The notes below the pieces were generated by a model. That model was not told the origin of the DNA, did not search any database, and worked only from the letters and a program-made list of their open reading frames with translations. Position numbers and translations under genes: made by a program. From positions 1-57,831 of the forward strand of contig NZ_MWQY01000022.1 of NCBI RefSeq assembly GCF_002087085.1: a stretch of DNA of 57,831 nucleotides, read 5' to 3'. The DNA is from Marispirochaeta aestuarii (GTDB lineage Bacteria; Spirochaetota; Spirochaetia; JC444; Marispirochaetaceae). Below are positions 1-57,831 of this stretch, piece after piece; within the stretch, counting starts at the first letter, position 1, and the number at the start of each line of letters is the position of its first letter.

Positions 1-173
1 ATAAAAATTTACCTATCGCTCTTCGAGCCGACTGCCTGTGCATAACTATGTGCGCTGGCCCTGCTGAAAGACCCCGCGCTCCTTGACAGAGCGGGAGTCG
101 ACGATGTCGGCTATCATGGCCCACACTTTCTGCATATTCCAATCCTACCACCCATACTCAGACTTGTCCATAA

Positions 174-244
174 GAACCAAAAGGGTTCTTTTTCTAAATA
201 TGAACCAAATAGGTTCTCTTTTCAAAAATGAACCTTTGGGGTTC
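174..244. promoter_or_regulatory. Three phased GAACC-N5-GGTTC palindromes (candidate operator array)
   Basis: Three perfect 5-bp-arm palindromes GAACC-N5-GGTTC lie at 174-188, 202-216 and 230-244, exactly 28 bp apart start to start. The flanking bases are also partly conserved in the first two 28-bp units. They sit upstream of the promoter at 311-339 and the sensor kinase at 375. The regular spacing and the symmetric arms suggest cooperative binding of a dimeric regulator. The regulator is unknown. A degenerate tandem repeat without regulatory function is the alternative. Confidence 0.45.
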
Positions 245-310
245 CCCCGGAGTCAATTCCGGGTTCATTCCTTCAATAAGCCCTGAAAATACGTTTATTT
301 TGCCATTATC

Positions 311-339
311 TTGCGATTCCTCCATTCTCACCGTATACT
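311..339 (+). promoter_or_regulatory. Sigma-70-type promoter of the hybrid sensor kinase
   Basis: TTGCGA at 311-316 is followed after 17 bp by TATACT at 334-339. This would start transcription near 346 and give a leader of about 30 nt before the ATG at 375. Both hexamers and the spacing are close to the housekeeping consensus. The call rests on sequence match only. Confidence 0.55.
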
Positions 340-374
340 TTTGCTGATACGTTTGTGTAAAAAGGGAATATTTC

Positions 375-2519
375 ATGCCGAAGAAGATTCTCCTGGTGGA
401 AGATCAGGCAATTCTTGCGATGACTGAATCCAAGATGATCGAAAAGTACGGATACTCTGTGGAAACCGCGCTGACCGGAGAGAAGGCTGTTTCAATCGTG
501 GAAAAGGACTCCGATATCGATCTGGTTCTCATGGATATCAACCTCGGGCACGGCATGGACGGCACCGAGGCCGCCCGGGCCATCCTTCAAAAACGGTCCC
601 TGCCGATAATCTTTTTATCCAGTTATACGGATCCGGAGGTTGTAGAAAAAACCGAGAGCATAACCGCCTATGGCTATGTGGTTAAGAACACCGGCGAAAC
701 CGTCCTGATTAATGCAATAAAGATGGCCTTCCGGCTGCATGCCTCTTTTAAAAATGAACAGGAGAGCGAGGCCCGCTTCCGCTCCATGGTGGAACACAGC
801 CCGGATCCCATGTTTATTCATACAGACTTTATTCTGGTATATCTCAATCCCGCTTCCCGGAGGCTCTTCGGAGCGTCCTCAAATGAGGAGGTCCTCGATA
901 CCTCCATACTGGACCGGATAGATCCGGCCTATCACAGAGAGGCCATAGACCGGATAAACACAATGGTCAAATCACACCGGCCTATAAGTAAGCGGATAGA
1001 GCAGGAGTATATTCGGCTGGACGGGAGCAGGGTGTGGGTCGAGGTCAGCGGTATTCCAATCTATTTTAAGGGAGAACTTGGAATTCTCACCACTGTGCGG
1101 GAGATCCACGAGCGAAAGCTCCGGGAGCAGCAGATTCAGGAGAGCAGAGAGAGCCTGCGAATTACCCTCAATTCCATCGGTGACGGGGTAATCTCCACAG
1201 ATATCCAGGGGAATGTCGTCCGCATGAATCCTATAGCCGAAGAGCTTACAGGATGGACTATCAGGGAGGCGAAGGGTAAAAAACTCGCGGAAATTTTTCA
1301 GATACAGAATGCATTCAGCAGGGAGACAAGCCCCAACCCGGTTGCTCGAGTCATGGAAACAGGCGAGACGGTCGGGCTGAGCAATCATACCATTCTGATT
1401 TCCCGGACCGGACAAGAGCATCAGATCGCCGACAGCGCCGCTCCCATCAAGGACAGCAGCGGAATCATCAGCGGCGTAGTTCTGGTATTCAGGGATGTAA
1501 CAGAGGAATACCGGAAAAACCGGGAGCTTCGGGAATCCCGGGACTATCTTAACGCCGTGCTCAGCAGCATACAGGATGGAGTAAGCGTTCTCGACACGAA
1601 TCTGAATATTACCTATGTAAATCCTGTAATGGAAAAACGGCACAGACATATGATGCCGCTTGTGGGAAAAAAATGTCATTACGCCTATCATTATTCAGAT
1701 CAAATCTGCAATCCCTGCCCTTCACAGCGCTGTCTGCTGAGCGGAAAAACTGAAAAAGATGTGATACAGGTTTCATCTGAAGGCGAAAAAGAACCGGAAT
1801 GGGTTGAAGTCTACAGCTATCCCCTGCGAGACCATGAGACGGGGAGAATGCAGGGTGTCATTGAATTTGTCCGGAACATAACAGAGCGGAAAAAAGCGGA
1901 GGACAGGCTCATCGATGCGGTGGAGGAAAAGGAGCTTCTGATGAAGGAGCTTAACCACCGGGTAAAAAATAACCTGGCTATAATAAGCTCCCTTTTGCAG
2001 ATAGAAACCGCCAGACTCGGAAGCCAGCTCGACCTCTCGGATATTATTTCCAGAATTGACGCTATCCGGATCATTCACGAAAAACTGTATCAATCGGATA
2101 AAATCACCCACATACAGTTGGGGGATTATATCCAGGACCTGTTGGAGATGGTTTTTTCATCCTTCTCCGACCGCCCCATCAGAATAGACAACCGTATAGG
2201 AAACATCACGGTCAAGACAAAACCGGCGGTATCCCTTGGTCTTATAGTAAACGAGATTGCGGTAAACGCAATCAAACACGGCTTTACGACTGACAAGGAG
2301 GCTGTTTTCTCGGTTTCCCTGGAAGAAAACGCCGACAGCTATTATTACATGACCCTTTCCAACACGGGACGTCCCTTTCCGGAAGATGTGGACATACATA
2401 ATCCCGCGAGCCTTGGTCTTCAGCTGGTGGGAACCCTTGTCGAGCAGCTTAACGGCTCCCTGGAAATTCAGAAAAGTCCGCAACCTGTTTTCAGGCTGAA
2501 ACTCAGCCTGAAGGACTGA
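375..2519 (+). CDS. Hybrid sensor: response-regulator receiver, three PAS domains, HWE/HisKA_2-type histidine kinase
   Basis: A 714-aa cytoplasmic two-component protein with no transmembrane segment. A receiver domain occupies about residues 1-125, with phospho-acceptor Asp54 in VLMDINLG and the conserved Lys in YVVKN. Three PAS units follow at about 135-250, 260-380 and 390-510. The third carries four cysteines in a CH...C-x2-C-x4-C cluster that could bind a metal or sense redox state. The kinase region has the HisKA_2 H-box ELNHRVKNNL with His528, and an HATPase domain with N-box VNEIAVNAIKHG near the C-terminus. Receiver-first hybrids of this kind are common in environmental spirochaetes. 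The signal and the cognate output are unknown. It converges on the small secreted-protein gene, with 23 bp between the stop codons. Confidence 0.9.
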   Translation: MPKKILLVEDQAILAMTESKMIEKYGYSVETALTGEKAVSIVEKDSDIDLVLMDINLGHGMDGTEAARAILQKRSLPIIFLSSYTDPEVVEKTESITAYGYVVKNTGETVLINAIKMAFRLHASFKNEQESEARFRSMVEHSPDPMFIHTDFILVYLNPASRRLFGASSNEEVLDTSILDRIDPAYHREAIDRINTMVKSHRPISKRIEQEYIRLDGSRVWVEVSGIPIYFKGELGILTTVREIHERKLREQQIQESRESLRITLNSIGDGVISTDIQGNVVRMNPIAEELTGWTIREAKGKKLAEIFQIQNAFSRETSPNPVARVMETGETVGLSNHTILISRTGQEHQIADSAAPIKDSSGIISGVVLVFRDVTEEYRKNRELRESRDYLNAVLSSIQDGVSVLDTNLNITYVNPVMEKRHRHMMPLVGKKCHYAYHYSDQICNPCPSQRCLLSGKTEKDVIQVSSEGEKEPEWVEVYSYPLRDHETGRMQGVIEFVRNITERKKAEDRLIDAVEEKELLMKELNHRVKNNLAIISSLLQIETARLGSQLDLSDIISRIDAIRIIHEKLYQSDKITHIQLGDYIQDLLEMVFSSFSDRPIRIDNRIGNITVKTKPAVSLGLIVNEIAVNAIKHGFTTDKEAVFSVSLEENADSYYYMTLSNTGRPFPEDVDIHNPASLGLQLVGTLVEQLNGSLEIQKSPQPVFRLKLSLKD

Positions 2520-2542
2520 CGTTGCCATCAGCCCCCGGTACA

Positions 2543-3121
2543 TCAATCCGCCGAACGGGCTATCTCCACCAGGGATACGATATCTCCCCTGCGCTTGTAC
2601 TCCATACTTTTTATCCGGATTAATCCCGTGTTCATCCCAGATTTTTTGGCAGCCTCGAGCAGAGCCCTGCGTCCGGGCTGCAGGCGAACCCTCCCCGAGG
2701 AGACAAGCTCTTCCGCGGGGAACACAACCTCGAGCTCCCTGACCTTTCGATATGCACGGGGAGCGGAAGGAATCAGCTCAAGCTCATATTCAACTGCCAG
2801 GGGAACGCCTGAAAGCCCGATCTGTTTTCTGCCCTCCACGGGCATGGAAAAGCGGCGACTGGAGGAAATTTTCACACCTGTTTCGCTGACTGCATACTCC
2901 TGAAACAGAAAAAGGGAGGCTTCTCCCGCAAGCGAACCGGCGCTGCTTCCCTGATCTGCCGGGCTGGAGGAGACGAGGACGAGACTGATCCTGCGCTTCT
3001 CTTCCGTCTGAACGCTGTCTTTGAGGCCCGTTTCTTCCTTTTCCTTCGAACCGAAGGCAAAGAGCCCCTGCGTCATCAGTGCACACAGAACCAGCAGCAG
3101 ATATATATACGTACGTTTCAT
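2543..3121 (-). CDS. Secreted hypothetical protein, 192 aa
   Basis: The start at 3121 (MKRTYIYLLL) is chosen because AAGGAG lies just upstream of this ATG; the frame is open 14 codons further, but that extension lacks a hydrophobic leader. Residues 1-22 form a signal peptide ending near LFAFGS, a style common in spirochaete exported proteins, followed by a charged KEKEE stretch. There is no lipobox cysteine. The mature part holds short beta-strand-like segments and a Ser/Arg-rich middle. I do not recognise a family. It is a single gene convergent with the sensor kinase and divergent from the glycosyltransferase gene. Confidence 0.7.
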   Translation of the reverse strand: MKRTYIYLLLVLCALMTQGLFAFGSKEKEETGLKDSVQTEEKRRISLVLVSSSPADQGSSAGSLAGEASLFLFQEYAVSETGVKISSSRRFSMPVEGRKQIGLSGVPLAVEYELELIPSAPRAYRKVRELEVVFPAEELVSSGRVRLQPGRRALLEAAKKSGMNTGLIRIKSMEYKRRGDIVSLVEIARSAD

Positions 3122-3229
3122 GAAAACTCCTTCTACACTAATATATCTCCGGTTTTGCGGCATTACAAAGTTCAGGACCGGAGGTACTATTGATAGAGAT
3201 GAAGCCTTGCTTTAGAGTGGTTTTTCAAT

Positions 3230-4324
3230 ATGGATAGCCGGAAAATACTCTTTCTTGAAGCCTTTTACGGGGGATCCCACAGAACCTTTGCCGACGGCCT
3301 TATACGGCACAGCCGCCATGATATTCGTCTGGTAAGCCTTCCGGCCCGTTCCTGGAAGTGGCGACTCAGGGGGGCCTCCCTTCATTTTTTAAAGGAAATC
3401 GACAACTGGCAGGATTATGATCTTGTAGTCAGCGGCGGTATGATGAGTCTTGCGGACCTGAAAGCCCTTGCAGGTCCGGACCTCCCTCCCCTGGTCCTCT
3501 ACTCCCACGAGAGTCAGCTGAGCTACCCCCTGCCTCCTGAAGAAAAGATTGACTATCAATTCGGTTTTACGGATATAACAAACTGCCTGAGCGCCGACGG
3601 AATACTCTTCAACTCCAGGTTTCACCTTGACGCCTTCTTCCGGGAACTTGTTCCGTTCTTAAAACGCATACCGGAATTCCGTCCGGACTGGGTTCGGGAT
3701 TCAATCCGCAGGAAAAGCCGGGTACTCTATCCCGGCTGTGAACTCTCCCCCTTCATGGAGGAGAAAAAACCCCATGCACCGGGGCCTCTCCTTATTCTCT
3801 GGAACCACCGCTGGGAATTCGACAAAGCCCCGGAGAAGTTCTTCAAGGCGCTGGAGCTGCTGGACGAAAAAGGACTTGATTTCAGCATAGCCCTTCTTGG
3901 AGAGTGCTCCCGGAAGGTTCCGAAACCTTTCAAGGCTGCCAGGGAACGTTTCGGAAACCGGATCGCCGTCTATGGTTACAGAGAATCCCGGGAAGAATAT
4001 GATTCATGGCTCCGGAAGAGCGACATTGTCATTTCCACGGCCCTGCAGGAGAACTTCGGTATTTCCATCGTGGAGGCGGTCGCTGCCGGGGCCTTTCCCC
4101 TCCTTCCCCACCGGCTTGCCTATCCGGAGGTTCTGCCGGATCATTTCCACCGGGGACATCTGTATAAAAATGTTCCCGACCTGGTGGCAAAGCTGGAGAA
4201 ACTGCTTAAACAGGGTCTTCCGGCAATACAGGACCTTTCCCGGTCCATGATGATCTATGCCTGGGAAAACTGTATAGATGATTACGACGACTATTTCAGC
4301 GCCCTTGCGGAGGGAAGAAAATGA
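3230..4324 (+). CDS. DUF3524 glycosyltransferase, tRNA-queuosine alpha-mannosyltransferase (QTMAN/GTDC1)-like
   Basis: 364 aa. The N-terminal half (about residues 4-175) matches the DUF3524 family: ILFLEAFYGGSHRTFADGL, then LPARSWKWRLRG, then a SHESQLSYP segment (HENQLVYP in animal GTDC1), then a FNSRFHLDAF segment. The C-terminal half is a GT-B glycosyltransferase lobe with ENFGISIVEAVAAG, which contains the donor-binding acidic residue. Animal members mannosylate queuosine-34 of tRNA-Asp, and bacterial members are inferred to modify queuosine or a related acceptor. The gene overlaps the next one, an RNA m5C methyltransferase, by 4 nt (ATGA). This supports a shared role in RNA modification. 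Substrate and sugar are inferred, not visible. Confidence 0.85.
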   Translation: MDSRKILFLEAFYGGSHRTFADGLIRHSRHDIRLVSLPARSWKWRLRGASLHFLKEIDNWQDYDLVVSGGMMSLADLKALAGPDLPPLVLYSHESQLSYPLPPEEKIDYQFGFTDITNCLSADGILFNSRFHLDAFFRELVPFLKRIPEFRPDWVRDSIRRKSRVLYPGCELSPFMEEKKPHAPGPLLILWNHRWEFDKAPEKFFKALELLDEKGLDFSIALLGECSRKVPKPFKAARERFGNRIAVYGYRESREEYDSWLRKSDIVISTALQENFGISIVEAVAAGAFPLLPHRLAYPEVLPDHFHRGHLYKNVPDLVAKLEKLLKQGLPAIQDLSRSMMIYAWENCIDDYDDYFSALAEGRK

Positions 4325-5103
4325 GTAAAAAGGGACGGAGGCCGGATTTCGACACATACTACCGGGACCTTTTCAAAAGTCGCTGGGAGGGTCTTAAACA
4401 GGCAATGGAGGCTGATTCCTCCCACGCTGAACTGAGCCGGGGACTTCTGAAGCCCTACTACCTGGACGCAGCCTCCCTCTTTCCCGTCCGGGCCCTTGAT
4501 GTAGAAGGAGGCGTAAATATTCTGGATCTCTGTTCCGCTCCAGGAGGAAAGGCCCTGGCCATAGCCGGGAGCATGGGGCCTGAGGCGCAGCTTACGGTAA
4601 ACGACCGCTCCTCCCAGCGGAGATCCCGTCTGCGCCGGGTCCTGGAGGAACACCTTGAAACGGGCATACTCTCCCGCATTACTGTTACCGCCCATGATGC
4701 CGCCCGCTGGGGACTCTACGAACAGAACCTCTATGACCGGGTTCTGGCGGATGTTCCCTGCTCCTCCGAGCGCCACCTTGTCCAGGACCCCGGACATCTG
4801 AAGAACTGGAGTCCCGCCCGCACCAGACACCTGGCGGTACAGGCCTACGCGATTCTTGCAGCGGGTTTCACCGCCCTCAAAGCGGGGGGTATCCTCGTCT
4901 ACTCCACCTGCGCCCTGTCCCCCGGGGAAAATGACGACGTTATCGCCAAACTCCTGAAACGTCAGGCCAGCGAATGTCGACTGCTGCAACCCGACGGCAC
5001 AATCGGCGAGGCAACGGAATACGGCAGAATAATCCTCCCGGATAATGCGAACGGAATGGGACCTATCTACTACGCCGCGGTGACAAAGGCCCGGGCTTTC
5101 TGA
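4321..5103 (+). CDS. RsmB/NOP2/NSUN-family RNA m5C methyltransferase
   Basis: 260 aa. A Rossmann SAM-binding motif ILDLCSAPGGKA at about residues 64-75 is typical of RNA cytosine-5 methyltransferases. The motif IV cysteine lies in ADVPCSSERHL and the motif VI catalytic cysteine in YSTCALSPGEND. At this length it lacks the N-terminal NusB-like domain of full RsmB. That makes it closer to the short NSUN4-like or RsmF-core type, acting on rRNA or tRNA in the cytoplasm. It is translationally coupled to the upstream queuosine-glycosyltransferase-like gene through a 4-nt overlap. The exact target nucleotide cannot be told from sequence. Confidence 0.87.
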   Translation: MSKKGRRPDFDTYYRDLFKSRWEGLKQAMEADSSHAELSRGLLKPYYLDAASLFPVRALDVEGGVNILDLCSAPGGKALAIAGSMGPEAQLTVNDRSSQRRSRLRRVLEEHLETGILSRITVTAHDAARWGLYEQNLYDRVLADVPCSSERHLVQDPGHLKNWSPARTRHLAVQAYAILAAGFTALKAGGILVYSTCALSPGENDDVIAKLLKRQASECRLLQPDGTIGEATEYGRIILPDNANGMGPIYYAAVTKARAF

Positions 5104-5135
5104 TACTATCGGCGGAGCATAATCCTGGAGGCCCG

Positions 5136-5615
5136 ATGAATCCTCTGTTTTTTACCATATTTCTTGCCTTTCTGCCGATTTCCGAACTTCGGGGGGCGAT
5201 TCCCTACGCCCTGGCCAAGGGCTATCCCCTCTATTTCGCCTATCCTCTGTGTGTCGCCGTCAACGCCATGGTGGCCCCCCTGGGCTTTCTGTTTCTCTCC
5301 ACCGTACACATGTGGATGAACCGCTTTCGCTGGTACCACGGAATGATAAATCCGCTCCTAGAGCGGGCACGGCACAAGGTCGATGCCAAGGTACAGAAAT
5401 ACGGGTACTGGGGTATCATGCTCTTTGTCGCCATTCCCCTCCCTGTAACCGGGGCCTACACCGGAACCCTGGGAGCCTGGATTCTGGGGCTTGGAAAACG
5501 CAGGACCATTGCAGCGGTCTTTGCCGGAGTAATAATCGCCGGGATAATCGTAAGCACCGTCAGCGTTCTTGGAATCGAAGCCTTCAGTTTTTTCACAAAA
5601 TCAGTTTCTCAATAG
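5136..5615 (+). CDS. COG2426 / small multidrug export family membrane protein
   Basis: 159 aa with about four hydrophobic segments. The N-terminal signature FLPISELRGAIPYA and the central IPLPVTGAYTGTLGAW motif are characteristic of the COG2426 (PF06695) family of small inner-membrane proteins. The family is annotated as putative small multidrug exporters, but its transport activity is poorly established. The start is supported by GGAGG four bases before the ATG. It lies 12 nt before the helicase gene and is probably co-transcribed with it. Confidence 0.8.
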   Translation: MNPLFFTIFLAFLPISELRGAIPYALAKGYPLYFAYPLCVAVNAMVAPLGFLFLSTVHMWMNRFRWYHGMINPLLERARHKVDAKVQKYGYWGIMLFVAIPLPVTGAYTGTLGAWILGLGKRRTIAAVFAGVIIAGIIVSTVSVLGIEAFSFFTKSVSQ

Positions 5616-5627
5616 TATAAGGAGCCT

Positions 5628-7637
5628 ATGGATTTTACCTCAGGACTGAACGACCGCCAGAAAGAGGCGGTCCTTAGCATCGACGGACCCTTATTGATCA
5701 TAGCCGGCGCGGGCTCGGGAAAAACCAGGGTAATAACCCATCGCATAGCCCATATGCTGACCCAGGGGATACCCCAGTCCTCCATACTCGCCCTGACCTT
5801 TACCAACAAGGCCGCCCGGGAAATGTCAGAACGGGTTCGTGAGCTTACGAAGAAAAAGCTCTCCAACCTGACGGTCTCCACCTTTCATGCCTTCGGGGTG
5901 CAGATTCTCCGCAAAACCATTCATCTTCTGCCGGGCTATCGTGACAATTTCAGTATTTACGACCAGGCGGACAAGAACGCCCTGATCAAGGAATGCGCCA
6001 GGGAGCTGGGCATGGCCCCGGACACCCTGGATCTGTGGGAAATCGGCAATATCTTTTCCTCGGTAAAGACCTTCAGGCACAAATGGGACGGGGATACAAA
6101 GATCTACGAAAAGCTCTTTCACGAGTACCAGGAGCACCTTCAGCTCTACAACGCTGTGGATTTTGACGATCTGATCGTCCGGCCCATCCATATTCTGCAG
6201 GAGAATCCCGAGGTACTGGAATCCTACCGGGAGCGTTTCCGCTATGTCATGGTGGATGAGTTTCAGGATACCTCCATGGCCCAGTACCGGCTCATGAAGA
6301 TACTGTCCGAGACCAACCGCAACATCTGCGTGGTAGGGGACGACGATCAGTCCATATACTCCTGGCGGGGAGCCAATTACGAGAACATCATCAATTTTGA
6401 GCGGGACTTTCCGGAACTCACGGAGATAAAGCTTGAGCAGAACTACCGCTCCACCGGAAACATCCTGGCGGCGGCAAACGGCTTGATTGCCCATAACACC
6501 AACCGAAAGGAGAAGGAGCTCTGGACGGGGACCGGCTACGGTAATGCCATCGAAATCTACTATCCGGAGAACGAACAGCGGGAGGCGGAGTTCATTACGA
6601 CCATGATCCGCATGCTCAAGAGTCGGGGGGAGATCGAGTACCACGATGTGGGAGTCCTGATTCGCACCAACTCTCTCTCGGCGACCCTGGAGGACGCCTT
6701 TCTCAACGAGAACATCCCCTACCGCATATCCGGGGGCACCAGCTTTTTTCAGCGCAAGGAAATTAAGGACCTGATCTCCTACCTGCGGATCATGTCGAAT
6801 CCCGACGACGACATGAACCTGCTGAGGATAATAAATACCCCCCGCAGGGGCATAGGCAAACGAACCCTGCAGCGGATACAGGAGACGGCCCAGAAAAAAA
6901 ACTGTTCCATCTACAGTGCCATCTCCGCCCTGCGCTACGCCTCGGACTCCGGTCTGGGAGAAAAGGCCCAGACGGACCTGTCGGATTTCGTCTCTCTTAT
7001 CGAGTACTACCGGGAAATGGTTTTTACCGGCAAGGGCATTGCCAAAACCGTTCAGTCCCTGGTGGATGCGGTCCAGTACTGGCCATATCTGATTGGAGAA
7101 CATCAGAAAAACGAAAGCACCGCGCGCTGGAAGTATGCCAACATCTGCAGATTCATAGAGATGATCGCCCAGTGGGAGGAGACCCAGAAGGAAGAGGGCC
7201 GTAAAGCCTCGGTATACGACTATCTTAACCGGATTACCCTGATTACCCGGGATGACGACCAGGATGACGATGACGGCAAGGTGAACATTATGACCATCCA
7301 TGCCGCCAAGGGGCTGGAGTTTTCCCTGGTTTTCCTGGCCGGGGTGGAAGCCCACCTCGTACCCCACGCCCGTGCCGTGGAGGAGGATCCGGCGAACCTG
7401 GAAGAGGAACGCCGGCTCTTCTACGTTGCCATAACCCGGGCCCGGGAGAAGCTCTACATAACAAGCTGCCGGTCCCGCAGGAACATGCGGGACGTACTGG
7501 TCTGTGAGCCCTCACCTTTTCTGACGGAGATCCCCGAGGGCCTTATAGAAGACCACATCGGCGAAGACGAGCTGTCCACCGAAGACGCGGTGGAAGCCCT
7601 CTCCGCCCTCAGGGCAAAGTTCGCGTCCGGCAGCTGA
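5628..7637 (+). CDS. uvrD: UvrD/PcrA-family 3'-5' DNA helicase
   Basis: 669 aa, an SF1A helicase of DNA repair and replication-fork maintenance. Motif I is AGAGSGKT (residues 26-33), motif Ia is LTFTNKAAREM, motif II is VDEFQDT near residue 210, and motif III contains GDDDQSIYSWRGA. Motif IV includes LEQNYRS, motif V includes TIHAAKGLEF and motif VI includes VAITRARE. The length is close to Rep/PcrA (about 670-720 aa). The C-terminus is short and lacks an obvious extended RNA-polymerase-binding tail. AAGGAG precedes the ATG. The stop codon is only 2 nt from the stop of the opposing gene, leaving no room for an intergenic terminator. Confidence 0.95.
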   Translation: MDFTSGLNDRQKEAVLSIDGPLLIIAGAGSGKTRVITHRIAHMLTQGIPQSSILALTFTNKAAREMSERVRELTKKKLSNLTVSTFHAFGVQILRKTIHLLPGYRDNFSIYDQADKNALIKECARELGMAPDTLDLWEIGNIFSSVKTFRHKWDGDTKIYEKLFHEYQEHLQLYNAVDFDDLIVRPIHILQENPEVLESYRERFRYVMVDEFQDTSMAQYRLMKILSETNRNICVVGDDDQSIYSWRGANYENIINFERDFPELTEIKLEQNYRSTGNILAAANGLIAHNTNRKEKELWTGTGYGNAIEIYYPENEQREAEFITTMIRMLKSRGEIEYHDVGVLIRTNSLSATLEDAFLNENIPYRISGGTSFFQRKEIKDLISYLRIMSNPDDDMNLLRIINTPRRGIGKRTLQRIQETAQKKNCSIYSAISALRYASDSGLGEKAQTDLSDFVSLIEYYREMVFTGKGIAKTVQSLVDAVQYWPYLIGEHQKNESTARWKYANICRFIEMIAQWEETQKEEGRKASVYDYLNRITLITRDDDQDDDDGKVNIMTIHAAKGLEFSLVFLAGVEAHLVPHARAVEEDPANLEEERRLFYVAITRAREKLYITSCRSRRNMRDVLVCEPSPFLTEIPEGLIEDHIGEDELSTEDAVEALSALRAKFASGS

Positions 7638-7639
7638 AA

Positions 7640-8137
7640 TCAGTCCAGATATTTGTACAGGGCCGCGAAACCCTGACCGATGGTTTTGGTCTCATCGATA
7701 ATGGGGTTGAAGGGGCCCCCCGCCAGGTATGAGCTGATTGGTCCGGTGCCGGACCCCGCCCCTGTACCGGCGGTGGAGCTGGTTTCCCGGCTGTTCTGCC
7801 ATTCAATGGCTCTGCGGTCCACCTCCATAAGCTGGGCGGGGCTGAGCAGATCGAGTTCCAGGTACTCAAGGGTCTCCTCCGCCCAGGCCGGCTCGACGCG
7901 CTTCATGCCTTTTATCCGGTCCATAATCTCCCGAATCTCCGACTTCTGATCATCCGTTAAAGCAAGTTTCGGGTTTTCCGTCGTCATTCCGTGAACATAG
8001 CCGAAGAAACGGCCCAGGTCGTAAACCACCGCCGTCTCTTCCTTGGCCTCCTGCACCGCAGGATCTGGCTCGGTCTGGGCAAAGAGCCCGACTGTCATGA
8101 TAACAAGAACCGTCACAAGGGAAGCAATTTTTTTCAT
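7640..8137 (-). CDS. Small secreted protein at the end of the efflux operon, 165 aa
   Basis: MKKIASLVTVLVIMTVGLFAQ is a signal peptide with a probable cleavage after LFA. The mature protein has a helical region (LTDDQKSEIREIMDRIKGM, WAEETLEYLELDLLSPAQLMEVDRRAIEWQ) that resembles periplasmic Spy/CpxP-like helical proteins only loosely. A Gly/Ser/Thr-rich linker follows, then a C-terminal segment. AGGAGG lies at the right distance from the ATG. It is the last gene of the TolC-adaptor-ATPase-permease operon, 26 nt after the permease, so it may be an accessory factor of that system. No family was recognised. Confidence 0.7.
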   Translation of the reverse strand: MKKIASLVTVLVIMTVGLFAQTEPDPAVQEAKEETAVVYDLGRFFGYVHGMTTENPKLALTDDQKSEIREIMDRIKGMKRVEPAWAEETLEYLELDLLSPAQLMEVDRRAIEWQNSRETSSTAGTGAGSGTGPISSYLAGGPFNPIIDETKTIGQGFAALYKYLD

Positions 8138-8163
8138 ACAATCCTCCTGTATAAAATCAAGAA

Positions 8164-9408
8164 TTATTCGTAGCGCAGTGCCTCTATAGGGTCGAGGCGT
8201 GAGGCGCGGAAAGCGGGATACCCGCCGAAAAAGAGTCCGATAATAAAGGCAAATCCGAAGGCAAGTACTACGGAATCCAGGGAGACCCTGGCGGCCATTC
8301 CGCCGAAGCGGGAGACAGCCCAGGATGCACCGACCCCCAGGGCGATTCCCACCAGTCCCCCGATCAGGGAAATAATGACCGCCTCGGTTATAAACTGCTG
8401 CAGGATGTCCGATCCCCGTGCCCCCAGGGCCATACGTACGCCGATTTCCCGGGTACGCTCTGTAACGGAAACCAGCATGATATTCATGATGCCAATTCCC
8501 CCCACAATCAGGCTGATGGCGGCTATACTCCCCAGAAGGACGGTAAAGGTCTCGGTTACACCCTGCATGGTGCTTAACAGATCGAGCTGATTGGCTATGT
8601 AAAAGTCGGCGCTGTCCATACCGGGAAGCCGGTGGGCACTGAGGATCCCGTTCTCGATTATCCGCTGCAGATCCCGCATAACCTCCGTGGAGGCGGCCTG
8701 GACATTGATAAGGGCGTAGTTCCGTTCCCCGGAGATATAACGCTGATAGGTGGATATGGGAATAAAGACCGCCGCATCCGAGGTTGAACTTCCCTTCTCC
8801 TCCATAATACCCACGACCCTGTGGTTTATGCCGTTAATACGTATGCTCTGCCCCAGGGGATCCACCCCTTCGGGAAAAAGGTCGCGGTACACCTGCACCC
8901 CGATTACCGCAACCGCTTTGCGGGTGTCCACATCCAGCTCCGAGAAAAACTGGCCATGTACAGGATGAAAATTGCGGATATCAGGATACCCGGTACCTGT
9001 TCCGATCACGGTAGCCACGGTGTTCACACTGCCGTACTTAAGCTGGGCCGTGGCACTGGATTCCGGAGCCGCCATGACCACGAGCTCCGGCCCAAGGGCG
9101 CGGATAAAGTTCAGATCATCCTCCGACAGGGTCGGAGTAATATTGGTTGTACTGCGGCGCACCAGGCTGCCCCCCCGGGGTTCACCGGAATAGACCAGGA
9201 GCAGGTTGGAGCCCAGGGACTCGAGGCTCTGCTGCACCGACAGCTGCGCACCGTTCCCCAGTGCGACCAGGGCGATTACCGCCGCCACTCCTATCATGAC
9301 CCCCAGGGCGGTTAAAAAGGAGCGCACCTTGTTGGAACCGATGCTCCTGAGGCTCATGACCAGACTTTCTCGAAATGCCCGGAATACCCGCAAAGTGGAG
9401 CTGTTCAT
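8164..9408 (-). CDS. MacB/FtsX-family ABC permease
   Basis: 414 aa. It shows the MacB-type layout: an N-terminal transmembrane helix (VRSFLTALGVMIGVAAVIALVALG), a large periplasmic domain (about residues 55-285), and three C-terminal membrane segments with the FtsX signature IGIMNIMLVSVTERTREIG and LGARGSDI. Unlike E. coli MacB, the ATPase is a separate upstream gene that overlaps it by 4 nt (ATGA). Such permeases do not pump through the membrane but transmit ATPase motion to an adaptor-TolC conduit (mechanotransmission). The substrate could be a peptide, lipid or small molecule and cannot be named. Confidence 0.9.
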   Translation of the reverse strand: MNSSTLRVFRAFRESLVMSLRSIGSNKVRSFLTALGVMIGVAAVIALVALGNGAQLSVQQSLESLGSNLLLVYSGEPRGGSLVRRSTTNITPTLSEDDLNFIRALGPELVVMAAPESSATAQLKYGSVNTVATVIGTGTGYPDIRNFHPVHGQFFSELDVDTRKAVAVIGVQVYRDLFPEGVDPLGQSIRINGINHRVVGIMEEKGSSTSDAAVFIPISTYQRYISGERNYALINVQAASTEVMRDLQRIIENGILSAHRLPGMDSADFYIANQLDLLSTMQGVTETFTVLLGSIAAISLIVGGIGIMNIMLVSVTERTREIGVRMALGARGSDILQQFITEAVIISLIGGLVGIALGVGASWAVSRFGGMAARVSLDSVVLAFGFAFIIGLFFGGYPAFRASRLDPIEALRYE

Positions 9409-10103
9409 GCTTCGAACTCCTCTGCAGGAACGTCCTGCAGGACCTTTCCGTCCCTGATCTGGACGACCCGTTTCGCCTGGCGGGCAAGATCGTTGTCGTG
9501 GGTAACCATAACAAGGGTGACCCCCTCGGTGTTCAGCTCATGAAAGAGCTTCATTATCTCAATGCCGGTTCTGGTATCCAGGGCTCCGGTGGGCTCATCC
9601 GCCAGGAGCAGTTTCGGTTTGCCCGCGAGGGCCCGGGCTATGGCGACGCGCTGACGCTGTCCGCCGGAGAGCTGATTCGGCACGTGATCGCTCCGGTCTC
9701 CCAGGCCCACCCGTTCAAGCATCTCCAGGGCCCGCTCCTTCCTCTCCTTCGGAGGAATGCCGGCGTAGACCAGGGGCAGCTCCACGTTCTCCAGGGCCGA
9801 TTCCCGCCCCAGCAGGTTGAAGGTCTGAAAAACAAAGCCGATATACCGGTTCCGCACCCCCGCCAGACTGTTGCTGTCCATGCGGGACACATCGGTCCCG
9901 GCAAGGCGGTAGGTTCCCCCCGTGGGAGAGTCGAGGCAGCCGATTATGTTCATCAGAGTCGATTTTCCTGAACCGCTGGGACCGATAATGGAAACGAACT
10001 CCCCCTCGGCGATACCGAAACTGACCCCATCGATGGCTTTGACCGTGGTAGGTCCCATCTGGTAGTGGCGGCTTATGCCGTCGATGTCGATAAGGGCAGC
10101 CAT
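9405..10103 (-). CDS. MacB/LolD-type ABC transporter ATP-binding protein
   Basis: 232 aa. Walker A is GPSGSGKST (residues 41-49), the signature motif is LSGGQRQRVAIARAL, Walker B is LLLADEPTGALD, and the H-loop is MVTHD. The Q-loop VFQTFNLL and the ADEPTGALD pattern are those of the LolD/MacB subfamily. Its ATG overlaps the adaptor stop by 1 nt (TAATG) and its stop overlaps the permease start, so the three genes are made as one unit. It should act as a cytoplasmic homodimer on the permease encoded next. Confidence 0.93.
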   Translation of the reverse strand: MAALIDIDGISRHYQMGPTTVKAIDGVSFGIAEGEFVSIIGPSGSGKSTLMNIIGCLDSPTGGTYRLAGTDVSRMDSNSLAGVRNRYIGFVFQTFNLLGRESALENVELPLVYAGIPPKERKERALEMLERVGLGDRSDHVPNQLSGGQRQRVAIARALAGKPKLLLADEPTGALDTRTGIEIMKLFHELNTEGVTLVMVTHDNDLARQAKRVVQIRDGKVLQDVPAEEFEA

Positions 10104-11284
10104 TATCTGCCTCCCGAGCCCGGAACAGTCACCGGTATTATGGAGGTCCCGGCACTCTCTGCTGCACCGCTGATCAACGAAAAGCCACCGCCTGTGGGAA
10201 CAACGACCTTTTCACCTTCCGCGAGTCCTTCGGTAATCACGACATTCGTTCCGTCGTCCGCTCCGGCGACCACCCTTTTGGTGACAACTTCGTCATTTTC
10301 CCAGACATCGAGATAAAACCGGCCCCGCACGCTGGAAACCGCAGTCCTGGGGACAATAATCCCGCTGTCGTCGCTTATCAGGATAGTCAGGTCGGCGCTC
10401 ATCCCCGGACGAAGTCCCCCGTCAGAGGCGGGAATAACCGTAGAAACGGTAAAAATCGAAATGTTGTTCACCACCTCCGCCGCAGGGCTCACCCGCTCCA
10501 CCACAGACTGCAGGGATTCACTTCCCAGGGCGTCCGCAGTAATGCGTACGGGCATTCCGATTTTTACCTTGCCGATATCGAACTCATCAACTTCAGCCCG
10601 CAGACGCAGGCGGGACACATCGGCAAAACTCATCAGCACCGAATTGCTGCTTGCCACATCGCCGGCGCTCACATTCGATGCAAGCACTACCCCGTTGTAG
10701 GGTGCGGTAACCGATGCATTGTTCAGCGCCTCCTGTGCCAGGTCTCTGCTTAATTCACCCTGGGACAGGCGGATCCGGGCCCCTTCAAGGCCCAGTGCGG
10801 CGTTCCGGGCTGCGGCACGCGCTGCATCACGCTGGTCCCGGGTTATGGAACCGGAGGCAAAGAGGCTCTCCTTTTCGGCCAGATCGTCTTCCGCCTCTTC
10901 CAGCTCAAGCTGTGCCTTTTCCAGATCCACCCGGGCCTGCTGCAGGTTCAGCTCCGCCTGACGGAGGGCGCTGCGTAAATCGGTATCATCAAAGCGTACC
11001 AGGACCTCTCCCTGCCCGACTTCGTCCCCTTCCAGACGGGCTTCAGTGACACTGCCGGAAATCTGGCTGCGTATATCCTGCAGCCGATAGGGTTCTACCC
11101 GGGAAGGACCTTCCACACTAACGGAAATCTTTCCGCTCTGTGCTTCGATGACGGCTATCTGTTCCTCCGCCGGACTGTCGCCCGCGGCTTCCACGGTGTC
11201 CCCTTTCCAGAAAAAACCGACGGCAGCACCGCCCAGGAGCAGAACCGCAAGGATTGCAATAAGCAGTTTGGTTTTGTTTTTCAT
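10103..11284 (-). CDS. Periplasmic adaptor (HlyD/MacA-like membrane fusion protein)
   Basis: 393 aa. It has an N-terminal membrane anchor (LLIAILAVLLLGGAAVGFFW), a lipoyl/barrel-sandwich half (VEPYRLQDIRSQISGSVTEARLEGDEVGQGEVLVRFD), and a long alpha-helical hairpin at about residues 105-190 rich in Ala, Glu and Leu. The second lipoyl half (VTAPYNGVVLASNVSAGDVA) and beta-barrel/membrane-proximal domains follow. This is the MacA-type adaptor that links an FtsX-like permease to a TolC channel. AAGGAG lies upstream of the ATG. It is second in the operon, 30 nt after the TolC-like gene. Confidence 0.9.
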   Translation of the reverse strand: MKNKTKLLIAILAVLLLGGAAVGFFWKGDTVEAAGDSPAEEQIAVIEAQSGKISVSVEGPSRVEPYRLQDIRSQISGSVTEARLEGDEVGQGEVLVRFDDTDLRSALRQAELNLQQARVDLEKAQLELEEAEDDLAEKESLFASGSITRDQRDAARAAARNAALGLEGARIRLSQGELSRDLAQEALNNASVTAPYNGVVLASNVSAGDVASSNSVLMSFADVSRLRLRAEVDEFDIGKVKIGMPVRITADALGSESLQSVVERVSPAAEVVNNISIFTVSTVIPASDGGLRPGMSADLTILISDDSGIIVPRTAVSSVRGRFYLDVWENDEVVTKRVVAGADDGTNVVITEGLAEGEKVVVPTGGGFSLISGAAESAGTSIIPVTVPGSGGR

Positions 11285-11314
11285 ATAATTATATCTCCTT
11301 GATTTTATTTAGAA

Positions 11315-12679
11315 CTATTCCCACAGGACAAGTTCTTGGAGCCAGAAGGCTGCCTGTGAGGTTTTCAGTATCTGTATATTTCTGGCAGACACGGCCTGTT
11401 CCTGGCGAAACAAAGCCCGCTGGAAATAGGCCCTGGCGCTGAGTTCCTCCGCAGCTGTCGCCCGGCCGGAATCCCGACGGTCCAGGACTGTCTGCAGGGT
11501 CATCTCGGCAAAATCCAGGGCCCTTTGTGCCTGGGAAATCGCGTCCTCCGCCAGCAGATACTGCTGGTACAGACTTCGTATCTGAAGGGCCAGGGTATCC
11601 TCCATCAGGGCCAGCCGGGCTTCGATCTGTGCAATCCGGGACTGTCCCAGCTCCTGTTCCTTTTTTGTATCCACACCCGTATTGAAGGGTATATTCACCG
11701 AAAAACTCAGTTCCCAGGTTTTGTCCGCATTGGAGTTGGAACTGCTCAGGTCGGGTCCATAGGATTCGAGGGGAAAGGAGTAGCTCAGTCCCAGTTCAGG
11801 GTTATCCATGTTATAACTCAGTGAAGCATTCTGCTCCCAGCCGGAAAAGTCGGCCCTGAGCGTGGGGGGCGAAACCATACCCCTGCGGGCATCCAGTTCC
11901 CTCTCGAGGGCGTTAATCTGGTCCCGCTGGGAGCGTATAGAAGGTGAACGTTCCAATGCCCAGGCAGTCAGATCCGGAGGTTTGGGCAGTTCCGAAAAAT
12001 TCGAGGCCGGTGCTTCAAGGGACTCCTCCCTTGCCTGGTTAAGATCTGCAAAAAACGCCAGTTCCAGCCAGCTGAGACGCTGGGCAAGAGTTCCCGTAAG
12101 CAGATCGGCCTCGGCAAGCCTCAGCTCGTCTTCGGCATCATTCAAATCATTCAGAGAGGCGGACCCGCTGTTAAAAAGATTCTGTACAATCCTCAGCTCC
12201 TCACCCGCGGCTTCCAGCTCACTCTCCAGAACCTCAAGCTCCCGCTGGGCAAGCCAGGCTGCGGAATAGGCGGCAAAAAGATCGACATATGCGTTATAGC
12301 GGGCGGTCTCAAGCTCCAGTTCCGCCAGGAATACAGCTTCCCGGGCGGTCTCCGCCGCCGCCCTGCCCGAGGGGTTCAACCCCAGGGGAATGGAGGTATT
12401 CACCGCAGCAGTTATTTCCCGCTGCTCTGCAAAATCTCCATCCTTCAGGGAGGTTAAATCGAGCCCCGGAGACAGGCTCATTCGGGCATCCCCGGGAAAC
12501 AGGGAAAGACTTAACTGATCTACGGAGGTCTCCAGGACGAATCGCGCCTCCTTTACCCCGTGGCTTTCGTCAATGGACGACAGCAGATCCTCAAAAGAAA
12601 GTGCCGGCAGGGTGCCTGCCCCGGCGACAACAAACAGCATGAGGAATGTCAAAAGTTTTTTATTTCCATATATAGTCAT
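11315..12679 (-). CDS. TolC-family outer-membrane channel protein
   Basis: 454 aa from the ATG at 12679. This start has GGAG nine nt upstream, whereas the in-frame ATG 15 nt further up overlaps that GGAG. A signal peptide (KKLLTFLMLFVVAGAGTLPALS) is followed by the two-fold repeated OEP architecture: long amphipathic helices (AELELETARYNAYVDLFAAYSAAW and the second-half ALQIRSLYQQYLLAEDAISQ) and beta segments with aromatic residues (LSYNMDNPELGLSYSFPLES, WELSFSVNIPF). It opens the efflux/export operon. A 111-bp gap separates it from the divergent solute-binding gene. The trimeric pore would span the spirochaetal outer membrane. Confidence 0.87.
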   Translation of the reverse strand: MTIYGNKKLLTFLMLFVVAGAGTLPALSFEDLLSSIDESHGVKEARFVLETSVDQLSLSLFPGDARMSLSPGLDLTSLKDGDFAEQREITAAVNTSIPLGLNPSGRAAAETAREAVFLAELELETARYNAYVDLFAAYSAAWLAQRELEVLESELEAAGEELRIVQNLFNSGSASLNDLNDAEDELRLAEADLLTGTLAQRLSWLELAFFADLNQAREESLEAPASNFSELPKPPDLTAWALERSPSIRSQRDQINALERELDARRGMVSPPTLRADFSGWEQNASLSYNMDNPELGLSYSFPLESYGPDLSSSNSNADKTWELSFSVNIPFNTGVDTKKEQELGQSRIAQIEARLALMEDTLALQIRSLYQQYLLAEDAISQAQRALDFAEMTLQTVLDRRDSGRATAAEELSARAYFQRALFRQEQAVSARNIQILKTSQAAFWLQELVLWE

Positions 12680-12777
12680 AATAATATACTCCATCTGATG
12701 ATAATATACCCATACCGGGATGAAGAGGCTATGTTCGTAATGTGAAGATTTCGTGGAGCTGGTTCCGGCTGTCGTGG

Positions 12778-12783
12778 TATAAT
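12778..12783 (+). promoter_or_regulatory. TATAAT -10 element directly before a start codon
   Basis: A perfect TATAAT lies 7 nt before the ATG at 12791. Transcription from it would begin at or next to the start codon and give a leaderless message. No clear -35 hexamer and no Shine-Dalgarno sequence are visible, which fits or at least does not contradict this. Confidence 0.3.
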
Positions 12784-12790
12784 CAGGTAC

Positions 12791-13864
12791 ATGAAGCCTA
12801 AATACCTGATTCCTGCTGCTCTCCTTATTCTGGCTGCAATTACTTCGGGAACAGTCCTTCTATATCGGGCTTCTCGAGGAGAGGCTGAGCCGAAAGGGCG
12901 CATCCAGGCCTTTTTTCATCTCTATGCTTCTCCTTCCAGGGAGGCTCTTGATACCCTGCTCAAGGAGTTCAGGGTTTTTTATCCCGGGGTTGAACTTTCC
13001 TACACCATCGAACCCTACCAGGACCTGAGGCGTTCCCTGACGGAACGCTTATCCGGTCCACCCCTGGAGAAGGACGAGGTGCTTGTAAGTATCCTTGCAG
13101 GGAAGGATCTGGATGAGTATTCCGGACTCTACACAGAGGCTGTTCCCTGGATCAGTTCCGCCTGGCGGCTCTATTTTGATTCCCGGCGTCTTTCGGAACT
13201 CGGCTTCGGGCATGATGATCTTGCAGCCTTGAGCCGCCGGGGCATGGAAAGCTTTTCTGAAACTCTTCTGGAACATCCGGATAATGCCGAAGCCCTCTTC
13301 AACCTGGGATCTGCCTTCTACCTGCCATGGCTTGCCTGGATTCAGCATCTGCAGATAGCATATTCCGGCGGCGAAAGCCCGGAAGGCTACTCCCCTTCCG
13401 CCTGGAGCAGGGGCATACAAGCATGGCAGACCCTTGTCGATGCAGGCTGTTTTAATCCTGATTACCGGGAGACCAATTTTGCCTCTTCCCAACTGGCCGT
13501 ACAGCGCGGAAAAGGTCTTTTTGTCCTGTCCGACGGGAGCATCTACAGTACCTATCCTCCCCGGGAACGAATACACCTCGATTCCATCCCCTTCCCCGGT
13601 TCCGAGACCGCAAACTGGCAGGTGGGATCCAGTTTTTATATCGGTATCTTTACCCCGCAGAGGGATGAGGATGATGCGGCTTTCAAAATCGAGGATCTCC
13701 TTTTGGACTACCTCTTCTCAGAAGGGGTACGGCAACGCTTTCTGGCAGCCACCGGGGTCCCCCTCCTGCCCCGCTCAAACGAGAACTCCCTCAGAGAGAT
13801 TCCCTCCCTGACTCAAAAGGCGGACGACCCGGAGCTGCAGGAACTGCTCAAATACCTGGAGTAA
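12791..13864 (+). CDS. Membrane-anchored solute-binding-like protein (family 1 fold)
   Basis: 357 aa. An uncleaved-looking N-terminal anchor (YLIPAALLILAAITSGTVLLYRAS) precedes a periplasmic domain with features of ABC sugar-binding proteins. These are a first strand and helix (IQAFFHLYASPSREALDTLLKEFRVFYPGVELSYTI), a W-rich middle, and a conserved C-terminal stretch (SEGVRQRFLAATGVPLLPRSNE) like the segment where family 1 binding proteins close. No permease genes are next to it, so transport is uncertain and a sensing or regulatory role is possible. It converges on the giant lipoprotein gene. Confidence 0.6.
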   Translation: MKPKYLIPAALLILAAITSGTVLLYRASRGEAEPKGRIQAFFHLYASPSREALDTLLKEFRVFYPGVELSYTIEPYQDLRRSLTERLSGPPLEKDEVLVSILAGKDLDEYSGLYTEAVPWISSAWRLYFDSRRLSELGFGHDDLAALSRRGMESFSETLLEHPDNAEALFNLGSAFYLPWLAWIQHLQIAYSGGESPEGYSPSAWSRGIQAWQTLVDAGCFNPDYRETNFASSQLAVQRGKGLFVLSDGSIYSTYPPRERIHLDSIPFPGSETANWQVGSSFYIGIFTPQRDEDDAAFKIEDLLLDYLFSEGVRQRFLAATGVPLLPRSNENSLREIPSLTQKADDPELQELLKYLE

Positions 13865-13900
13865 CTCTATCTTCGAATCCTGCAGACCTGAACCCCGGTA

Positions 13901-16900
13901 CTAGGGCACCTCCGGCATCAGATAGTTCAACTCAAAACGGTCCGCCGACGCGTAGCCGAAGGCCGCCTGCCAGTCAGGGCTTCCTCCTCTGACATACTCA
14001 ATACTGACCCGTTTTTCCGTCACGATGGTGTTGTTTGCGATAACCACATACTCCCAGCCGCCTTTCACCGCGTCGTAGAAGGCGAGCTTTATCCCGTCCC
14101 GGGTATTCATTCTGGCGGAATTCAGGTAGGCGATATAGGGTTCATCCGTTCCGGGGGCACGGTTGAGGCTTATGTCCGAATAGATTCCCGCCGTCCCGGT
14201 ATCATCAACTATCTGGGAGTATCCGAAGGAATAGGCTCCGCCGTTTTCGGGGTTGTTGTCGGATTTGATATAGTACAGATACCCCGTATCATCGCTCCAG
14301 AAGGAGATATGCAGATATCCCTGGTCGTCCACAACAGCGGAAATGTGTTTGCCGTTAAAGTCCTTGTTGGGATCATCCGGCAGAAATACCTCCTGACGAG
14401 TCCACTGGTTCTCATCGTCCTGAGGGGCCGTGCTTCCCGTCCGGGCCAGCCGCAGGGTCTTTCCGATGTTGTCGTAGTAAACGATCACCGGATAATAGTC
14501 CTCATCCAGGGCCAGGGAGAGGAATTCACCCGCGTCTGTCGTGCGGGCGATTCCGCCTGTCACCATGCGGTTATTCTCCCCGCCGTCGGTATCGGTGTCG
14601 GTCCCGTCGATATTTACCCAGTCCTGGAGTTCCGCTTCGTCGTTGTTTGCAGTAGATACGTACTGATACTTCAGGGTGTTGGAAATTCTATCGTGGTATG
14701 CCCAATGCACATTGGCGCCGTACCGTGCCGTCCGCACCTGGGAGAACTGGAAGAGCTCGCTGTCGTAACTCAGACCCTCACCCTGATAGTACCAGTTGTC
14801 AAAGAAGCTGCGGGTCCACTGTTCCGTATTTGCCGGAAGATTTGCGGCCCCGTCATTATCAACGTCGCCGTCTATGAAGTTGGCGTTCCGTTCGTAGGGG
14901 AAGGAACTGATATGCCCGTCGCTGTAGTTTCCATCCGATGAATTATTTGCCAGCCAGGCCAGGGCAAGACGGCCGGTGCTTGTTGGTGATGTCGCATCCA
15001 TGGCGATGTCGATGTGTTCCGCCGTGTCATAGGTGTGATAAACGCGGCTGCGGAAGGCGGCTGCATCGGTATTGCCGGAGGCAAAGAATACGTCAGAGGT
15101 CGCGTAGCTGGACCAGGCACCGAAGAGCCTGGAAGTACCCGGATGAATCGTCATGGCCGGATGCTGGGGGCTGTAGGAACTTTCCGGATCGGGTCCGAAG
15201 TATTCTCCAACCTTGAACAGGAAGAAGTAGCGGTCGTCGTTCCAGTCGGCTTCATTGCCGTCGGTACCGTAGGTGCTGTTGTAGCTGCGCTGATTGCTGT
15301 TGACATTGTTGACGGCATCGACACCATCCACCCGTATACCCAGCCAGCCGCTTCTGCTGGTTCCGCCGATGGATAATTCGAAGCTGGTAAAATCGGGGGC
15401 AATATTACTCACCGTCAATGCATCAGGGGTACCGCTCCCGGCGGGATCCCGGTACAGACCCGCAGTAGTGGGATTCAGGTTGAAGCCCACTACCTGTATA
15501 TCAGTTTCATTGTGATACACCGAATACCGGCCGAATCTTGATCGGTTGGTCTTGAGTCCGGGGGTGAGCCGGTTGATCTCGCTTATGTAGGGGACTACAT
15601 CCACGTTCATATCCGAACTTGATCCCGCGGGAGTCAGTACGCCGGTGTTCGGCCCGTCGGTGGCGCGTACCATAACGGTCTGATCCAGAGCCGCGGTGGT
15701 CCAGGATACCGATTCGGAGGGATCCGCGGTGTTGATTGTATAACTCCAGGTGTAATCGTAACCGGCGATATCATCGCCCCCGATCCGGGTAAGGGAATCG
15801 ACGGAATACCAGGTAATTCCGGAGTCGAAGCTGATTTCCACGTCATTGACGACAGTGTCGTCGTAGGCGGTTCCGGTAAAGCTTACCACGCCGGAGATGT
15901 CCGCCTGACCGGCCTGAATAGTTACGTCCCCTGCGGGAGTCCCATCAAGGGCTGATTTCAGCAGTACCTCGCCGCTGCCCGAATCGAAGTCCGCGATACC
16001 TCGCCACTCTCCGTTTTCGAAGGCTGCGGTCCATCCGGGCTGTACCGTTCCGTTGCCCATAAGGTCCGTCGATACAAAGAATTCCCTGTCCCCGGAAACA
16101 GAGGCGATGGCCGCGATAATACTGCCGCCGTCATTCAGGCTGAATCCCGCCTCATCAATATGTCCGTTCAATGGGGTAACATTACTTTGATCAAGATCAT
16201 CGATCTCCACAACAGGAGGTGTAATATCGCTGTTGTTGACCCATAATTCAATATCTCTCTGAACCAGGTTATCGTCGGTATCCAGCACCTCGATTCTCAG
16301 GGTGTACTGGACACCGGATTCCCAGCCGGAGATATCCAGGTTTATATCGTTCTCGTTCGTACCGTCCCCGGTATCGGAGATATCGATAGTAGTACCCACC
16401 GCCGGTACACCCGTACTGTCTTCAAGGCCGTTGGGAGCCGTCCGGCGCCCTCTTACGCTGGCGGTATAGGAAGCAGGGTTTATTCCTTCGTAATCACTGG
16501 CATTTACCTTGAGATATACGGAATCAGTGCGCTTGAAGAGCCCTGAATACAGGGTACCCGATTCATCTATTTCGATGCTTTCAATTTCCGGCGGATTATT
16601 CACGATCTGGATTGAAACCCTTTGATGTACATAATTGCCCGCCGTATCATAGACCAGGGTGTACATGTCCATGGGACCGTCTGGAAATATGCTCGTATCA
16701 AAATAGACAAACCATTCATCGTAGGTTCCCTTGGAAAGCAGGCTTTCCTGGAATCCGTCGTCATCGCCGTCCGCCGGATCGTCGTCGTACAAGCCTCTTT
16801 CCGATCGTTTGTCGACGTCGATCAGAAGGGACGGATCCTCGGTAAAGGGTATCATCTGTTCAATACCGCTCATGTCGGGTACGTCGGCGGTGCTGACTGC

Positions 16901-19900
16901 GCTGGTGCTTCCTGTCGTGGGATTATAGAAGTTTCCGTTCTTTACAAAGTAGACCCGTACAGATTCAATTCCGCTGATCGTTCCTGTGTCTTCCGCGCTT
17001 CCGATCAGGAGGTAATCTCCTCCCGATGTACTGTTCCCGTGAAAGCTGTAGATTTCTGCGGGGGGTGTTCCAATGTAGGAGAGGTCGTCCTTGTAATTGA
17101 AGCTGCCCGTTGGCAGAGTGTTGTCCACATTGAGCTGGATGGACAGGGTGTTCTGCTTGAAGGTCTGGTCCGTAACCCGCAATACCGCCTGGAGTATACC
17201 GTTTCCTCCCGGAACGATGCCTCCTGCGGCAGTGGTATCCAGTTCAAGTTCCAGGTCATATTCGTAGTATCCGTCCACAAGCCCGTTATCGGTAACCGAA
17301 CCCCCGGCATCGCTGATGCTCTGGAAACTGACGCCACCATCATAGCTGATCTGCATGCGCGAAGCTGTCAGGGGCATGTCATCCTTGAAACGTGCCGAGA
17401 GCTCGACCATCGGTCCGGATACTATGGAACCGTTAAGGGGCCTCGGCAGGGCTTCTCCCTGCCCTTCGATAAGGGGAGCCGTCGAGTCGATATAGATTCT
17501 GACCTCCCTGGCCTCCCCGGCCAGGTTGGGGCTTCCGGAGCGGGTGTTGTCAACATCGTAGGGTATTACCCTGAGGCGTATCCACCCGTCCGCAGCGGCA
17601 TACCCTGCGGCAATCAGGCTGGCCTTGCTGAGTTCGTTGGACTGGTTCATCAGGATGTTCCAGGAACCGTTGGTCACGCTCAAGTCGATGGGGACCGATT
17701 CATCCTCGAAATCCGAATCCCCGCTACTTCCGCTTCCGTCCAGGTCTAAACTGGAGGTATAGAATCCGTCATCATCCAGATCAACCTGGATTGTGACCTT
17801 CTGTATGTCGTCGTCATCGCTGACCGTACCCTGTACAATGAAGGCTCCGGCTACGCTCGAAGAGGCGGCGGGGGCGGTCAGGTAGAGCTGAGGCTTATCG
17901 CTGTCGGGATCGATATCAACCTGGAATACCTCGGACCCCAGGTTGCCTGCTGCGTCGCTTGCACTGACATCCACAGGGAAACGCCAGATATTGCTGCTTC
18001 CCGGTACCGTTTCAGTGGCGTACAAGGGGCCGGCGTACAGATCGCTGTCGAGCTCCAGTACCCAGTTGAGACTGGTGCCGCTGTTGCTCAGGAGAACATC
18101 ATCGGATATGCCGCCCACGGCGGAAAAACCGGTAACAGCACTCGCTTCCGTAACCGAACCCCGCAGGGTTACGGTCCCGTTTACATTGGGCGGATCAGCA
18201 AGATCCATACCCGCAGGCTGGGTGGGAATAATGTCGGGTTCGGTGGTGTCAATATTTACCGGGAGACTGATCGTCGTTGATTTGCTGAACTGGTCGACTG
18301 CGCTTATGTATAGGGTGAGAGAACCGTCCATGGATCCGTCCCGCGGAATCGCCACTGTGTGGGACCAGTCCGGGGCATTCAGTGTATCCACGGAGACAAA
18401 ATCGATTCCGTTGGTACTGATTTCAACATCCGTCAGGACAGTGCCGTCCACAGCCGTACCCGACATCAGAAAGCTGTTGTTGATCAGAGTCCCCGCCGTC
18501 GCAGTCTTATTCACAGTGCCCGCTGCATAGGCGTTGTCGATTTCAAAATCGATCACGCTGAGGGCCGGTGCGCCGGTATCGATGGTAAAGGCCACCGACG
18601 GAGTTTCCACCTCGTTAAAGGGGGTCGAAAGGTCCACATACTCGGTGTCCCGCAGGCGGAACTTTATATAGTGAATGCCCTCCCCCAGGTCTGCGACATA
18701 ATTCTGCCAGTTGAGGTTAATTCCGCTCACCGACACAGGGGTCGATCCGTCGGTGGTAACAGGGGTCCAGGGGACGTAGTTTATATCGTCTTCCGATACA
18801 GCGAACTGCAGGCTCGCAAGGCCGTCGTCATCGTCCGCGGAGCCCAGAACCTTCGCGTTGGATTCGAGCAGGTTATCAACCGCCGCGGCTCCCGCCGTTA
18901 TGTTGGAGAAGGAGATATTCGGTCGGTCGGAACCCTGGTTAATGACAAAACTAAGGTCCTCCCGGGCGGAAATATTCCCGGCCCCGTCCACGGCAATGGC
19001 TGTGACGTAATAGGTCAGGTCGGAATCGGTGTTGTTGATATCCCTGGTATTCAGGAGATAGGACCAGCTGTACGAGGAGCCGAGGGCTTCATAATCGACG
19101 TCACTCTCCGGATCATTTCCTGCAGGATCTGACGGCTGGGTAGTACCGTGGGCCAGATAAACCCTGGACACCATGACAGTATCCGATGCTCCTCCGCGGA
19201 TATTGAGCTCACCGTGGTATGTCCCCGGTTCTGTAAGAAACTCAACCACCGGCGGATCCTCATCCACCAGCAAAGTATAGGAATAGGCTGTTGTCCGGCC
19301 GTGAACATCCTCCACTTCGAGGTTTACCACAAGGGAATCAGCTCCGATGTTCAGGCCAGTCCGGTTCCATGACCAGGTACTGAAATCGGTTCCGGTATCC
19401 GTAACCGCCGCAAAGGAGGCTTCGCCTCCCAGTTTTGCCCGGACTTCAGCTACCCGGACACCGTCCGAGGCAGTACCGGTCAGGGTGAAGCGGTCATTCA
19501 CATAGATTCCCTGAAGAGTCACAGAGCTGGATACTCCGTTACTGATCTGGCTTATCGAAGCTGCCGGTTCGCTGTTGTCAACATTCAGACTTATACCGGT
19601 CGATAAAGCCGATACCGGATCGACATCCTGGGAGTCATCAAGGAAATCCTCACCCGTATCGTAAGCCCGTACCTGAACAGGATAGGACGCAATTCTTTCG
19701 CTAACGCCGGGGCCGGGATCACTCAGGGAATGACTGAATACGACGCTGGTTGAGTTTGAAGCAGAGTGGCTGCTTACAGGGTACCAGGATGAGCCGTTGT
19801 CGAAGGAGATCTCGATACTGTCCACGTCCACTCCGTCGTCGTCCCGTATTGTACCGCTGATGGAATCCGAATAGCGCAGCAGGGATCCGTCAGGGGTATC

Positions 19901-22900
19901 GAGGCTCAGCTCCGGGGCGTTTCCGGCCTGTACGGGGGTAAAACTGAGGACATAGTCCCCGGGAGCGGTCCTGTTACCCGCCCGGTCTTCAACAATAAGA
20001 TAGGCTGCATGGGGGACAGAATCCGTGAGGAGCGTGGAGTTGAAGCGCTTGTTAATGCTCGTTGTCCCCGCCAGCAGCTCCCAGCCTTCGACGGTCGGAT
20101 CAGGTCCCGGGGCATCGGGCAGAGAGGTGTCGATGCGCAGATATACAGCGGTAACCAGGGTCTCCTGATCCTGAGGCGCACCCTGAATAAGGGCGGAACC
20201 GTTGATAATACCGCCGCCGGTCTGATCGTTGTTTACCAGTACCAGGGATTCGATGAGAGGTTTTACCGTATCGATGCTTATGTAACGGTCCGTGGTAGTG
20301 ATTTTACCGTAGACATCGGTTACGGTAATACTGTAATTCAGAATTCCGTCATCACTGTGAGCATCAGTATCCACGTCGTACAGATCGCTCCAGTTTACGC
20401 TGGTTTCATAAGGATCTGCGCTGTCCTCGTAGAGGGTCTCAGGGGCGGCAGTTCCGTACTGTATCTGAACGCGCTGTACACCGCTCGCATCGGAGGCGAT
20501 CCCTTCCAGGACAAAATCATCGTTGGTATACCCGCCGTTAAGGGGCGCTGTCACGGTAACGCCGGGATTCGCGGTATCCACGGCAATCTTAACCATGGGA
20601 GACTCGGACCAGCCGTAGCCCCCGGCGGAGAAGGCACCGGCATCAAGAGTATCAGCTACCCGCAGGATCACCTGATATTTCCCGTCCGAAAGACCTGCTC
20701 CAAAGGTGTGCAGCCAGGTGGCCAGCGTCGTGTCCGAGGAGGGCGCACCGGAAATCGGCATCCAGTCCGGGCTTATAGCACTGACCAGATCTGTTCCGTT
20801 TTCCTCGTACAGGCGGTACTGTATGGTCGAAACATCCACTTTGTCGTCATCTATAATCGTTCCCGCCACCTGTTTTGCCCCGGGGAGCAGATTTTCACTG
20901 AAACTGCCGCTCTGGTTTATGGATGAGAAGCTGATTACCGGACGATCCGATTCCTGATCCACAGTAAAAACAACACTGCTGACTTCACTGAAATTGCCCG
21001 CCATGTCCTCGGAAACGACCCGCAGGGTATAATCACCGTCGCTAACCGGGCTTGTATCGAAAGTCCCGTTCCAGGAATAGGTACCGCCCAGGGGAGTGTA
21101 ATCCTCAGGGAAGTCCGGCTCGGGCAGACTGCTCTCCTGAATATTATAGTATGCGGCGGCCAGGGAAATATTGTCCCCCCCCGTGCCGCTGAATACGAGG
21201 GAACCGTTGACGATATCGCTTCCCTGGGGCTGATTTATAGCTGCTGTGGGAAGACTCGCATCAACGGTGAACTGGACGTTCTGCAGGGCTTCTGAACCAT
21301 AGGCATCGAGGGCGCGAACGCGGCAGGTGTATACGCCGTCATCAGTCCCGTCGGCGCTGACTGGCAGGTTAAATTGCCAGTTGATCGAAGTTCCCGGGGT
21401 CACTTCCAGATCGTCCCAGCTGCTCCCGTTATCCAGACTGATTTCCACGGAAGCAACCCCATTGGCATCCACAGCCGTACCGGAAATGATGACATCGCTG
21501 TTGTTGTAGCTGTAACCGGCAGGTGTCAGGATGTTCAAGGAGGGCGGTCCGATGTTGAGAATAAAGGGGATTCCCGACTGGTCGACGGAATCCTCAATGT
21601 TCCAGTTGAAGTTCGTTGAATATTCGGGGGCAATACTGGATGCACCTGATGTTCCGTCGGACTGGCTGTCCCGGACCCTGAGTTTTACCCGGTGCAGACC
21701 TTCTGAGAGGGCAGAGATATCGTGTTTCCAGGCAACCAGCCTGCCCGATGAAGAAGGCGGACCGGATACGGGCTCCCAGGGGGCACCGTCCAGGCTTATT
21801 TCGATGGCGGAACCGAAAAAAAGGCCCGGATCGATGGAATCGTCATCCTCGATAGTCCCTACCAGGCTTACCGCTCCGGTCAGGACATTGTTTGTCGCGG
21901 TGGTTTCGTCTTTATCCAGATCGTTGAAACCTATTTCGGGCCGATCGCTGCCCTGGTCAATATGGACGGATCTGGCGTACTCGCCAGAAATATTACCTGC
22001 GCCGTCAACTGCCCGTACCGAGATGATATATTCCAGGGGGACATCACTGCTGTTCAGCTCGAGACTGCTGAAATCAAAGCTCCAGGTATAGGTTCCGTCG
22101 GCGATAAAATCCCAGTCCAGAATATCCGTGTCGGGGGAGGATCCGACGGGATTAATGTCCGCGTATACTCCTGCCACACTGCGGTTATCGTTGGTGGTAC
22201 CCCGGACATTCACTGCAGCACCGTTGACGACTGTGGAGTCCGCAGGCTGTTCGATCACCAGGATCGGAGGACTGGCATCGACTATAACACCCCGATCCAG
22301 CGTGGTGGTACCGTCGCTGGCATCCACGGCTATTACCTGATAGGTATACTCGCCGTCGTCATCCCCGCCTGCATCAACGGAAAAGGAGTAGCTCCCGTCA
22401 TAACTCAGTTGATCGTAGGGCTCGGCTGCGTCCTCCAGCAGGACATACTCCTCGCTCCCGTTGAAGATTATCTTTACCAGCTTGAGTCCGTTGGCGTCAG
22501 CGGCGGAAATATCGATGCTAAAGTCGGTATTGAAAACCGCGTTGTTGGTCGGGGCGCTTATGCTCAGATCCGGAGGACCATAATCGACAATAAATCCCGT
22601 CAGGGGCAGAATACTGAGGTTGCCGCCGATGTCACGGACCCGTATCTGCATGCTGTGCTCGCCCTGGCTTATACCGCTTAGTACATGACTCCAGCTCGCA
22701 ATGTTTCTGTCTCCTGAGGGCACCTTGCTTACAGGCGTCCAGGCTCCCCCGTCAACCTGTATCTCTATGGTCGAGACATCAACACTATCGTCGTCTTCGA
22801 CGAGACCTACAATGCTGGGATCCCGGCCCAGGGGATTTTCATCCGCCGCGCCGCCGACAGTCAGATTGGAGAGGCTGATAATCGGCAGATCCGAGGATTG

Positions 22901-24760
22901 AAGAATTTCAAAATCCCGGCTGATAGGGCTGCTTGAATTTCCGGCGGCGTCTTCAACAACAAGGCTCAGGGTGTACAGGCCGTCCCCGGGAACAGCTGTG
23001 TCGAGATTATAGGACCATGTATAATCCTGGGACAGATCGGTAAAGTCATCGGGAAAAACAGGATTCGACGGGGCTGCCCCAACGTGCAGGTATACAGTCC
23101 TGACATAACCGGTGTAGCCGTCGGCTTGAACATCCTGGGCTCCTCCCCGCAGGGTAAAGACACCGTTGATGACCTCGTCCTCGGCGGGGCTGCTTATGTT
23201 CCCGGAAGGGGGCTCGATGTCACTGATCAGCTGAAGGTTTCCATAACCGTAATTGCCGACCGTCCCGGCTCGTACGCTGACGGGCAGCTCGCCGTTCTGT
23301 GTAAGGTCAAAGATTTCTGAATCGAAAGGTGCCGTCCCGACGCTGACGCCTTCGGAAAGGTCCGCCGTAAAGGTATCCGCCCCGGTCTGATTCATCCGGA
23401 GCTCATAATCCCCGTCATTGTCCCAGTCGAGCCACACTTCGCCGCTTCCCAGCCCGGTAACCTTGGCTGTAACGGTCACAGATCCCGCATCCCCGATAAA
23501 ACTGCCCTGGGTGGGAGACGTTACCTGAACCACCGGTGCGAAGGAACTGACCCGGAAACTGGCCAGGTTGGGAGCAAGTTCGTTTGGCTTGCCGAGAATG
23601 TCCTCGACGTAGAGGGTGTAGTAGTATTCCCCATCGGGAAGATTGGTCTCGTAAGTCCACTGGGTACCCGTAACGGTAAAGTCTTCCCAGTTTGCACTTT
23701 CCACAGGATTGTCACCGGAATCGAAGATTTCTATTTCCAGGGTATCGTTTTTGATACCGTCATCGTCCTCGGCAAAAAAGCTCAGGCGCTGGGGCATACC
23801 CAGAACGTTGCCGGCGGCATTATTGTCAAAACTCGGGATAATTTCCAGAAAGTACGGCTTGTCCGAGTCCTGGTAAAAGGTAACCAGAAGCTGTTCGCCG
23901 GGGCTTGTGTTTTTCCGTGTCAGGGTATAATCCGAGGCGAGCACCCCTGCATTAATGGGGATTCCCTTGTAATCCGCGGCATGCAGTTCCTCGATTATCG
24001 GAGGTGTCTGGCCAGGGTTGGTTATGGCGACAATGTCGTCAAAATGATAAAAATAGGGGTTATAGTTTCCGCTGAAATCCTCGGCCTCCACTACAAAATA
24101 GTAATCCTCGGGTCCTCCGGAACCGATCCCGAGGCTCTCCGAATCGAAGGGATAGTACCAGCTCGAGGTTCCGGTAGCCAGTACGTCGGTAATAACCGGT
24201 GTTCCGTCCTGATCATAGAGGGAAATCAGAACCCGCTGTACCCGGGTTGTATCCACCGCTTCGCCTTTCAGGGTAAAGAACTGGTTGAACTCCCGGGTAC
24301 TGTAGCTTGTCGGGGAGGTAATCATGACAGTGGGAGGATTGTTATCGACAATTAGATAAAGACTGATTTTGGCGGATTTTCCGGTGGTATCAAGGGCTGT
24401 CAGTATAAACTCATACTCGCCATCGTCCATCAAAGCGGTATCCACACTGCCCGACCAGTTTCCGCTGCTGTAGGTAGCATTCTCTTCAATACCGGGTCCC
24501 TGAATGCGTACTGACTTGATACCCTGATCGTCCTCTGCAGTACCGGAAAGCTGGATCACCCCGGATACGTAATCCCCGTTTCCATGGCTGAGGATATCCA
24601 GGCGCGGCGCGTTAATGTCAACGGAATCACCAAGACCGGGTGAGAATAGATCACAGGTACTCAACAGAAGGGCCAGAATAAAAAAAACCGCCGCACCGTA
24701 AAGGTATAGTATTCCTTTCGGGGGTTTCCCTCTTTCTCTTTTTCCGTTGTACCTGGTCAT
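13901..24760 (-). CDS. Giant Ig-like-repeat surface lipoprotein, 3619 aa
   Basis: The N-terminus carries a basic stretch, a hydrophobic segment and a lipobox-like LLLSTC (Cys36), so it is a probable lipoprotein. Most of the protein (about residues 45-3000) is a chain of Ig-like domains of the TSP-x-N/G...GTAxDxxGV type found in bacterial adhesins. They are arranged in a higher-order unit that recurs about six times and includes the marker segments SDRPxISF and DDDxVDVSTIxIxxDGGxW. The Asp-rich loops may bind calcium. The last ~550 residues differ. They contain repeated strand motifs (LSLALDEDYYPVIVYYD, HISAVVDDQGYLHISFWSDD) that look like a beta-propeller. GAGGA lies 8 nt before the ATG. It is downstream of a related Ig-like gene and probably co-transcribed with it. 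The ligand is unknown. Confidence 0.85.
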   Translation of the reverse strand: MTRYNGKRERGKPPKGILYLYGAAVFFILALLLSTCDLFSPGLGDSVDINAPRLDILSHGNGDYVSGVIQLSGTAEDDQGIKSVRIQGPGIEENATYSSGNWSGSVDTALMDDGEYEFILTALDTTGKSAKISLYLIVDNNPPTVMITSPTSYSTREFNQFFTLKGEAVDTTRVQRVLISLYDQDGTPVITDVLATGTSSWYYPFDSESLGIGSGGPEDYYFVVEAEDFSGNYNPYFYHFDDIVAITNPGQTPPIIEELHAADYKGIPINAGVLASDYTLTRKNTSPGEQLLVTFYQDSDKPYFLEIIPSFDNNAAGNVLGMPQRLSFFAEDDDGIKNDTLEIEIFDSGDNPVESANWEDFTVTGTQWTYETNLPDGEYYYTLYVEDILGKPNELAPNLASFRVSSFAPVVQVTSPTQGSFIGDAGSVTVTAKVTGLGSGEVWLDWDNDGDYELRMNQTGADTFTADLSEGVSVGTAPFDSEIFDLTQNGELPVSVRAGTVGNYGYGNLQLISDIEPPSGNISSPAEDEVINGVFTLRGGAQDVQADGYTGYVRTVYLHVGAAPSNPVFPDDFTDLSQDYTWSYNLDTAVPGDGLYTLSLVVEDAAGNSSSPISRDFEILQSSDLPIISLSNLTVGGAADENPLGRDPSIVGLVEDDDSVDVSTIEIQVDGGAWTPVSKVPSGDRNIASWSHVLSGISQGEHSMQIRVRDIGGNLSILPLTGFIVDYGPPDLSISAPTNNAVFNTDFSIDISAADANGLKLVKIIFNGSEEYVLLEDAAEPYDQLSYDGSYSFSVDAGGDDDGEYTYQVIAVDASDGTTTLDRGVIVDASPPILVIEQPADSTVVNGAAVNVRGTTNDNRSVAGVYADINPVGSSPDTDILDWDFIADGTYTWSFDFSSLELNSSDVPLEYIISVRAVDGAGNISGEYARSVHIDQGSDRPEIGFNDLDKDETTATNNVLTGAVSLVGTIEDDDSIDPGLFFGSAIEISLDGAPWEPVSGPPSSSGRLVAWKHDISALSEGLHRVKLRVRDSQSDGTSGASSIAPEYSTNFNWNIEDSVDQSGIPFILNIGPPSLNILTPAGYSYNNSDVIISGTAVDANGVASVEISLDNGSSWDDLEVTPGTSINWQFNLPVSADGTDDGVYTCRVRALDAYGSEALQNVQFTVDASLPTAAINQPQGSDIVNGSLVFSGTGGDNISLAAAYYNIQESSLPEPDFPEDYTPLGGTYSWNGTFDTSPVSDGDYTLRVVSEDMAGNFSEVSSVVFTVDQESDRPVISFSSINQSGSFSENLLPGAKQVAGTIIDDDKVDVSTIQYRLYEENGTDLVSAISPDWMPISGAPSSDTTLATWLHTFGAGLSDGKYQVILRVADTLDAGAFSAGGYGWSESPMVKIAVDTANPGVTVTAPLNGGYTNDDFVLEGIASDASGVQRVQIQYGTAAPETLYEDSADPYETSVNWSDLYDVDTDAHSDDGILNYSITVTDVYGKITTTDRYISIDTVKPLIESLVLVNNDQTGGGIINGSALIQGAPQDQETLVTAVYLRIDTSLPDAPGPDPTVEGWELLAGTTSINKRFNSTLLTDSVPHAAYLIVEDRAGNRTAPGDYVLSFTPVQAGNAPELSLDTPDGSLLRYSDSISGTIRDDDGVDVDSIEISFDNGSSWYPVSSHSASNSTSVVFSHSLSDPGPGVSERIASYPVQVRAYDTGEDFLDDSQDVDPVSALSTGISLNVDNSEPAASISQISNGVSSSVTLQGIYVNDRFTLTGTASDGVRVAEVRAKLGGEASFAAVTDTGTDFSTWSWNRTGLNIGADSLVVNLEVEDVHGRTTAYSYTLLVDEDPPVVEFLTEPGTYHGELNIRGGASDTVMVSRVYLAHGTTQPSDPAGNDPESDVDYEALGSSYSWSYLLNTRDINNTDSDLTYYVTAIAVDGAGNISAREDLSFVINQGSDRPNISFSNITAGAAAVDNLLESNAKVLGSADDDDGLASLQFAVSEDDINYVPWTPVTTDGSTPVSVSGINLNWQNYVADLGEGIHYIKFRLRDTEYVDLSTPFNEVETPSVAFTIDTGAPALSVIDFEIDNAYAAGTVNKTATAGTLINNSFLMSGTAVDGTVLTDVEISTNGIDFVSVDTLNAPDWSHTVAIPRDGSMDGSLTLYISAVDQFSKSTTISLPVNIDTTEPDIIPTQPAGMDLADPPNVNGTVTLRGSVTEASAVTGFSAVGGISDDVLLSNSGTSLNWVLELDSDLYAGPLYATETVPGSSNIWRFPVDVSASDAAGNLGSEVFQVDIDPDSDKPQLYLTAPAASSSVAGAFIVQGTVSDDDDIQKVTIQVDLDDDGFYTSSLDLDGSGSSGDSDFEDESVPIDLSVTNGSWNILMNQSNELSKASLIAAGYAAADGWIRLRVIPYDVDNTRSGSPNLAGEAREVRIYIDSTAPLIEGQGEALPRPLNGSIVSGPMVELSARFKDDMPLTASRMQISYDGGVSFQSISDAGGSVTDNGLVDGYYEYDLELELDTTAAGGIVPGGNGILQAVLRVTDQTFKQNTLSIQLNVDNTLPTGSFNYKDDLSYIGTPPAEIYSFHGNSTSGGDYLLIGSAEDTGTISGIESVRVYFVKNGNFYNPTTGSTSAVSTADVPDMSGIEQMIPFTEDPSLLIDVDKRSERGLYDDDPADGDDDGFQESLLSKGTYDEWFVYFDTSIFPDGPMDMYTLVYDTAGNYVHQRVSIQIVNNPPEIESIEIDESGTLYSGLFKRTDSVYLKVNASDYEGINPASYTASVRGRRTAPNGLEDSTGVPAVGTTIDISDTGDGTNENDINLDISGWESGVQYTLRIEVLDTDDNLVQRDIELWVNNSDITPPVVEIDDLDQSNVTPLNGHIDEAGFSLNDGGSIIAAIASVSGDREFFVSTDLMGNGTVQPGWTAAFENGEWRGIADFDSGSGEVLLKSALDGTPAGDVTIQAGQADISGVVSFTGTAYDDTVVNDVEISFDSGITWYSVDSLTRIGGDDIAGYDYTWSYTINTADPSESVSWTTAALDQTVMVRATDGPNTGVLTPAGSSSDMNVDVVPYISEINRLTPGLKTNRSRFGRYSVYHNETDIQVVGFNLNPTTAGLYRDPAGSGTPDALTVSNIAPDFTSFELSIGGTSRSGWLGIRVDGVDAVNNVNSNQRSYNSTYGTDGNEADWNDDRYFFLFKVGEYFGPDPESSYSPQHPAMTIHPGTSRLFGAWSSYATSDVFFASGNTDAAAFRSRVYHTYDTAEHIDIAMDATSPTSTGRLALAWLANNSSDGNYSDGHISSFPYERNANFIDGDVDNDGAANLPANTEQWTRSFFDNWYYQGEGLSYDSELFQFSQVRTARYGANVHWAYHDRISNTLKYQYVSTANNDEAELQDWVNIDGTDTDTDGGENNRMVTGGIARTTDAGEFLSLALDEDYYPVIVYYDNIGKTLRLARTGSTAPQDDENQWTRQEVFLPDDPNKDFNGKHISAVVDDQGYLHISFWSDDTGYLYYIKSDNNPENGGAYSFGYSQIVDDTGTAGIYSDISLNRAPGTDEPYIAYLNSARMNTRDGIKLAFYDAVKGGWEYVVIANNTIVTEKRVSIEYVRGGSPDWQAAFGYASADRFELNYLMPEVP

Positions 24761-24783
24761 TTCATATATCCTCTTCCTGTTGA

Positions 24784-27700
24784 TCAGAACACACGTACCC
24801 GCACTCCCAGGGAAACCCTGTTTTCAAGGCCCCCTTCCACATCCGAGGAGATAAACCAGAGCTGATTTTCAATGTAAAGACTGTAGGTATTAAAGGTGTT
24901 CATTGTGGGAATCTTTACCTTTATCAGTTCAAGCTGGGCTATAAGGGCACCGAGAACCAGTCCTGACTCCTCTTCAGGGCTTTCGGTCATGGTGAAATAT
25001 TCGAAGGCGGAGCCGAGGGCAAGACTCGAAGAGACAAAATCCCAGTCGGGACCGAAAAAGTATCCGTACGGCAGGGTCGCCACATTCGCAAGGAGTTTCA
25101 CTCCAAAAACCTGTCCGTTGAACCGCCCTTCCGGAGAACTGCCGAATCCCACCTGAAGACGCACATTTTCATCAAAAAAGGTCAGCCCAAGACCGAGCTT
25201 CCAGTAGGTGGAACCAAGAAAGTTGCTGTCCAGATAGAGTCCCTCAACGAACTGAGGAAGCTGTCCCTGGGTTTTACTTCCCTTTCGCAGCACTATTTCA
25301 ACAGCTTCGACACCATTCAGGTCGTATGAAACCCCCGTGACAAAAAGGTCGCCGTTAACGGCGGCGCCTCCCTCCGGTGTTCGAATACTGATTCTCGGCG
25401 CTACCTCGTCCACTACGACCTTGACTCTGGTCAGTACCTGTTCGCCGTTCCTGAAAACAGCCCTGACAATAATTTCCAGAGGCCCCTCTGCCAGTTCACC
25501 GGTTTCGAGCCTGAAACGCCAATCATTTTTCACCTTGATTTCCCGGTAATGCTTTCCGTTATCCAGACTGTATCCCAGCTCAAGGAGCTCCAGGGCTTTA
25601 AGTTCATCCTTTGACATCCCGGCTTCACCGCCAGGATCGTCAATTAAATAATCCGCCTTCCCTTCGATCCAGGGTCTGCCGCCGACATAGTCGCCGGTTC
25701 CCACGGATGTTACCGAAACCCATCCGCCCTCCCGCCGATAATTCAGGTTCCGGGCTGCACTTTGTATAATCGACCCGTCGGGGGTGCTCGTTTCAAGCTG
25801 AAAGCTGCAGGGGCCGTTTTCCATCTCCTCCGGAGTAACTGGTCGCCTGAAATATCCGTTCTTTCCGGTGGTCAGGACGTCGAAGGGAGTTCCGTTTTTC
25901 AAGAGCGTTATTTTTTCAGATATTCCGATTCCTTTGACTCGTCCCTCCAGGAAGAAGGGACCATGAAGATCAGCACCTTCAAGGGGAAAAAGCAGTTCCG
26001 GGATGATGATGGATTCATCCGTCCTTATGTGGATATTACGGGATTCGAAGGTTTCGTTGGCGGCTTTATCTCCAGCGTACACAGTCAGGTTGTACAGTCC
26101 CGCCGGCAGATCGCTTGTGTCCAGGGCCTGCACCAGCACCTCCGCAGGATCCAGGTTCCCCTGAAGGGCTGCCGGGATTTCGCCTTCGGTCTCAGAATCT
26201 TTCATCGGCGAAAGTACATAGCGGAGATTCTCCAGAGCGATACCGTCTCCCGCCCTCAGTTCAAGCTGCAGGGTGGAGCTTATCGTTTCCCCCTCCCTGG
26301 GCCTGGCCAGTTCAAGAACAGGAGGGGTGTTATCCAGTGTAATAAGACCTGAATGAAGGGCAGAAACACCATAGGAGTCCACAGCCTTGATCAGAATCAT
26401 GTAGCTGCCGTCAACCATGATCTCGGTATTCAGAGGATAGGACCATTCCTCTGCGCCGGAGGCGCGATGAAAGCTTCCCCCGTTGTCCAGAGAAACATAC
26501 ACGCCTTCTATTCCGTTTGCATCCGAGGCTGTTCCGGACAATTCAATCTGTTTTCTGCTGGTGATTCCCAGCCCCGGACTGAGCATAACGGCCTCGGGGG
26601 CCTGACGGGAGACGCGAAAATTAACATACGCCGGTTCACTTGCGACACCCCGCAGGTCCAGAGCTCTGACCTCAATCACATGTTCATTATCCCCGAGAAG
26701 CTCAATATCTATTTCCGTATCGAAGGCGGATCCGGCCTCGAGGGCCTTAAACTCTCCCTCGTCCAGGCGGTATTCTATGGCTGCCACCCCGTCATCGTCC
26801 GCTACCCTTCCCGACAGGCGGAAGGAATCCTGAACGAGAGCATCCTGGGCAGGCTCAAAAATCTTGACCTTCGGCAGATCCCCGGACCTGTCCACATTAA
26901 GCATTGGAGAAAACATGCTTTCATTCCCTGCAGTATCCCGAATAAGGATGCGGGGCTCGTATTCTTCGGCAAGAATGGGCAGTTCTATCGGTACCGTCAG
27001 GGACCTGCCCTCTATTTTCAGTGGAAGAGGTTCCTCTTCACCCACGATAAACTCGCCGCTGAAACCTTCCGTCCACTCATCCTCAAGTTTGAGCATGAGC
27101 GAAAAGGCTCCATTCACAGGATCCCCGGCGGCGGGAAGTATCTGGGTCACCTCCGGCGCTTTCGTATCCTTGATCAGGAGGATTCTCTCCGTTCCCAGGT
27201 TGCCGCTGGAATCCTCAGCTGTCAGGGTAAGATAAACCGGACCATCAGGATAATCGCCGGAATCCAGAGGCACTGAAAAGTTGATTTCGTCGGTGCTGCC
27301 TTTTTCAAAGCTAACAGGAAGCTCAGTTTCTTCTCCCTCTGCCGTTCTGTAGCGGAGCGCTGCAAGCCCTCCCGTGTCCCGGACGCTTCCGGTCAACGTT
27401 AACTCATTGGAGAAAAAAGGCCCCGGAGGGTCCGTTTGCACCGACCATCGGGGAGATGAATTATCCCCGAGGAGGGTAAAAGGACCATATTCCAGCTCCC
27501 TTCCTCCGGTAGTGACCAGGACAATTCGCAGATTCCTTGCAGGAAGATCCGAAGCAGTTTCCAGCGTCAGCCTGTTTCCCTTCCAGGTAAGGTTCAGCGC
27601 CCCCTGCCCTCCCGTCACCTCCGCCCGGCTGATATCGTATCCGGGAACAATAAAATCCATACCGGAATCTACTCGAAAAATCGAATTTCCTGTTTCCGCT

Positions 27701-29505
27701 GCCAGGGGAATAATCCTGGCCGGCGGTGGCTGTGCCCCCGGTATCTCCAAAACGAGACCGGCCTTCGCCTGGGCACGGCTTCCTCCGGCGTCATCCCTTG
27801 CCTCGATATCTATTCCGAAAAAGCCGGCCTCCTCCGTATCCGGTATCCTTATCTGAAACAGGTATTCCCCTTCGATATCTGTTCTTTTGAGGGAGACCTT
27901 TCCTTTTCCGCCGTCGGGAAATTCATAGGAAGCCTCCCCGCTTCCGCTTTCGAACAGGATCTTTCCGGATATGTACTGTATTGACGCGACTGCGGCTTTT
28001 AAACCCGGTGTATAGGGAATCTCCCGCTTTTCCGAATCGGTCAGCAGGGTAAAGCTGATTTCAGGAGGGGCTGCGGGGAGCAGGAAATCCTTCCTGAGCA
28101 CTTCTCCCTCTATTTTGTTGCTGTCTCTGGGCAGGATTTCCAGGCTATGTTCCCCGGGTAAAAGCCCCTCCAGGGGAAAACGAAATACAGGACCGCTTCT
28201 CAATTCCCGGGGTTCCTGATCATCCAGAATATAAGTAATACCATCCGCCGAATCGTCATCTGTAAGCCAGCCCATAATCTCCGGTACGGATCCGCCTTCC
28301 GGTTCCCCTGTCTCCGAAAGCCGGATTTCCGGCTTATCCCCTTCCCGGTCCAGATCCCGTTCCAGAACAAGTTCAGTAATGTTGCCCGCGAGATCGGTGA
28401 GGGAAAAAACGCTGTCAGTTTTTTCTTCGCCGGAGAAATCCAGCGGTACCGACCAGAACGGATCTCCGGCCCTGAGGGGAATTTCTGCAGCTTCCTCTTT
28501 TCCTCGCCTGAAGGTCAGAGATGCGAGTCCGACATCATCGCCGGCCCGACCCATCACTGTGAAACGTCCGTTCAGGGACTCAGACTCTCCGGGATACACT
28601 ATCTCCAACACGGGAGGCGAGTTGTCGATAAAAAGATGGAGGACCTCGGTAGATAGTTTCGTTTGAAGATCTTCAGCTATAAATTTCAAGGAATATAATC
28701 CGTCGGCCTGTTCACGGGTATCGATTTTAATATCGAACTCAGCCTCCCCGGAACGTAGATCACCCTTCAGTTTTATTTCCGACATCTCCGCGTCATCACC
28801 GGCTGCCAGGGTTCCAAGGGAACGGATTCCGTTAGCATCCCGGAGAATGCCGGAAATGCTGATTACACCACTTACACGATCGCCATTGGCATGGGAAGAA
28901 ATCCTTATTTCCGGTGCCAGGGTATCCAGCACAAAAGGAACCGAGACCGCTGTGCCCGGAGTACCGTTGATATCGACGCCGCGAACGGAAAGAACATGCT
29001 CGCCGTCTTCGAAATCTTCGGAAGAAAAAAAGAAAGACCAGTAATCCCGACCCTCGGCCCGGACAAAATCTCCATCGTCGATTTTTAGCTCGACATATTC
29101 AATACCGTCATCGTCTGTAGCGCTGCCAAGAAGATTTATATCACCGCTGATGGTGGTATCGCTGTCGGGAAAAGTGACCGAGACCTTCGGCAAATCTGAT
29201 TCGGGGCTGACACGAAAATCAATGGCTTCCGACTCCACACTGTTACCGGCCGCATCCATACCCCTCACCCGTACATGATAGATACCGGGTTCCAGGGAAC
29301 CAAGGTCAAATCTGTGATGCCACTGTTCAAGACCGGTAACAGGAAAAAACTTCTCCAGAATAGTATGATCCGAGGCCTCGATATCCATATCCCGGACTTC
29401 CATTGACTCCAGAGCTTGAGAATGGAGTAACTCGACTGTGAAAAAAAGATTCAAGCTTACCAGCAGCAACAGGATTAGGCTTGTTCTTTTTCCCCGTAAC
29501 ATCAT
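24784..29505 (-). CDS. Ig-like repeat protein with C-terminal outer-membrane beta-barrel-like domain, 1573 aa
   Basis: The ATG at 29505 is chosen; a TTG three codons upstream is possible and neither has a close ribosome-binding site. A signal peptide (SLILLLLVSLNLFFTVELLHSQ) is followed by about a dozen Ig-like modules. These share the SDLPKVxx...DDDGIxxVELxIDDG unit with the 3619-aa neighbour. The last ~170 residues are alternating aromatic/hydrophobic strands (YWKLGLGLTFFDENVRLQVGFG, SLALGSAFEYF, SLYIENQLWFI) and end in VSLGVRVRVF. A terminal Phe is the usual signal of BAM-inserted barrels. I infer that this protein anchors itself in the outer membrane and displays Ig-like arms, possibly partnering the downstream lipoprotein, whose start is 23 nt after its stop. 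Confidence 0.82.
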   Translation of the reverse strand: MMLRGKRTSLILLLLVSLNLFFTVELLHSQALESMEVRDMDIEASDHTILEKFFPVTGLEQWHHRFDLGSLEPGIYHVRVRGMDAAGNSVESEAIDFRVSPESDLPKVSVTFPDSDTTISGDINLLGSATDDDGIEYVELKIDDGDFVRAEGRDYWSFFFSSEDFEDGEHVLSVRGVDINGTPGTAVSVPFVLDTLAPEIRISSHANGDRVSGVISISGILRDANGIRSLGTLAAGDDAEMSEIKLKGDLRSGEAEFDIKIDTREQADGLYSLKFIAEDLQTKLSTEVLHLFIDNSPPVLEIVYPGESESLNGRFTVMGRAGDDVGLASLTFRRGKEEAAEIPLRAGDPFWSVPLDFSGEEKTDSVFSLTDLAGNITELVLERDLDREGDKPEIRLSETGEPEGGSVPEIMGWLTDDDSADGITYILDDQEPRELRSGPVFRFPLEGLLPGEHSLEILPRDSNKIEGEVLRKDFLLPAAPPEISFTLLTDSEKREIPYTPGLKAAVASIQYISGKILFESGSGEASYEFPDGGKGKVSLKRTDIEGEYLFQIRIPDTEEAGFFGIDIEARDDAGGSRAQAKAGLVLEIPGAQPPPARIIPLAAETGNSIFRVDSGMDFIVPGYDISRAEVTGGQGALNLTWKGNRLTLETASDLPARNLRIVLVTTGGRELEYGPFTLLGDNSSPRWSVQTDPPGPFFSNELTLTGSVRDTGGLAALRYRTAEGEETELPVSFEKGSTDEINFSVPLDSGDYPDGPVYLTLTAEDSSGNLGTERILLIKDTKAPEVTQILPAAGDPVNGAFSLMLKLEDEWTEGFSGEFIVGEEEPLPLKIEGRSLTVPIELPILAEEYEPRILIRDTAGNESMFSPMLNVDRSGDLPKVKIFEPAQDALVQDSFRLSGRVADDDGVAAIEYRLDEGEFKALEAGSAFDTEIDIELLGDNEHVIEVRALDLRGVASEPAYVNFRVSRQAPEAVMLSPGLGITSRKQIELSGTASDANGIEGVYVSLDNGGSFHRASGAEEWSYPLNTEIMVDGSYMILIKAVDSYGVSALHSGLITLDNTPPVLELARPREGETISSTLQLELRAGDGIALENLRYVLSPMKDSETEGEIPAALQGNLDPAEVLVQALDTSDLPAGLYNLTVYAGDKAANETFESRNIHIRTDESIIIPELLFPLEGADLHGPFFLEGRVKGIGISEKITLLKNGTPFDVLTTGKNGYFRRPVTPEEMENGPCSFQLETSTPDGSIIQSAARNLNYRREGGWVSVTSVGTGDYVGGRPWIEGKADYLIDDPGGEAGMSKDELKALELLELGYSLDNGKHYREIKVKNDWRFRLETGELAEGPLEIIVRAVFRNGEQVLTRVKVVVDEVAPRISIRTPEGGAAVNGDLFVTGVSYDLNGVEAVEIVLRKGSKTQGQLPQFVEGLYLDSNFLGSTYWKLGLGLTFFDENVRLQVGFGSSPEGRFNGQVFGVKLLANVATLPYGYFFGPDWDFVSSSLALGSAFEYFTMTESPEEESGLVLGALIAQLELIKVKIPTMNTFNTYSLYIENQLWFISSDVEGGLENRVSLGVRVRVF

Positions 29506-29514
29506 GTTTTTCAA

Positions 29515-30180
29515 GGATATATCAGGACTCTCCTATATAAAATATTTCCCTTTTCTACTGATTTATATCGGTTACAGGATTTACAATCTATAATCATTCT
29601 TAATAAGACTGTTCCTTTCGCTATGGTGTCAGGGCTTCCAGCCACACAAGCCGTAATAGCTGATTTCATGATAATCAGCTTCTGTATATTACCTGTCTGT
29701 ATTCTTCAGGTATTCAATGAAAAGAGAGCATCTCCTGTGCCAAGTCGATATCAGAATCAGAAGGTTCACTGTAATTCTTTATTCAATAACATTTTGTACG
29801 CAGATATTTTTTAAGAGGCTTTCCGGATTCCCCGTTTTGGCTTGCTGGAAAACGCTCCTGCATCTGTTTTCTCGCCCTGAATGTCGAGGCTTCTCGACAA
29901 TTTCGTCGAGACTGCCAGTCGGCCCATCCCGGTAAGAGGATATAATTGGCTTAGATTTTTCGAATTGGTAACATGTTCAACCCGGCAGCAGGCCGGTTTT
30001 GTGGAAAGATATAATCACCTGTCTTTCCCGGAAGCACCAGCGGATAATCTTTACCCCCTCGATATTCCCGATTCTGCTCAAACGGGACCGCAGCACACGC
30101 AGGAACAGCATTACCGTTCCTGCAAAAGACCAGGTTGAAATCTGTCTCAGGGAGCCGGGTATGGAAATTGAATATTTAAC
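29515..30180. other. Intergenic region of about 660 bp, no convincing gene
   Basis: No reading frame here has coding character, a ribosome-binding site and a recognisable product together. The segment beside 29515 should hold the promoter of the Ig-like operon. It contains two mutually exclusive short hairpins at 29882-29911 and a 7-bp stem-loop (CAGGAAC/GTTCCTG) at 30100-30122 downstream of the chromate transporter. The stem-loop lacks a T-run and is therefore only a weak terminator candidate. Confidence 0.5.
29882..29911. repeat. Two overlapping, mutually exclusive inverted repeats
   Basis: TGTCGAG (29882-29888) pairs with CTCGACA (29893-29899) over a 4-nt loop. The same right arm, read as TCTCGAC (29892-29898), pairs with GTCGAGA (29905-29911). 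Only one stem can form at a time. No attached reading frame explains it. Confidence 0.4.
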
Positions 30181-31386
30181 TCAAAGAATAATCCCGAGGC
30201 CGAAGGCCGCCAGCACAATCAGGGGAGGCGGAATTTTCGTAAACCCGAGCAATAGAGCGGAGGCTGCTGTTACCGTCAAGTTTTCAAGACTGATACCGCT
30301 GGACAGAGTCAGGATTACCGCCGCTACTGCGATAAGACCGCCGGCAACCGCGTTTATTCCCGCCAGGGAAAGCCGAATCGCCCGTATCTGCTTCAGGTCC
30401 TCCCACAGGGGATAGACAAAATAGATCAAAAGAAGTCCGGGAAGAAATATCCCGATTCCGCCAATGGCAGCCCCCAGAGCCTGAATAAGAATCCCCTCCC
30501 CCCTGGAAGCCATTCCACCGGCATAGGCGGCAAAACTGAACATCGGTCCGGGGAGTCCCTGGACAAGACCGTACCCGGTCAGGAATTCCCCGCCTGTCAT
30601 GAACTGCCGAATATCAACAAGTTCTCCGTACATGACAGGAACGACTACCTGTCCGCCGCCGAAAACCAGGTATCCGTAGCGGTAAAAGCGCTCAAAGTTC
30701 TCCAATAACCTGAAGTCAGTCAGGAATGCAGCTGCAAGTCCCCCCACAGCAAGGGCCGCGAAGAGAACAAGATAGCCCCAGGGCGGACGAATCTGAACAG
30801 GGTTCCACATTCCCTTTTCCTGTTTTAGCAGAATACTTATCAGTCCCCCGGCAGCCAGAACAAGGGGGAAGACCCAGGGGGACCTGAAAAAGAAGGTAAG
30901 CACAGCAGAGCTAAGCAATAAACCCAGAGACAAAAGATCGGTAACCACCTTTCGCCCGATTCTTAAAGCCGCAACGATAATAAACCCCACCGCCATGGGT
31001 CCGATAAATCGCAGAATGGAATGGGATACATTCATGGAAGACAAAACCTGGAACCCGAAGGAGAGAAAACCCATGACAAACAGAACCGGCAGGGCCCAGA
31101 CAATCATCGTGAAAAAGGCAAGTTTTCTGCCTCCCATCCTGTAGCCGATGGAAACAATGGTTTGCGTACTTGTCGGTCCTGGAAGAATGCTGCACAAAGC
31201 CATCAGTTCAACAAGATCCTGCTCCTTCAAATAACTCTTTTTTGTCACCATCCGGTCCAGGAAAACCCCCAAATGAGCCTCCGGTCCTCCATAAGCCCCA
31301 AGGGAGCAGATCAACACATCCTTCAAAAACGCCGGATAGGAAACATTGCTCCGGAGTGTTTCCTTATTGTCGTTATCAGAATTCAT
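30181..31386 (-). CDS. chrA: Chromate transporter, ChrA/CHR family, two-domain form
   Basis: 401 aa with two homologous halves, as in long-chain CHR proteins. The first half has GAYGGPEAHLGVFLDRMV and CSILPGPTSTQT. The second half has VFGGGQVVVPVMYGELV and YGLVQGLPGPMFSFAAYAGG. The GGP/GGQ and PGP motifs are the family signatures. About ten to twelve membrane segments are visible. Family members extrude chromate from the cytoplasm, sometimes driven by sulphate or proton gradients, though several act on other anions. It is divergent from the GAF-LuxR regulator, with 126 bp between the start codons. Regulation by that protein is possible but unproven. Confidence 0.9.
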   Translation of the reverse strand: MNSDNDNKETLRSNVSYPAFLKDVLICSLGAYGGPEAHLGVFLDRMVTKKSYLKEQDLVELMALCSILPGPTSTQTIVSIGYRMGGRKLAFFTMIVWALPVLFVMGFLSFGFQVLSSMNVSHSILRFIGPMAVGFIIVAALRIGRKVVTDLLSLGLLLSSAVLTFFFRSPWVFPLVLAAGGLISILLKQEKGMWNPVQIRPPWGYLVLFAALAVGGLAAAFLTDFRLLENFERFYRYGYLVFGGGQVVVPVMYGELVDIRQFMTGGEFLTGYGLVQGLPGPMFSFAAYAGGMASRGEGILIQALGAAIGGIGIFLPGLLLIYFVYPLWEDLKQIRAIRLSLAGINAVAGGLIAVAAVILTLSSGISLENLTVTAASALLLGFTKIPPPLIVLAAFGLGIIL

Positions 31387-31512
31387 GGCGAAGTCAAGTT
31401 ATACATTGCATCCCCTTGGGGGCAAGTCTTTTATCAATTTCTGTCTGTGCTGGATTATTCACAATTTCGGATTATAATGAGACTATCGGAGACTGAAATA
31501 AGGATAAGCTCA

Positions 31513-32379
31513 ATGAAAACCGATCAGAAAACAGACAGGACCCTTATCGAACGCCTCAAGGAACTCAACTGTCTCCTGAAGATTTCAAAACTCCTGGCCC
31601 GGCACGATGTTGATCTGCAGCTTATCCTCCAACAGACTGTCGATATCCTGCCTCAGGCATTCCAGAAACCCGAACAGACATGTGCAAGAATCATCTACCG
31701 GGACTGCGAGTATGTAACCACGAATTTCCATTCCGGGACGGAGGGGCTTCGGGAGCCGATCCGTATAAACCGCAGAACAGCGGGTTTTGTTGAAGTGTAT
31801 TTTCTTGGGAAAAATATGGAACCCCGGGCGGACAGCTTTCTTGCAGAGGAACAGACGCTGCTTTCAGCAATTGCTGATCAGATCGGCATGGTAATCTCCA
31901 AAAAGGAGGCTGAGCTGTCCCTTCGCAGAGCGATGGATCAGCTTGAGGAAAACTCCCGTCAGCTGGAGAATAAGAATGTCGCCCTCAAAGAACTTCTGTA
32001 TCAGATACAGGGGGAACGGGAGAATTATATACGATCAATACGGCGGCAGATAGAAGAATCGGTACTTCCTGCTCTGAACAGGATTCTCCGGAATCCAAAG
32101 GCCGACACTGATATCTGCGCCTATGCCAGGATAGCCAGCGAAGCCCTGGGCGAGATAAACGCCTCCTCTGCATTCAGGGAAAATCGGGAAACAGCTCACT
32201 TGAGTTCCCGGGAAATGGAGATCTGTCGAATGATCAAACAAGGATTGAGCACGAAAGAGATATGTTCCCTGCTGGGACTGTCCATGCAAACCGTGGAAAA
32301 GCACCGCTATAATATCCGTAAAAAGCTGGGTATTGCCGGAGAGAAAATCAATCTGGCCGTTTTTCTGCGGAACCTGTAG
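31513..32379 (+). CDS. GAF-like/coiled-coil/LuxR-HTH transcriptional regulator
   Basis: 288 aa. The ATG at 31513 is preferred because AAGGA lies nine nt upstream; the in-frame ATG at 31477 overlaps a TATAAT (31473-31478) that is a likely -10 element. Residues about 10-140 resemble a GAF-type sensor (LKELNCLLKISKLLARHDVDL at the start, LLSAIADQIGMVISKKEAELSL at the end). A coiled coil (about 140-180) follows. The C-terminal LuxR/GerE helix-turn-helix is LSSREMEICRMIKQGLSTKEI...SMQTVEKHRYNIRKKLGI. This architecture recurs in spirochaetes. The ligand is unknown. It is divergent from chrA and upstream of rnk. Confidence 0.82.
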   Translation: MKTDQKTDRTLIERLKELNCLLKISKLLARHDVDLQLILQQTVDILPQAFQKPEQTCARIIYRDCEYVTTNFHSGTEGLREPIRINRRTAGFVEVYFLGKNMEPRADSFLAEEQTLLSAIADQIGMVISKKEAELSLRRAMDQLEENSRQLENKNVALKELLYQIQGERENYIRSIRRQIEESVLPALNRILRNPKADTDICAYARIASEALGEINASSAFRENRETAHLSSREMEICRMIKQGLSTKEICSLLGLSMQTVEKHRYNIRKKLGIAGEKINLAVFLRNL

Positions 32380-32469
32380 ACAATTTCACCCGGTAGCTTT
32401 TACTACCAGATACCTACCAGGTCTTGCATGGTTGCTAATCTTCACCTTCGGGACTATGTTCGTTTGAAT

Positions 32470-32889
32470 ATGGAATACAATATTCGAACCTTCAATTCCC
32501 ACGACATAAAACGCATTCGCGGTTTTCTCGATCTGGCAACGGACAGTAAAAAGGGTGAACGATATAAATCCCTGGTCCGTCTCAAGAACGATCTGGCGTA
32601 TGCTGATATAGTTTTGCCGGAAGAGATGCCGGGCAACGTTGTTACAATGAACTCCCGCATACGCATAGACAACGCCAGTTCAAAGGGGACAGAGGAAATT
32701 ACCCTGGTATTTCCACAGGAGGCGGATTACAACCAGGGAAAGGTCTCCCTTCTTGCTCCGCTGGGGGCCGCACTGCTGGGATGCAGACAGGGTGATACCG
32801 TAACCTACATTGCTCCCGGCGGCGAGGTTATGGTAAAGATCATGGAAATACTTTACCAGCCGGAAGCCAATGGGGATTTTACCGCGTAA
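32470..32889 (+). CDS. rnk: Rnk-type nucleoside diphosphate kinase regulator (GreA/GreB C-terminal fold)
   Basis: 139 aa from the ATG at 32470. This start makes the N-terminus line up with E. coli Rnk (MxxxxIxxxDxxRI pattern); an upstream in-frame ATG at 32428 would add 14 residues. Strongly conserved blocks are LPEEMPGNVVTMNSR, LLAPLGAALLGCRQGD and the terminal YQPEANGD, all close to Rnk. Rnk binds RNA polymerase near the secondary channel but lacks the tip acids of GreA. It affects NDP kinase levels in Pseudomonas. The stop overlaps the next start by 1 nt (TAATG). Confidence 0.85.
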   Translation: MEYNIRTFNSHDIKRIRGFLDLATDSKKGERYKSLVRLKNDLAYADIVLPEEMPGNVVTMNSRIRIDNASSKGTEEITLVFPQEADYNQGKVSLLAPLGAALLGCRQGDTVTYIAPGGEVMVKIMEILYQPEANGDFTA

Positions 32890-33461
32890 TGACTATCGAA
32901 CCATGGATACTGGAGTGGATTATTCTGCCCCTGGTAGTATTTATCAGCAGAGTAATCGATGTTTCTCTGGGAACTATAAGGATCATACTTGCCTCCCGGG
33001 GAAACCAGAAGTACGCACCCTTGATAGGCTTTTTCGAGATTCTTCTCTGGCTCATTGTCGCACGGCAGGTTCTTTCCAACATGTCGAACCCTGCCAGTGT
33101 GCTGGCCTATGCTCTGGGTTTTTCTGCCGGTACATACCTGGGTATAAAACTGGAGAATTCCTTCGCCTTCGGTGATGTATTAATCCGCATCGTCTGCAAA
33201 GACACCGGCAGTTCCATCGCATCCAGCCTGCGCAGCTTCGGATACGGCGTAACCGAGGTAAATGCCGAGGGACGTGACGGTCCGGTAACCATCCTGTTCA
33301 GTGTTATCAGCCGAAAAGACATTCCGGAGGTGGAAAAGCGAATCCACGGCCTGGACAGAAGTGCCTTCTACTCCATTGAAGATGTTCGCTTTCTGAACTC
33401 CGGATCAAAACGCTGGATTACTCAGGAAGCCCGGGTCCAGCCTGCAGGGCGGGCAAAATAG
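32889..33461 (+). CDS. UPF0316/DUF5698-DUF2179 membrane protein
   Basis: 190 aa. Three N-terminal membrane segments (ILPLVVFISRVIDVSLGTIRIILASRG, YAPLIGFFEILLWLIVARQVL, NPASVLAYALGFSAGTYLGI) carry the RVIDVSLGTIR signature of UPF0316. A cytoplasmic DUF2179 domain of about 90 residues follows (VLIRIVCKDTGSSIASSLRSFGYGVT). DUF2179 domains occur in putative transporters and ligand-sensing proteins; the molecular role is not known. It is translationally coupled to rnk and followed 14 bp later by a strong rho-independent terminator. Confidence 0.85.
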   Translation: MTIEPWILEWIILPLVVFISRVIDVSLGTIRIILASRGNQKYAPLIGFFEILLWLIVARQVLSNMSNPASVLAYALGFSAGTYLGIKLENSFAFGDVLIRIVCKDTGSSIASSLRSFGYGVTEVNAEGRDGPVTILFSVISRKDIPEVEKRIHGLDRSAFYSIEDVRFLNSGSKRWITQEARVQPAGRAK

Positions 33462-33465
33462 ACAT

Positions 33466-33527
33466 CTGTACGTACAAAGAGCGCCATGCGGCGCTCTTTT
33501 TCTTTTTTTTTGCCGGAGACCGGACTT
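33466..33527. repeat. 62-bp direct repeat, copy 1 (terminator plus 3' end of tRNA-Leu)
   Basis: These 62 bp are identical to 33611-33672. The unit joins the terminator stem-loop and T-tract to the last 16-17 bp of the tRNA-Leu 3' end (GCCGGAGACCGGACTT, tRNA on the minus strand). In this copy the tRNA similarity stops abruptly at 33527. An imperfect inverted copy of the same tRNA end lies at 33595-33608. Confidence 0.85.
33476..33511 (+). terminator. Rho-independent terminator after the UPF0316 gene
   Basis: AAAGAGCGCC (33476-33485), loop ATGC and GGCGCTCTTT (33490-33499) form a perfect 10-bp stem. A T-tract interrupted by one C follows. It ends the rnk-UPF0316 transcription unit. The whole terminator recurs 145 bp downstream. 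Confidence 0.9.
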
Positions 33528-33610
33528 CAGCCTTGCTTCCCTCCGGGAAGCTTCGGCCCCCGCGAGCGCCTTCGGCACTCTCTCGGACGAGTTCAAGTCC
33601 TTGTCTCCTA

Positions 33611-33672
33611 CTGTACGTACAAAGAGCGCCATGCGGCGCTCTTTTTCTTTTTTTTTGCCGGAGACCGGACTT
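33611..33672. repeat. 62-bp direct repeat, copy 2, running into the attachment site
   Basis: Identical to 33466-33527, with a period of 145 bp. Here the tRNA-derived sequence continues for the full length of the attachment repeat (to 33711). The 83 bp between the copies are GC-rich and have no gene. The duplication could mark an earlier insertion/excision event or a dispersed repeat at the same tRNA. Confidence 0.85.
33621..33656 (+). terminator. Duplicate rho-independent terminator
   Basis: The same perfect stem AAAGAGCGCC/GGCGCTCTTT with loop ATGC (33621-33644), then a T-tract to 33656. On the plus strand it would stop any read-through into the element, directly beside the attachment site. 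Confidence 0.85.
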
Positions 33673-33711
33673 GAACCGGTACGGGCTTATTAAGCCCGGG
33701 GGATTTTAAGT
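33654..33711 (-). repeat. Left attachment repeat (tRNA-Leu 3' fragment)
   Basis: 58 bp identical to the right end. On the minus strand it reads as the anticodon loop (CTTAAAA), long variable arm, T-arm (GGTTCAAGTCC) and acceptor 3' strand of a tRNA-Leu. Beyond 33711 the sequence does not pair as an anticodon stem and has no D-arm, so this copy is only the displaced 3' fragment. Confidence 0.88.
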
Positions 33712-34023
33712 GCAAACAACCGGTGTGCCTCTTTGTATCTCTCTGTAGATAAGAGTATAACCAATAAGGAATTATGTCAAACAATATTTTCTTTCTGTAT
33801 CGCCTGATATCTTCTTGTATCCATTCTTTTGGTGTCAATTTGGTGTCAGTTAAATCTACCCTTGAAAAATATCATAGTAATAACACTATGCAGTAACTCT
33901 CTTCCAAAGGAAGTTTTCCACAATGAAAGCATACAATGATGTATCATAAACATCGTTAAATCTCATCATAAATGCCGTTATAAGAATGTAACTGTCTCTG
34001 GAATTTCCGAGGCAATCCACTTT
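33712..34023. other. Left end of the element, non-coding
   Basis: About 310 bp of AT-rich DNA with no credible gene. It contains the integrase arm-type motif pair at 33829-33848 and several GTATC-containing short repeats between 33737 and 33821 that may be further protein-binding sites. Nothing else was recognised. Confidence 0.5.
33829..33848. promoter_or_regulatory. Left arm-type integrase-binding motifs (2 x TTGGTGTCA)
   Basis: TTGGTGTCA occurs at 33829-33837 and 33840-33848, 11 bp apart in the same orientation. The right end carries the same motif pair with the same 11-bp spacing. Paired direct repeats one helical turn apart inside both attachment sites are the expected form of arm sites for the N-terminal domain of a tyrosine integrase. 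Confidence 0.6.
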
Positions 34024-34584
34024 TTAAAGACCTTGTTGATCTTTTCTCAGTTTTTCTTCCTGGTATGCTTCTGCATATTCTTTGCTGTTATATTCAATTA
34101 TGTGTTTGATTTCATAATCCTGCCCATAAAGGGATTGGAAAATCACTGTTGTCTCTGTTTCCCATTTAATCCACAGTGACAAGTGACCGAGGGATATTGC
34201 TAACCCATAATATTCCTCATCGTCCTCATAAAGGGAGTTTGACCATTCTGAATCAGCATCTACAGGCTCTCCATAGATCGATATTAGCAATTTACTCAAT
34301 TTCATAAAATCTTCTAAATAGGTGTTATTATCTGCTCTTGTCTCATTAAAAAGATATTTACCTACTGCCAGTTTGTCATCAACAAACAGATACCCAGCGA
34401 AAGCTTTGAGGCCAGCTATAGAACAATTATAAATGACTACATCTGACTCGTTCACGTAAAGATTTTCTTCTCCCTCAATTCCAATTACCTGAGCACGACT
34501 CATTCCCCATATTGTATCTCGGAATTGAGCACATGCAGGTAATAGCATGGATAGGAAAACAAGAATCCAGAATGTTTTTTTCAT
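34024..34584 (-). CDS. Putative lipoprotein, 186 aa
   Basis: Starts at the ATG 34584 (MKKTFWILVFLSMLLPACAQ), one codon after a TTG, with GAGGTGG upstream. The leader ends in a lipobox LLPAC, so it is a likely lipoprotein. The mature part begins FRDTIWGMSRAQVIGIEGEE, a WGMS segment seen at the start of many small exported proteins of unknown function. Acidic, aromatic strands follow (YEDDEEYYGLAISLGHLSLWIKWET). It is the leftmost element gene, 160 bp beyond hsdR, and is probably separate cargo. Function unknown. Confidence 0.65.
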   Translation of the reverse strand: MKKTFWILVFLSMLLPACAQFRDTIWGMSRAQVIGIEGEENLYVNESDVVIYNCSIAGLKAFAGYLFVDDKLAVGKYLFNETRADNNTYLEDFMKLSKLLISIYGEPVDADSEWSNSLYEDDEEYYGLAISLGHLSLWIKWETETTVIFQSLYGQDYEIKHIIEYNSKEYAEAYQEEKLRKDQQGL

Positions 34585-34746
34585 CAATTCCCACCTCTTC
34601 TTACACCAGATGGAGATTCTTCCACCATGTTTTTCTGTAACCAGAAACTCACATCAAGCGGGGTTTCTGCATACATTAACTGAGTTTCTGTCGACAATAA
34701 TCCCTCTCATGTCAGATTTCTGTTAACGATAACCTATACAACCAGA

Positions 34747-37701
34747 TCAGTAATACTCCCGGATATACCCAAACGCCCTATCGAACAAATCCTGATCCTT
34801 AATTTTATACTTCACGTATATCACTTTGCGAAGAGCTTTCTGTACTTCCCTCTCTCCTGCATTTGTACCCTGCCAGCCTGGGAACCTAACGAACCTGACG
34901 ATTTCATCAATATCATTGACGATACGCTCTACAACAACCGGTGTCTTCCCGTTCTTAACCTCAATGAACAGTTCTGTTAAAGCGGCTTTTGCCTTCTCTT
35001 GCTCATCTTCAGGTTCGACTTGCTGTTCCGCCTGGACGACCTCCTTCGCCAGGGTCAACAGTTCCTTGAGGAAATCGAGGCTGTGGAGCAGGCCCTGTTC
35101 GTGCCGCTCCTTGAGCTTTTCGAGGCGTTCGCCCAGGGCGACAAACTTCGGATTGTCCTTGTGCTTGCGCAGGCGGGCGATGAGCTTGATCTCGATTTCC
35201 TTGGATTTTTTATCCGGGTCCTTGGCATCGAGCAGCCCTTCGAGGACCTCGGCGTCCATCACCAGGGTGTCCAGATCATCGCGCACTGTCTCCATATGCA
35301 CGTTCTCATGCACCAGCTCGATGGTCTTCGCCCCAAGGGCGTGCCAGAGCAGCTTACCGTTACCGCTCGGCGGCTTCACCGACTCATACACCTGGGTCAA
35401 CCACTTGTAGTCCGTTTCATAAAGGCCGAGACAGGGATCGGGAGACAGCGCCTCCCACAGCCGGGAGAGCACCGTGTATTCAGCCGCGAACTTGTCCCGG
35501 GTCTCGTTATCCGGCAGACAATCCTGCGCCGCTATCAGCCCCTCGTAGCCGCCAACGGTACGGTCCACGCCAGGGAAGAACGAAAGGCTCTTTGAGACCA
35601 CTCCAGGCAGCTCTTTCTTGAGGTCATCCAGATTGGTAATGACCTTCTGCACCGCCTTTTCATCGAAATCGAGGGCGGTGGCCACGTCATCGAAGATGCC
35701 GAGGTAATCCACGATCAGGCCGTGGGTCTTGCCGGGGTAGACACGGTTGGTACGGCAGATGGCCTGCAGCAGGTTGTGGTCCTTCATCGGCTTGTCGAGG
35801 TACATCACCTGCAGAATGGGCGCATCGAAACCGGTCAGCAGCTTGGAAGTGACGATCAGGAATTTGAGCGGATCGTTCGGATCGCGGAAGCGGTCGAGGA
35901 GCTTTTCTTCCTCGTCCTTGGCCAGTTTCCATTCCGCGTACTCGTCGGACTTTCCTCCCTGGATGTGCATGACGATGGCGCTGGCTTCCGGCCCGAACAG
36001 CTCGTCCAGGGCCTTCTTGTAGAGCACGCAGCACTCCCGGTCGAAGGTCACCACCTGGGATTTAAAACCGTTCGGCTCTACCTTTTCCTGGAAGTGCTTG
36101 ACGATGTGCTGGCAAATGGTGTTCACCCGCGCCGGGGCCTTAATTAGAACCGCCATCTTGGCAGCCCGTTTGGCCAGGTCGTCACGATCCAGCTCGCTCA
36201 GTTCATCGGTCATCTGGGAGTAGGCTTCGTCGATGGCGTCCTTGTTGATGTGCAGCTTCACGTCCACCGCCTCGAAGTGGAGCGGCAGCGTGGCCTTGTC
36301 CCGGATCGAGTCCTGGAACGAGTAACGGCTCATATAGCCCTGCTCATCTTCATCCGCGCCGAAGGCCCAGAAGGTGTTGCGGTCCCGCTTGTTGATCGGC
36401 GTGCCGGTCAGGCCAAAGAGAAAGGCGTTGGGCAGCGCGTCGCGCATCTTGCGGCCTAGGTCGCCCTCCTGGGTGCGGTGCGCCTCGTCCACCATGACGA
36501 TGATGTTTGATCGCTCGTTCAGGCGGCCGTCCGCCTCGCCAAACTTGTGAATGGTGGTGATGATGATCTTGCGGGAATCAGCCGCCAGCAGGCTTTGCAG
36601 CTCCTGCCGAGTGTCCGCTCCGATCATGTTCGGGATATCGGCGGCGTTGAAGGTGGCGGTGATCTGGGTATCCAGGTCGATGCGGTCCACCACGATCATC
36701 ACCGTGGGGTTGCCGAGCTTGCGGTGCATCCGCAGCTTCTGCGCTGCGAACACCATCAGCAGCGACTTGCCCGAGCCCTGGAAATGCCAGATCAGGCCCT
36801 TCTTGGGATAGCCCTTGACCACGCGGGCCACCATCAGGTTCGCGCCTTCGTATTGCTGATAGCGGCAGATGATCTTGATGCGCCGGTGCTTCTTGTCGGT
36901 GGCGAACAGGGTGAAATTCTGCAGGATATCCAGCACCACATGGGGGCGCAGCATGGAGCGGATGGAGCGCTGCACGTCCGCCAGCGTCCCCTCGGCCTTG
37001 TTATCGCCCTCGTGCCATGGCCCCCAGATATCGATGGGCATGCGCGCCGAGCCGTAGCGATAGCACTTGCCCTCGGTGGCAAAGGAGAGGACGTTGGGCA
37101 CGAACATCTGCGGCACGCTTTGTTCATAGCCGTTATGGATGTCGCTGGCCCCATCCACCCAGGTCACCGCCGGGCGCACCGGCGTCTTGGCCTCGCCGAC
37201 CACCAGCGGGATACCGTTGACCAACATAATAATGTCGAAGCGGCGGCCGCCTTCCTTGACCGGATAGACCCACTGGTTGGTAACCACGTAATCGTTGTTG
37301 CTGAGATTCTCGAAGTCGATCAGCCGCACCGGCGTGTGTTCGCCACGCTCACCAAAGGGCATGGACTTCTCGCCCCGTAGCCATTCGGCGAACAGTTCGT
37401 TGGCCCGCACCAGGCCCTCGCTCTGCACCGACAACGGAATGGTCCGCAGGCGGTAGAGCACCTCGTCGGCGCGGTCGGGCTGGGCCTTGATTTCCGGGTT
37501 CAGGCGGATGAGGGCGTCGCGCACCATCGACTCCACCAGCACGTCGGAGTGCTGACGGGGCAGCTCCTCGGCGGACACGAAGCGCCAGCCTTTGATCTCA
37601 CCACCGTAGCTGGCGAGCGCTTCGGCAACCATGTTCGAAGTCACGCCGCCGCAGAGCGTGTCGAGAACCATCTGTTCGACTGTGTTTTCTTCGTTAAACA
37701 T
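34747..37701 (-). CDS. hsdR: Type I restriction enzyme R subunit (HsdR)
   Basis: 984 aa. The N-terminal PD-(D/E)xK nuclease motif is visible as RFDIIMLVNGIPLVVGEAKTP (Asp ... Glu-x-Lys). The SF2 translocase motor has Walker A FQGSGKSLLM, DEAHRTQEGD, and LTGTPINKRD (motif III), with motif VI near QAICRTNRVYPGK. A helical C-terminal region binds the M2S core. HsdR translocates DNA and cuts unmodified DNA after HsdS recognition. It overlaps the end of hsdS by 8 nt. By eye it is clearly GC-richer than the genes immediately upstream and uses different codons. This suggests that the restriction core and the inserted genes have separate origins. Confidence 0.95.
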   Translation of the reverse strand: MFNEENTVEQMVLDTLCGGVTSNMVAEALASYGGEIKGWRFVSAEELPRQHSDVLVESMVRDALIRLNPEIKAQPDRADEVLYRLRTIPLSVQSEGLVRANELFAEWLRGEKSMPFGERGEHTPVRLIDFENLSNNDYVVTNQWVYPVKEGGRRFDIIMLVNGIPLVVGEAKTPVRPAVTWVDGASDIHNGYEQSVPQMFVPNVLSFATEGKCYRYGSARMPIDIWGPWHEGDNKAEGTLADVQRSIRSMLRPHVVLDILQNFTLFATDKKHRRIKIICRYQQYEGANLMVARVVKGYPKKGLIWHFQGSGKSLLMVFAAQKLRMHRKLGNPTVMIVVDRIDLDTQITATFNAADIPNMIGADTRQELQSLLAADSRKIIITTIHKFGEADGRLNERSNIIVMVDEAHRTQEGDLGRKMRDALPNAFLFGLTGTPINKRDRNTFWAFGADEDEQGYMSRYSFQDSIRDKATLPLHFEAVDVKLHINKDAIDEAYSQMTDELSELDRDDLAKRAAKMAVLIKAPARVNTICQHIVKHFQEKVEPNGFKSQVVTFDRECCVLYKKALDELFGPEASAIVMHIQGGKSDEYAEWKLAKDEEEKLLDRFRDPNDPLKFLIVTSKLLTGFDAPILQVMYLDKPMKDHNLLQAICRTNRVYPGKTHGLIVDYLGIFDDVATALDFDEKAVQKVITNLDDLKKELPGVVSKSLSFFPGVDRTVGGYEGLIAAQDCLPDNETRDKFAAEYTVLSRLWEALSPDPCLGLYETDYKWLTQVYESVKPPSGNGKLLWHALGAKTIELVHENVHMETVRDDLDTLVMDAEVLEGLLDAKDPDKKSKEIEIKLIARLRKHKDNPKFVALGERLEKLKERHEQGLLHSLDFLKELLTLAKEVVQAEQQVEPEDEQEKAKAALTELFIEVKNGKTPVVVERIVNDIDEIVRFVRFPGWQGTNAGEREVQKALRKVIYVKYKIKDQDLFDRAFGYIREYY

Positions 37702-38893
37702 TATCCCCCCGCAACGGCCCTTGAGTCAGGCTCCTTTGTAACTCAACCGTGTCCTGAAGGTGCTTTTCAGCCTCCTCAAGCTTCTTTTCAATTTCATTCA
37801 GCTTTTGGGCTGCTTCTATTTGGTCACTCAATTTAGGTAGAGGGATTTTTAGCTTCTTGAAGTCCCTCAAAGAAAATCTCTGACGCGTTCCTCGAATGAT
37901 GATTTCGTTCAGTGAGTCTCGTCCCGGCTTCGAGTTAAAAAAGAACTTGAGATATTCCGGATTTACTTTTTGGGTATTAACCCTCAAGCGGATAACATCC
38001 TGGGTGACAATCGCATCAGGTTCCTTCTCGGGGTATATGCTTGCGATTCCTGGTGGATCTCCCACTTTACTAAAAAGAATATCCCCTGGAATCGTCTTGC
38101 ATGCCTTTAACTCTTCCGCTTTTTCAGACGTCACACAAACATTCTCCTGTCGTATATATCTTCCATCTTTCACATCTCTGACATAAATAACTGGGACACC
38201 TTCATCCGTAAGTTCTTTGGTTAACAAATTGCTCCCAAACGGGCCGTTTGTAAAACTCGAAGCCTCGCTGCTGGCAAGTTTGTTCATTTCAACAAATGCA
38301 CCGTTTACTTTGGCATTCAGCGCCACCTCATTTGCACAAACATTGAATAAGTTCGCCACATTGAGAGTCACTTCTCTCCATACCTCCACCGCCTCATCCG
38401 CCGCCCACAGGATCTCGGCAATGCGCTTCTGTTCATCGAGCGGCGGCAGCGGAAATTCAAAACCCTGCAACGCCGTCCAACTGGTTCTCGGCGACAGCGA
38501 TCCAGCCGAGGTGTCAAGCGCATAATCGAAGAAGGCATCGCTCTGGCAGATAAATGGCAGAAGCTCCGGCAGCAGTACCTTTCTGTTCTTCGGTTCAAAC
38601 GTCAGGATATCCCCGGAACAAATACCCTCAAACTCGGCAAAGGCGACCTTGCGTTGATAAGCCCGTCGCTTGCCGAAGAGCGTCTGTCCCGGTACGAACT
38701 TGCGGGTAAACGAGGTGCCATCCGCAACGGAGTTCCAGCGCCGGATATGCAGATTATCGGGTTCAATGTGTTCGAGCCCGACGATTCTTTCAATGTCATT
38801 GGTCTCGGGATCGCGCTCCACGAGGTTGGCGTTCTTCACCACCTCGCCGAACTTGACCATCTTCCAGCTGGGCCTCAGGGATTGTCTACTCAT
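37694..38893 (-). CDS. hsdS: Type I restriction specificity subunit (HsdS)
   Basis: 399 aa from the ATG at 38893 (MSRQSLRPSWKMVKFGEVV), which has AGAGGAG upstream and overlaps the previous stop as ATGA. The frame is open 18 codons further up but those overlap the HEPN gene. Two target-recognition domains are seen. The first (about 15-165) ends with the conserved helix-leading FPLPPLDEQKRIAEIL, and the second (about 215-355) ends with KIPLPKLSDQIEAAQKL and a coiled coil. TRD2 has the typical GDILFSKVGDPPG. The protein sets the bipartite DNA target of the complex. The target sequence cannot be read from the protein. Confidence 0.93.
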   Translation of the reverse strand: MSRQSLRPSWKMVKFGEVVKNANLVERDPETNDIERIVGLEHIEPDNLHIRRWNSVADGTSFTRKFVPGQTLFGKRRAYQRKVAFAEFEGICSGDILTFEPKNRKVLLPELLPFICQSDAFFDYALDTSAGSLSPRTSWTALQGFEFPLPPLDEQKRIAEILWAADEAVEVWREVTLNVANLFNVCANEVALNAKVNGAFVEMNKLASSEASSFTNGPFGSNLLTKELTDEGVPVIYVRDVKDGRYIRQENVCVTSEKAEELKACKTIPGDILFSKVGDPPGIASIYPEKEPDAIVTQDVIRLRVNTQKVNPEYLKFFFNSKPGRDSLNEIIIRGTRQRFSLRDFKKLKIPLPKLSDQIEAAQKLNEIEKKLEEAEKHLQDTVELQRSLTQGPLRGDNV

Positions 38894-40290
38894 TTGGCAC
38901 TCTCCTCTGAAATAGCCCAAGGTACAGCTTCCGTTTCTCCTGCCCATTTATGCATGCGAACCCTATTCGCATATCGTCCTTGATATTTCATCAACCGCAA
39001 CAGGCACATCTCCACATACCACTGGGACAAGTTCCATGCATCGAATTCGGCCCTTGGTTTAAGTTCTCGCTTCTTTTTAGAATGTACAAGCTGATTCCTG
39101 ATGATGGTTATGGCATGAAAGGCATCCTCAAATTTTTGGCCATTGACATCCTCCTTGATGGAACCGAGAATATCCGGAATCTCATGGGGTAAATCCATTA
39201 GAGTGGCCAATAGTCGGATCTGATCAGAAGCCCTCAACTTTCCTGGTTGGAAGGCTTCCTCGGAAACTGCCTTTTTTACCTGTGTAGCGTAGATCCAGGA
39301 AAGCTTCTCCAATGTGGACTGAGATAGAATCAACGCAGAATCTGCACTCAGATGGCCTCTACCGGCAAGGTTTGCCTGTAGATACCAATAGATCACTTCT
39401 GGCAGCACTTCTTTCCATGACAGGTCTATCCATAAGTCCCAAAATCCTTTGAATACATCTAAAAGATGATGCGCCTGTGGATGTGGACTCCACCATGTCA
39501 GGCTGTTGTTATGTGATAACGGGTCGCTGCCTCTAAGTATCCCCCATTTTTCACGCAGGCAAATGTCATCGTTCGATAGGAGTCTGATATTACCAATAGG
39601 CTGCCAGTGTCCTCTGGCAAAAGAAAGAAAATGATGCAGGCAATTGATGATATCTTGCGCCTCATTCCAATCCATCGGTTCACCATTAGTTTTCTGAATG
39701 CACCCGGCATGGGTGGCCGCCAAACCACCTGTCTGCTTTATGGTTTCGCCCCACTCTTTGGTTTTGCTGTGGGCCGTGATTTGTATGTGCCATTGCTCAT
39801 GTGTCATTTCGATCTGTCCGCAGCGCCACCAGCCCATAGTCTTGCCTTCTTCATTTGTTCTTTTAACCTTTTTGTCTTGATCACCGTAAAAGACCGGAAA
39901 AGCAAATAGAACGAACTCAAGCCGTGTTCCAGAGTCTGGTGAGTGTACAATATCAAGAGGCTCCATCAGCGGGATCCAAGTTGAGTGGTTTTCGTCGTTA
40001 TCGTGGTTTAGGCATTGGATGGGTTCCTGCCCCGTAAACTGTACAAACGCCGTCCCATTAAACGCTGCACGCAGGACATCAGATGACGGTATGCCTGAGA
40101 GTGACAGATGTACTCGATCTTTGGGCAGAAAAATTTGAGTCCCATGCACATCGATCTGCTTCAACTCTTTAAACCGAGCACCTCCCCCATCTTCAATCCA
40201 AAAATCTGCCTTAGCCGTTCCCAGATTGACAGGAAAACCCGGACCCTGCGAAAAAGCATCGGGTAATTGGACATTGTTTGGATTAGTCAT
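38890..40290 (-). CDS. HEPN-domain protein, candidate anti-phage RNase (ApeA-like), 466 aa
   Basis: The C-terminal ~170 residues are helical and contain AFHAITIIRNQLVHSKKKR. RNQLVH (398-403) fits the R-x4-6-H active site of HEPN ribonucleases. The N-terminal ~220 residues are mixed alpha/beta with many Trp and Gly, similar in layout to the sensor halves of ApeA-type HEPN proteins; I do not claim close homology. It is enclosed in the hsd operon: its start overlaps the stop of a 62-aa ORF (ATGA) and its stop overlaps hsdS (ATGA). That suggests it is made with the RM complex and may act as a suicide RNase when restriction fails. No start-site ambiguity. Confidence 0.72.
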   Translation of the reverse strand: MTNPNNVQLPDAFSQGPGFPVNLGTAKADFWIEDGGGARFKELKQIDVHGTQIFLPKDRVHLSLSGIPSSDVLRAAFNGTAFVQFTGQEPIQCLNHDNDENHSTWIPLMEPLDIVHSPDSGTRLEFVLFAFPVFYGDQDKKVKRTNEEGKTMGWWRCGQIEMTHEQWHIQITAHSKTKEWGETIKQTGGLAATHAGCIQKTNGEPMDWNEAQDIINCLHHFLSFARGHWQPIGNIRLLSNDDICLREKWGILRGSDPLSHNNSLTWWSPHPQAHHLLDVFKGFWDLWIDLSWKEVLPEVIYWYLQANLAGRGHLSADSALILSQSTLEKLSWIYATQVKKAVSEEAFQPGKLRASDQIRLLATLMDLPHEIPDILGSIKEDVNGQKFEDAFHAITIIRNQLVHSKKKRELKPRAEFDAWNLSQWYVEMCLLRLMKYQGRYANRVRMHKWAGETEAVPWAISEESAK

Positions 40291-40475
40291 CTGTTGCCCT
40301 TACAATTCTCAAGAGAATGCTTCATAAGCCAGCCGTCCTGGCTGGTATCGATTGTTTTCAGAACACTATTTTCCCTTCTCCGGAGAGTATATTTGTGCAA
40401 CCATCGGTTGCATTCGCAGTCATTAACAATCATCTGCCAAAAATTACTCTGACTCTTCCCTCCCATATTCATCAT
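40287..40475 (-). CDS. Small ORF between the ImmA-type and HEPN genes, 62 aa
   Basis: It can start at ATG 40475 (or 40472, 40466), immediately after the ImmA-type stop, and ends in an ATGA overlap with the HEPN gene. The product is small and basic with a CECNRWLHKY segment followed by RRR. No family is recognised. The tight coupling on both sides is the main argument that it is real. It might be an antitoxin-like partner of the HEPN protein, which is inference from position only. Confidence 0.4.
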   Translation of the reverse strand: MMNMGGKSQSNFWQMIVNDCECNRWLHKYTLRRRENSVLKTIDTSQDGWLMKHSLENCKGNR

Positions 40476-40476
40476 C

Positions 40477-41577
40477 TTAACTTGTTTCCTCTTCGTCCCA
40501 GACAAAGTTTCTTGTAAGATCCTTAAAATAGCTCCATTTACCTGTCAGGAAACGAAATCGTCCGGCTACAATGCCGGGACTGACACCAAGCTTGCGAGCC
40601 AACTGTATTACTTCATCCTTGGTTGTGATCAAGGCTATCTGAGTATGATATTTTGATGGAATAAGAGTCTCGGAGGCGAACCTGTCAGCCTTCTGCTCTT
40701 CAGGGTCTGTACTGTTATTTTCAGCTATATAAAGCCGCTGTTTCTTCCCATGGAGTATATGATCTGCCTCGTGGAAAAATGAGAACCAGAAGATATCTTC
40801 ACCTTTGCCTCTGAGATTCAAGATGATCATCGCCTTTTGTGGTGAAAGCCATTTAGATGCTCCGTTCCAGGGTACTTTTTTTATCTCCTTCACTAATGCC
40901 AGAGCTACACCCGCTTCCGCGCAGTACCGACGCATTGTATCCACGAACTCATCCGGCTTCTTAATGGTTAAACCGCGAATAGCTTTTATCGCCTTCTCGA
41001 ACCTGTACTTATCGAAGGGTGCACATTCAATCTGCTGGGCCTGCAGCTCGCCTAATCTTATCCATACGGATGCCGGTCCGGGACGTGTCTCGAAACAGGT
41101 CGACCGTCGGGCAGCGACCTTCGGCGACTCCCACACATCGTGCCAGGCAGATACGCTGGATACCCCGTAAAACTTCAGGGTTTCTTGAAGAAGTTTTATC
41201 TTGTCTTTCTCATCCGAAATCACGCTTCGCTCTATCAGTTCTCTGGTAGGGATATCCTTCAACCAGTCAATACCTCTTTCGAATTCCCTGGATTGCTCAA
41301 TTTTGCTGAGCTGCTCTCGGTATTGCATTTCAAGGTTGTTCCACATCCGAGCCGGAACACCGGTGACAAGTTCCAGTTTATTCGCAGTTTCAAAGGTTAT
41401 AGGCTGTTCACCCTTCAGAATTCGAACAATCGTCTGTTCGGTAAGTCCCGTTCGGGTAGCCAAGTCTTTCTGGGTCATACTGAGATTCTCTATAACTTCA
41501 GCTATAGTCTCACCAGGAGGAACGGCATAATTGGGTATGAACTCATAAGCTTTCTTTGCTTTTATAGGGGCGGCCAT
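40477..41577 (-). CDS. higA: XRE-HTH plus ImmA/IrrE metallopeptidase (HigA-type antitoxin)
   Basis: 366 aa. An N-terminal XRE helix-turn-helix (ENLSMTQKDLATRTGLTEQTIVRILKGEQPIT, about 30-62) is followed by an ImmA/IrrE zinc-peptidase domain with FFHEADHILHG, an HExxH motif at residues 269-273, and the downstream acidic segment EEQKADRFASETLIP. Such fusions act as antitoxins or as stress-triggered proteases that remove a repressor. The gene starts 2 nt after the HigB/RelE-like toxin stop, a toxin-first order typical of higBA. Its place within the hsd operon suggests it may regulate that operon through the HTH. Confidence 0.87.
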   Translation of the reverse strand: MAAPIKAKKAYEFIPNYAVPPGETIAEVIENLSMTQKDLATRTGLTEQTIVRILKGEQPITFETANKLELVTGVPARMWNNLEMQYREQLSKIEQSREFERGIDWLKDIPTRELIERSVISDEKDKIKLLQETLKFYGVSSVSAWHDVWESPKVAARRSTCFETRPGPASVWIRLGELQAQQIECAPFDKYRFEKAIKAIRGLTIKKPDEFVDTMRRYCAEAGVALALVKEIKKVPWNGASKWLSPQKAMIILNLRGKGEDIFWFSFFHEADHILHGKKQRLYIAENNSTDPEEQKADRFASETLIPSKYHTQIALITTKDEVIQLARKLGVSPGIVAGRFRFLTGKWSYFKDLTRNFVWDEEETS

Positions 41578-41579
41578 AA

Positions 41580-41936
41580 TCAGTTCCTCCGTTGTGTTTT
41601 CCTGTCATGGGTGTCTTCAATGGCAATGATTTCGATTTCCGTGACAGCTTTCAGATCAATACCTCCATCATCTTTGCAAGGTATCGGTTCATCAGCTGGA
41701 ATAAACAGCAGTCGCTGAGGATATTCAAGGTCGACCGAGAAAACACCCCTCCGGTTGGTCAATTCATGACAGCGGGTAGGCGGAAGATGGGAAAGATCCT
41801 CAAGCACGTTTGCGGCTTTCAATTCCATCAGACGCTGCTGCAACTTTTTTTTCATCTTAAGTCCTAAGGACTTGTTCATTTCTCGTTCTTCAGAACATAG
41901 TTTTTGAAGTTTCTTCGTTTTAAAATATATCAGCAT
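41580..41936 (-). CDS. higB: HigB/RelE-superfamily toxin
   Basis: 118 aa, a small basic protein of the RelE/ParE fold in the 'plasmid maintenance killer' style. It begins with FKTKKLQKLCSEEREMNKSLG, has KLQQRLMELKAANVLEDLSHLPP in the helix pair, CHELTNRRGVFSVDLEYPQRLLFIP in the sheet, and a C-terminal VTEIEIIAIEDTHD strand. These are the marks of ribosome-dependent mRNA interferases. The C-terminal His matches the usual catalytic region, but activity is inferred. It is paired with the XRE-ImmA gene 2 nt downstream and lies 61 nt after hsdM2, with a possible internal promoter in the AT-rich gap 41937-41997. Confidence 0.83.
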   Translation of the reverse strand: MLIYFKTKKLQKLCSEEREMNKSLGLKMKKKLQQRLMELKAANVLEDLSHLPPTRCHELTNRRGVFSVDLEYPQRLLFIPADEPIPCKDDGGIDLKAVTEIEIIAIEDTHDRKTQRRN

Positions 41937-41997
41937 TACTACACCTTGTCAATAAAATAATTAACATAGTATGTTAATCTTTTTATTGGTTTTCTAC

Positions 41998-43488
41998 TTA
42001 TTCTCCCTCCAATATCTTGAATAACCCTTCCATCAATCCCCGCAAAGCCATCGAGCTTTGCTGCCAGTTGGCAATGGCCTGTTTGAGGTTGACTGTTTCT
42101 GTCACTCCGTTGCCACTGCCGTTTCCGTTGTCCGCCCGCACAAAGAGCGGGATGCTGAGGTTGTTGGCCTTCTCTCGAATCTCGTCATTACCGACCACCC
42201 GGGCAAAGCCGTCCTCGTGGCAAAAGGTCTGGTAGACGGAGACAATGTGCTGGATGTGTTCGTCAGTTAGGAAGCTCTGTGCCCGCTCGCGGGTCACCTC
42301 GTTCACCGCGTTGATGAAGAGCACCTTGTTCCTGCGCTCCTTGGGTTTGTTCATCCGGCAGATAACAACGCAGGCTTCCATGGGCGAGTTGTAAAAGAGG
42401 CTGGGACCGAGGCCAAGCACGCACTCCACCACGTCGTGGGCGACCAGCTTCTCACGCATAGCCAGTTCTTCATTGCGAAAGAGGACGCCATGCGGAAACA
42501 GGATGGCGCAGCGGCCACTCTTGGTCTTCATGCTCTTGATGATGTGCTGCCAGAAGGCATAGTCGGCTCGTCCCTGAGGCGGAGTGCCGTAGATGTTTCG
42601 GCCCCACGTATCGGTGGACCAGGCATCACGATCCCACTGCTTGATGGAATACGGCGGATTGGCCAAGACCACATCGAACCGCATGAGTCGATCGCCTTCG
42701 ACAAAGGCGGGGTTGGCCAGGGTGTCACCCCGGACGATGCGGAAATCCTCGATGCCGTGTAGGAACAGGTTCATCCGACCGATGGCCGAGGTGAGCAGGT
42801 TGCGCTCCTGGCCGAACAGCTGCAGGTTCCGCCACTCCTTCTTCTTCCGCTTCAGATGGGCGACTGCAGAGAGGAGCATGCCCGCTGACCCGCAGGTGGG
42901 GTCATAGATCGACTCACCGGGTTTGGGTTCGAGCATCTCGGTCATCAAATGAACCACGGTGCGATTGGTATAGAACTCCGCAGCAGTGTGGCCGGAATCA
43001 TCGGCGAACTTCTTGATCAGAAACTCGTAGCCTACGCCCAGCTCATCTTCCGGGCAGTTGAAGAGTGAAAGCTTCTGCGAGCTGAAATGCTCAATGAGCT
43101 CGCGCAGCATGTGGTCCGGCAGGCGGTCCTTGTTGGTCCACTGGGCATCGCCGAAAACCCCGAACAGTGTGTCGGGGTTAGCAGTCTCAATCGCCCGCAG
43201 GGCATCCTGAATGACCTTGCCCACGTTTTTGACCTTGGTGCGGGTGGCCTTCCAGTGGGCGTCTTCCGGAATCTGGAAGCGGTGCTGTTCGGGGAGAGCA
43301 GCGTATTCCTGATCGCCGCCGGATTCCTCCAGCGCATCGGCCAGTTCCTCGTCGTACACGTCGCACAAGCGCTTGTAGAACAGCAGAGGAAAGATGAACT
43401 GCTTGTAATCCCCGGCGTCGAGATAGCCGCGCAACAAGGTGGCCGCGCCCCAGAGGTAGGATTCGAGTTGAGATTGGGAGATAGCCAT
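41998..43488 (-). CDS. hsdM: Type I modification subunit HsdM, second copy
   Basis: 496 aa. An N-terminal HsdM helical domain (ESYLWGAATLLRGYLDAGDYKQFIFPLLFYKRLCDVYDEE) is followed by an N6-adenine methyltransferase domain with motif I DPTCGSAGMLL and motif IV VLANPPYSIKQWD. It is clearly paralogous to the HsdM at 45812-47299 throughout its length (shared FGDAQWTNK, LIEHFSS, RMNLFLHG, PHGVLFR). The last Gly of motif I is Ala here. The ATG overlaps the stop of the upstream methyltransferase-HEPN gene by 1 nt (TAATG). GC content by eye is higher than in both neighbours. It could pair with HsdM1 in a heterodimeric M1M2S complex. Confidence 0.93.
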   Translation of the reverse strand: MAISQSQLESYLWGAATLLRGYLDAGDYKQFIFPLLFYKRLCDVYDEELADALEESGGDQEYAALPEQHRFQIPEDAHWKATRTKVKNVGKVIQDALRAIETANPDTLFGVFGDAQWTNKDRLPDHMLRELIEHFSSQKLSLFNCPEDELGVGYEFLIKKFADDSGHTAAEFYTNRTVVHLMTEMLEPKPGESIYDPTCGSAGMLLSAVAHLKRKKKEWRNLQLFGQERNLLTSAIGRMNLFLHGIEDFRIVRGDTLANPAFVEGDRLMRFDVVLANPPYSIKQWDRDAWSTDTWGRNIYGTPPQGRADYAFWQHIIKSMKTKSGRCAILFPHGVLFRNEELAMREKLVAHDVVECVLGLGPSLFYNSPMEACVVICRMNKPKERRNKVLFINAVNEVTRERAQSFLTDEHIQHIVSVYQTFCHEDGFARVVGNDEIREKANNLSIPLFVRADNGNGSGNGVTETVNLKQAIANWQQSSMALRGLMEGLFKILEGE

Positions 43489-45815
43489 TAATCTGTCTCC
43501 ATCCTAATACGATCAGGCAATGTTGTTAGCAGTCGTAGAACATTGGCAGTGTCTTCAAAATGCTGATGGACTTCAGGTGCATGCTCATAGTGATATGACA
43601 CAAATCGCTGTTCGTCTCCTTTAGTCCTGCTATAGAAATAGCAAGCGATTGCATCTTGGTGAGGGGGAGCAATCATGCGAATAAATGGCAGTAGCTGTAA
43701 TCCCTTTGAAGCACCTTCCGCGAGTAGATAAAGCTTGCCAGAAATCATAGGCGTTGCGACAGTTCTTGTTACGTGCTCAAACTGACTATTGGCACCCATG
43801 ATACGAAGTGAATCACATGTATACTGGTCTTCGATGTATTCCATTTTACCCATCTGGAGGAGTTCAAATTGATTCCATCCGTGGCCCCAGAGATTGCGTA
43901 ACTCTTCAATCATTGCACGTAAATCATTCTCTATTGCTGCTGCCTGGGCTTTTCCCAAGGCGCCACCGTGCCCGCCATACGTATTACGCATTTGATTGGC
44001 ACGAGAAATGATTTGTGAAATTATTGGTGCACTTAGTTTTTCCAACCATGATGTGGAGACAAGCGAATATAAGCTTATTGCAACGGGAGCATCATCCGTT
44101 TTGGCAAGCATAACCCTCGATAGTGCACTGAGCTTCTCTACTACAACTTTCCACGTCCCAAAGGTTGCACGAGCAAAGGTCAGATGCTGAACAGACAATG
44201 CTTCCAGTATTTCTTTATGAGCTTCTTGCCAGATAATTATGTGACTCGAGAATGCACTCAGGTGGACCGTGGCAAGGAATTCCGCAAGTGCCTCGAAGAA
44301 ATGGAGCAGAATACTGAATCTAATCCGGGGATCGTCCTCAGCAACTCGATGGCACCATAAAATTGAAGCAAGAGGAAATGGGAGAGTAGCAATCCAGTCT
44401 TCGTATCGCACCTCGTTGTTGATAGTCTGTGCGCGTATCAAGATTTCTTCACTGGAGTGATAACCAGTCCAACACATAGCTTCAATTTCCCGGGTTTCAT
44501 TTCTTAGAGCTTCAAGATGACGCAGGGCTTCGAGTACCTCAAGCTGTGCATTCAAGGGAGGTATATAGCACATCAGGCGATCACAGACATCCTTTGTAAT
44601 ACGCTGCGAACCAGAAGGACTACCTACCCCTGCAGCTTGTAAAGCGAGCTTACCAAGATCGTTCTTAAACCACTGCAATAAATAAGATACATGAACCTTG
44701 GATTCGTCCAGGATAAAACAAGTGCATTTTCCTTTGTTTAAAGAAGCTTCTAAATTGTCCGCAGTGAAGAATTTTCCTGATTGTGATAACAGCAAGGTAT
44801 TCGCAGAGATAACCGAAGTCTGGTCAAGTTCTTTTAGACTAAGATGGATCACGTTCTTGATTAAATCAGTAAATGGTATCGGAGATAACAACGTCTTCCG
44901 AAGCTTTTGGAGAACCCGGTATTCTGCTTCCAAGGCTTCAAAATCAACGTACTTGGATAATGCAATCATCCGCCCAAGACTGGGGTGCATATCTGATTTA
45001 TTGTTTTTGTAGTTTTTTAGAAGTCGTTCACTATGCTTTTGATCGTCCGCTACCTGACCTACAAAAATGTCTGTTTGAGGTCCATGCTCTATAACCAAAA
45101 TCTGAGAGGAGATCGAAGTATTAAGTCGTGTTCCATACGGAACATTTAAGCTTGCTTTTATGCAGCAACCAGTTCTATGGATCGCCTCAATAAAGGGCTT
45201 GTGTTTTAGCGCGCGAGGAGACATGACGATGGCCAAGGTTCCTTCTGCAGCAAGTTTATGGCATGCCCATATAGTAATGTATTGCGCCAGATCCAGAAGA
45301 TTTTCTTCTTTCAGTATTGGAGGTAGATTTTCCCGATTAATATGCTTGCCGAGAGGAGGATCAGCAATGATTAGATCATATCGCTCTTGAGAATCAAGAG
45401 CAGGATCGAGTACATTGCCTCGCTGGATATTTGCTTGATCTTTAAGAAGCACAGAAGCGATTTCGCAGCTGTTACTGTCGAGATCAATGCCCTTTGCTAC
45501 TTTAGGTTTATGTGCAGTAATCACCTTGTGAAGCATAAGCCCACTGCCACAAGTGGGATCGATTACAGAGGTAGGTTTAACAAGAACAGCCAGATCAGCC
45601 ATAAAGCGACTAATCATTGGCGGTGAAACAAATTCACCAGCTCCCCGAGAATCAGCTTGCCCAATGACAGTTTCGACCACATCAGGTGTTAGCTCACCAG
45701 AGATTTCCCCCCTTGCCAGAGCGAGTAAGCCCCGCCATGGATCAGGTGGTCCATGACCTCTTTGAGAATCAATATATCGCGAGAGGGATTGTAGTGTTTT
45801 AGATGTCGAGCTCAT
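43488..45815 (-). CDS. Methyltransferase-fold / HsdS-like / HEPN-like fusion, 775 aa
   Basis: About residues 40-260 form an N6-adenine methyltransferase fold: motif I IDPTCGSGLML (85-95), then IIADPPLGKH (150-159). Motif IV DPPL has Leu where active enzymes have an aromatic residue. About 300-445 resemble the second half of an HsdS: the SYLLQWFKNDLGKLALQAAGV segment, IPPLNAQLEVLEAL, and a helix. The C-terminal ~320 residues are helical, with RNTYGGHGG (610-618), a pattern like HEPN R-x5-H sites, and a second RNLWGHG at about 640. It overlaps hsdM1 by 4 nt and hsdM2 by 1 nt. I infer a DNA-recognising, possibly non-methylating subunit that couples the RM complex to an RNase-type effector. A divergent type IIG methylase is the alternative. 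Confidence 0.72.
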   Translation of the reverse strand: MSSTSKTLQSLSRYIDSQRGHGPPDPWRGLLALARGEISGELTPDVVETVIGQADSRGAGEFVSPPMISRFMADLAVLVKPTSVIDPTCGSGLMLHKVITAHKPKVAKGIDLDSNSCEIASVLLKDQANIQRGNVLDPALDSQERYDLIIADPPLGKHINRENLPPILKEENLLDLAQYITIWACHKLAAEGTLAIVMSPRALKHKPFIEAIHRTGCCIKASLNVPYGTRLNTSISSQILVIEHGPQTDIFVGQVADDQKHSERLLKNYKNNKSDMHPSLGRMIALSKYVDFEALEAEYRVLQKLRKTLLSPIPFTDLIKNVIHLSLKELDQTSVISANTLLLSQSGKFFTADNLEASLNKGKCTCFILDESKVHVSYLLQWFKNDLGKLALQAAGVGSPSGSQRITKDVCDRLMCYIPPLNAQLEVLEALRHLEALRNETREIEAMCWTGYHSSEEILIRAQTINNEVRYEDWIATLPFPLASILWCHRVAEDDPRIRFSILLHFFEALAEFLATVHLSAFSSHIIIWQEAHKEILEALSVQHLTFARATFGTWKVVVEKLSALSRVMLAKTDDAPVAISLYSLVSTSWLEKLSAPIISQIISRANQMRNTYGGHGGALGKAQAAAIENDLRAMIEELRNLWGHGWNQFELLQMGKMEYIEDQYTCDSLRIMGANSQFEHVTRTVATPMISGKLYLLAEGASKGLQLLPFIRMIAPPHQDAIACYFYSRTKGDEQRFVSYHYEHAPEVHQHFEDTANVLRLLTTLPDRIRMETD

Positions 45816-47299
45816 GCCATCAACCCTTCTTTTTTAAGCAGCGCCTTCAACCGATCCTCGGCTGCATACGCCGCCTGCAGCGATTCCTTGAGATTGGCGA
45901 TGGCCTGATCGACGGTCATGGAGTCCTCCTCGATCACCGGCTCCACGTAGCGGGGGATGTTCAGGTTGAAATCGTTCTCGCGAATCTGGTCCTGCGTGAC
46001 CACCCGGCAGATCCCTTCCACATCCTGATAGCCCTCGTACCAGCGATGGATGTTGTCAACGTGTTCCAGCAGCAGCTCGTTCTGAGCGCGGCCGGTCTTG
46101 AACTCCTTCGAGGCGTCGATGAAAAGCACCTTCTGGCGGTGGGCCTTGGGCTTGCTGTCGCGGAAGACCAGGACGCAAGGCGCGAGACCGGTTCCGTAGA
46201 AAATATTCTGACCGAGACCGATCACCGCTTCGAGCATGTCCATTTCCAGCAGCTTACGTCGAATCTCGCCCTCCTTGGACATGCGGAACAACACGCCATG
46301 GGGAAGAACCACGGTCATTCGCCCGGTCTTTCGTGCCATGGACTTGATCATGTGCTGAACCCAGGCGAAGTCGCCGGATTTGGCTGGCGGCAACCCGGCA
46401 AAGTTCCGGCCGTAAGGGTCGTTGATCCAGATGTCGTCCCCCCACTTTTCCAGGGAGAAGGGAGGATTTGCGATGACACAGTCAAAGGTGGCGAGGCTGT
46501 CGCCTGAATAAAAGGCAGGCAAGCGCAAGGTGTCGCCGCGTTCAATATGAAAATCTTCCGCACCGTGGAGAAAGAGGTTCATCCGGGCGATGGAGGATGT
46601 GGTCAGGTTCTTTTCCTGGCCATAAAGCTTGCCCAGCATGAGGTTCTCGTCGCCGCCATGCTCTTTGACATGGTGCAGCGCTTCGAGGAGCATGCCGCCA
46701 GTCCCGCAGGCTGGGTCATAGATGGTTTCCCCGGCCTTGGGTGCAAGGATGCGAACCATTAGCGAGACCACGGAGCGTGGGGTATAGAATTCACCGGCCT
46801 TTTTGTTGGTGAGGTCGGCAAATTTCTTGATTAGGTATTCATAGGCCTGGCCGAGAATGTCCGCCTTGCTGTGCTCATTGCCCAGATCAAGCGACGAGAA
46901 GTGTTCTATCAGGTCCTTGAGCAACGCATCCGAAAGGCGTTCCTTGTTGGTCCACTGGGCATCGCCGAAGATGCCATGCAGGGTGTCCGGGTTGGCCTGC
47001 TCGATGCAGCGCATCGCCTTCTGGAGTGCATGGCCGATATTGGCGCTCTTGGCCCGGACATCTTTCCAGTGGCAGCCCTCCGGAACCTGGAACCGGTGGT
47101 TCTCGGGGAACTGGGCAAATTCCACGTCGCCGTCTGATTCTTCCAGGGCCACGTCATACTCCTCGTCATAGACGTCGGAGAGCCGCTTGAAGAACAACAG
47201 CGGGAATATGTAGGTCTTGAAATCGGCCGCGTCGACAGGACCACGCAGGATGTTCGCGGATTCCCAAAGGTATGATTCGATGGCGCTTAAACTTAACAT
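45812..47299 (-). CDS. hsdM: Type I modification subunit HsdM, first gene of the operon
   Basis: 495 aa. The N-terminal HsdM domain (ESYLWESANILRGPVDAADFKTYIFPLLFFKRLSDVYDEE) and the methyltransferase domain with motif I DPACGTGGMLLEAL and motif IV VIANPPFSLEKW are complete, so the protein should be active. SAM-dependent methylation of adenine N6 within the HsdS target protects host DNA. It leads the leftward RM island, 102 bp downstream of the MATE gene stop. No strong Shine-Dalgarno sequence is present, only a purine-rich GAAAAGAGAAA. The C-terminal helix (SMTVDQAIANLKESLQAAYAAEDRLKALLKKEGL) should contact HsdS. Confidence 0.94.
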   Translation of the reverse strand: MLSLSAIESYLWESANILRGPVDAADFKTYIFPLLFFKRLSDVYDEEYDVALEESDGDVEFAQFPENHRFQVPEGCHWKDVRAKSANIGHALQKAMRCIEQANPDTLHGIFGDAQWTNKERLSDALLKDLIEHFSSLDLGNEHSKADILGQAYEYLIKKFADLTNKKAGEFYTPRSVVSLMVRILAPKAGETIYDPACGTGGMLLEALHHVKEHGGDENLMLGKLYGQEKNLTTSSIARMNLFLHGAEDFHIERGDTLRLPAFYSGDSLATFDCVIANPPFSLEKWGDDIWINDPYGRNFAGLPPAKSGDFAWVQHMIKSMARKTGRMTVVLPHGVLFRMSKEGEIRRKLLEMDMLEAVIGLGQNIFYGTGLAPCVLVFRDSKPKAHRQKVLFIDASKEFKTGRAQNELLLEHVDNIHRWYEGYQDVEGICRVVTQDQIRENDFNLNIPRYVEPVIEEDSMTVDQAIANLKESLQAAYAAEDRLKALLKKEGLMA

Positions 47300-47400
47300 T
47301 TTCTCTTTTCGCTCTTTATCGTTCTGAACCTCAGCTGATGAAAACCTTTGTCAGTATAAAACAGGGTCACTGTCAATGCAATTACTCCTATAGCGATGAT

Positions 47401-48768
47401 TCAACCTGTGATTGCATTTGTAACAGATGGAATGGTCAATCGCCTGTAAAATCGGTAATACATGATGAACGTAATCCCCGAATCAATCGCAATACCTGTT
47501 CCGAACATGACCGTAATACTGACCAGAGTGGGGCTATATAAACCAAGCTGGAATAGAACAAACAGACTACCGTAAAAGAGGCTGTTCACAATCAATGACT
47601 GGTAGAGCATCAGATCTGTTCGCCCTCTTCCGTAGAAGATGCTGTCGGCAATGTTGTTGAATGCAAAGGTTATGTAAAAACCAAGGGAGATAAGACTCAG
47701 CTGAAAGACCTTCTCCCAGTCAGCAACTCCCATAACCTCCCGCATGAACGAACGCCACAGCGGGATAGTGATGAGCCAGCCAAGGACAAAAACAAGAGTT
47801 AGAACACCATACCCGAAAGCCTTCGTCCTTATAGCATCTACATCCTCAGCAGTATCCCGCTTTATTAGCTCTCCCAGGGCGAGTACCGGCACAAGAAGCC
47901 AGCCCCATATAAAATTGTTGGTAACCCAGAATGTCCCCTGCTCCTGCACCATGTTTACGAGCCGGATTACCATTAAAATGAAGGCTGCATTCCGAACGAA
48001 CGACTCGAGACCTGAAATCCCGCCGACCCGAAACCAGGCTCTCAGGCAACCCAGATCAAGTTTGAAACTGTAACCGGGAACCAGGTAACCTTCTCTTCTG
48101 AGCATATTAACTAAAATACTCAGGAGGATGAAATTAACAATGATGTTGGTAATAGCAATACCATTCACCCCCAACTGGAGGGAGAAAGGCAACGAACTTA
48201 AGAAAATTGTATCAAAGAGAACCGAGAGTACGAGCTGAATTCCGAGAATGAAAAGCAACCTGATCTCTCTCTTCAACACAACCAGGGTAAGTGTGAGAAA
48301 TCGTACCAAGGCAGCGAAAAGTGCAGATACTGCCTTCAGGCGAATGTACCGCACAGTAGCCTCGACGAGTTCGGTCTTCTGTGCCATGAACACAATCATC
48401 GGCCGGGCAAATAGCAGGGTAAGTATTGAAAGGATTCCATAAAGCGCTGCAGTGAGGATAAACCCGTTCGATACAGCGTTGTTGAAACGGCTTCTGTCAT
48501 GCAGGAATCTTCCGATCAGGAAAAACATCGGCAGTATAAGTGATTCATGAACCACCTCGTAGGTAATATTCAGCCAGGCAAGCTGTGAGGCTATATTGTA
48601 TCCCCAGTCTCCCGGTAACGTTCCGAGAAAATGGATACGAACTGTCATGTAGATAGTTGGAAGCAGCCCCATCAATATAAGAACACCGAGCAGTTTGAAG
48701 TTGATCTGTTTGAATGATGTCCCAGTTGAAAATATAAGATTCCCGATATTACCCTGCAACTTTTTCAT
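47401..48768 (-). CDS. MATE-family multidrug/cation antiporter
   Basis: 455 aa from the ATG at 48768, which has AGGGGG five nt upstream; the frame is open ten codons earlier. About twelve membrane helices form two MatE repeats (for example FILTAALYGILSILTLLFARPMIVFMAQ, and the second-half FIWGWLLVPVLALGELIKRDTAE). Family members export cationic drugs or other compounds using Na+ or H+ gradients. The gene starts 20 nt inside the RNase D-like gene, so the two are coupled. Within a mobile island it could be resistance cargo. It may also be part of an unrecognised module with its neighbours. Confidence 0.82.
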   Translation of the reverse strand: MKKLQGNIGNLIFSTGTSFKQINFKLLGVLILMGLLPTIYMTVRIHFLGTLPGDWGYNIASQLAWLNITYEVVHESLILPMFFLIGRFLHDRSRFNNAVSNGFILTAALYGILSILTLLFARPMIVFMAQKTELVEATVRYIRLKAVSALFAALVRFLTLTLVVLKREIRLLFILGIQLVLSVLFDTIFLSSLPFSLQLGVNGIAITNIIVNFILLSILVNMLRREGYLVPGYSFKLDLGCLRAWFRVGGISGLESFVRNAAFILMVIRLVNMVQEQGTFWVTNNFIWGWLLVPVLALGELIKRDTAEDVDAIRTKAFGYGVLTLVFVLGWLITIPLWRSFMREVMGVADWEKVFQLSLISLGFYITFAFNNIADSIFYGRGRTDLMLYQSLIVNSLFYGSLFVLFQLGLYSPTLVSITVMFGTGIAIDSGITFIMYYRFYRRLTIPSVTNAITG

Positions 48769-49642
48769 AATTCCCCCTGATATTCTGTTGCACTTCACAG
48801 GCCTCCACTAACCTGCTCCGAAACGCTTCACGAAGATCCTTCCTTATCGACTTTGGAGGTTTAACACCAACAACTGACCGCCTTCCACAAGCAATATCGA
48901 AAAGAAGCTCTTTGCAGATAATATGCTCCTTCGGCCGATTTTCGATCATCGCAAATCCCTCACGGATTGCCTTGATCCGGTCAAAAAGCAATCTTTGAGA
49001 ATGAGACAGAGCATTCAGCCTGTTCTCAAGATTTCGCGACCTTCGTGATTGTCGGTCCGGCTGGAATCTTCTTCTTTCCATAGCATTCGCAAGTTCTCCA
49101 ACGAGCCCCCTGTCTTCAATGCTTTTTATCAGAATTGTGTAGAGATCAATCAAATGGCGCACATCCCCGGCCGCATAAGCTGCTGCATCAGGAGGCAGAG
49201 GCCGCGTCCTCCAGTCAGATTTCTGGTATTTCTTTTTTGTTTCCGATACTTGAACAGCAAGATATCTGCTGAGTACAGAGTTGAGTCCACCAACGTTCGT
49301 ATCCAGAACCCCTGCTATTGTGTGGAGGTCGATAACCGGATACATAACTATTCCATAAAGGCGGTAAACCAGCGCCATATCGCTGCCGGCATCAAAGAAT
49401 ACTTTGATAAACTGTTTGTGAGTTAATGTGGTGCAAACTTCTTCTTCCGATACCGCAAGGGCATCAATGAGATAGACTTCTTTCCCGTCATAGAGCTGAA
49501 TCAGGCAAAGCTTCTCTCCATACCCATGCCTGCTGTAATCTGCTTCAAGATCCATCCCGACAATTTTTACTTGTTCATTATAAAGATGCTTACGAAGTTC
49601 AATCAGACCTTCTTCAGTGTCTATAAAAAAATAATTCTTCAT
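48749..49642 (-). CDS. RNase D-like DEDDy 3'-5' exonuclease
   Basis: 297 aa from the ATG at 49642 (MKNYFFIDTEEGL), with GGGGAG four nt upstream; another ATG lies just before it. The DEDDy exonuclease motifs are VGMDLEAD (Exo I), FFDAGSDMALVYRLYG (Exo II), and YAAGDVRHLIDLY (Exo III, with the Tyr three residues before Asp). The DWRTRPLPPDAAAYAAGDVRHL segment is typical of RNase D, which trims tRNA and other small RNAs. A helical C-terminus of about 110 residues may be a degenerate HRDC-like region. An RNA-processing enzyme in a mobile island is unusual and may serve defence or tRNA quality control. Confidence 0.85.
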   Translation of the reverse strand: MKNYFFIDTEEGLIELRKHLYNEQVKIVGMDLEADYSRHGYGEKLCLIQLYDGKEVYLIDALAVSEEEVCTTLTHKQFIKVFFDAGSDMALVYRLYGIVMYPVIDLHTIAGVLDTNVGGLNSVLSRYLAVQVSETKKKYQKSDWRTRPLPPDAAAYAAGDVRHLIDLYTILIKSIEDRGLVGELANAMERRRFQPDRQSRRSRNLENRLNALSHSQRLLFDRIKAIREGFAMIENRPKEHIICKELLFDIACGRRSVVGVKPPKSIRKDLREAFRSRLVEACEVQQNIRGNYEKVAG

Positions 49643-49706
49643 CATACTCCCCAATTTCATCTGTAAGAAAACACCCCGAGGCAGATCTGCCCCGGGATGA
49701 GATTCT

Positions 49707-50018
49707 TCAGTCAGTGCAAGCAGAAAATCTGAATAACGGACAGCGCTCATCATTACGATAGACCGTAACAACACCACCGTCTTCCGCTATAAGAACACTG
49801 CAATTCTGAAGCTCCATACTCTTGCCTGTCGAATCCAATACCAGAAATGGCGATGGCAAAATGGTAACCAGATAACGTCCACCGCTAAGCTCATACACGG
49901 TTCCACGGTGCAGGATTGTGCTTACATCATCAGGGGAGATCCCACGCTCCACCATTCTCTGACGAGCGTGGTTCGATAAAGAGATACGATCCGGTGACCC
50001 GGAAAACCTACATGGCAT
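49707..50018 (-). CDS. DUF4258 protein (small RelE-like toxin candidate), 103 aa
   Basis: Starts at ATG 50018 with GAGGAGG six nt upstream; an in-frame TTG five codons earlier lies inside that ribosome-binding site. The signature SNHARQRMVERGISPDDVSTILHRG followed by strand pairs (YLVTILPSPFLVLD, CSVLIAEDGGVVTVYRND) is that of DUF4258. Members are thought to be RelE-like toxins or single-domain nucleases of toxin-antitoxin and polymorphic-toxin loci. No clear antitoxin is adjacent. The gene lies between the 916-aa unknown gene and the RNase D-like gene on the same strand. Confidence 0.75.
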   Translation of the reverse strand: MPCRFSGSPDRISLSNHARQRMVERGISPDDVSTILHRGTVYELSGGRYLVTILPSPFLVLDSTGKSMELQNCSVLIAEDGGVVTVYRNDERCPLFRFSACTD

Positions 50019-50112
50019 ATTAGCCCTCCTCAATAAGGTTTTCAGAGATCAACTCTCAGGTGAGCCATGGTGAGCTCTTAGAGCAGACTTCTGTAATATT
50101 TTTATGAGTTCC

Positions 50113-52863
50113 CTACCGGAACTCAGTATTTCTGACTCTGTTTGCCTCCACCTCATCAATTTCCGCGTTGAAAGATATACGATGAGCCTGCCGGATCCAC
50201 CACCAGGCCTGAAATAGATGCCTTCTATGAGATCCTGGCCCCCATCCGGTTCGTAGATTCTGGAGACCCCTGCGCACTTCAACGGCTACTTCCTGAACCA
50301 TGGGAGACAGATCCTCCTCGGAAACCTTGCGTAAGACCGGATCAATTGAATGCCCTTTACCGGTTTGTTTTACCGCCAGATCATCCAGTGCCCGCAGATA
50401 CGCCGTGCGCCATACAGGATCAGGCTCCATTCGCGAGGGGTCAAAGCCTTCAAAATCATGTAGTGGTGTGTTTAACATCCGGCTTTCAGGATTACCCTTT
50501 ATCGGTTTAAGCTTATCGAGTAAATACAGCGTCATGCTACGGCGCACATCCCGTAAGTCATCAGGTTTACTGATCAGCCGCAGGATATGGTCAATAGCGT
50601 CGGGAATCACGGAAAGTGGAACCTCGGATCTGTCCAGATGAAGAAGATTATTACCAACACTCAGCGCCGGCAGACTGCGAAACGTGAGCAGCAAGGGCTT
50701 GAGCACCTTCCACCAGCCAAGAATTGATCCCCCGACTATTGCTGCAGACGTTGCCAGGTATAATTCTGTGTCCGGTGCTACATCGGGATCACGGAACTTT
50801 CCACGAAGGCTTCGTAATAACTCAAGGGATTGTTCAGCCAATTGCTGTATATCTTCAGGATCTCCAGGAAGCAAACCTTCTTCAATACGAATAGCTTCAG
50901 CTGCGAGGCATACTTCGATGGAGAACTTCAATGATTCATCGATAGATTCCTTCTGTAGACGATCAAGTACATCCTTTATTGCGACTTGATCATGCTGATC
51001 GAATTTCGTCCCTGCAACGTACGCCTGCCACAGGGAAACTCCCATCATCACATCAGGTACATACCTCTGTACGAAACTAAGTAACGATGATATGAGTACC
51101 CGCTCTTCAGGTAGTCCGAGGTCATTCCAAATAGCATAGGGCACGTCGATTATTCGGTTATCATATTCAAACTTGGCCCATATCGATTCTGGATCTGGAT
51201 TCTCAAGCTCAATCGCCACCAGAAAAATATGCCCCCACATGTCTGTGCTGTTCTGGATGTGTTCGCGTGATTGTGTATTCCCGAGTGCTGCGGATATAAG
51301 GCAGGGAACTGTCAAACGGGAGAAGGATGTAAGCTCCGCAGGATTCCGCGGAACGAGTATGTCACTGCTTGCAGAAAACACATTGATAAACTGACGGAAT
51401 TCTTGGGAAAGAACAAAATTATTTGCAAAAAGAGCTACATCATCAGTCGACTTCTCATCTGCTTCTGATAAAGCCTGAATCCATTCTTTTGTTACATAAG
51501 CTATCCACATATCGAGAAGAGCGGAGTCTCCCCAATTATCGTTACCAAGGGTCAGGACCCGTCTTACCAGCAACGGATCATCGCCTGCGAACTCGATTAA
51601 CTTCCAAAGCCATTCATCGACATCTGGATCGTCCATCTGCCACCGGGTACCTGCAATCCACAGCCAGAGAAGACTGATCACCGGATTGTCGGTACCCAGG
51701 GTTTCATCCAGCATCAGACCAAGAACATCCCGGGAAAACTGACGATTGAGGAAAGGGGCACCAGGTTTGCTATTGGCTCGGTTAACCCACTCCTTGAGTG
51801 CTGGTTTTACATCTCCTGACAAGAAAATCCCGGCAAGAGTCTCAACCATCTCATCATAATCAGTATCTTCTTCTCCCAGAGGCATTATCTGATCTTCAGG
51901 ATGCACCTGTGATTCAGAGAACAAAAATCCGAAAAGCTTTTCCTGATCCTTAAGGCCCTTTTTCGCAGACTCCTCGATAATGGTTTGTTCGATCATTTTG
52001 ACGACATAAGGATCCTTGGTGGCCAGTGCAAGTATCGCCTCAAGCGTTTGCGCTATAGCAGGATAGTTTTCGTACCTTGATTGGAACTTTGTTTCACCAG
52101 AGGAATTCCTCCTGACAGCAAACACAGTCTCAAGAAGAGTGATTAACTGACTGATTTCAAGTTTGTTGATAAAGTCCTGTAGTTGTTCAGGATACCAATG
52201 AAACATGACCCAGATTCTGAGGAAGATCTCTATGGGCTGATCCTCAGCTTCTCTATCAGCTGATTTTGGTGCTATCTGAATAGGCGTTTGATTGAGGTTC
52301 GGAATTACCAGAGATAATACCGAAAATACCAGCGGTTCTGGAAGCTCATCATTAAAACCTTCCAGTAGCCGAACAGTATCATCAGTTACTTCTGCTTCCA
52401 GGTAAAAACGAATACGATCTGCCAGCCGAAGCTCTTTTAGCCAGGAATAAACAGGTTTGGGTAAATTCGTCTCTTTAAGAAACGTCAGGAGATATCCATC
52501 CTTAAACATCTCATCCAAAACTTCCCGAAATTCTGGTAGATCCTCGAGGTGTTCCCAGTCAAGATTCTGCTTTTCCTGCTGTCTGCGAGAAGGCTCGATT
52601 TCTTTCAGCTCATCAAAGTCTCCTAATAGAGCGGCCATACGCAAAAGCGGCTCGTCAGCGCCAGTTCGTTTGGCAATGGTATCGAGCTTGTGTAGAACAG
52701 ACTTCAGTGCATGGACCTGTTCCTGGGAATCCATTCCCCGGTCTTCATCTGAATCCTGATCGAGTAGCATCCAGGATGTACACCAGTCCACGTACCTGTC
52801 AGATAAATGCGCGAAGGTTCCTTCTGGAAACGGGTTATTGGATAACGGCCTAATAAACGTCAT
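50113..52863 (-). CDS. Large helical protein of unknown function, 916 aa
   Basis: I do not recognise a family. The protein is acidic and almost wholly alpha-helical, with repeated 30-45-residue helix pairs rich in Leu and Trp (DEMVETLAGIFLSGDVKPALKEWVNRA, WLWKLIEFAGDDPLLVRRVLTLG). This suggests a HEAT/TPR-like solenoid scaffold. There is no signal peptide, membrane segment, Walker motif or nuclease motif. The C-terminus is basic (GPGSHRRHLFQAWWWIRQAHRISF). GGGAG lies upstream of the ATG at 52863. It is followed 95 nt later by the DUF4258 gene. A role as the large scaffold of an undescribed defence or element-maintenance system is possible but rests only on position. Confidence 0.65.
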   Translation of the reverse strand: MTFIRPLSNNPFPEGTFAHLSDRYVDWCTSWMLLDQDSDEDRGMDSQEQVHALKSVLHKLDTIAKRTGADEPLLRMAALLGDFDELKEIEPSRRQQEKQNLDWEHLEDLPEFREVLDEMFKDGYLLTFLKETNLPKPVYSWLKELRLADRIRFYLEAEVTDDTVRLLEGFNDELPEPLVFSVLSLVIPNLNQTPIQIAPKSADREAEDQPIEIFLRIWVMFHWYPEQLQDFINKLEISQLITLLETVFAVRRNSSGETKFQSRYENYPAIAQTLEAILALATKDPYVVKMIEQTIIEESAKKGLKDQEKLFGFLFSESQVHPEDQIMPLGEEDTDYDEMVETLAGIFLSGDVKPALKEWVNRANSKPGAPFLNRQFSRDVLGLMLDETLGTDNPVISLLWLWIAGTRWQMDDPDVDEWLWKLIEFAGDDPLLVRRVLTLGNDNWGDSALLDMWIAYVTKEWIQALSEADEKSTDDVALFANNFVLSQEFRQFINVFSASSDILVPRNPAELTSFSRLTVPCLISAALGNTQSREHIQNSTDMWGHIFLVAIELENPDPESIWAKFEYDNRIIDVPYAIWNDLGLPEERVLISSLLSFVQRYVPDVMMGVSLWQAYVAGTKFDQHDQVAIKDVLDRLQKESIDESLKFSIEVCLAAEAIRIEEGLLPGDPEDIQQLAEQSLELLRSLRGKFRDPDVAPDTELYLATSAAIVGGSILGWWKVLKPLLLTFRSLPALSVGNNLLHLDRSEVPLSVIPDAIDHILRLISKPDDLRDVRRSMTLYLLDKLKPIKGNPESRMLNTPLHDFEGFDPSRMEPDPVWRTAYLRALDDLAVKQTGKGHSIDPVLRKVSEEDLSPMVQEVAVEVRRGLQNLRTGWGPGSHRRHLFQAWWWIRQAHRISFNAEIDEVEANRVRNTEFR

Positions 52864-53024
52864 ATCTTACTCCCAAAACGATCATTGGGAGGCCCCTGTG
52901 AAGAACAGGGACGGGCCAGACCAAACAGTCTGCTTAACACCCATTCTGGGCGTCTATTCCCTAACCAGGTTAATAGTAGCCTATAATGTTTGCGCAGTCA
53001 ATAAAAACCTGGCGTGCTACAAAA

Positions 53025-53513
53025 TCAATGAGGAGTACTTATCAACCGCTCCAGCCTACTGAGCATTTCTTCCCGGGCATCAGGATAATCTTCCAGTACA
53101 TTAAGAACATGTGCCAGTACATCCTGTAGGACTGTATCAGTACAGAATCTGGTTCTGTATCGGCATATTTTCTTAGTATTATCAGGCAGCTGCATCTCGA
53201 TAAGTCGCAACTCCTGCTTGATTAAATTGAGGGTATACAGGAAATCCTCCTGGTGGAGTGCAGTTTCCTGTAATCTGCTGAGCCTCTGCTCTTTTTCCAT
53301 AATAAACTTCCAAAGAACATGTTCTTCTTGTTGCTGTTGCCTGACATGTGCTCGTCCCAGTATAAAGCACAGATGATATTGTTTGTGACGACTCAGCGCA
53401 GCTATCGACACCGAAAACCGTTTCGCTATGTTCCGGTACGAATCCCCGGAGATGAGCGCCTGATTAACCTCAAGTGAGTTAGCATGTGTACAAATCGAAC
53501 ATTTGCGCCCCAT
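53025..53513 (-). CDS. Terminase-small-subunit-like / phage HTH protein, 162 aa
   Basis: Starts at the ATG 53513, which has AAGGGG five nt upstream; the frame is open 18 codons earlier without support. The N-terminus MGRKCSICTHANSLEVNQALISGDSYRNIAKRF combines a CxxC site with a helix-turn-helix ending in SRHKQYHL. This layout is seen in phage-island proteins annotated as homeodomain-like or terminase small subunits. A coiled coil follows (QQQQEEHVLWKFIMEKEQRLSRLQE). It could recognise element DNA. No large terminase or capsid gene accompanies it, so packaging by a helper phage is only a hypothesis. Confidence 0.55.
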   Translation of the reverse strand: MGRKCSICTHANSLEVNQALISGDSYRNIAKRFSVSIAALSRHKQYHLCFILGRAHVRQQQQEEHVLWKFIMEKEQRLSRLQETALHQEDFLYTLNLIKQELRLIEMQLPDNTKKICRYRTRFCTDTVLQDVLAHVLNVLEDYPDAREEMLSRLERLISTPH

Positions 53514-53660
53514 GTATACCCCTTCAACTAAAGTTTCCATTGAGCTAAATACGGTGACAGGTGACACGTGGTGACAGACAAATCAAGGTTATATGCAAAT
53601 AGTATGTCCTATCGAGCCTTAACCCAAAAATGCCTGACATCACCCGTCACCCCGACATCG

Positions 53661-55175
53661 CTACTCTACTCGATACTCTGGACGCAGTTGGATTCCCTGG
53701 TAATATCGTCCATACTTGGTCTTTTTATAGGGATACCCCTGCTCCTGTAATGCCTCCTTCCAGGCTCTTCCGAGAAAAGGCTTGTATCCATTTTCTTCGC
53801 ACCATTTCTCATAAGCAGTACGCAATTTACTGGCAGAAGTAGAAAAGGAACCTCCGATTTCACAGCAATCTTCAATAAAAGCACCTATCAGGTCCTCATC
53901 CTGCCTGTATACCTCTGTTGCAGTCTGGATCGTTTCGCTATCTCCATACCCGTCTTTATACCAACGGACTGCCCCACTGATTATCCATGCAAGGATGAAT
54001 GGACCTGACTGTTCCCACAATTTGGCTGCATAATCCGGGTCTCTCAAACCCTCTGGGACAATATTCTGAAAAGGAAATAGTCTTACTCGTCTCCAGATTC
54101 CGGTATCCCTGCCGGTTATCCGCGGCTTATGATTGGTGAGAATTGCGATTGACGCGCAGGGGCGATAGGTAAAGGTATGTTCGCCCTTTCTACTCACCGC
54201 GATGGAATCCCCCCCTGTTAGGGCTTTAATCCGACCTTCATCCAGGTGTATTCCGTTTGAAGGTTCTGCCGCATAGGTAAAGCGGACCCCCCTAAGAGCC
54301 GCCAGATCATCAGAATGACCAGCTGCACGACGATTTGTCTGAAGGGTTTCGATGGCAACTGGAGCTGCATAATCCCCCAGACACCGGGCAATTGTCTCAA
54401 ACGTAACGCTTTTTGAGTTCGCACCTTCCCCATAGGCAATTATGACGCGCTCTTTCGGCGTTCGACCGCTTGCACACGATCCTGCAAAGCGATTGAGCGC
54501 AGACTTGAGGTCCGGTTTTCCATTGCTGACAAATTCCATCAACTCGAGCCATGCCTTGGGATCGTGGTCAGGATCAGGAGCTATGCCAGTAATCTTTGAA
54601 AGCATCAAATCAGGACTGTGCTCTATCTTTACTCCTGTCCTGAGATTGAATACTCCTGATGGAGTATTGAGCAGGTCAGGATCAGCGTCGAAATCCGAAT
54701 CATCACACGCTATCTGAGGGTCTCGAGCAGCGAGGTTAAGCATTGCCTTTATCCTTGAATAACTCTCTGACCGTTTGGCGTGATCTGCCATTTCCTTTCG
54801 CTTCTCAGTATCACCTATTAAATAGGCCTCTGAATACATTGACCGGACAACCTGACGCGCCAGGTTATAGTGATACATCTTAGTATCCCGAATCCAGCGT
54901 GTTCCATCATAAACCATCCATGACCCTGAAGTATGGTTGTATTTGGCTATTTTGCGGTACATGTCAGCGTACCGTTCCGAATTACCCAGATCAGTCAATT
55001 TCCGGTGTGGACGGCAGACAACCGATTGACTTTGAAGGGTAACGTAATCCTTGATTATCGAGACGATACCATCGTTTGCATGACAGCCTTCATCACATGA
55101 GAAGCGAATAGGCTCTCCAACAGCAGGATCCGGAATAGCTACCGTCTGAACATTCTGGTCATTTATACTTTTCAT
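53661..55175 (-). CDS. SF3 helicase, D5/phage P4 primase-helicase family
   Basis: 504 aa from the ATG at 55175 (MKSINDQNVQTV). It contains a D5_N-type region (about residues 60-240, with CDDSDFDADPDLLNTPSGVFNLRTG), then an SF3 helicase core: Walker A YGEGANSKSV (about 247-257), Walker B region RGVRFTYAAEPS, and sensor-like SIAILTNHKPRITGRDTGIWRRV. The C-terminus has a PriCT/HTH-like tail (AYEKWCEENGYKPF). There is no obvious catalytic primase domain, so it may rely on host primase. It probably unwinds the excised circular element at its origin. The start overlaps the preceding 64-aa gene by 17 nt. Confidence 0.88.
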   Translation of the reverse strand: MKSINDQNVQTVAIPDPAVGEPIRFSCDEGCHANDGIVSIIKDYVTLQSQSVVCRPHRKLTDLGNSERYADMYRKIAKYNHTSGSWMVYDGTRWIRDTKMYHYNLARQVVRSMYSEAYLIGDTEKRKEMADHAKRSESYSRIKAMLNLAARDPQIACDDSDFDADPDLLNTPSGVFNLRTGVKIEHSPDLMLSKITGIAPDPDHDPKAWLELMEFVSNGKPDLKSALNRFAGSCASGRTPKERVIIAYGEGANSKSVTFETIARCLGDYAAPVAIETLQTNRRAAGHSDDLAALRGVRFTYAAEPSNGIHLDEGRIKALTGGDSIAVSRKGEHTFTYRPCASIAILTNHKPRITGRDTGIWRRVRLFPFQNIVPEGLRDPDYAAKLWEQSGPFILAWIISGAVRWYKDGYGDSETIQTATEVYRQDEDLIGAFIEDCCEIGGSFSTSASKLRTAYEKWCEENGYKPFLGRAWKEALQEQGYPYKKTKYGRYYQGIQLRPEYRVE

Positions 55176-55353
55176 GTGCAGCCGCCTTTTTGGTAGGCAT
55201 GAACTTCGTAGTGAGTGTCCGATCAACACGGCGAATCTCTGAAGCATGAATGCTGAAAACTGCACCAACCTCACAAAAACTGTTTGCATTGATCTGCTCG
55301 ACTATCCATTCCGCAATCTCGGCAATCTCTTCAGGGAGTATTACTGTCTTCAC
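55159..55353 (-). CDS. Small protein coupled to the excisionase-like gene, 64 aa
   Basis: Uses a GTG start at 55353, placed by GGAGG five nt upstream and by a 4-nt overlap (GTGA) with the stop of the HTH gene. It has a helical N-terminus (LPEEIAEIAEWIVEQINAN) and a basic C-terminus (TKKAAAHEKYK). No family recognised. Both neighbours overlap it, so it is a real part of the replication/excision operon. Confidence 0.6.
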   Translation of the reverse strand: MKTVILPEEIAEIAEWIVEQINANSFCEVGAVFSIHASEIRRVDRTLTTKFMPTKKAAAHEKYK

Positions 55354-55574
55354 TTAGCCCTCCCGTTCGCCTTGCGGTAGCCAGCTGCTATAAAGTCGTT
55401 GAGAATTTCCGGAGTCAGGAAAGTACGTCCCCCAAGCTTAATTGTGTCGATCAAGCCTGCGGATGACCATTTCCTGATGGTGATAGGTGCGACACAAAGC
55501 AGCTTTGCAGCTTCTTCATAACTGAGGAGACGTTTTTCATTGGAAATTGGAGAAACAAGTAGGTCTTTAGACAT
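55350..55574 (-). CDS. Excisionase-like MerR/HTH_17 DNA-binding protein, 74 aa
   Basis: A winged-helix HTH_17 domain is seen as LLSYEEAAKLLCVAPITIRKWSSAGLIDTIKLGGRTFLTPEIL, the usual form of recombination directionality factors and small element regulators. It is first in the short operon with the 64-aa protein and the SF3 helicase. Its start codon is flanked by a nested palindrome (55576-55635) in the leader that could control translation or bind the protein itself. It is the likeliest partner of the integrase for excision. Confidence 0.8.
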   Translation of the reverse strand: MSKDLLVSPISNEKRLLSYEEAAKLLCVAPITIRKWSSAGLIDTIKLGGRTFLTPEILNDFIAAGYRKANGRAK

Positions 55575-55575
55575 G

Positions 55576-55635
55576 GGTAGACCTCATAAATACCTCGAGA
55601 AATTTCTCGAGAAATAGTGAGTCTTCCGGTCTACC
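55576..55635 (-). promoter_or_regulatory. Nested palindrome in the leader of the excisionase-like gene
   Basis: GGTAGACC (55576-55583) and GGTCTACC (55628-55635) are inverted copies. They enclose an 18-bp perfect palindrome CTCGAGAAATTTCTCGAG (55594-55611). In the minus-strand message the outer stem ends 1 nt before the ATG and includes part of the ribosome-binding GAGG. It could hide the translation start, or serve as an operator or origin element. Confidence 0.55.
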
Positions 55636-55680
55636 TTCTCGACCTTCTGGAACCCTGCGATCAACTCACGCAGTTTTCCA

Positions 55681-55730
55681 CTGATAGAAAGATAGCATCT
55701 TCCAATTGGTGTGCCAGGTGTTTCTATCAG
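55681..55730. repeat. Perfect 10-bp inverted repeat upstream of the excision/replication operon
   Basis: CTGATAGAAA (55681-55690) and TTTCTATCAG (55721-55730) are exact inverted copies separated by 30 bp. They lie between the stop of the 153-aa gene and the excisionase-like leader. A repressor operator or part of an origin are the main options; there is no T-run for termination. Confidence 0.45.
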
Positions 55731-55745
55731 AAATATTAAGGATGC

Positions 55746-56207
55746 CTATGGAAGTGATTTGACGGTCACTTTTGACAAGAGCACCCTCGCCTTGAGTCTT
55801 GTATATTCAGATGCAGACTCAAGATCATCTAAAATTGTTGTACAGTTGCATTTCTGTTCCAGGTCGTAGTCACGATATAACCTTAGCGTTAGACGATGAA
55901 AAGCTAAGGATAATTCTGAAATCCCTTCTTGCGACGGATCCAGCTTGTTTCTATCATCAGGAAAATCAGGCGCCTTTATTCGCACAGATCTGTCTCTACC
56001 AATCATGATCTTATGTTGTTCTGAACTGTTTCTTTTCGCATTCAAAAAGAGTGCGGCCTCTAATTTGATAGCTAACTGTAGAGGTATACGCCCAGTCTTC
56101 ACGAAGCGCCTGAAATCGGTCCAGTGAATATCAGATATTATCGACATTCTCCTTAATGATATTCCAATCTCATCGCTTAGCTTGGCAAAGTTCAGCCGGA
56201 TCTTCAT
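55746..56207 (-). CDS. HTH-like regulator of the element, 153 aa
   Basis: The ATG at 56207 (MKIRLNFAKLSDEIGISLRRM) has GAGG five nt upstream; the longer open frame upstream is AT-rich and not coding in style. Residues 5-55 (LSDEIGISLRRMSIISDIHWTDFRRFVKTGRIPLQLAIKLEAAL) look like a divergent XRE-type helix-turn-helix. The rest is charged and helical. It lies between the integrase and the excisionase-like gene, where element repressors are common. A repressor role is inferred from position. Confidence 0.5.
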   Translation of the reverse strand: MKIRLNFAKLSDEIGISLRRMSIISDIHWTDFRRFVKTGRIPLQLAIKLEAALFLNAKRNSSEQHKIMIGRDRSVRIKAPDFPDDRNKLDPSQEGISELSLAFHRLTLRLYRDYDLEQKCNCTTILDDLESASEYTRLKARVLLSKVTVKSLP

Positions 56208-56449
56208 GATTTCCTCACTGTATGAATTATATAAAAAAATACAGGAAGAGACAAGCATATATAGTACCTGTTCGCTCTTATTACTCATCTTCCACACCAC
56301 AGATAGCGCTTTATATGATAACATATACAGCCTTTTTCGAGTATATACAGGCAAATAATGACATACGTTAACACTTACGTTTAAGCATATATTCTACATT
56401 CTCCATATGTTGGCTCAAAATCTCACATAACTCATTAAGTTTCGTTTAG

Positions 56450-57640
56450 CTACGCAGATTCTGCAGTTCCTATGATGGTAAACATTCTTCTCTGCGCTTC
56501 AGCCACATCTTCCATCCCATCAATGTGATAATAATGAGAAGTCATGGATTTACTCATATGGCCTGTAAGCCGTTGAATCTTCTCAATAGGAACTCGACTT
56601 TCAAGAAGCAACGTATTGAAGAAATGCCGGTGCGAATGAAACGTAATATTCCGCTGTATTCGGATTCGCTCCGTAATACCTATTCTCACTAACGCCTCAT
56701 AAAACGGTTTTGTTAATACTGAATCATTACAGGGACGGCCAGGTTTGTATGTTGAAAAGAAAACATACTCATCGATCCTGTATCCCCAGGGATTCAGATC
56801 AATACATTTTTTGAGTGCATCATACACACTTTCAGGAATGGGAACAGATCGCGATTCCTGACCATTCTTAGTTCCCAGCCTGTAACCACCGTTAGAATCA
56901 GACCATACACCACGCACAGTTACCCGGCCAGGCTCTATATCTGAAATATGAAGACCCTGAATCTCCCCCAGCCTGAAGCCGGCTGATGCAGCTAACATTG
57001 ACGCAGCAAATGGTCTGGGATCGGTTATATCCCATGCTTCGCGGAAAAGGTTCTGAACCTCTTCCTGAGTTAATATTCCTCTTGCTTTGTTCTTGACAGC
57101 AGCTCGTTCAATTCGGATGTTATGCCGTATCAACTGTGCTTCATCAGCAGCATCAATTATCTGTTTTAACACGCCAAGGGCCTGGTTTATTGTTGCCCCG
57201 GCATAACCTTCTGTGAAAAGTTGGTTTCTGAACCGCCTCACAGTAGCGGTATCTAAGTCCTGAAGCCTTACTTTACCGAGACTGCGTATAACATGATGGT
57301 CAAGAAGATTGTTATTTCGTTGACATTGCTGTTTGGATATACGCTTCCCTGCTGACCGTTTGGATACAGTATGCTCCCCGTCCCAATCGAAAAAGTGACT
57401 TTTCAATTCTCCGGATTCCGGATCCGGCCTTCTATCGCACATATCAGCAATAGTGGAATACGCAGCTGCAGAAATCTTTCCCCTTGTTACATACTCCCAT
57501 GCTGCGGACTCTGCCTTCCGTTTGGTAGTTTCCCCTGTTGACCTTCCGGCGGTATATGTACCATCTGGAAGCAGGTACCGGGCGTAAAAATACCTTGATT
57601 TTTTCCGTTTAAACAGTCTGAAAGGTGCTTTCTCGGGCAT
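56450..57640 (-). CDS. int: Tyrosine recombinase integrase
   Basis: 396 aa. An N-terminal arm-binding region (KSRYFYARYLLPDGTYTAGRSTGETTKRKAE) is followed by a SAM-like core-binding domain (about 70-180) and the catalytic domain. The catalytic domain has Arg223 in AGFRLGEIQGL, the His-x-x-Arg box as H335-S-H-R338, His361 in TGHMS, and the Tyr nucleophile in SHYYH (370 or 371). All active-site residues are present, so it should be functional. It integrates the element into the 3' end of tRNA-Leu. The start is 134 bp from the right attachment repeat and transcription runs away from the tRNA, the standard arrangement. Confidence 0.95.
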   Translation of the reverse strand: MPEKAPFRLFKRKKSRYFYARYLLPDGTYTAGRSTGETTKRKAESAAWEYVTRGKISAAAYSTIADMCDRRPDPESGELKSHFFDWDGEHTVSKRSAGKRISKQQCQRNNNLLDHHVIRSLGKVRLQDLDTATVRRFRNQLFTEGYAGATINQALGVLKQIIDAADEAQLIRHNIRIERAAVKNKARGILTQEEVQNLFREAWDITDPRPFAASMLAASAGFRLGEIQGLHISDIEPGRVTVRGVWSDSNGGYRLGTKNGQESRSVPIPESVYDALKKCIDLNPWGYRIDEYVFFSTYKPGRPCNDSVLTKPFYEALVRIGITERIRIQRNITFHSHRHFFNTLLLESRVPIEKIQRLTGHMSKSMTSHYYHIDGMEDVAEAQRRMFTIIGTAESA

Positions 57641-57674
57641 GATGCTTCCCCTTTTCCAAGGTGGTCCAGTTTTC

Positions 57675-57694
57675 TGGTGTCACCTTGGTGTCAA
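57675..57694. promoter_or_regulatory. Right arm-type integrase-binding motifs
   Basis: CTGGTGTCA (57675-57683) and TTGGTGTCA (57686-57694) repeat in the same orientation and at the same 11-bp spacing as the pair at 33829-33848. They lie between the integrase start and the attachment repeat. Confidence 0.6.
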
Positions 57695-57752
57695 TTGGAG
57701 ATATTGGAAGCACAACGCCCGATGTAGGGTAGTTGTTTATAAAATCGCAACC

Positions 57753-57767
57753 TGTTACAGCGTAACA
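57753..57767 (-). terminator. Short stem-loop just downstream of the tRNA-Leu 3' end
   Basis: TGTTAC and GTAACA pair over a 3-nt loop. On the minus strand the hairpin follows the tRNA 3' end by about 10 nt and is followed by TTGCGATTTT. It could be a weak terminator for the tRNA supplied by the element, or an integrase/excisionase site. Confidence 0.3.
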
Positions 57768-57776
57768 AGTTAGTTT

Positions 57777-57831
57777 GCCGGAGACCGGACTTGAACCGGT
57801 ACGGGCTTATTAAGCCCGGGGGATTTTAAGT
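57777..57831 (-). tRNA. tRNA-Leu(UAA), 3' part, truncated by the window end
   Basis: On the minus strand the sequence reads from the last base of the 5' anticodon stem through the loop CTTAAAA (anticodon TAA). It continues through a long variable arm with a GGGCTT/AAGCCC stem and a T-arm GGTTCAAGTCC to the acceptor 3' strand GTCTCCGGC. The long variable arm and the anticodon give leucine. The 5' half should lie just beyond 57831. CCA is not encoded. The 58 bp 57774-57831 are duplicated exactly at 33654-33711, so integration preserved this gene's 3' end. Confidence 0.78.

Follow-up and report, generated by a model that had tools for sequence, protein, structure and literature searches.

The question raised by this locus of Marispirochaeta aestuarii is why a gene of the QTMAN family (DUF3524), named for a glycosyltransferase of tRNA queuosine, should run directly into a gene for an RNA m5C methyltransferase, and whether the two products act on the same RNA. 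The window, i.e., the whole stretch of DNA analysed here, is an entire contig of 57,831 bases from a draft genome of 4.2 Mb in 78 contigs that is 97% complete. An earlier note on this DNA had described the pair and suggested, with the eukaryotic relationship between queuosine and m5C38 in mind, that an operon of this kind would mark a conserved functional pairing.

The gene pair and its setting

The description of the pair was borne out in both of its parts. The two ORFs lie where the note had placed them and share the four letters ATGA (Table 1), and their families are as it had named them: the product of the first matched the QTMAN_N domain PF12038 at 193.2 bits (cut-off 25) and Glycos_transf_1 at 51.5 bits, and the product of the second matched PF01189 (Methyltr_RsmB-F) at 102.9 bits (cut-off 27), its only Pfam match at E 0.01. 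A GGAGG sequence sits just upstream of the NSUN start, within the 3' end of the QTMAN ORF, and we read the two genes as a presumably co-transcribed unit with translational overlap. Neither Rfam families nor tRNA genes were found in the window.

Table 1. Features of the window, with positions counted from its first base
Feature	Coordinates	Strand	Remarks
Hybrid sensor protein	375..2519	+	
Divergent small protein	2543..3163	-	No Pfam family; in Marispirochaeta occupies the position of the PGM/HAD phosphatase genes of other families
QTMAN-family (DUF3524, PF12038) glycosyltransferase	3230..4324	+	364 aa; GT-B fold predicted; EX7E at residues 274-282
ATGA stop/start overlap, QTMAN/NSUN	4321..4324	+	NSUN ATG 4321-4323; QTMAN TGA 4322-4324
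NSUN4-type m5C RNA methyltransferase	4321..5103	+	260 aa; catalytic domain only; C147 (PCSSERH), C197 (YSTC)
Sm_multidrug_ex membrane protein (SMX)	5136..5615	+	PF06695 128.6 bits; close to NSUN, UvrD or both in other genomes; member of the recurrent block
UvrD/Rep-type helicase	5628..7637	+	PF00580 294.2 bits, PF13361 261.5 bits; often found downstream of NSUN in Spirochaetia (synteny)
Very long ORF	13901..24760	-	3619 aa
Very long ORF	24784..29514	-	1576 aa
Type I restriction enzyme R subunit	34747..37701	-	

A probable queuosine glycosyltransferase

The QTMAN name of the first protein rests on Pfam, and a PDB sequence search with it returned only one weak match to a general glycosyltransferase. 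Its AlphaFold2 model (pLDDT 90.5, pTM 0.89, from a 42-sequence alignment) had as its Foldseek neighbours in the PDB GT-B enzymes including MshA, BshA, PimA and TreT, at 11-16% identity and E values of 1e-14 to 1e-10 among the 50 matches listed. The predicted GT-B fold is accompanied by an EX7E motif, which we take to mark retaining enzymes of that fold: of 81 homologues, 77 have E274 (D in the other 4) and 78 have E282 (Q in the other 3). Residues E10, S16, H17, R45, W191, R194, D198, K199 and G277 are likewise kept in 78-81 of the 81. Like QTMAN/GTDC1, the tRNA-queuosine alpha-mannosyltransferase, the window protein combines the PF12038 N-terminal domain with a C-terminal Glycos_transf_1 domain in what is predicted to be a GT-B fold; unlike QTMAN/GTDC1, it is bacterial, its host has tgt and queA, and its acceptor and sugar are putative. 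It would be a retaining GT-B enzyme whose most likely reaction is the attachment of a hexose (mannose, by analogy) to queuosine-34 in a tRNA with a GUN anticodon, tRNA-Asp for example.

A host for such an enzyme must have queuosine to offer, and in the genome of the window both tgt and queA scored over their cut-offs, indicating that queuosine is made there. Among 17 QTMAN genomes examined, tgt was found in all and queA in 16, the one without queA being 76% complete and having a stop inside its tgt match. Since nearly all Spirochaetota genomes (371 of 392) have queA, this co-occurrence says little on queuosine as the substrate. QTMAN itself is uncommon, being present in 12 of the 392 genomes of the phylum sample, in none of 14 control genomes, and in 70 of the 394 genomes of a sample of the class Spirochaetia.

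These features have to be weighed against a different and rather unlikely reading, in which bacterial DUF3524 proteins have no queuosine role but are GT4-type enzymes whose acceptor is a different small molecule or a glycan of the cell surface, and the gene block is merely an old gene order. The closest folds, at the low identities given above for the 50 matches listed, are those of enzymes for small molecules or lipids; the near-neutral pI of 6.88 gives the window protein no obvious RNA-binding charge; and in many Spirochaetia a phosphoglucomutase/phosphomannomutase (PGM/PMM) gene lies upstream. Gene neighbourhoods further afield were surveyed in the best 80 of 285 QTMAN loci, 71 of them, judged by record title, from phyla other than Spirochaetota, mostly Desulfobacterota. 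In 9 of those 80, all outside Spirochaetota, QTMAN is followed at a short distance by a second GT4-type glycosyltransferase (directly next to it in L016, L017, L022, L027, L028, L078 and L079, nearby in L050 and L089), and a class I methyltransferase is near the second GT4 in 8 loci, as judged by scanning one member of each neighbour family. Such a combination could fit glycan synthesis in those bacteria. The second GT4 is nonetheless confined to a minority of loci, no neighbour is widely common to the best 80 of 285, and the commonest, a TPR protein in 15 of the 80, is not a glycan enzyme; the N-terminal domain is the QTMAN-specific one, far over its cut-off. We read the window protein as a probable bacterial queuosine (man)glycosyltransferase. 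No report of a working bacterial QTMAN/DUF3524 enzyme was found among the titles and opening lines of abstracts listed from a literature that is poor in subscription papers and preprints, and this is weak evidence of absence.

One outlying member of the family deserves mention: a divergent QTMAN-like ORF of 559 aa (G203:C1:1512838-1513542), in which PF12038 is matched in two pieces, has a very long branch and could have another function.

An NSUN4-type methyltransferase

The superfamily to which the second protein belongs includes RsmB and RsmF, the bacterial 16S rRNA m5C methyltransferases, and the window NSUN has in common with them the PF01189 domain and the catalytic cysteines, C147 and C197 being present in all 49 Spirochaetia sequences compared. 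Its affinities within that superfamily lie elsewhere. The best PDB sequence match was NSUN4, the mitochondrial 12S rRNA m5C methyltransferase, at 122.6 bits (E = 1.9e-34), ahead of E. coli YebU/RsmF (91.3), Thermus thermophilus RsmF (76) and E. coli Fmu/RsmB (61.4), whereas for a control region of RsmB/F type (G010, Spirochaetota, 195 aa) the order was reversed, with the NOL1/NOP2/sun protein 3m4x at 117.2, YebU at 114 and NSUN4 at 49.1. NSUN4 was also the first-ranked structure in Foldseek, with a weak model (pLDDT 64.0, 4 sequences). The NCBIfam equivalog cut-offs for RsmF and RsmB were far from reached (112.2 against 588, and 99.1 against 269.05), and a quick tree set the Spirochaetia NSUNs apart from four Rsm-type outgroups (support 100, branch 2.01). 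H152, within the PCSSERH motif, follows the same division, being present in 49 of 49 Spirochaetia sequences and 0 of 4 outgroups; the longer motif reads DVPCSSERH in the window protein and DVPCTTDRH in NSUN4.

Like NSUN4, the window enzyme has no PUA domain, PF01189 being its single Pfam domain; unlike NSUN4, it is bacterial and shorter. One account describes NSUN4 as devoid of the PUA domain found in its bacterial counterparts, and as methylating C911 of mouse 12S rRNA independently of its partner MTERF4 (PMC3916286). In the genome of the window, this gene alone scores over the PF01189 cut-off; one further match reaches 25 bits and stays below it. From the affinity to NSUN4, the missing PUA domain and the status of sole family member, rRNA is the best guess for its substrate, and the protein would be a stand-alone NSUN4-type m5C methyltransferase most likely acting on ribosomal RNA. 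A search for a 16S gene in the draft genome gave no match.

NSUN matches at E 0.001 or better were obtained in 187 of the 392 genomes of the phylum sample, 155 of them in Spirochaetia (187 less 32 outside the class), including one (G278) with a weak match of 1.5e-11 that may be of another type. A PUA-less NSUN4-type methyltransferase is, on that count of 155 class genomes, common in Spirochaetia.

Queuosine, m5C38 and the tRNA genes

The idea that drew attention to the pair can be addressed from the tRNA genes. In the genome of the window, tRNA-Asp(GUC) is encoded by two identical copies with the anticodon loop CUGUCAA between complementary stems, which places A at position 38, a position that we take to be C in human tRNA-Asp. 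With this gene as the query, 24 genomes were searched. Genes for tRNA-Asp were read in 21 of them, and these cover 11 of the 14 genomes in which the QTMAN and NSUN genes are paired; every gene read had A38 and an identical loop, a few further copies without a locus being left unread. tRNA-Asp was not found in G405 or G547, and G417 gave a weak match only. Among the other queuosine tRNAs of the window genome, with positions counted by eye from the stem-loop, tRNA-Asn and tRNA-Tyr have A38 and tRNA-His has U38, so that none has C38.

Queuosine and m5C38 are described as interacting in eukaryotes in two papers (PMC5372726, PMC5995894), the first of which attributes m5C38 of tRNA-Asp to DNMT2 enzymes. 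DNMT2 is, like the window NSUN, an RNA m5C enzyme, and in eukaryotes it interacts with queuosine. The resemblance stops there: the window enzyme is a PF01189 protein of a different family, and DNMT2 needs the C38 that is absent here. Queuosine-stimulated m5C38 formation on tRNA-Asp is consequently so improbable for this pair that we set it aside. This part of the earlier suggestion fell, A38 ruling out m5C38 crosstalk on tRNA-Asp in the genomes read and, together with U38 in tRNA-His, excluding it for the window's genome as a whole; C32 and other sites remain.

Those sites make room for a coupling of another kind, in which NSUN methylates a cytosine other than C38 (e.g., C32, C36 or one in the T-arm) of the queuosine tRNAs, and glycosylation by QTMAN depends on the methylation, or the reverse. 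C32 is indeed present in the tRNA-Asp, tRNA-Asn and tRNA-Tyr genes of the window genome (by eye). Against it stand the rRNA-like type of the NSUN and the absence of C38, and the distribution of the two genes, to which we now turn, leaves it quite improbable.

How far the pair is conserved

Of the 70 QTMAN carriers in the class, 13 have NSUN as the next gene downstream in the same orientation, with spacings of -17 to +21 nt that depend on script-picked start codons; five of the 70 loci end less than 100 nt from QTMAN, so that adjacency is unreadable from the QTMAN side. One of these five (G498) is a fourteenth pair, in which QTMAN is split over two contigs and NSUN adjoins the C-terminal piece. 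The 13 directly adjacent pairs and the split one put the arrangement beyond chance. The 14 paired genomes are spread over 5 of the 17 families (all 4 carriers of f1, 2 of 2 in f68, 1 of 1 in f69, 5 of 5 in f81 and 2 of 18 in f19), and their genes are 41-83% (QTMAN) and 42-81% (NSUN) identical to those of the window. That so tight a pair should be kept at such divergence is an argument for a coupling on tRNA.

The same survey speaks against that coupling, since each gene is so often found without the other. Of the 70 QTMAN carriers, 36 yielded an NSUN gene, which adjoins QTMAN in 14 of these, and the other 34 yielded none. Incompleteness does not explain its absence, as NSUN is also missing from 14 of the 29 carriers with at least 90% completeness and at most 5% contamination. 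In the other direction, 151 of the 155 Spirochaetia NSUN genomes of the phylum sample are without QTMAN and only 4 have it, the QTMAN and NSUN counts being treated as drawn from the same 392 genomes (their handles agree). The pairing is real but facultative, and either partner is dispensable.

Outside the class the pair was not seen. None of the 71 loci from other phyla, part of the best 80 of 285, had an NSUN match, although one of them (L067) ends 2 nt past the QTMAN match and is uninformative, and two others have just 120 nt (L024) and 165 nt (L063) left. Six QTMAN loci from Spirochaetota outside Spirochaetia had no NSUN within about 1 kb downstream. The neighbourhood analysis of bacterial DUF3524 genes that had been proposed in the earlier note, now run, therefore gives a divided answer: the pairing recurs inside Spirochaetia, in a fifth of QTMAN carriers, and its conservation across bacteria finds no support in the 71 loci from other phyla among those best 80.

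A proposed ancestral block

In Spirochaetia the pair is part of something larger. Views of about 3 to 19 kb revealed a recurrent block that opens with PGM and often an HAD phosphatase on the opposite strand, continues with QTMAN, NSUN or both, and closes with SMX, UvrD or both; the opposite-strand genes were recognised by Pfam as phosphoglucomutase/phosphomannomutase and HAD phosphatase. The slot between the flanks is variously filled. In family f15, two genomes have QTMAN without NSUN (G460, G419) and a third has NSUN without QTMAN (G256), all between PGM-HAD and SMX-UvrD, the QTMAN being flanked on either side by 1-2 kb of other sequence. Six genomes were viewed in f19, of which four have PGM-QTMAN without NSUN (G436, G349, G494, G461) and two have PGM-QTMAN-NSUN (G512, G485). 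PGM-QTMAN is kept in G374 of f21, with NSUN some 15 kb off on the same strand, and in three genomes of f80 and f82 (G523, G510, G525) NSUN is in the slot and QTMAN is on another contig. In Marispirochaeta, the genus of the window, the PGM/HAD flank is absent and a different gene lies upstream. No block genes were seen around the QTMANs viewed in f65 (G432, G402), f73 (G464), f78 (G520), f20 (G429, a short view) and f80 (G483), and no other block genes were in view of the NSUN of G149.

This gene order suggests an old block with PGM and HAD divergent from QTMAN-NSUN-SMX-UvrD, from which the adjacency of the two genes would have been inherited, each having since been lost or moved independently. 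Quick trees, with the paired group defined by gene order, agree with it in part. A single clade of paired QTMANs was rejected (p-AU 0.0023, and 0.022 with the tree confined to the class and three long branches removed), in a tree from which 7 of the 70 carriers were dropped for length and G498 is absent as a fragment of less than 300 aa. A single clade of paired NSUNs, G498 included, was not rejected (p-AU 0.287) in a tree of 30 of the 36 NSUN-bearing carriers and 19 non-carriers selected from those retrieved, so that this tree does not demonstrate that an ancestral pair broke up repeatedly. The simplest account is nevertheless that QTMAN and NSUN stood in this order in the ancestor and were then lost or moved independently.

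The three f15 loci (L303, L304, L305) also provide an observation in its own right: one slot is occupied by QTMAN alone in two genomes and by NSUN alone in the third, a case of complementary absence.

What the pair may do, and its relevance

The reading that we favour, with reasonable though far from full confidence, is that of an old Spirochaetia pair in which QTMAN glycosylates Q34 and an NSUN4-type enzyme methylates rRNA, the two being co-expressed and having separate RNA substrates. What they would share is expression and a broad role in the tuning of translation, and not a single RNA. Within this reading, it is from sequences, predicted folds and gene order that we infer the co-transcription, the ancestral order, the sugar, the acceptor and the rRNA site. 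A wider proposition is tentative, the considerations for and against it being close to balanced: that several phyla (Spirochaetota, Desulfobacterota, and Planctomycetota and Acidobacteriota by single records) glycosylate tRNA queuosine by means of a QTMAN-family enzyme, so that sugar-queuosine would not be an animal invention, and that the Spirochaetia enzyme was at first expressed together with a bacterial counterpart of mitochondrial NSUN4.

Should bacterial QTMAN proteins indeed attach a sugar to queuosine, simple organisms would allow tests of where sugar-queuosine came from and what it is used for. The NSUN4-type enzyme would offer a free-standing model, in bacteria, for an enzyme of mitochondrial ribosome maturation. 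The pair itself illustrates how gene order can suggest joint function without proving it, either partner being at times absent from the slot, and it is the activity of bacterial QTMAN-family enzymes, rather than the pair, that we regard as the most useful lead.

Other features of the window

The hybrid sensor protein encoded near the start of the window has a response-regulator receiver, PAS domains and a HisKA_2-type kinase. The two very long ORFs are adjacent, contain bacterial Ig-like domains (Big_7, Big_13) and probably encode surface or secreted proteins, and the R subunit of the Type I restriction enzyme was recognised by its HSDR_N and SWI2/SNF2 domains.
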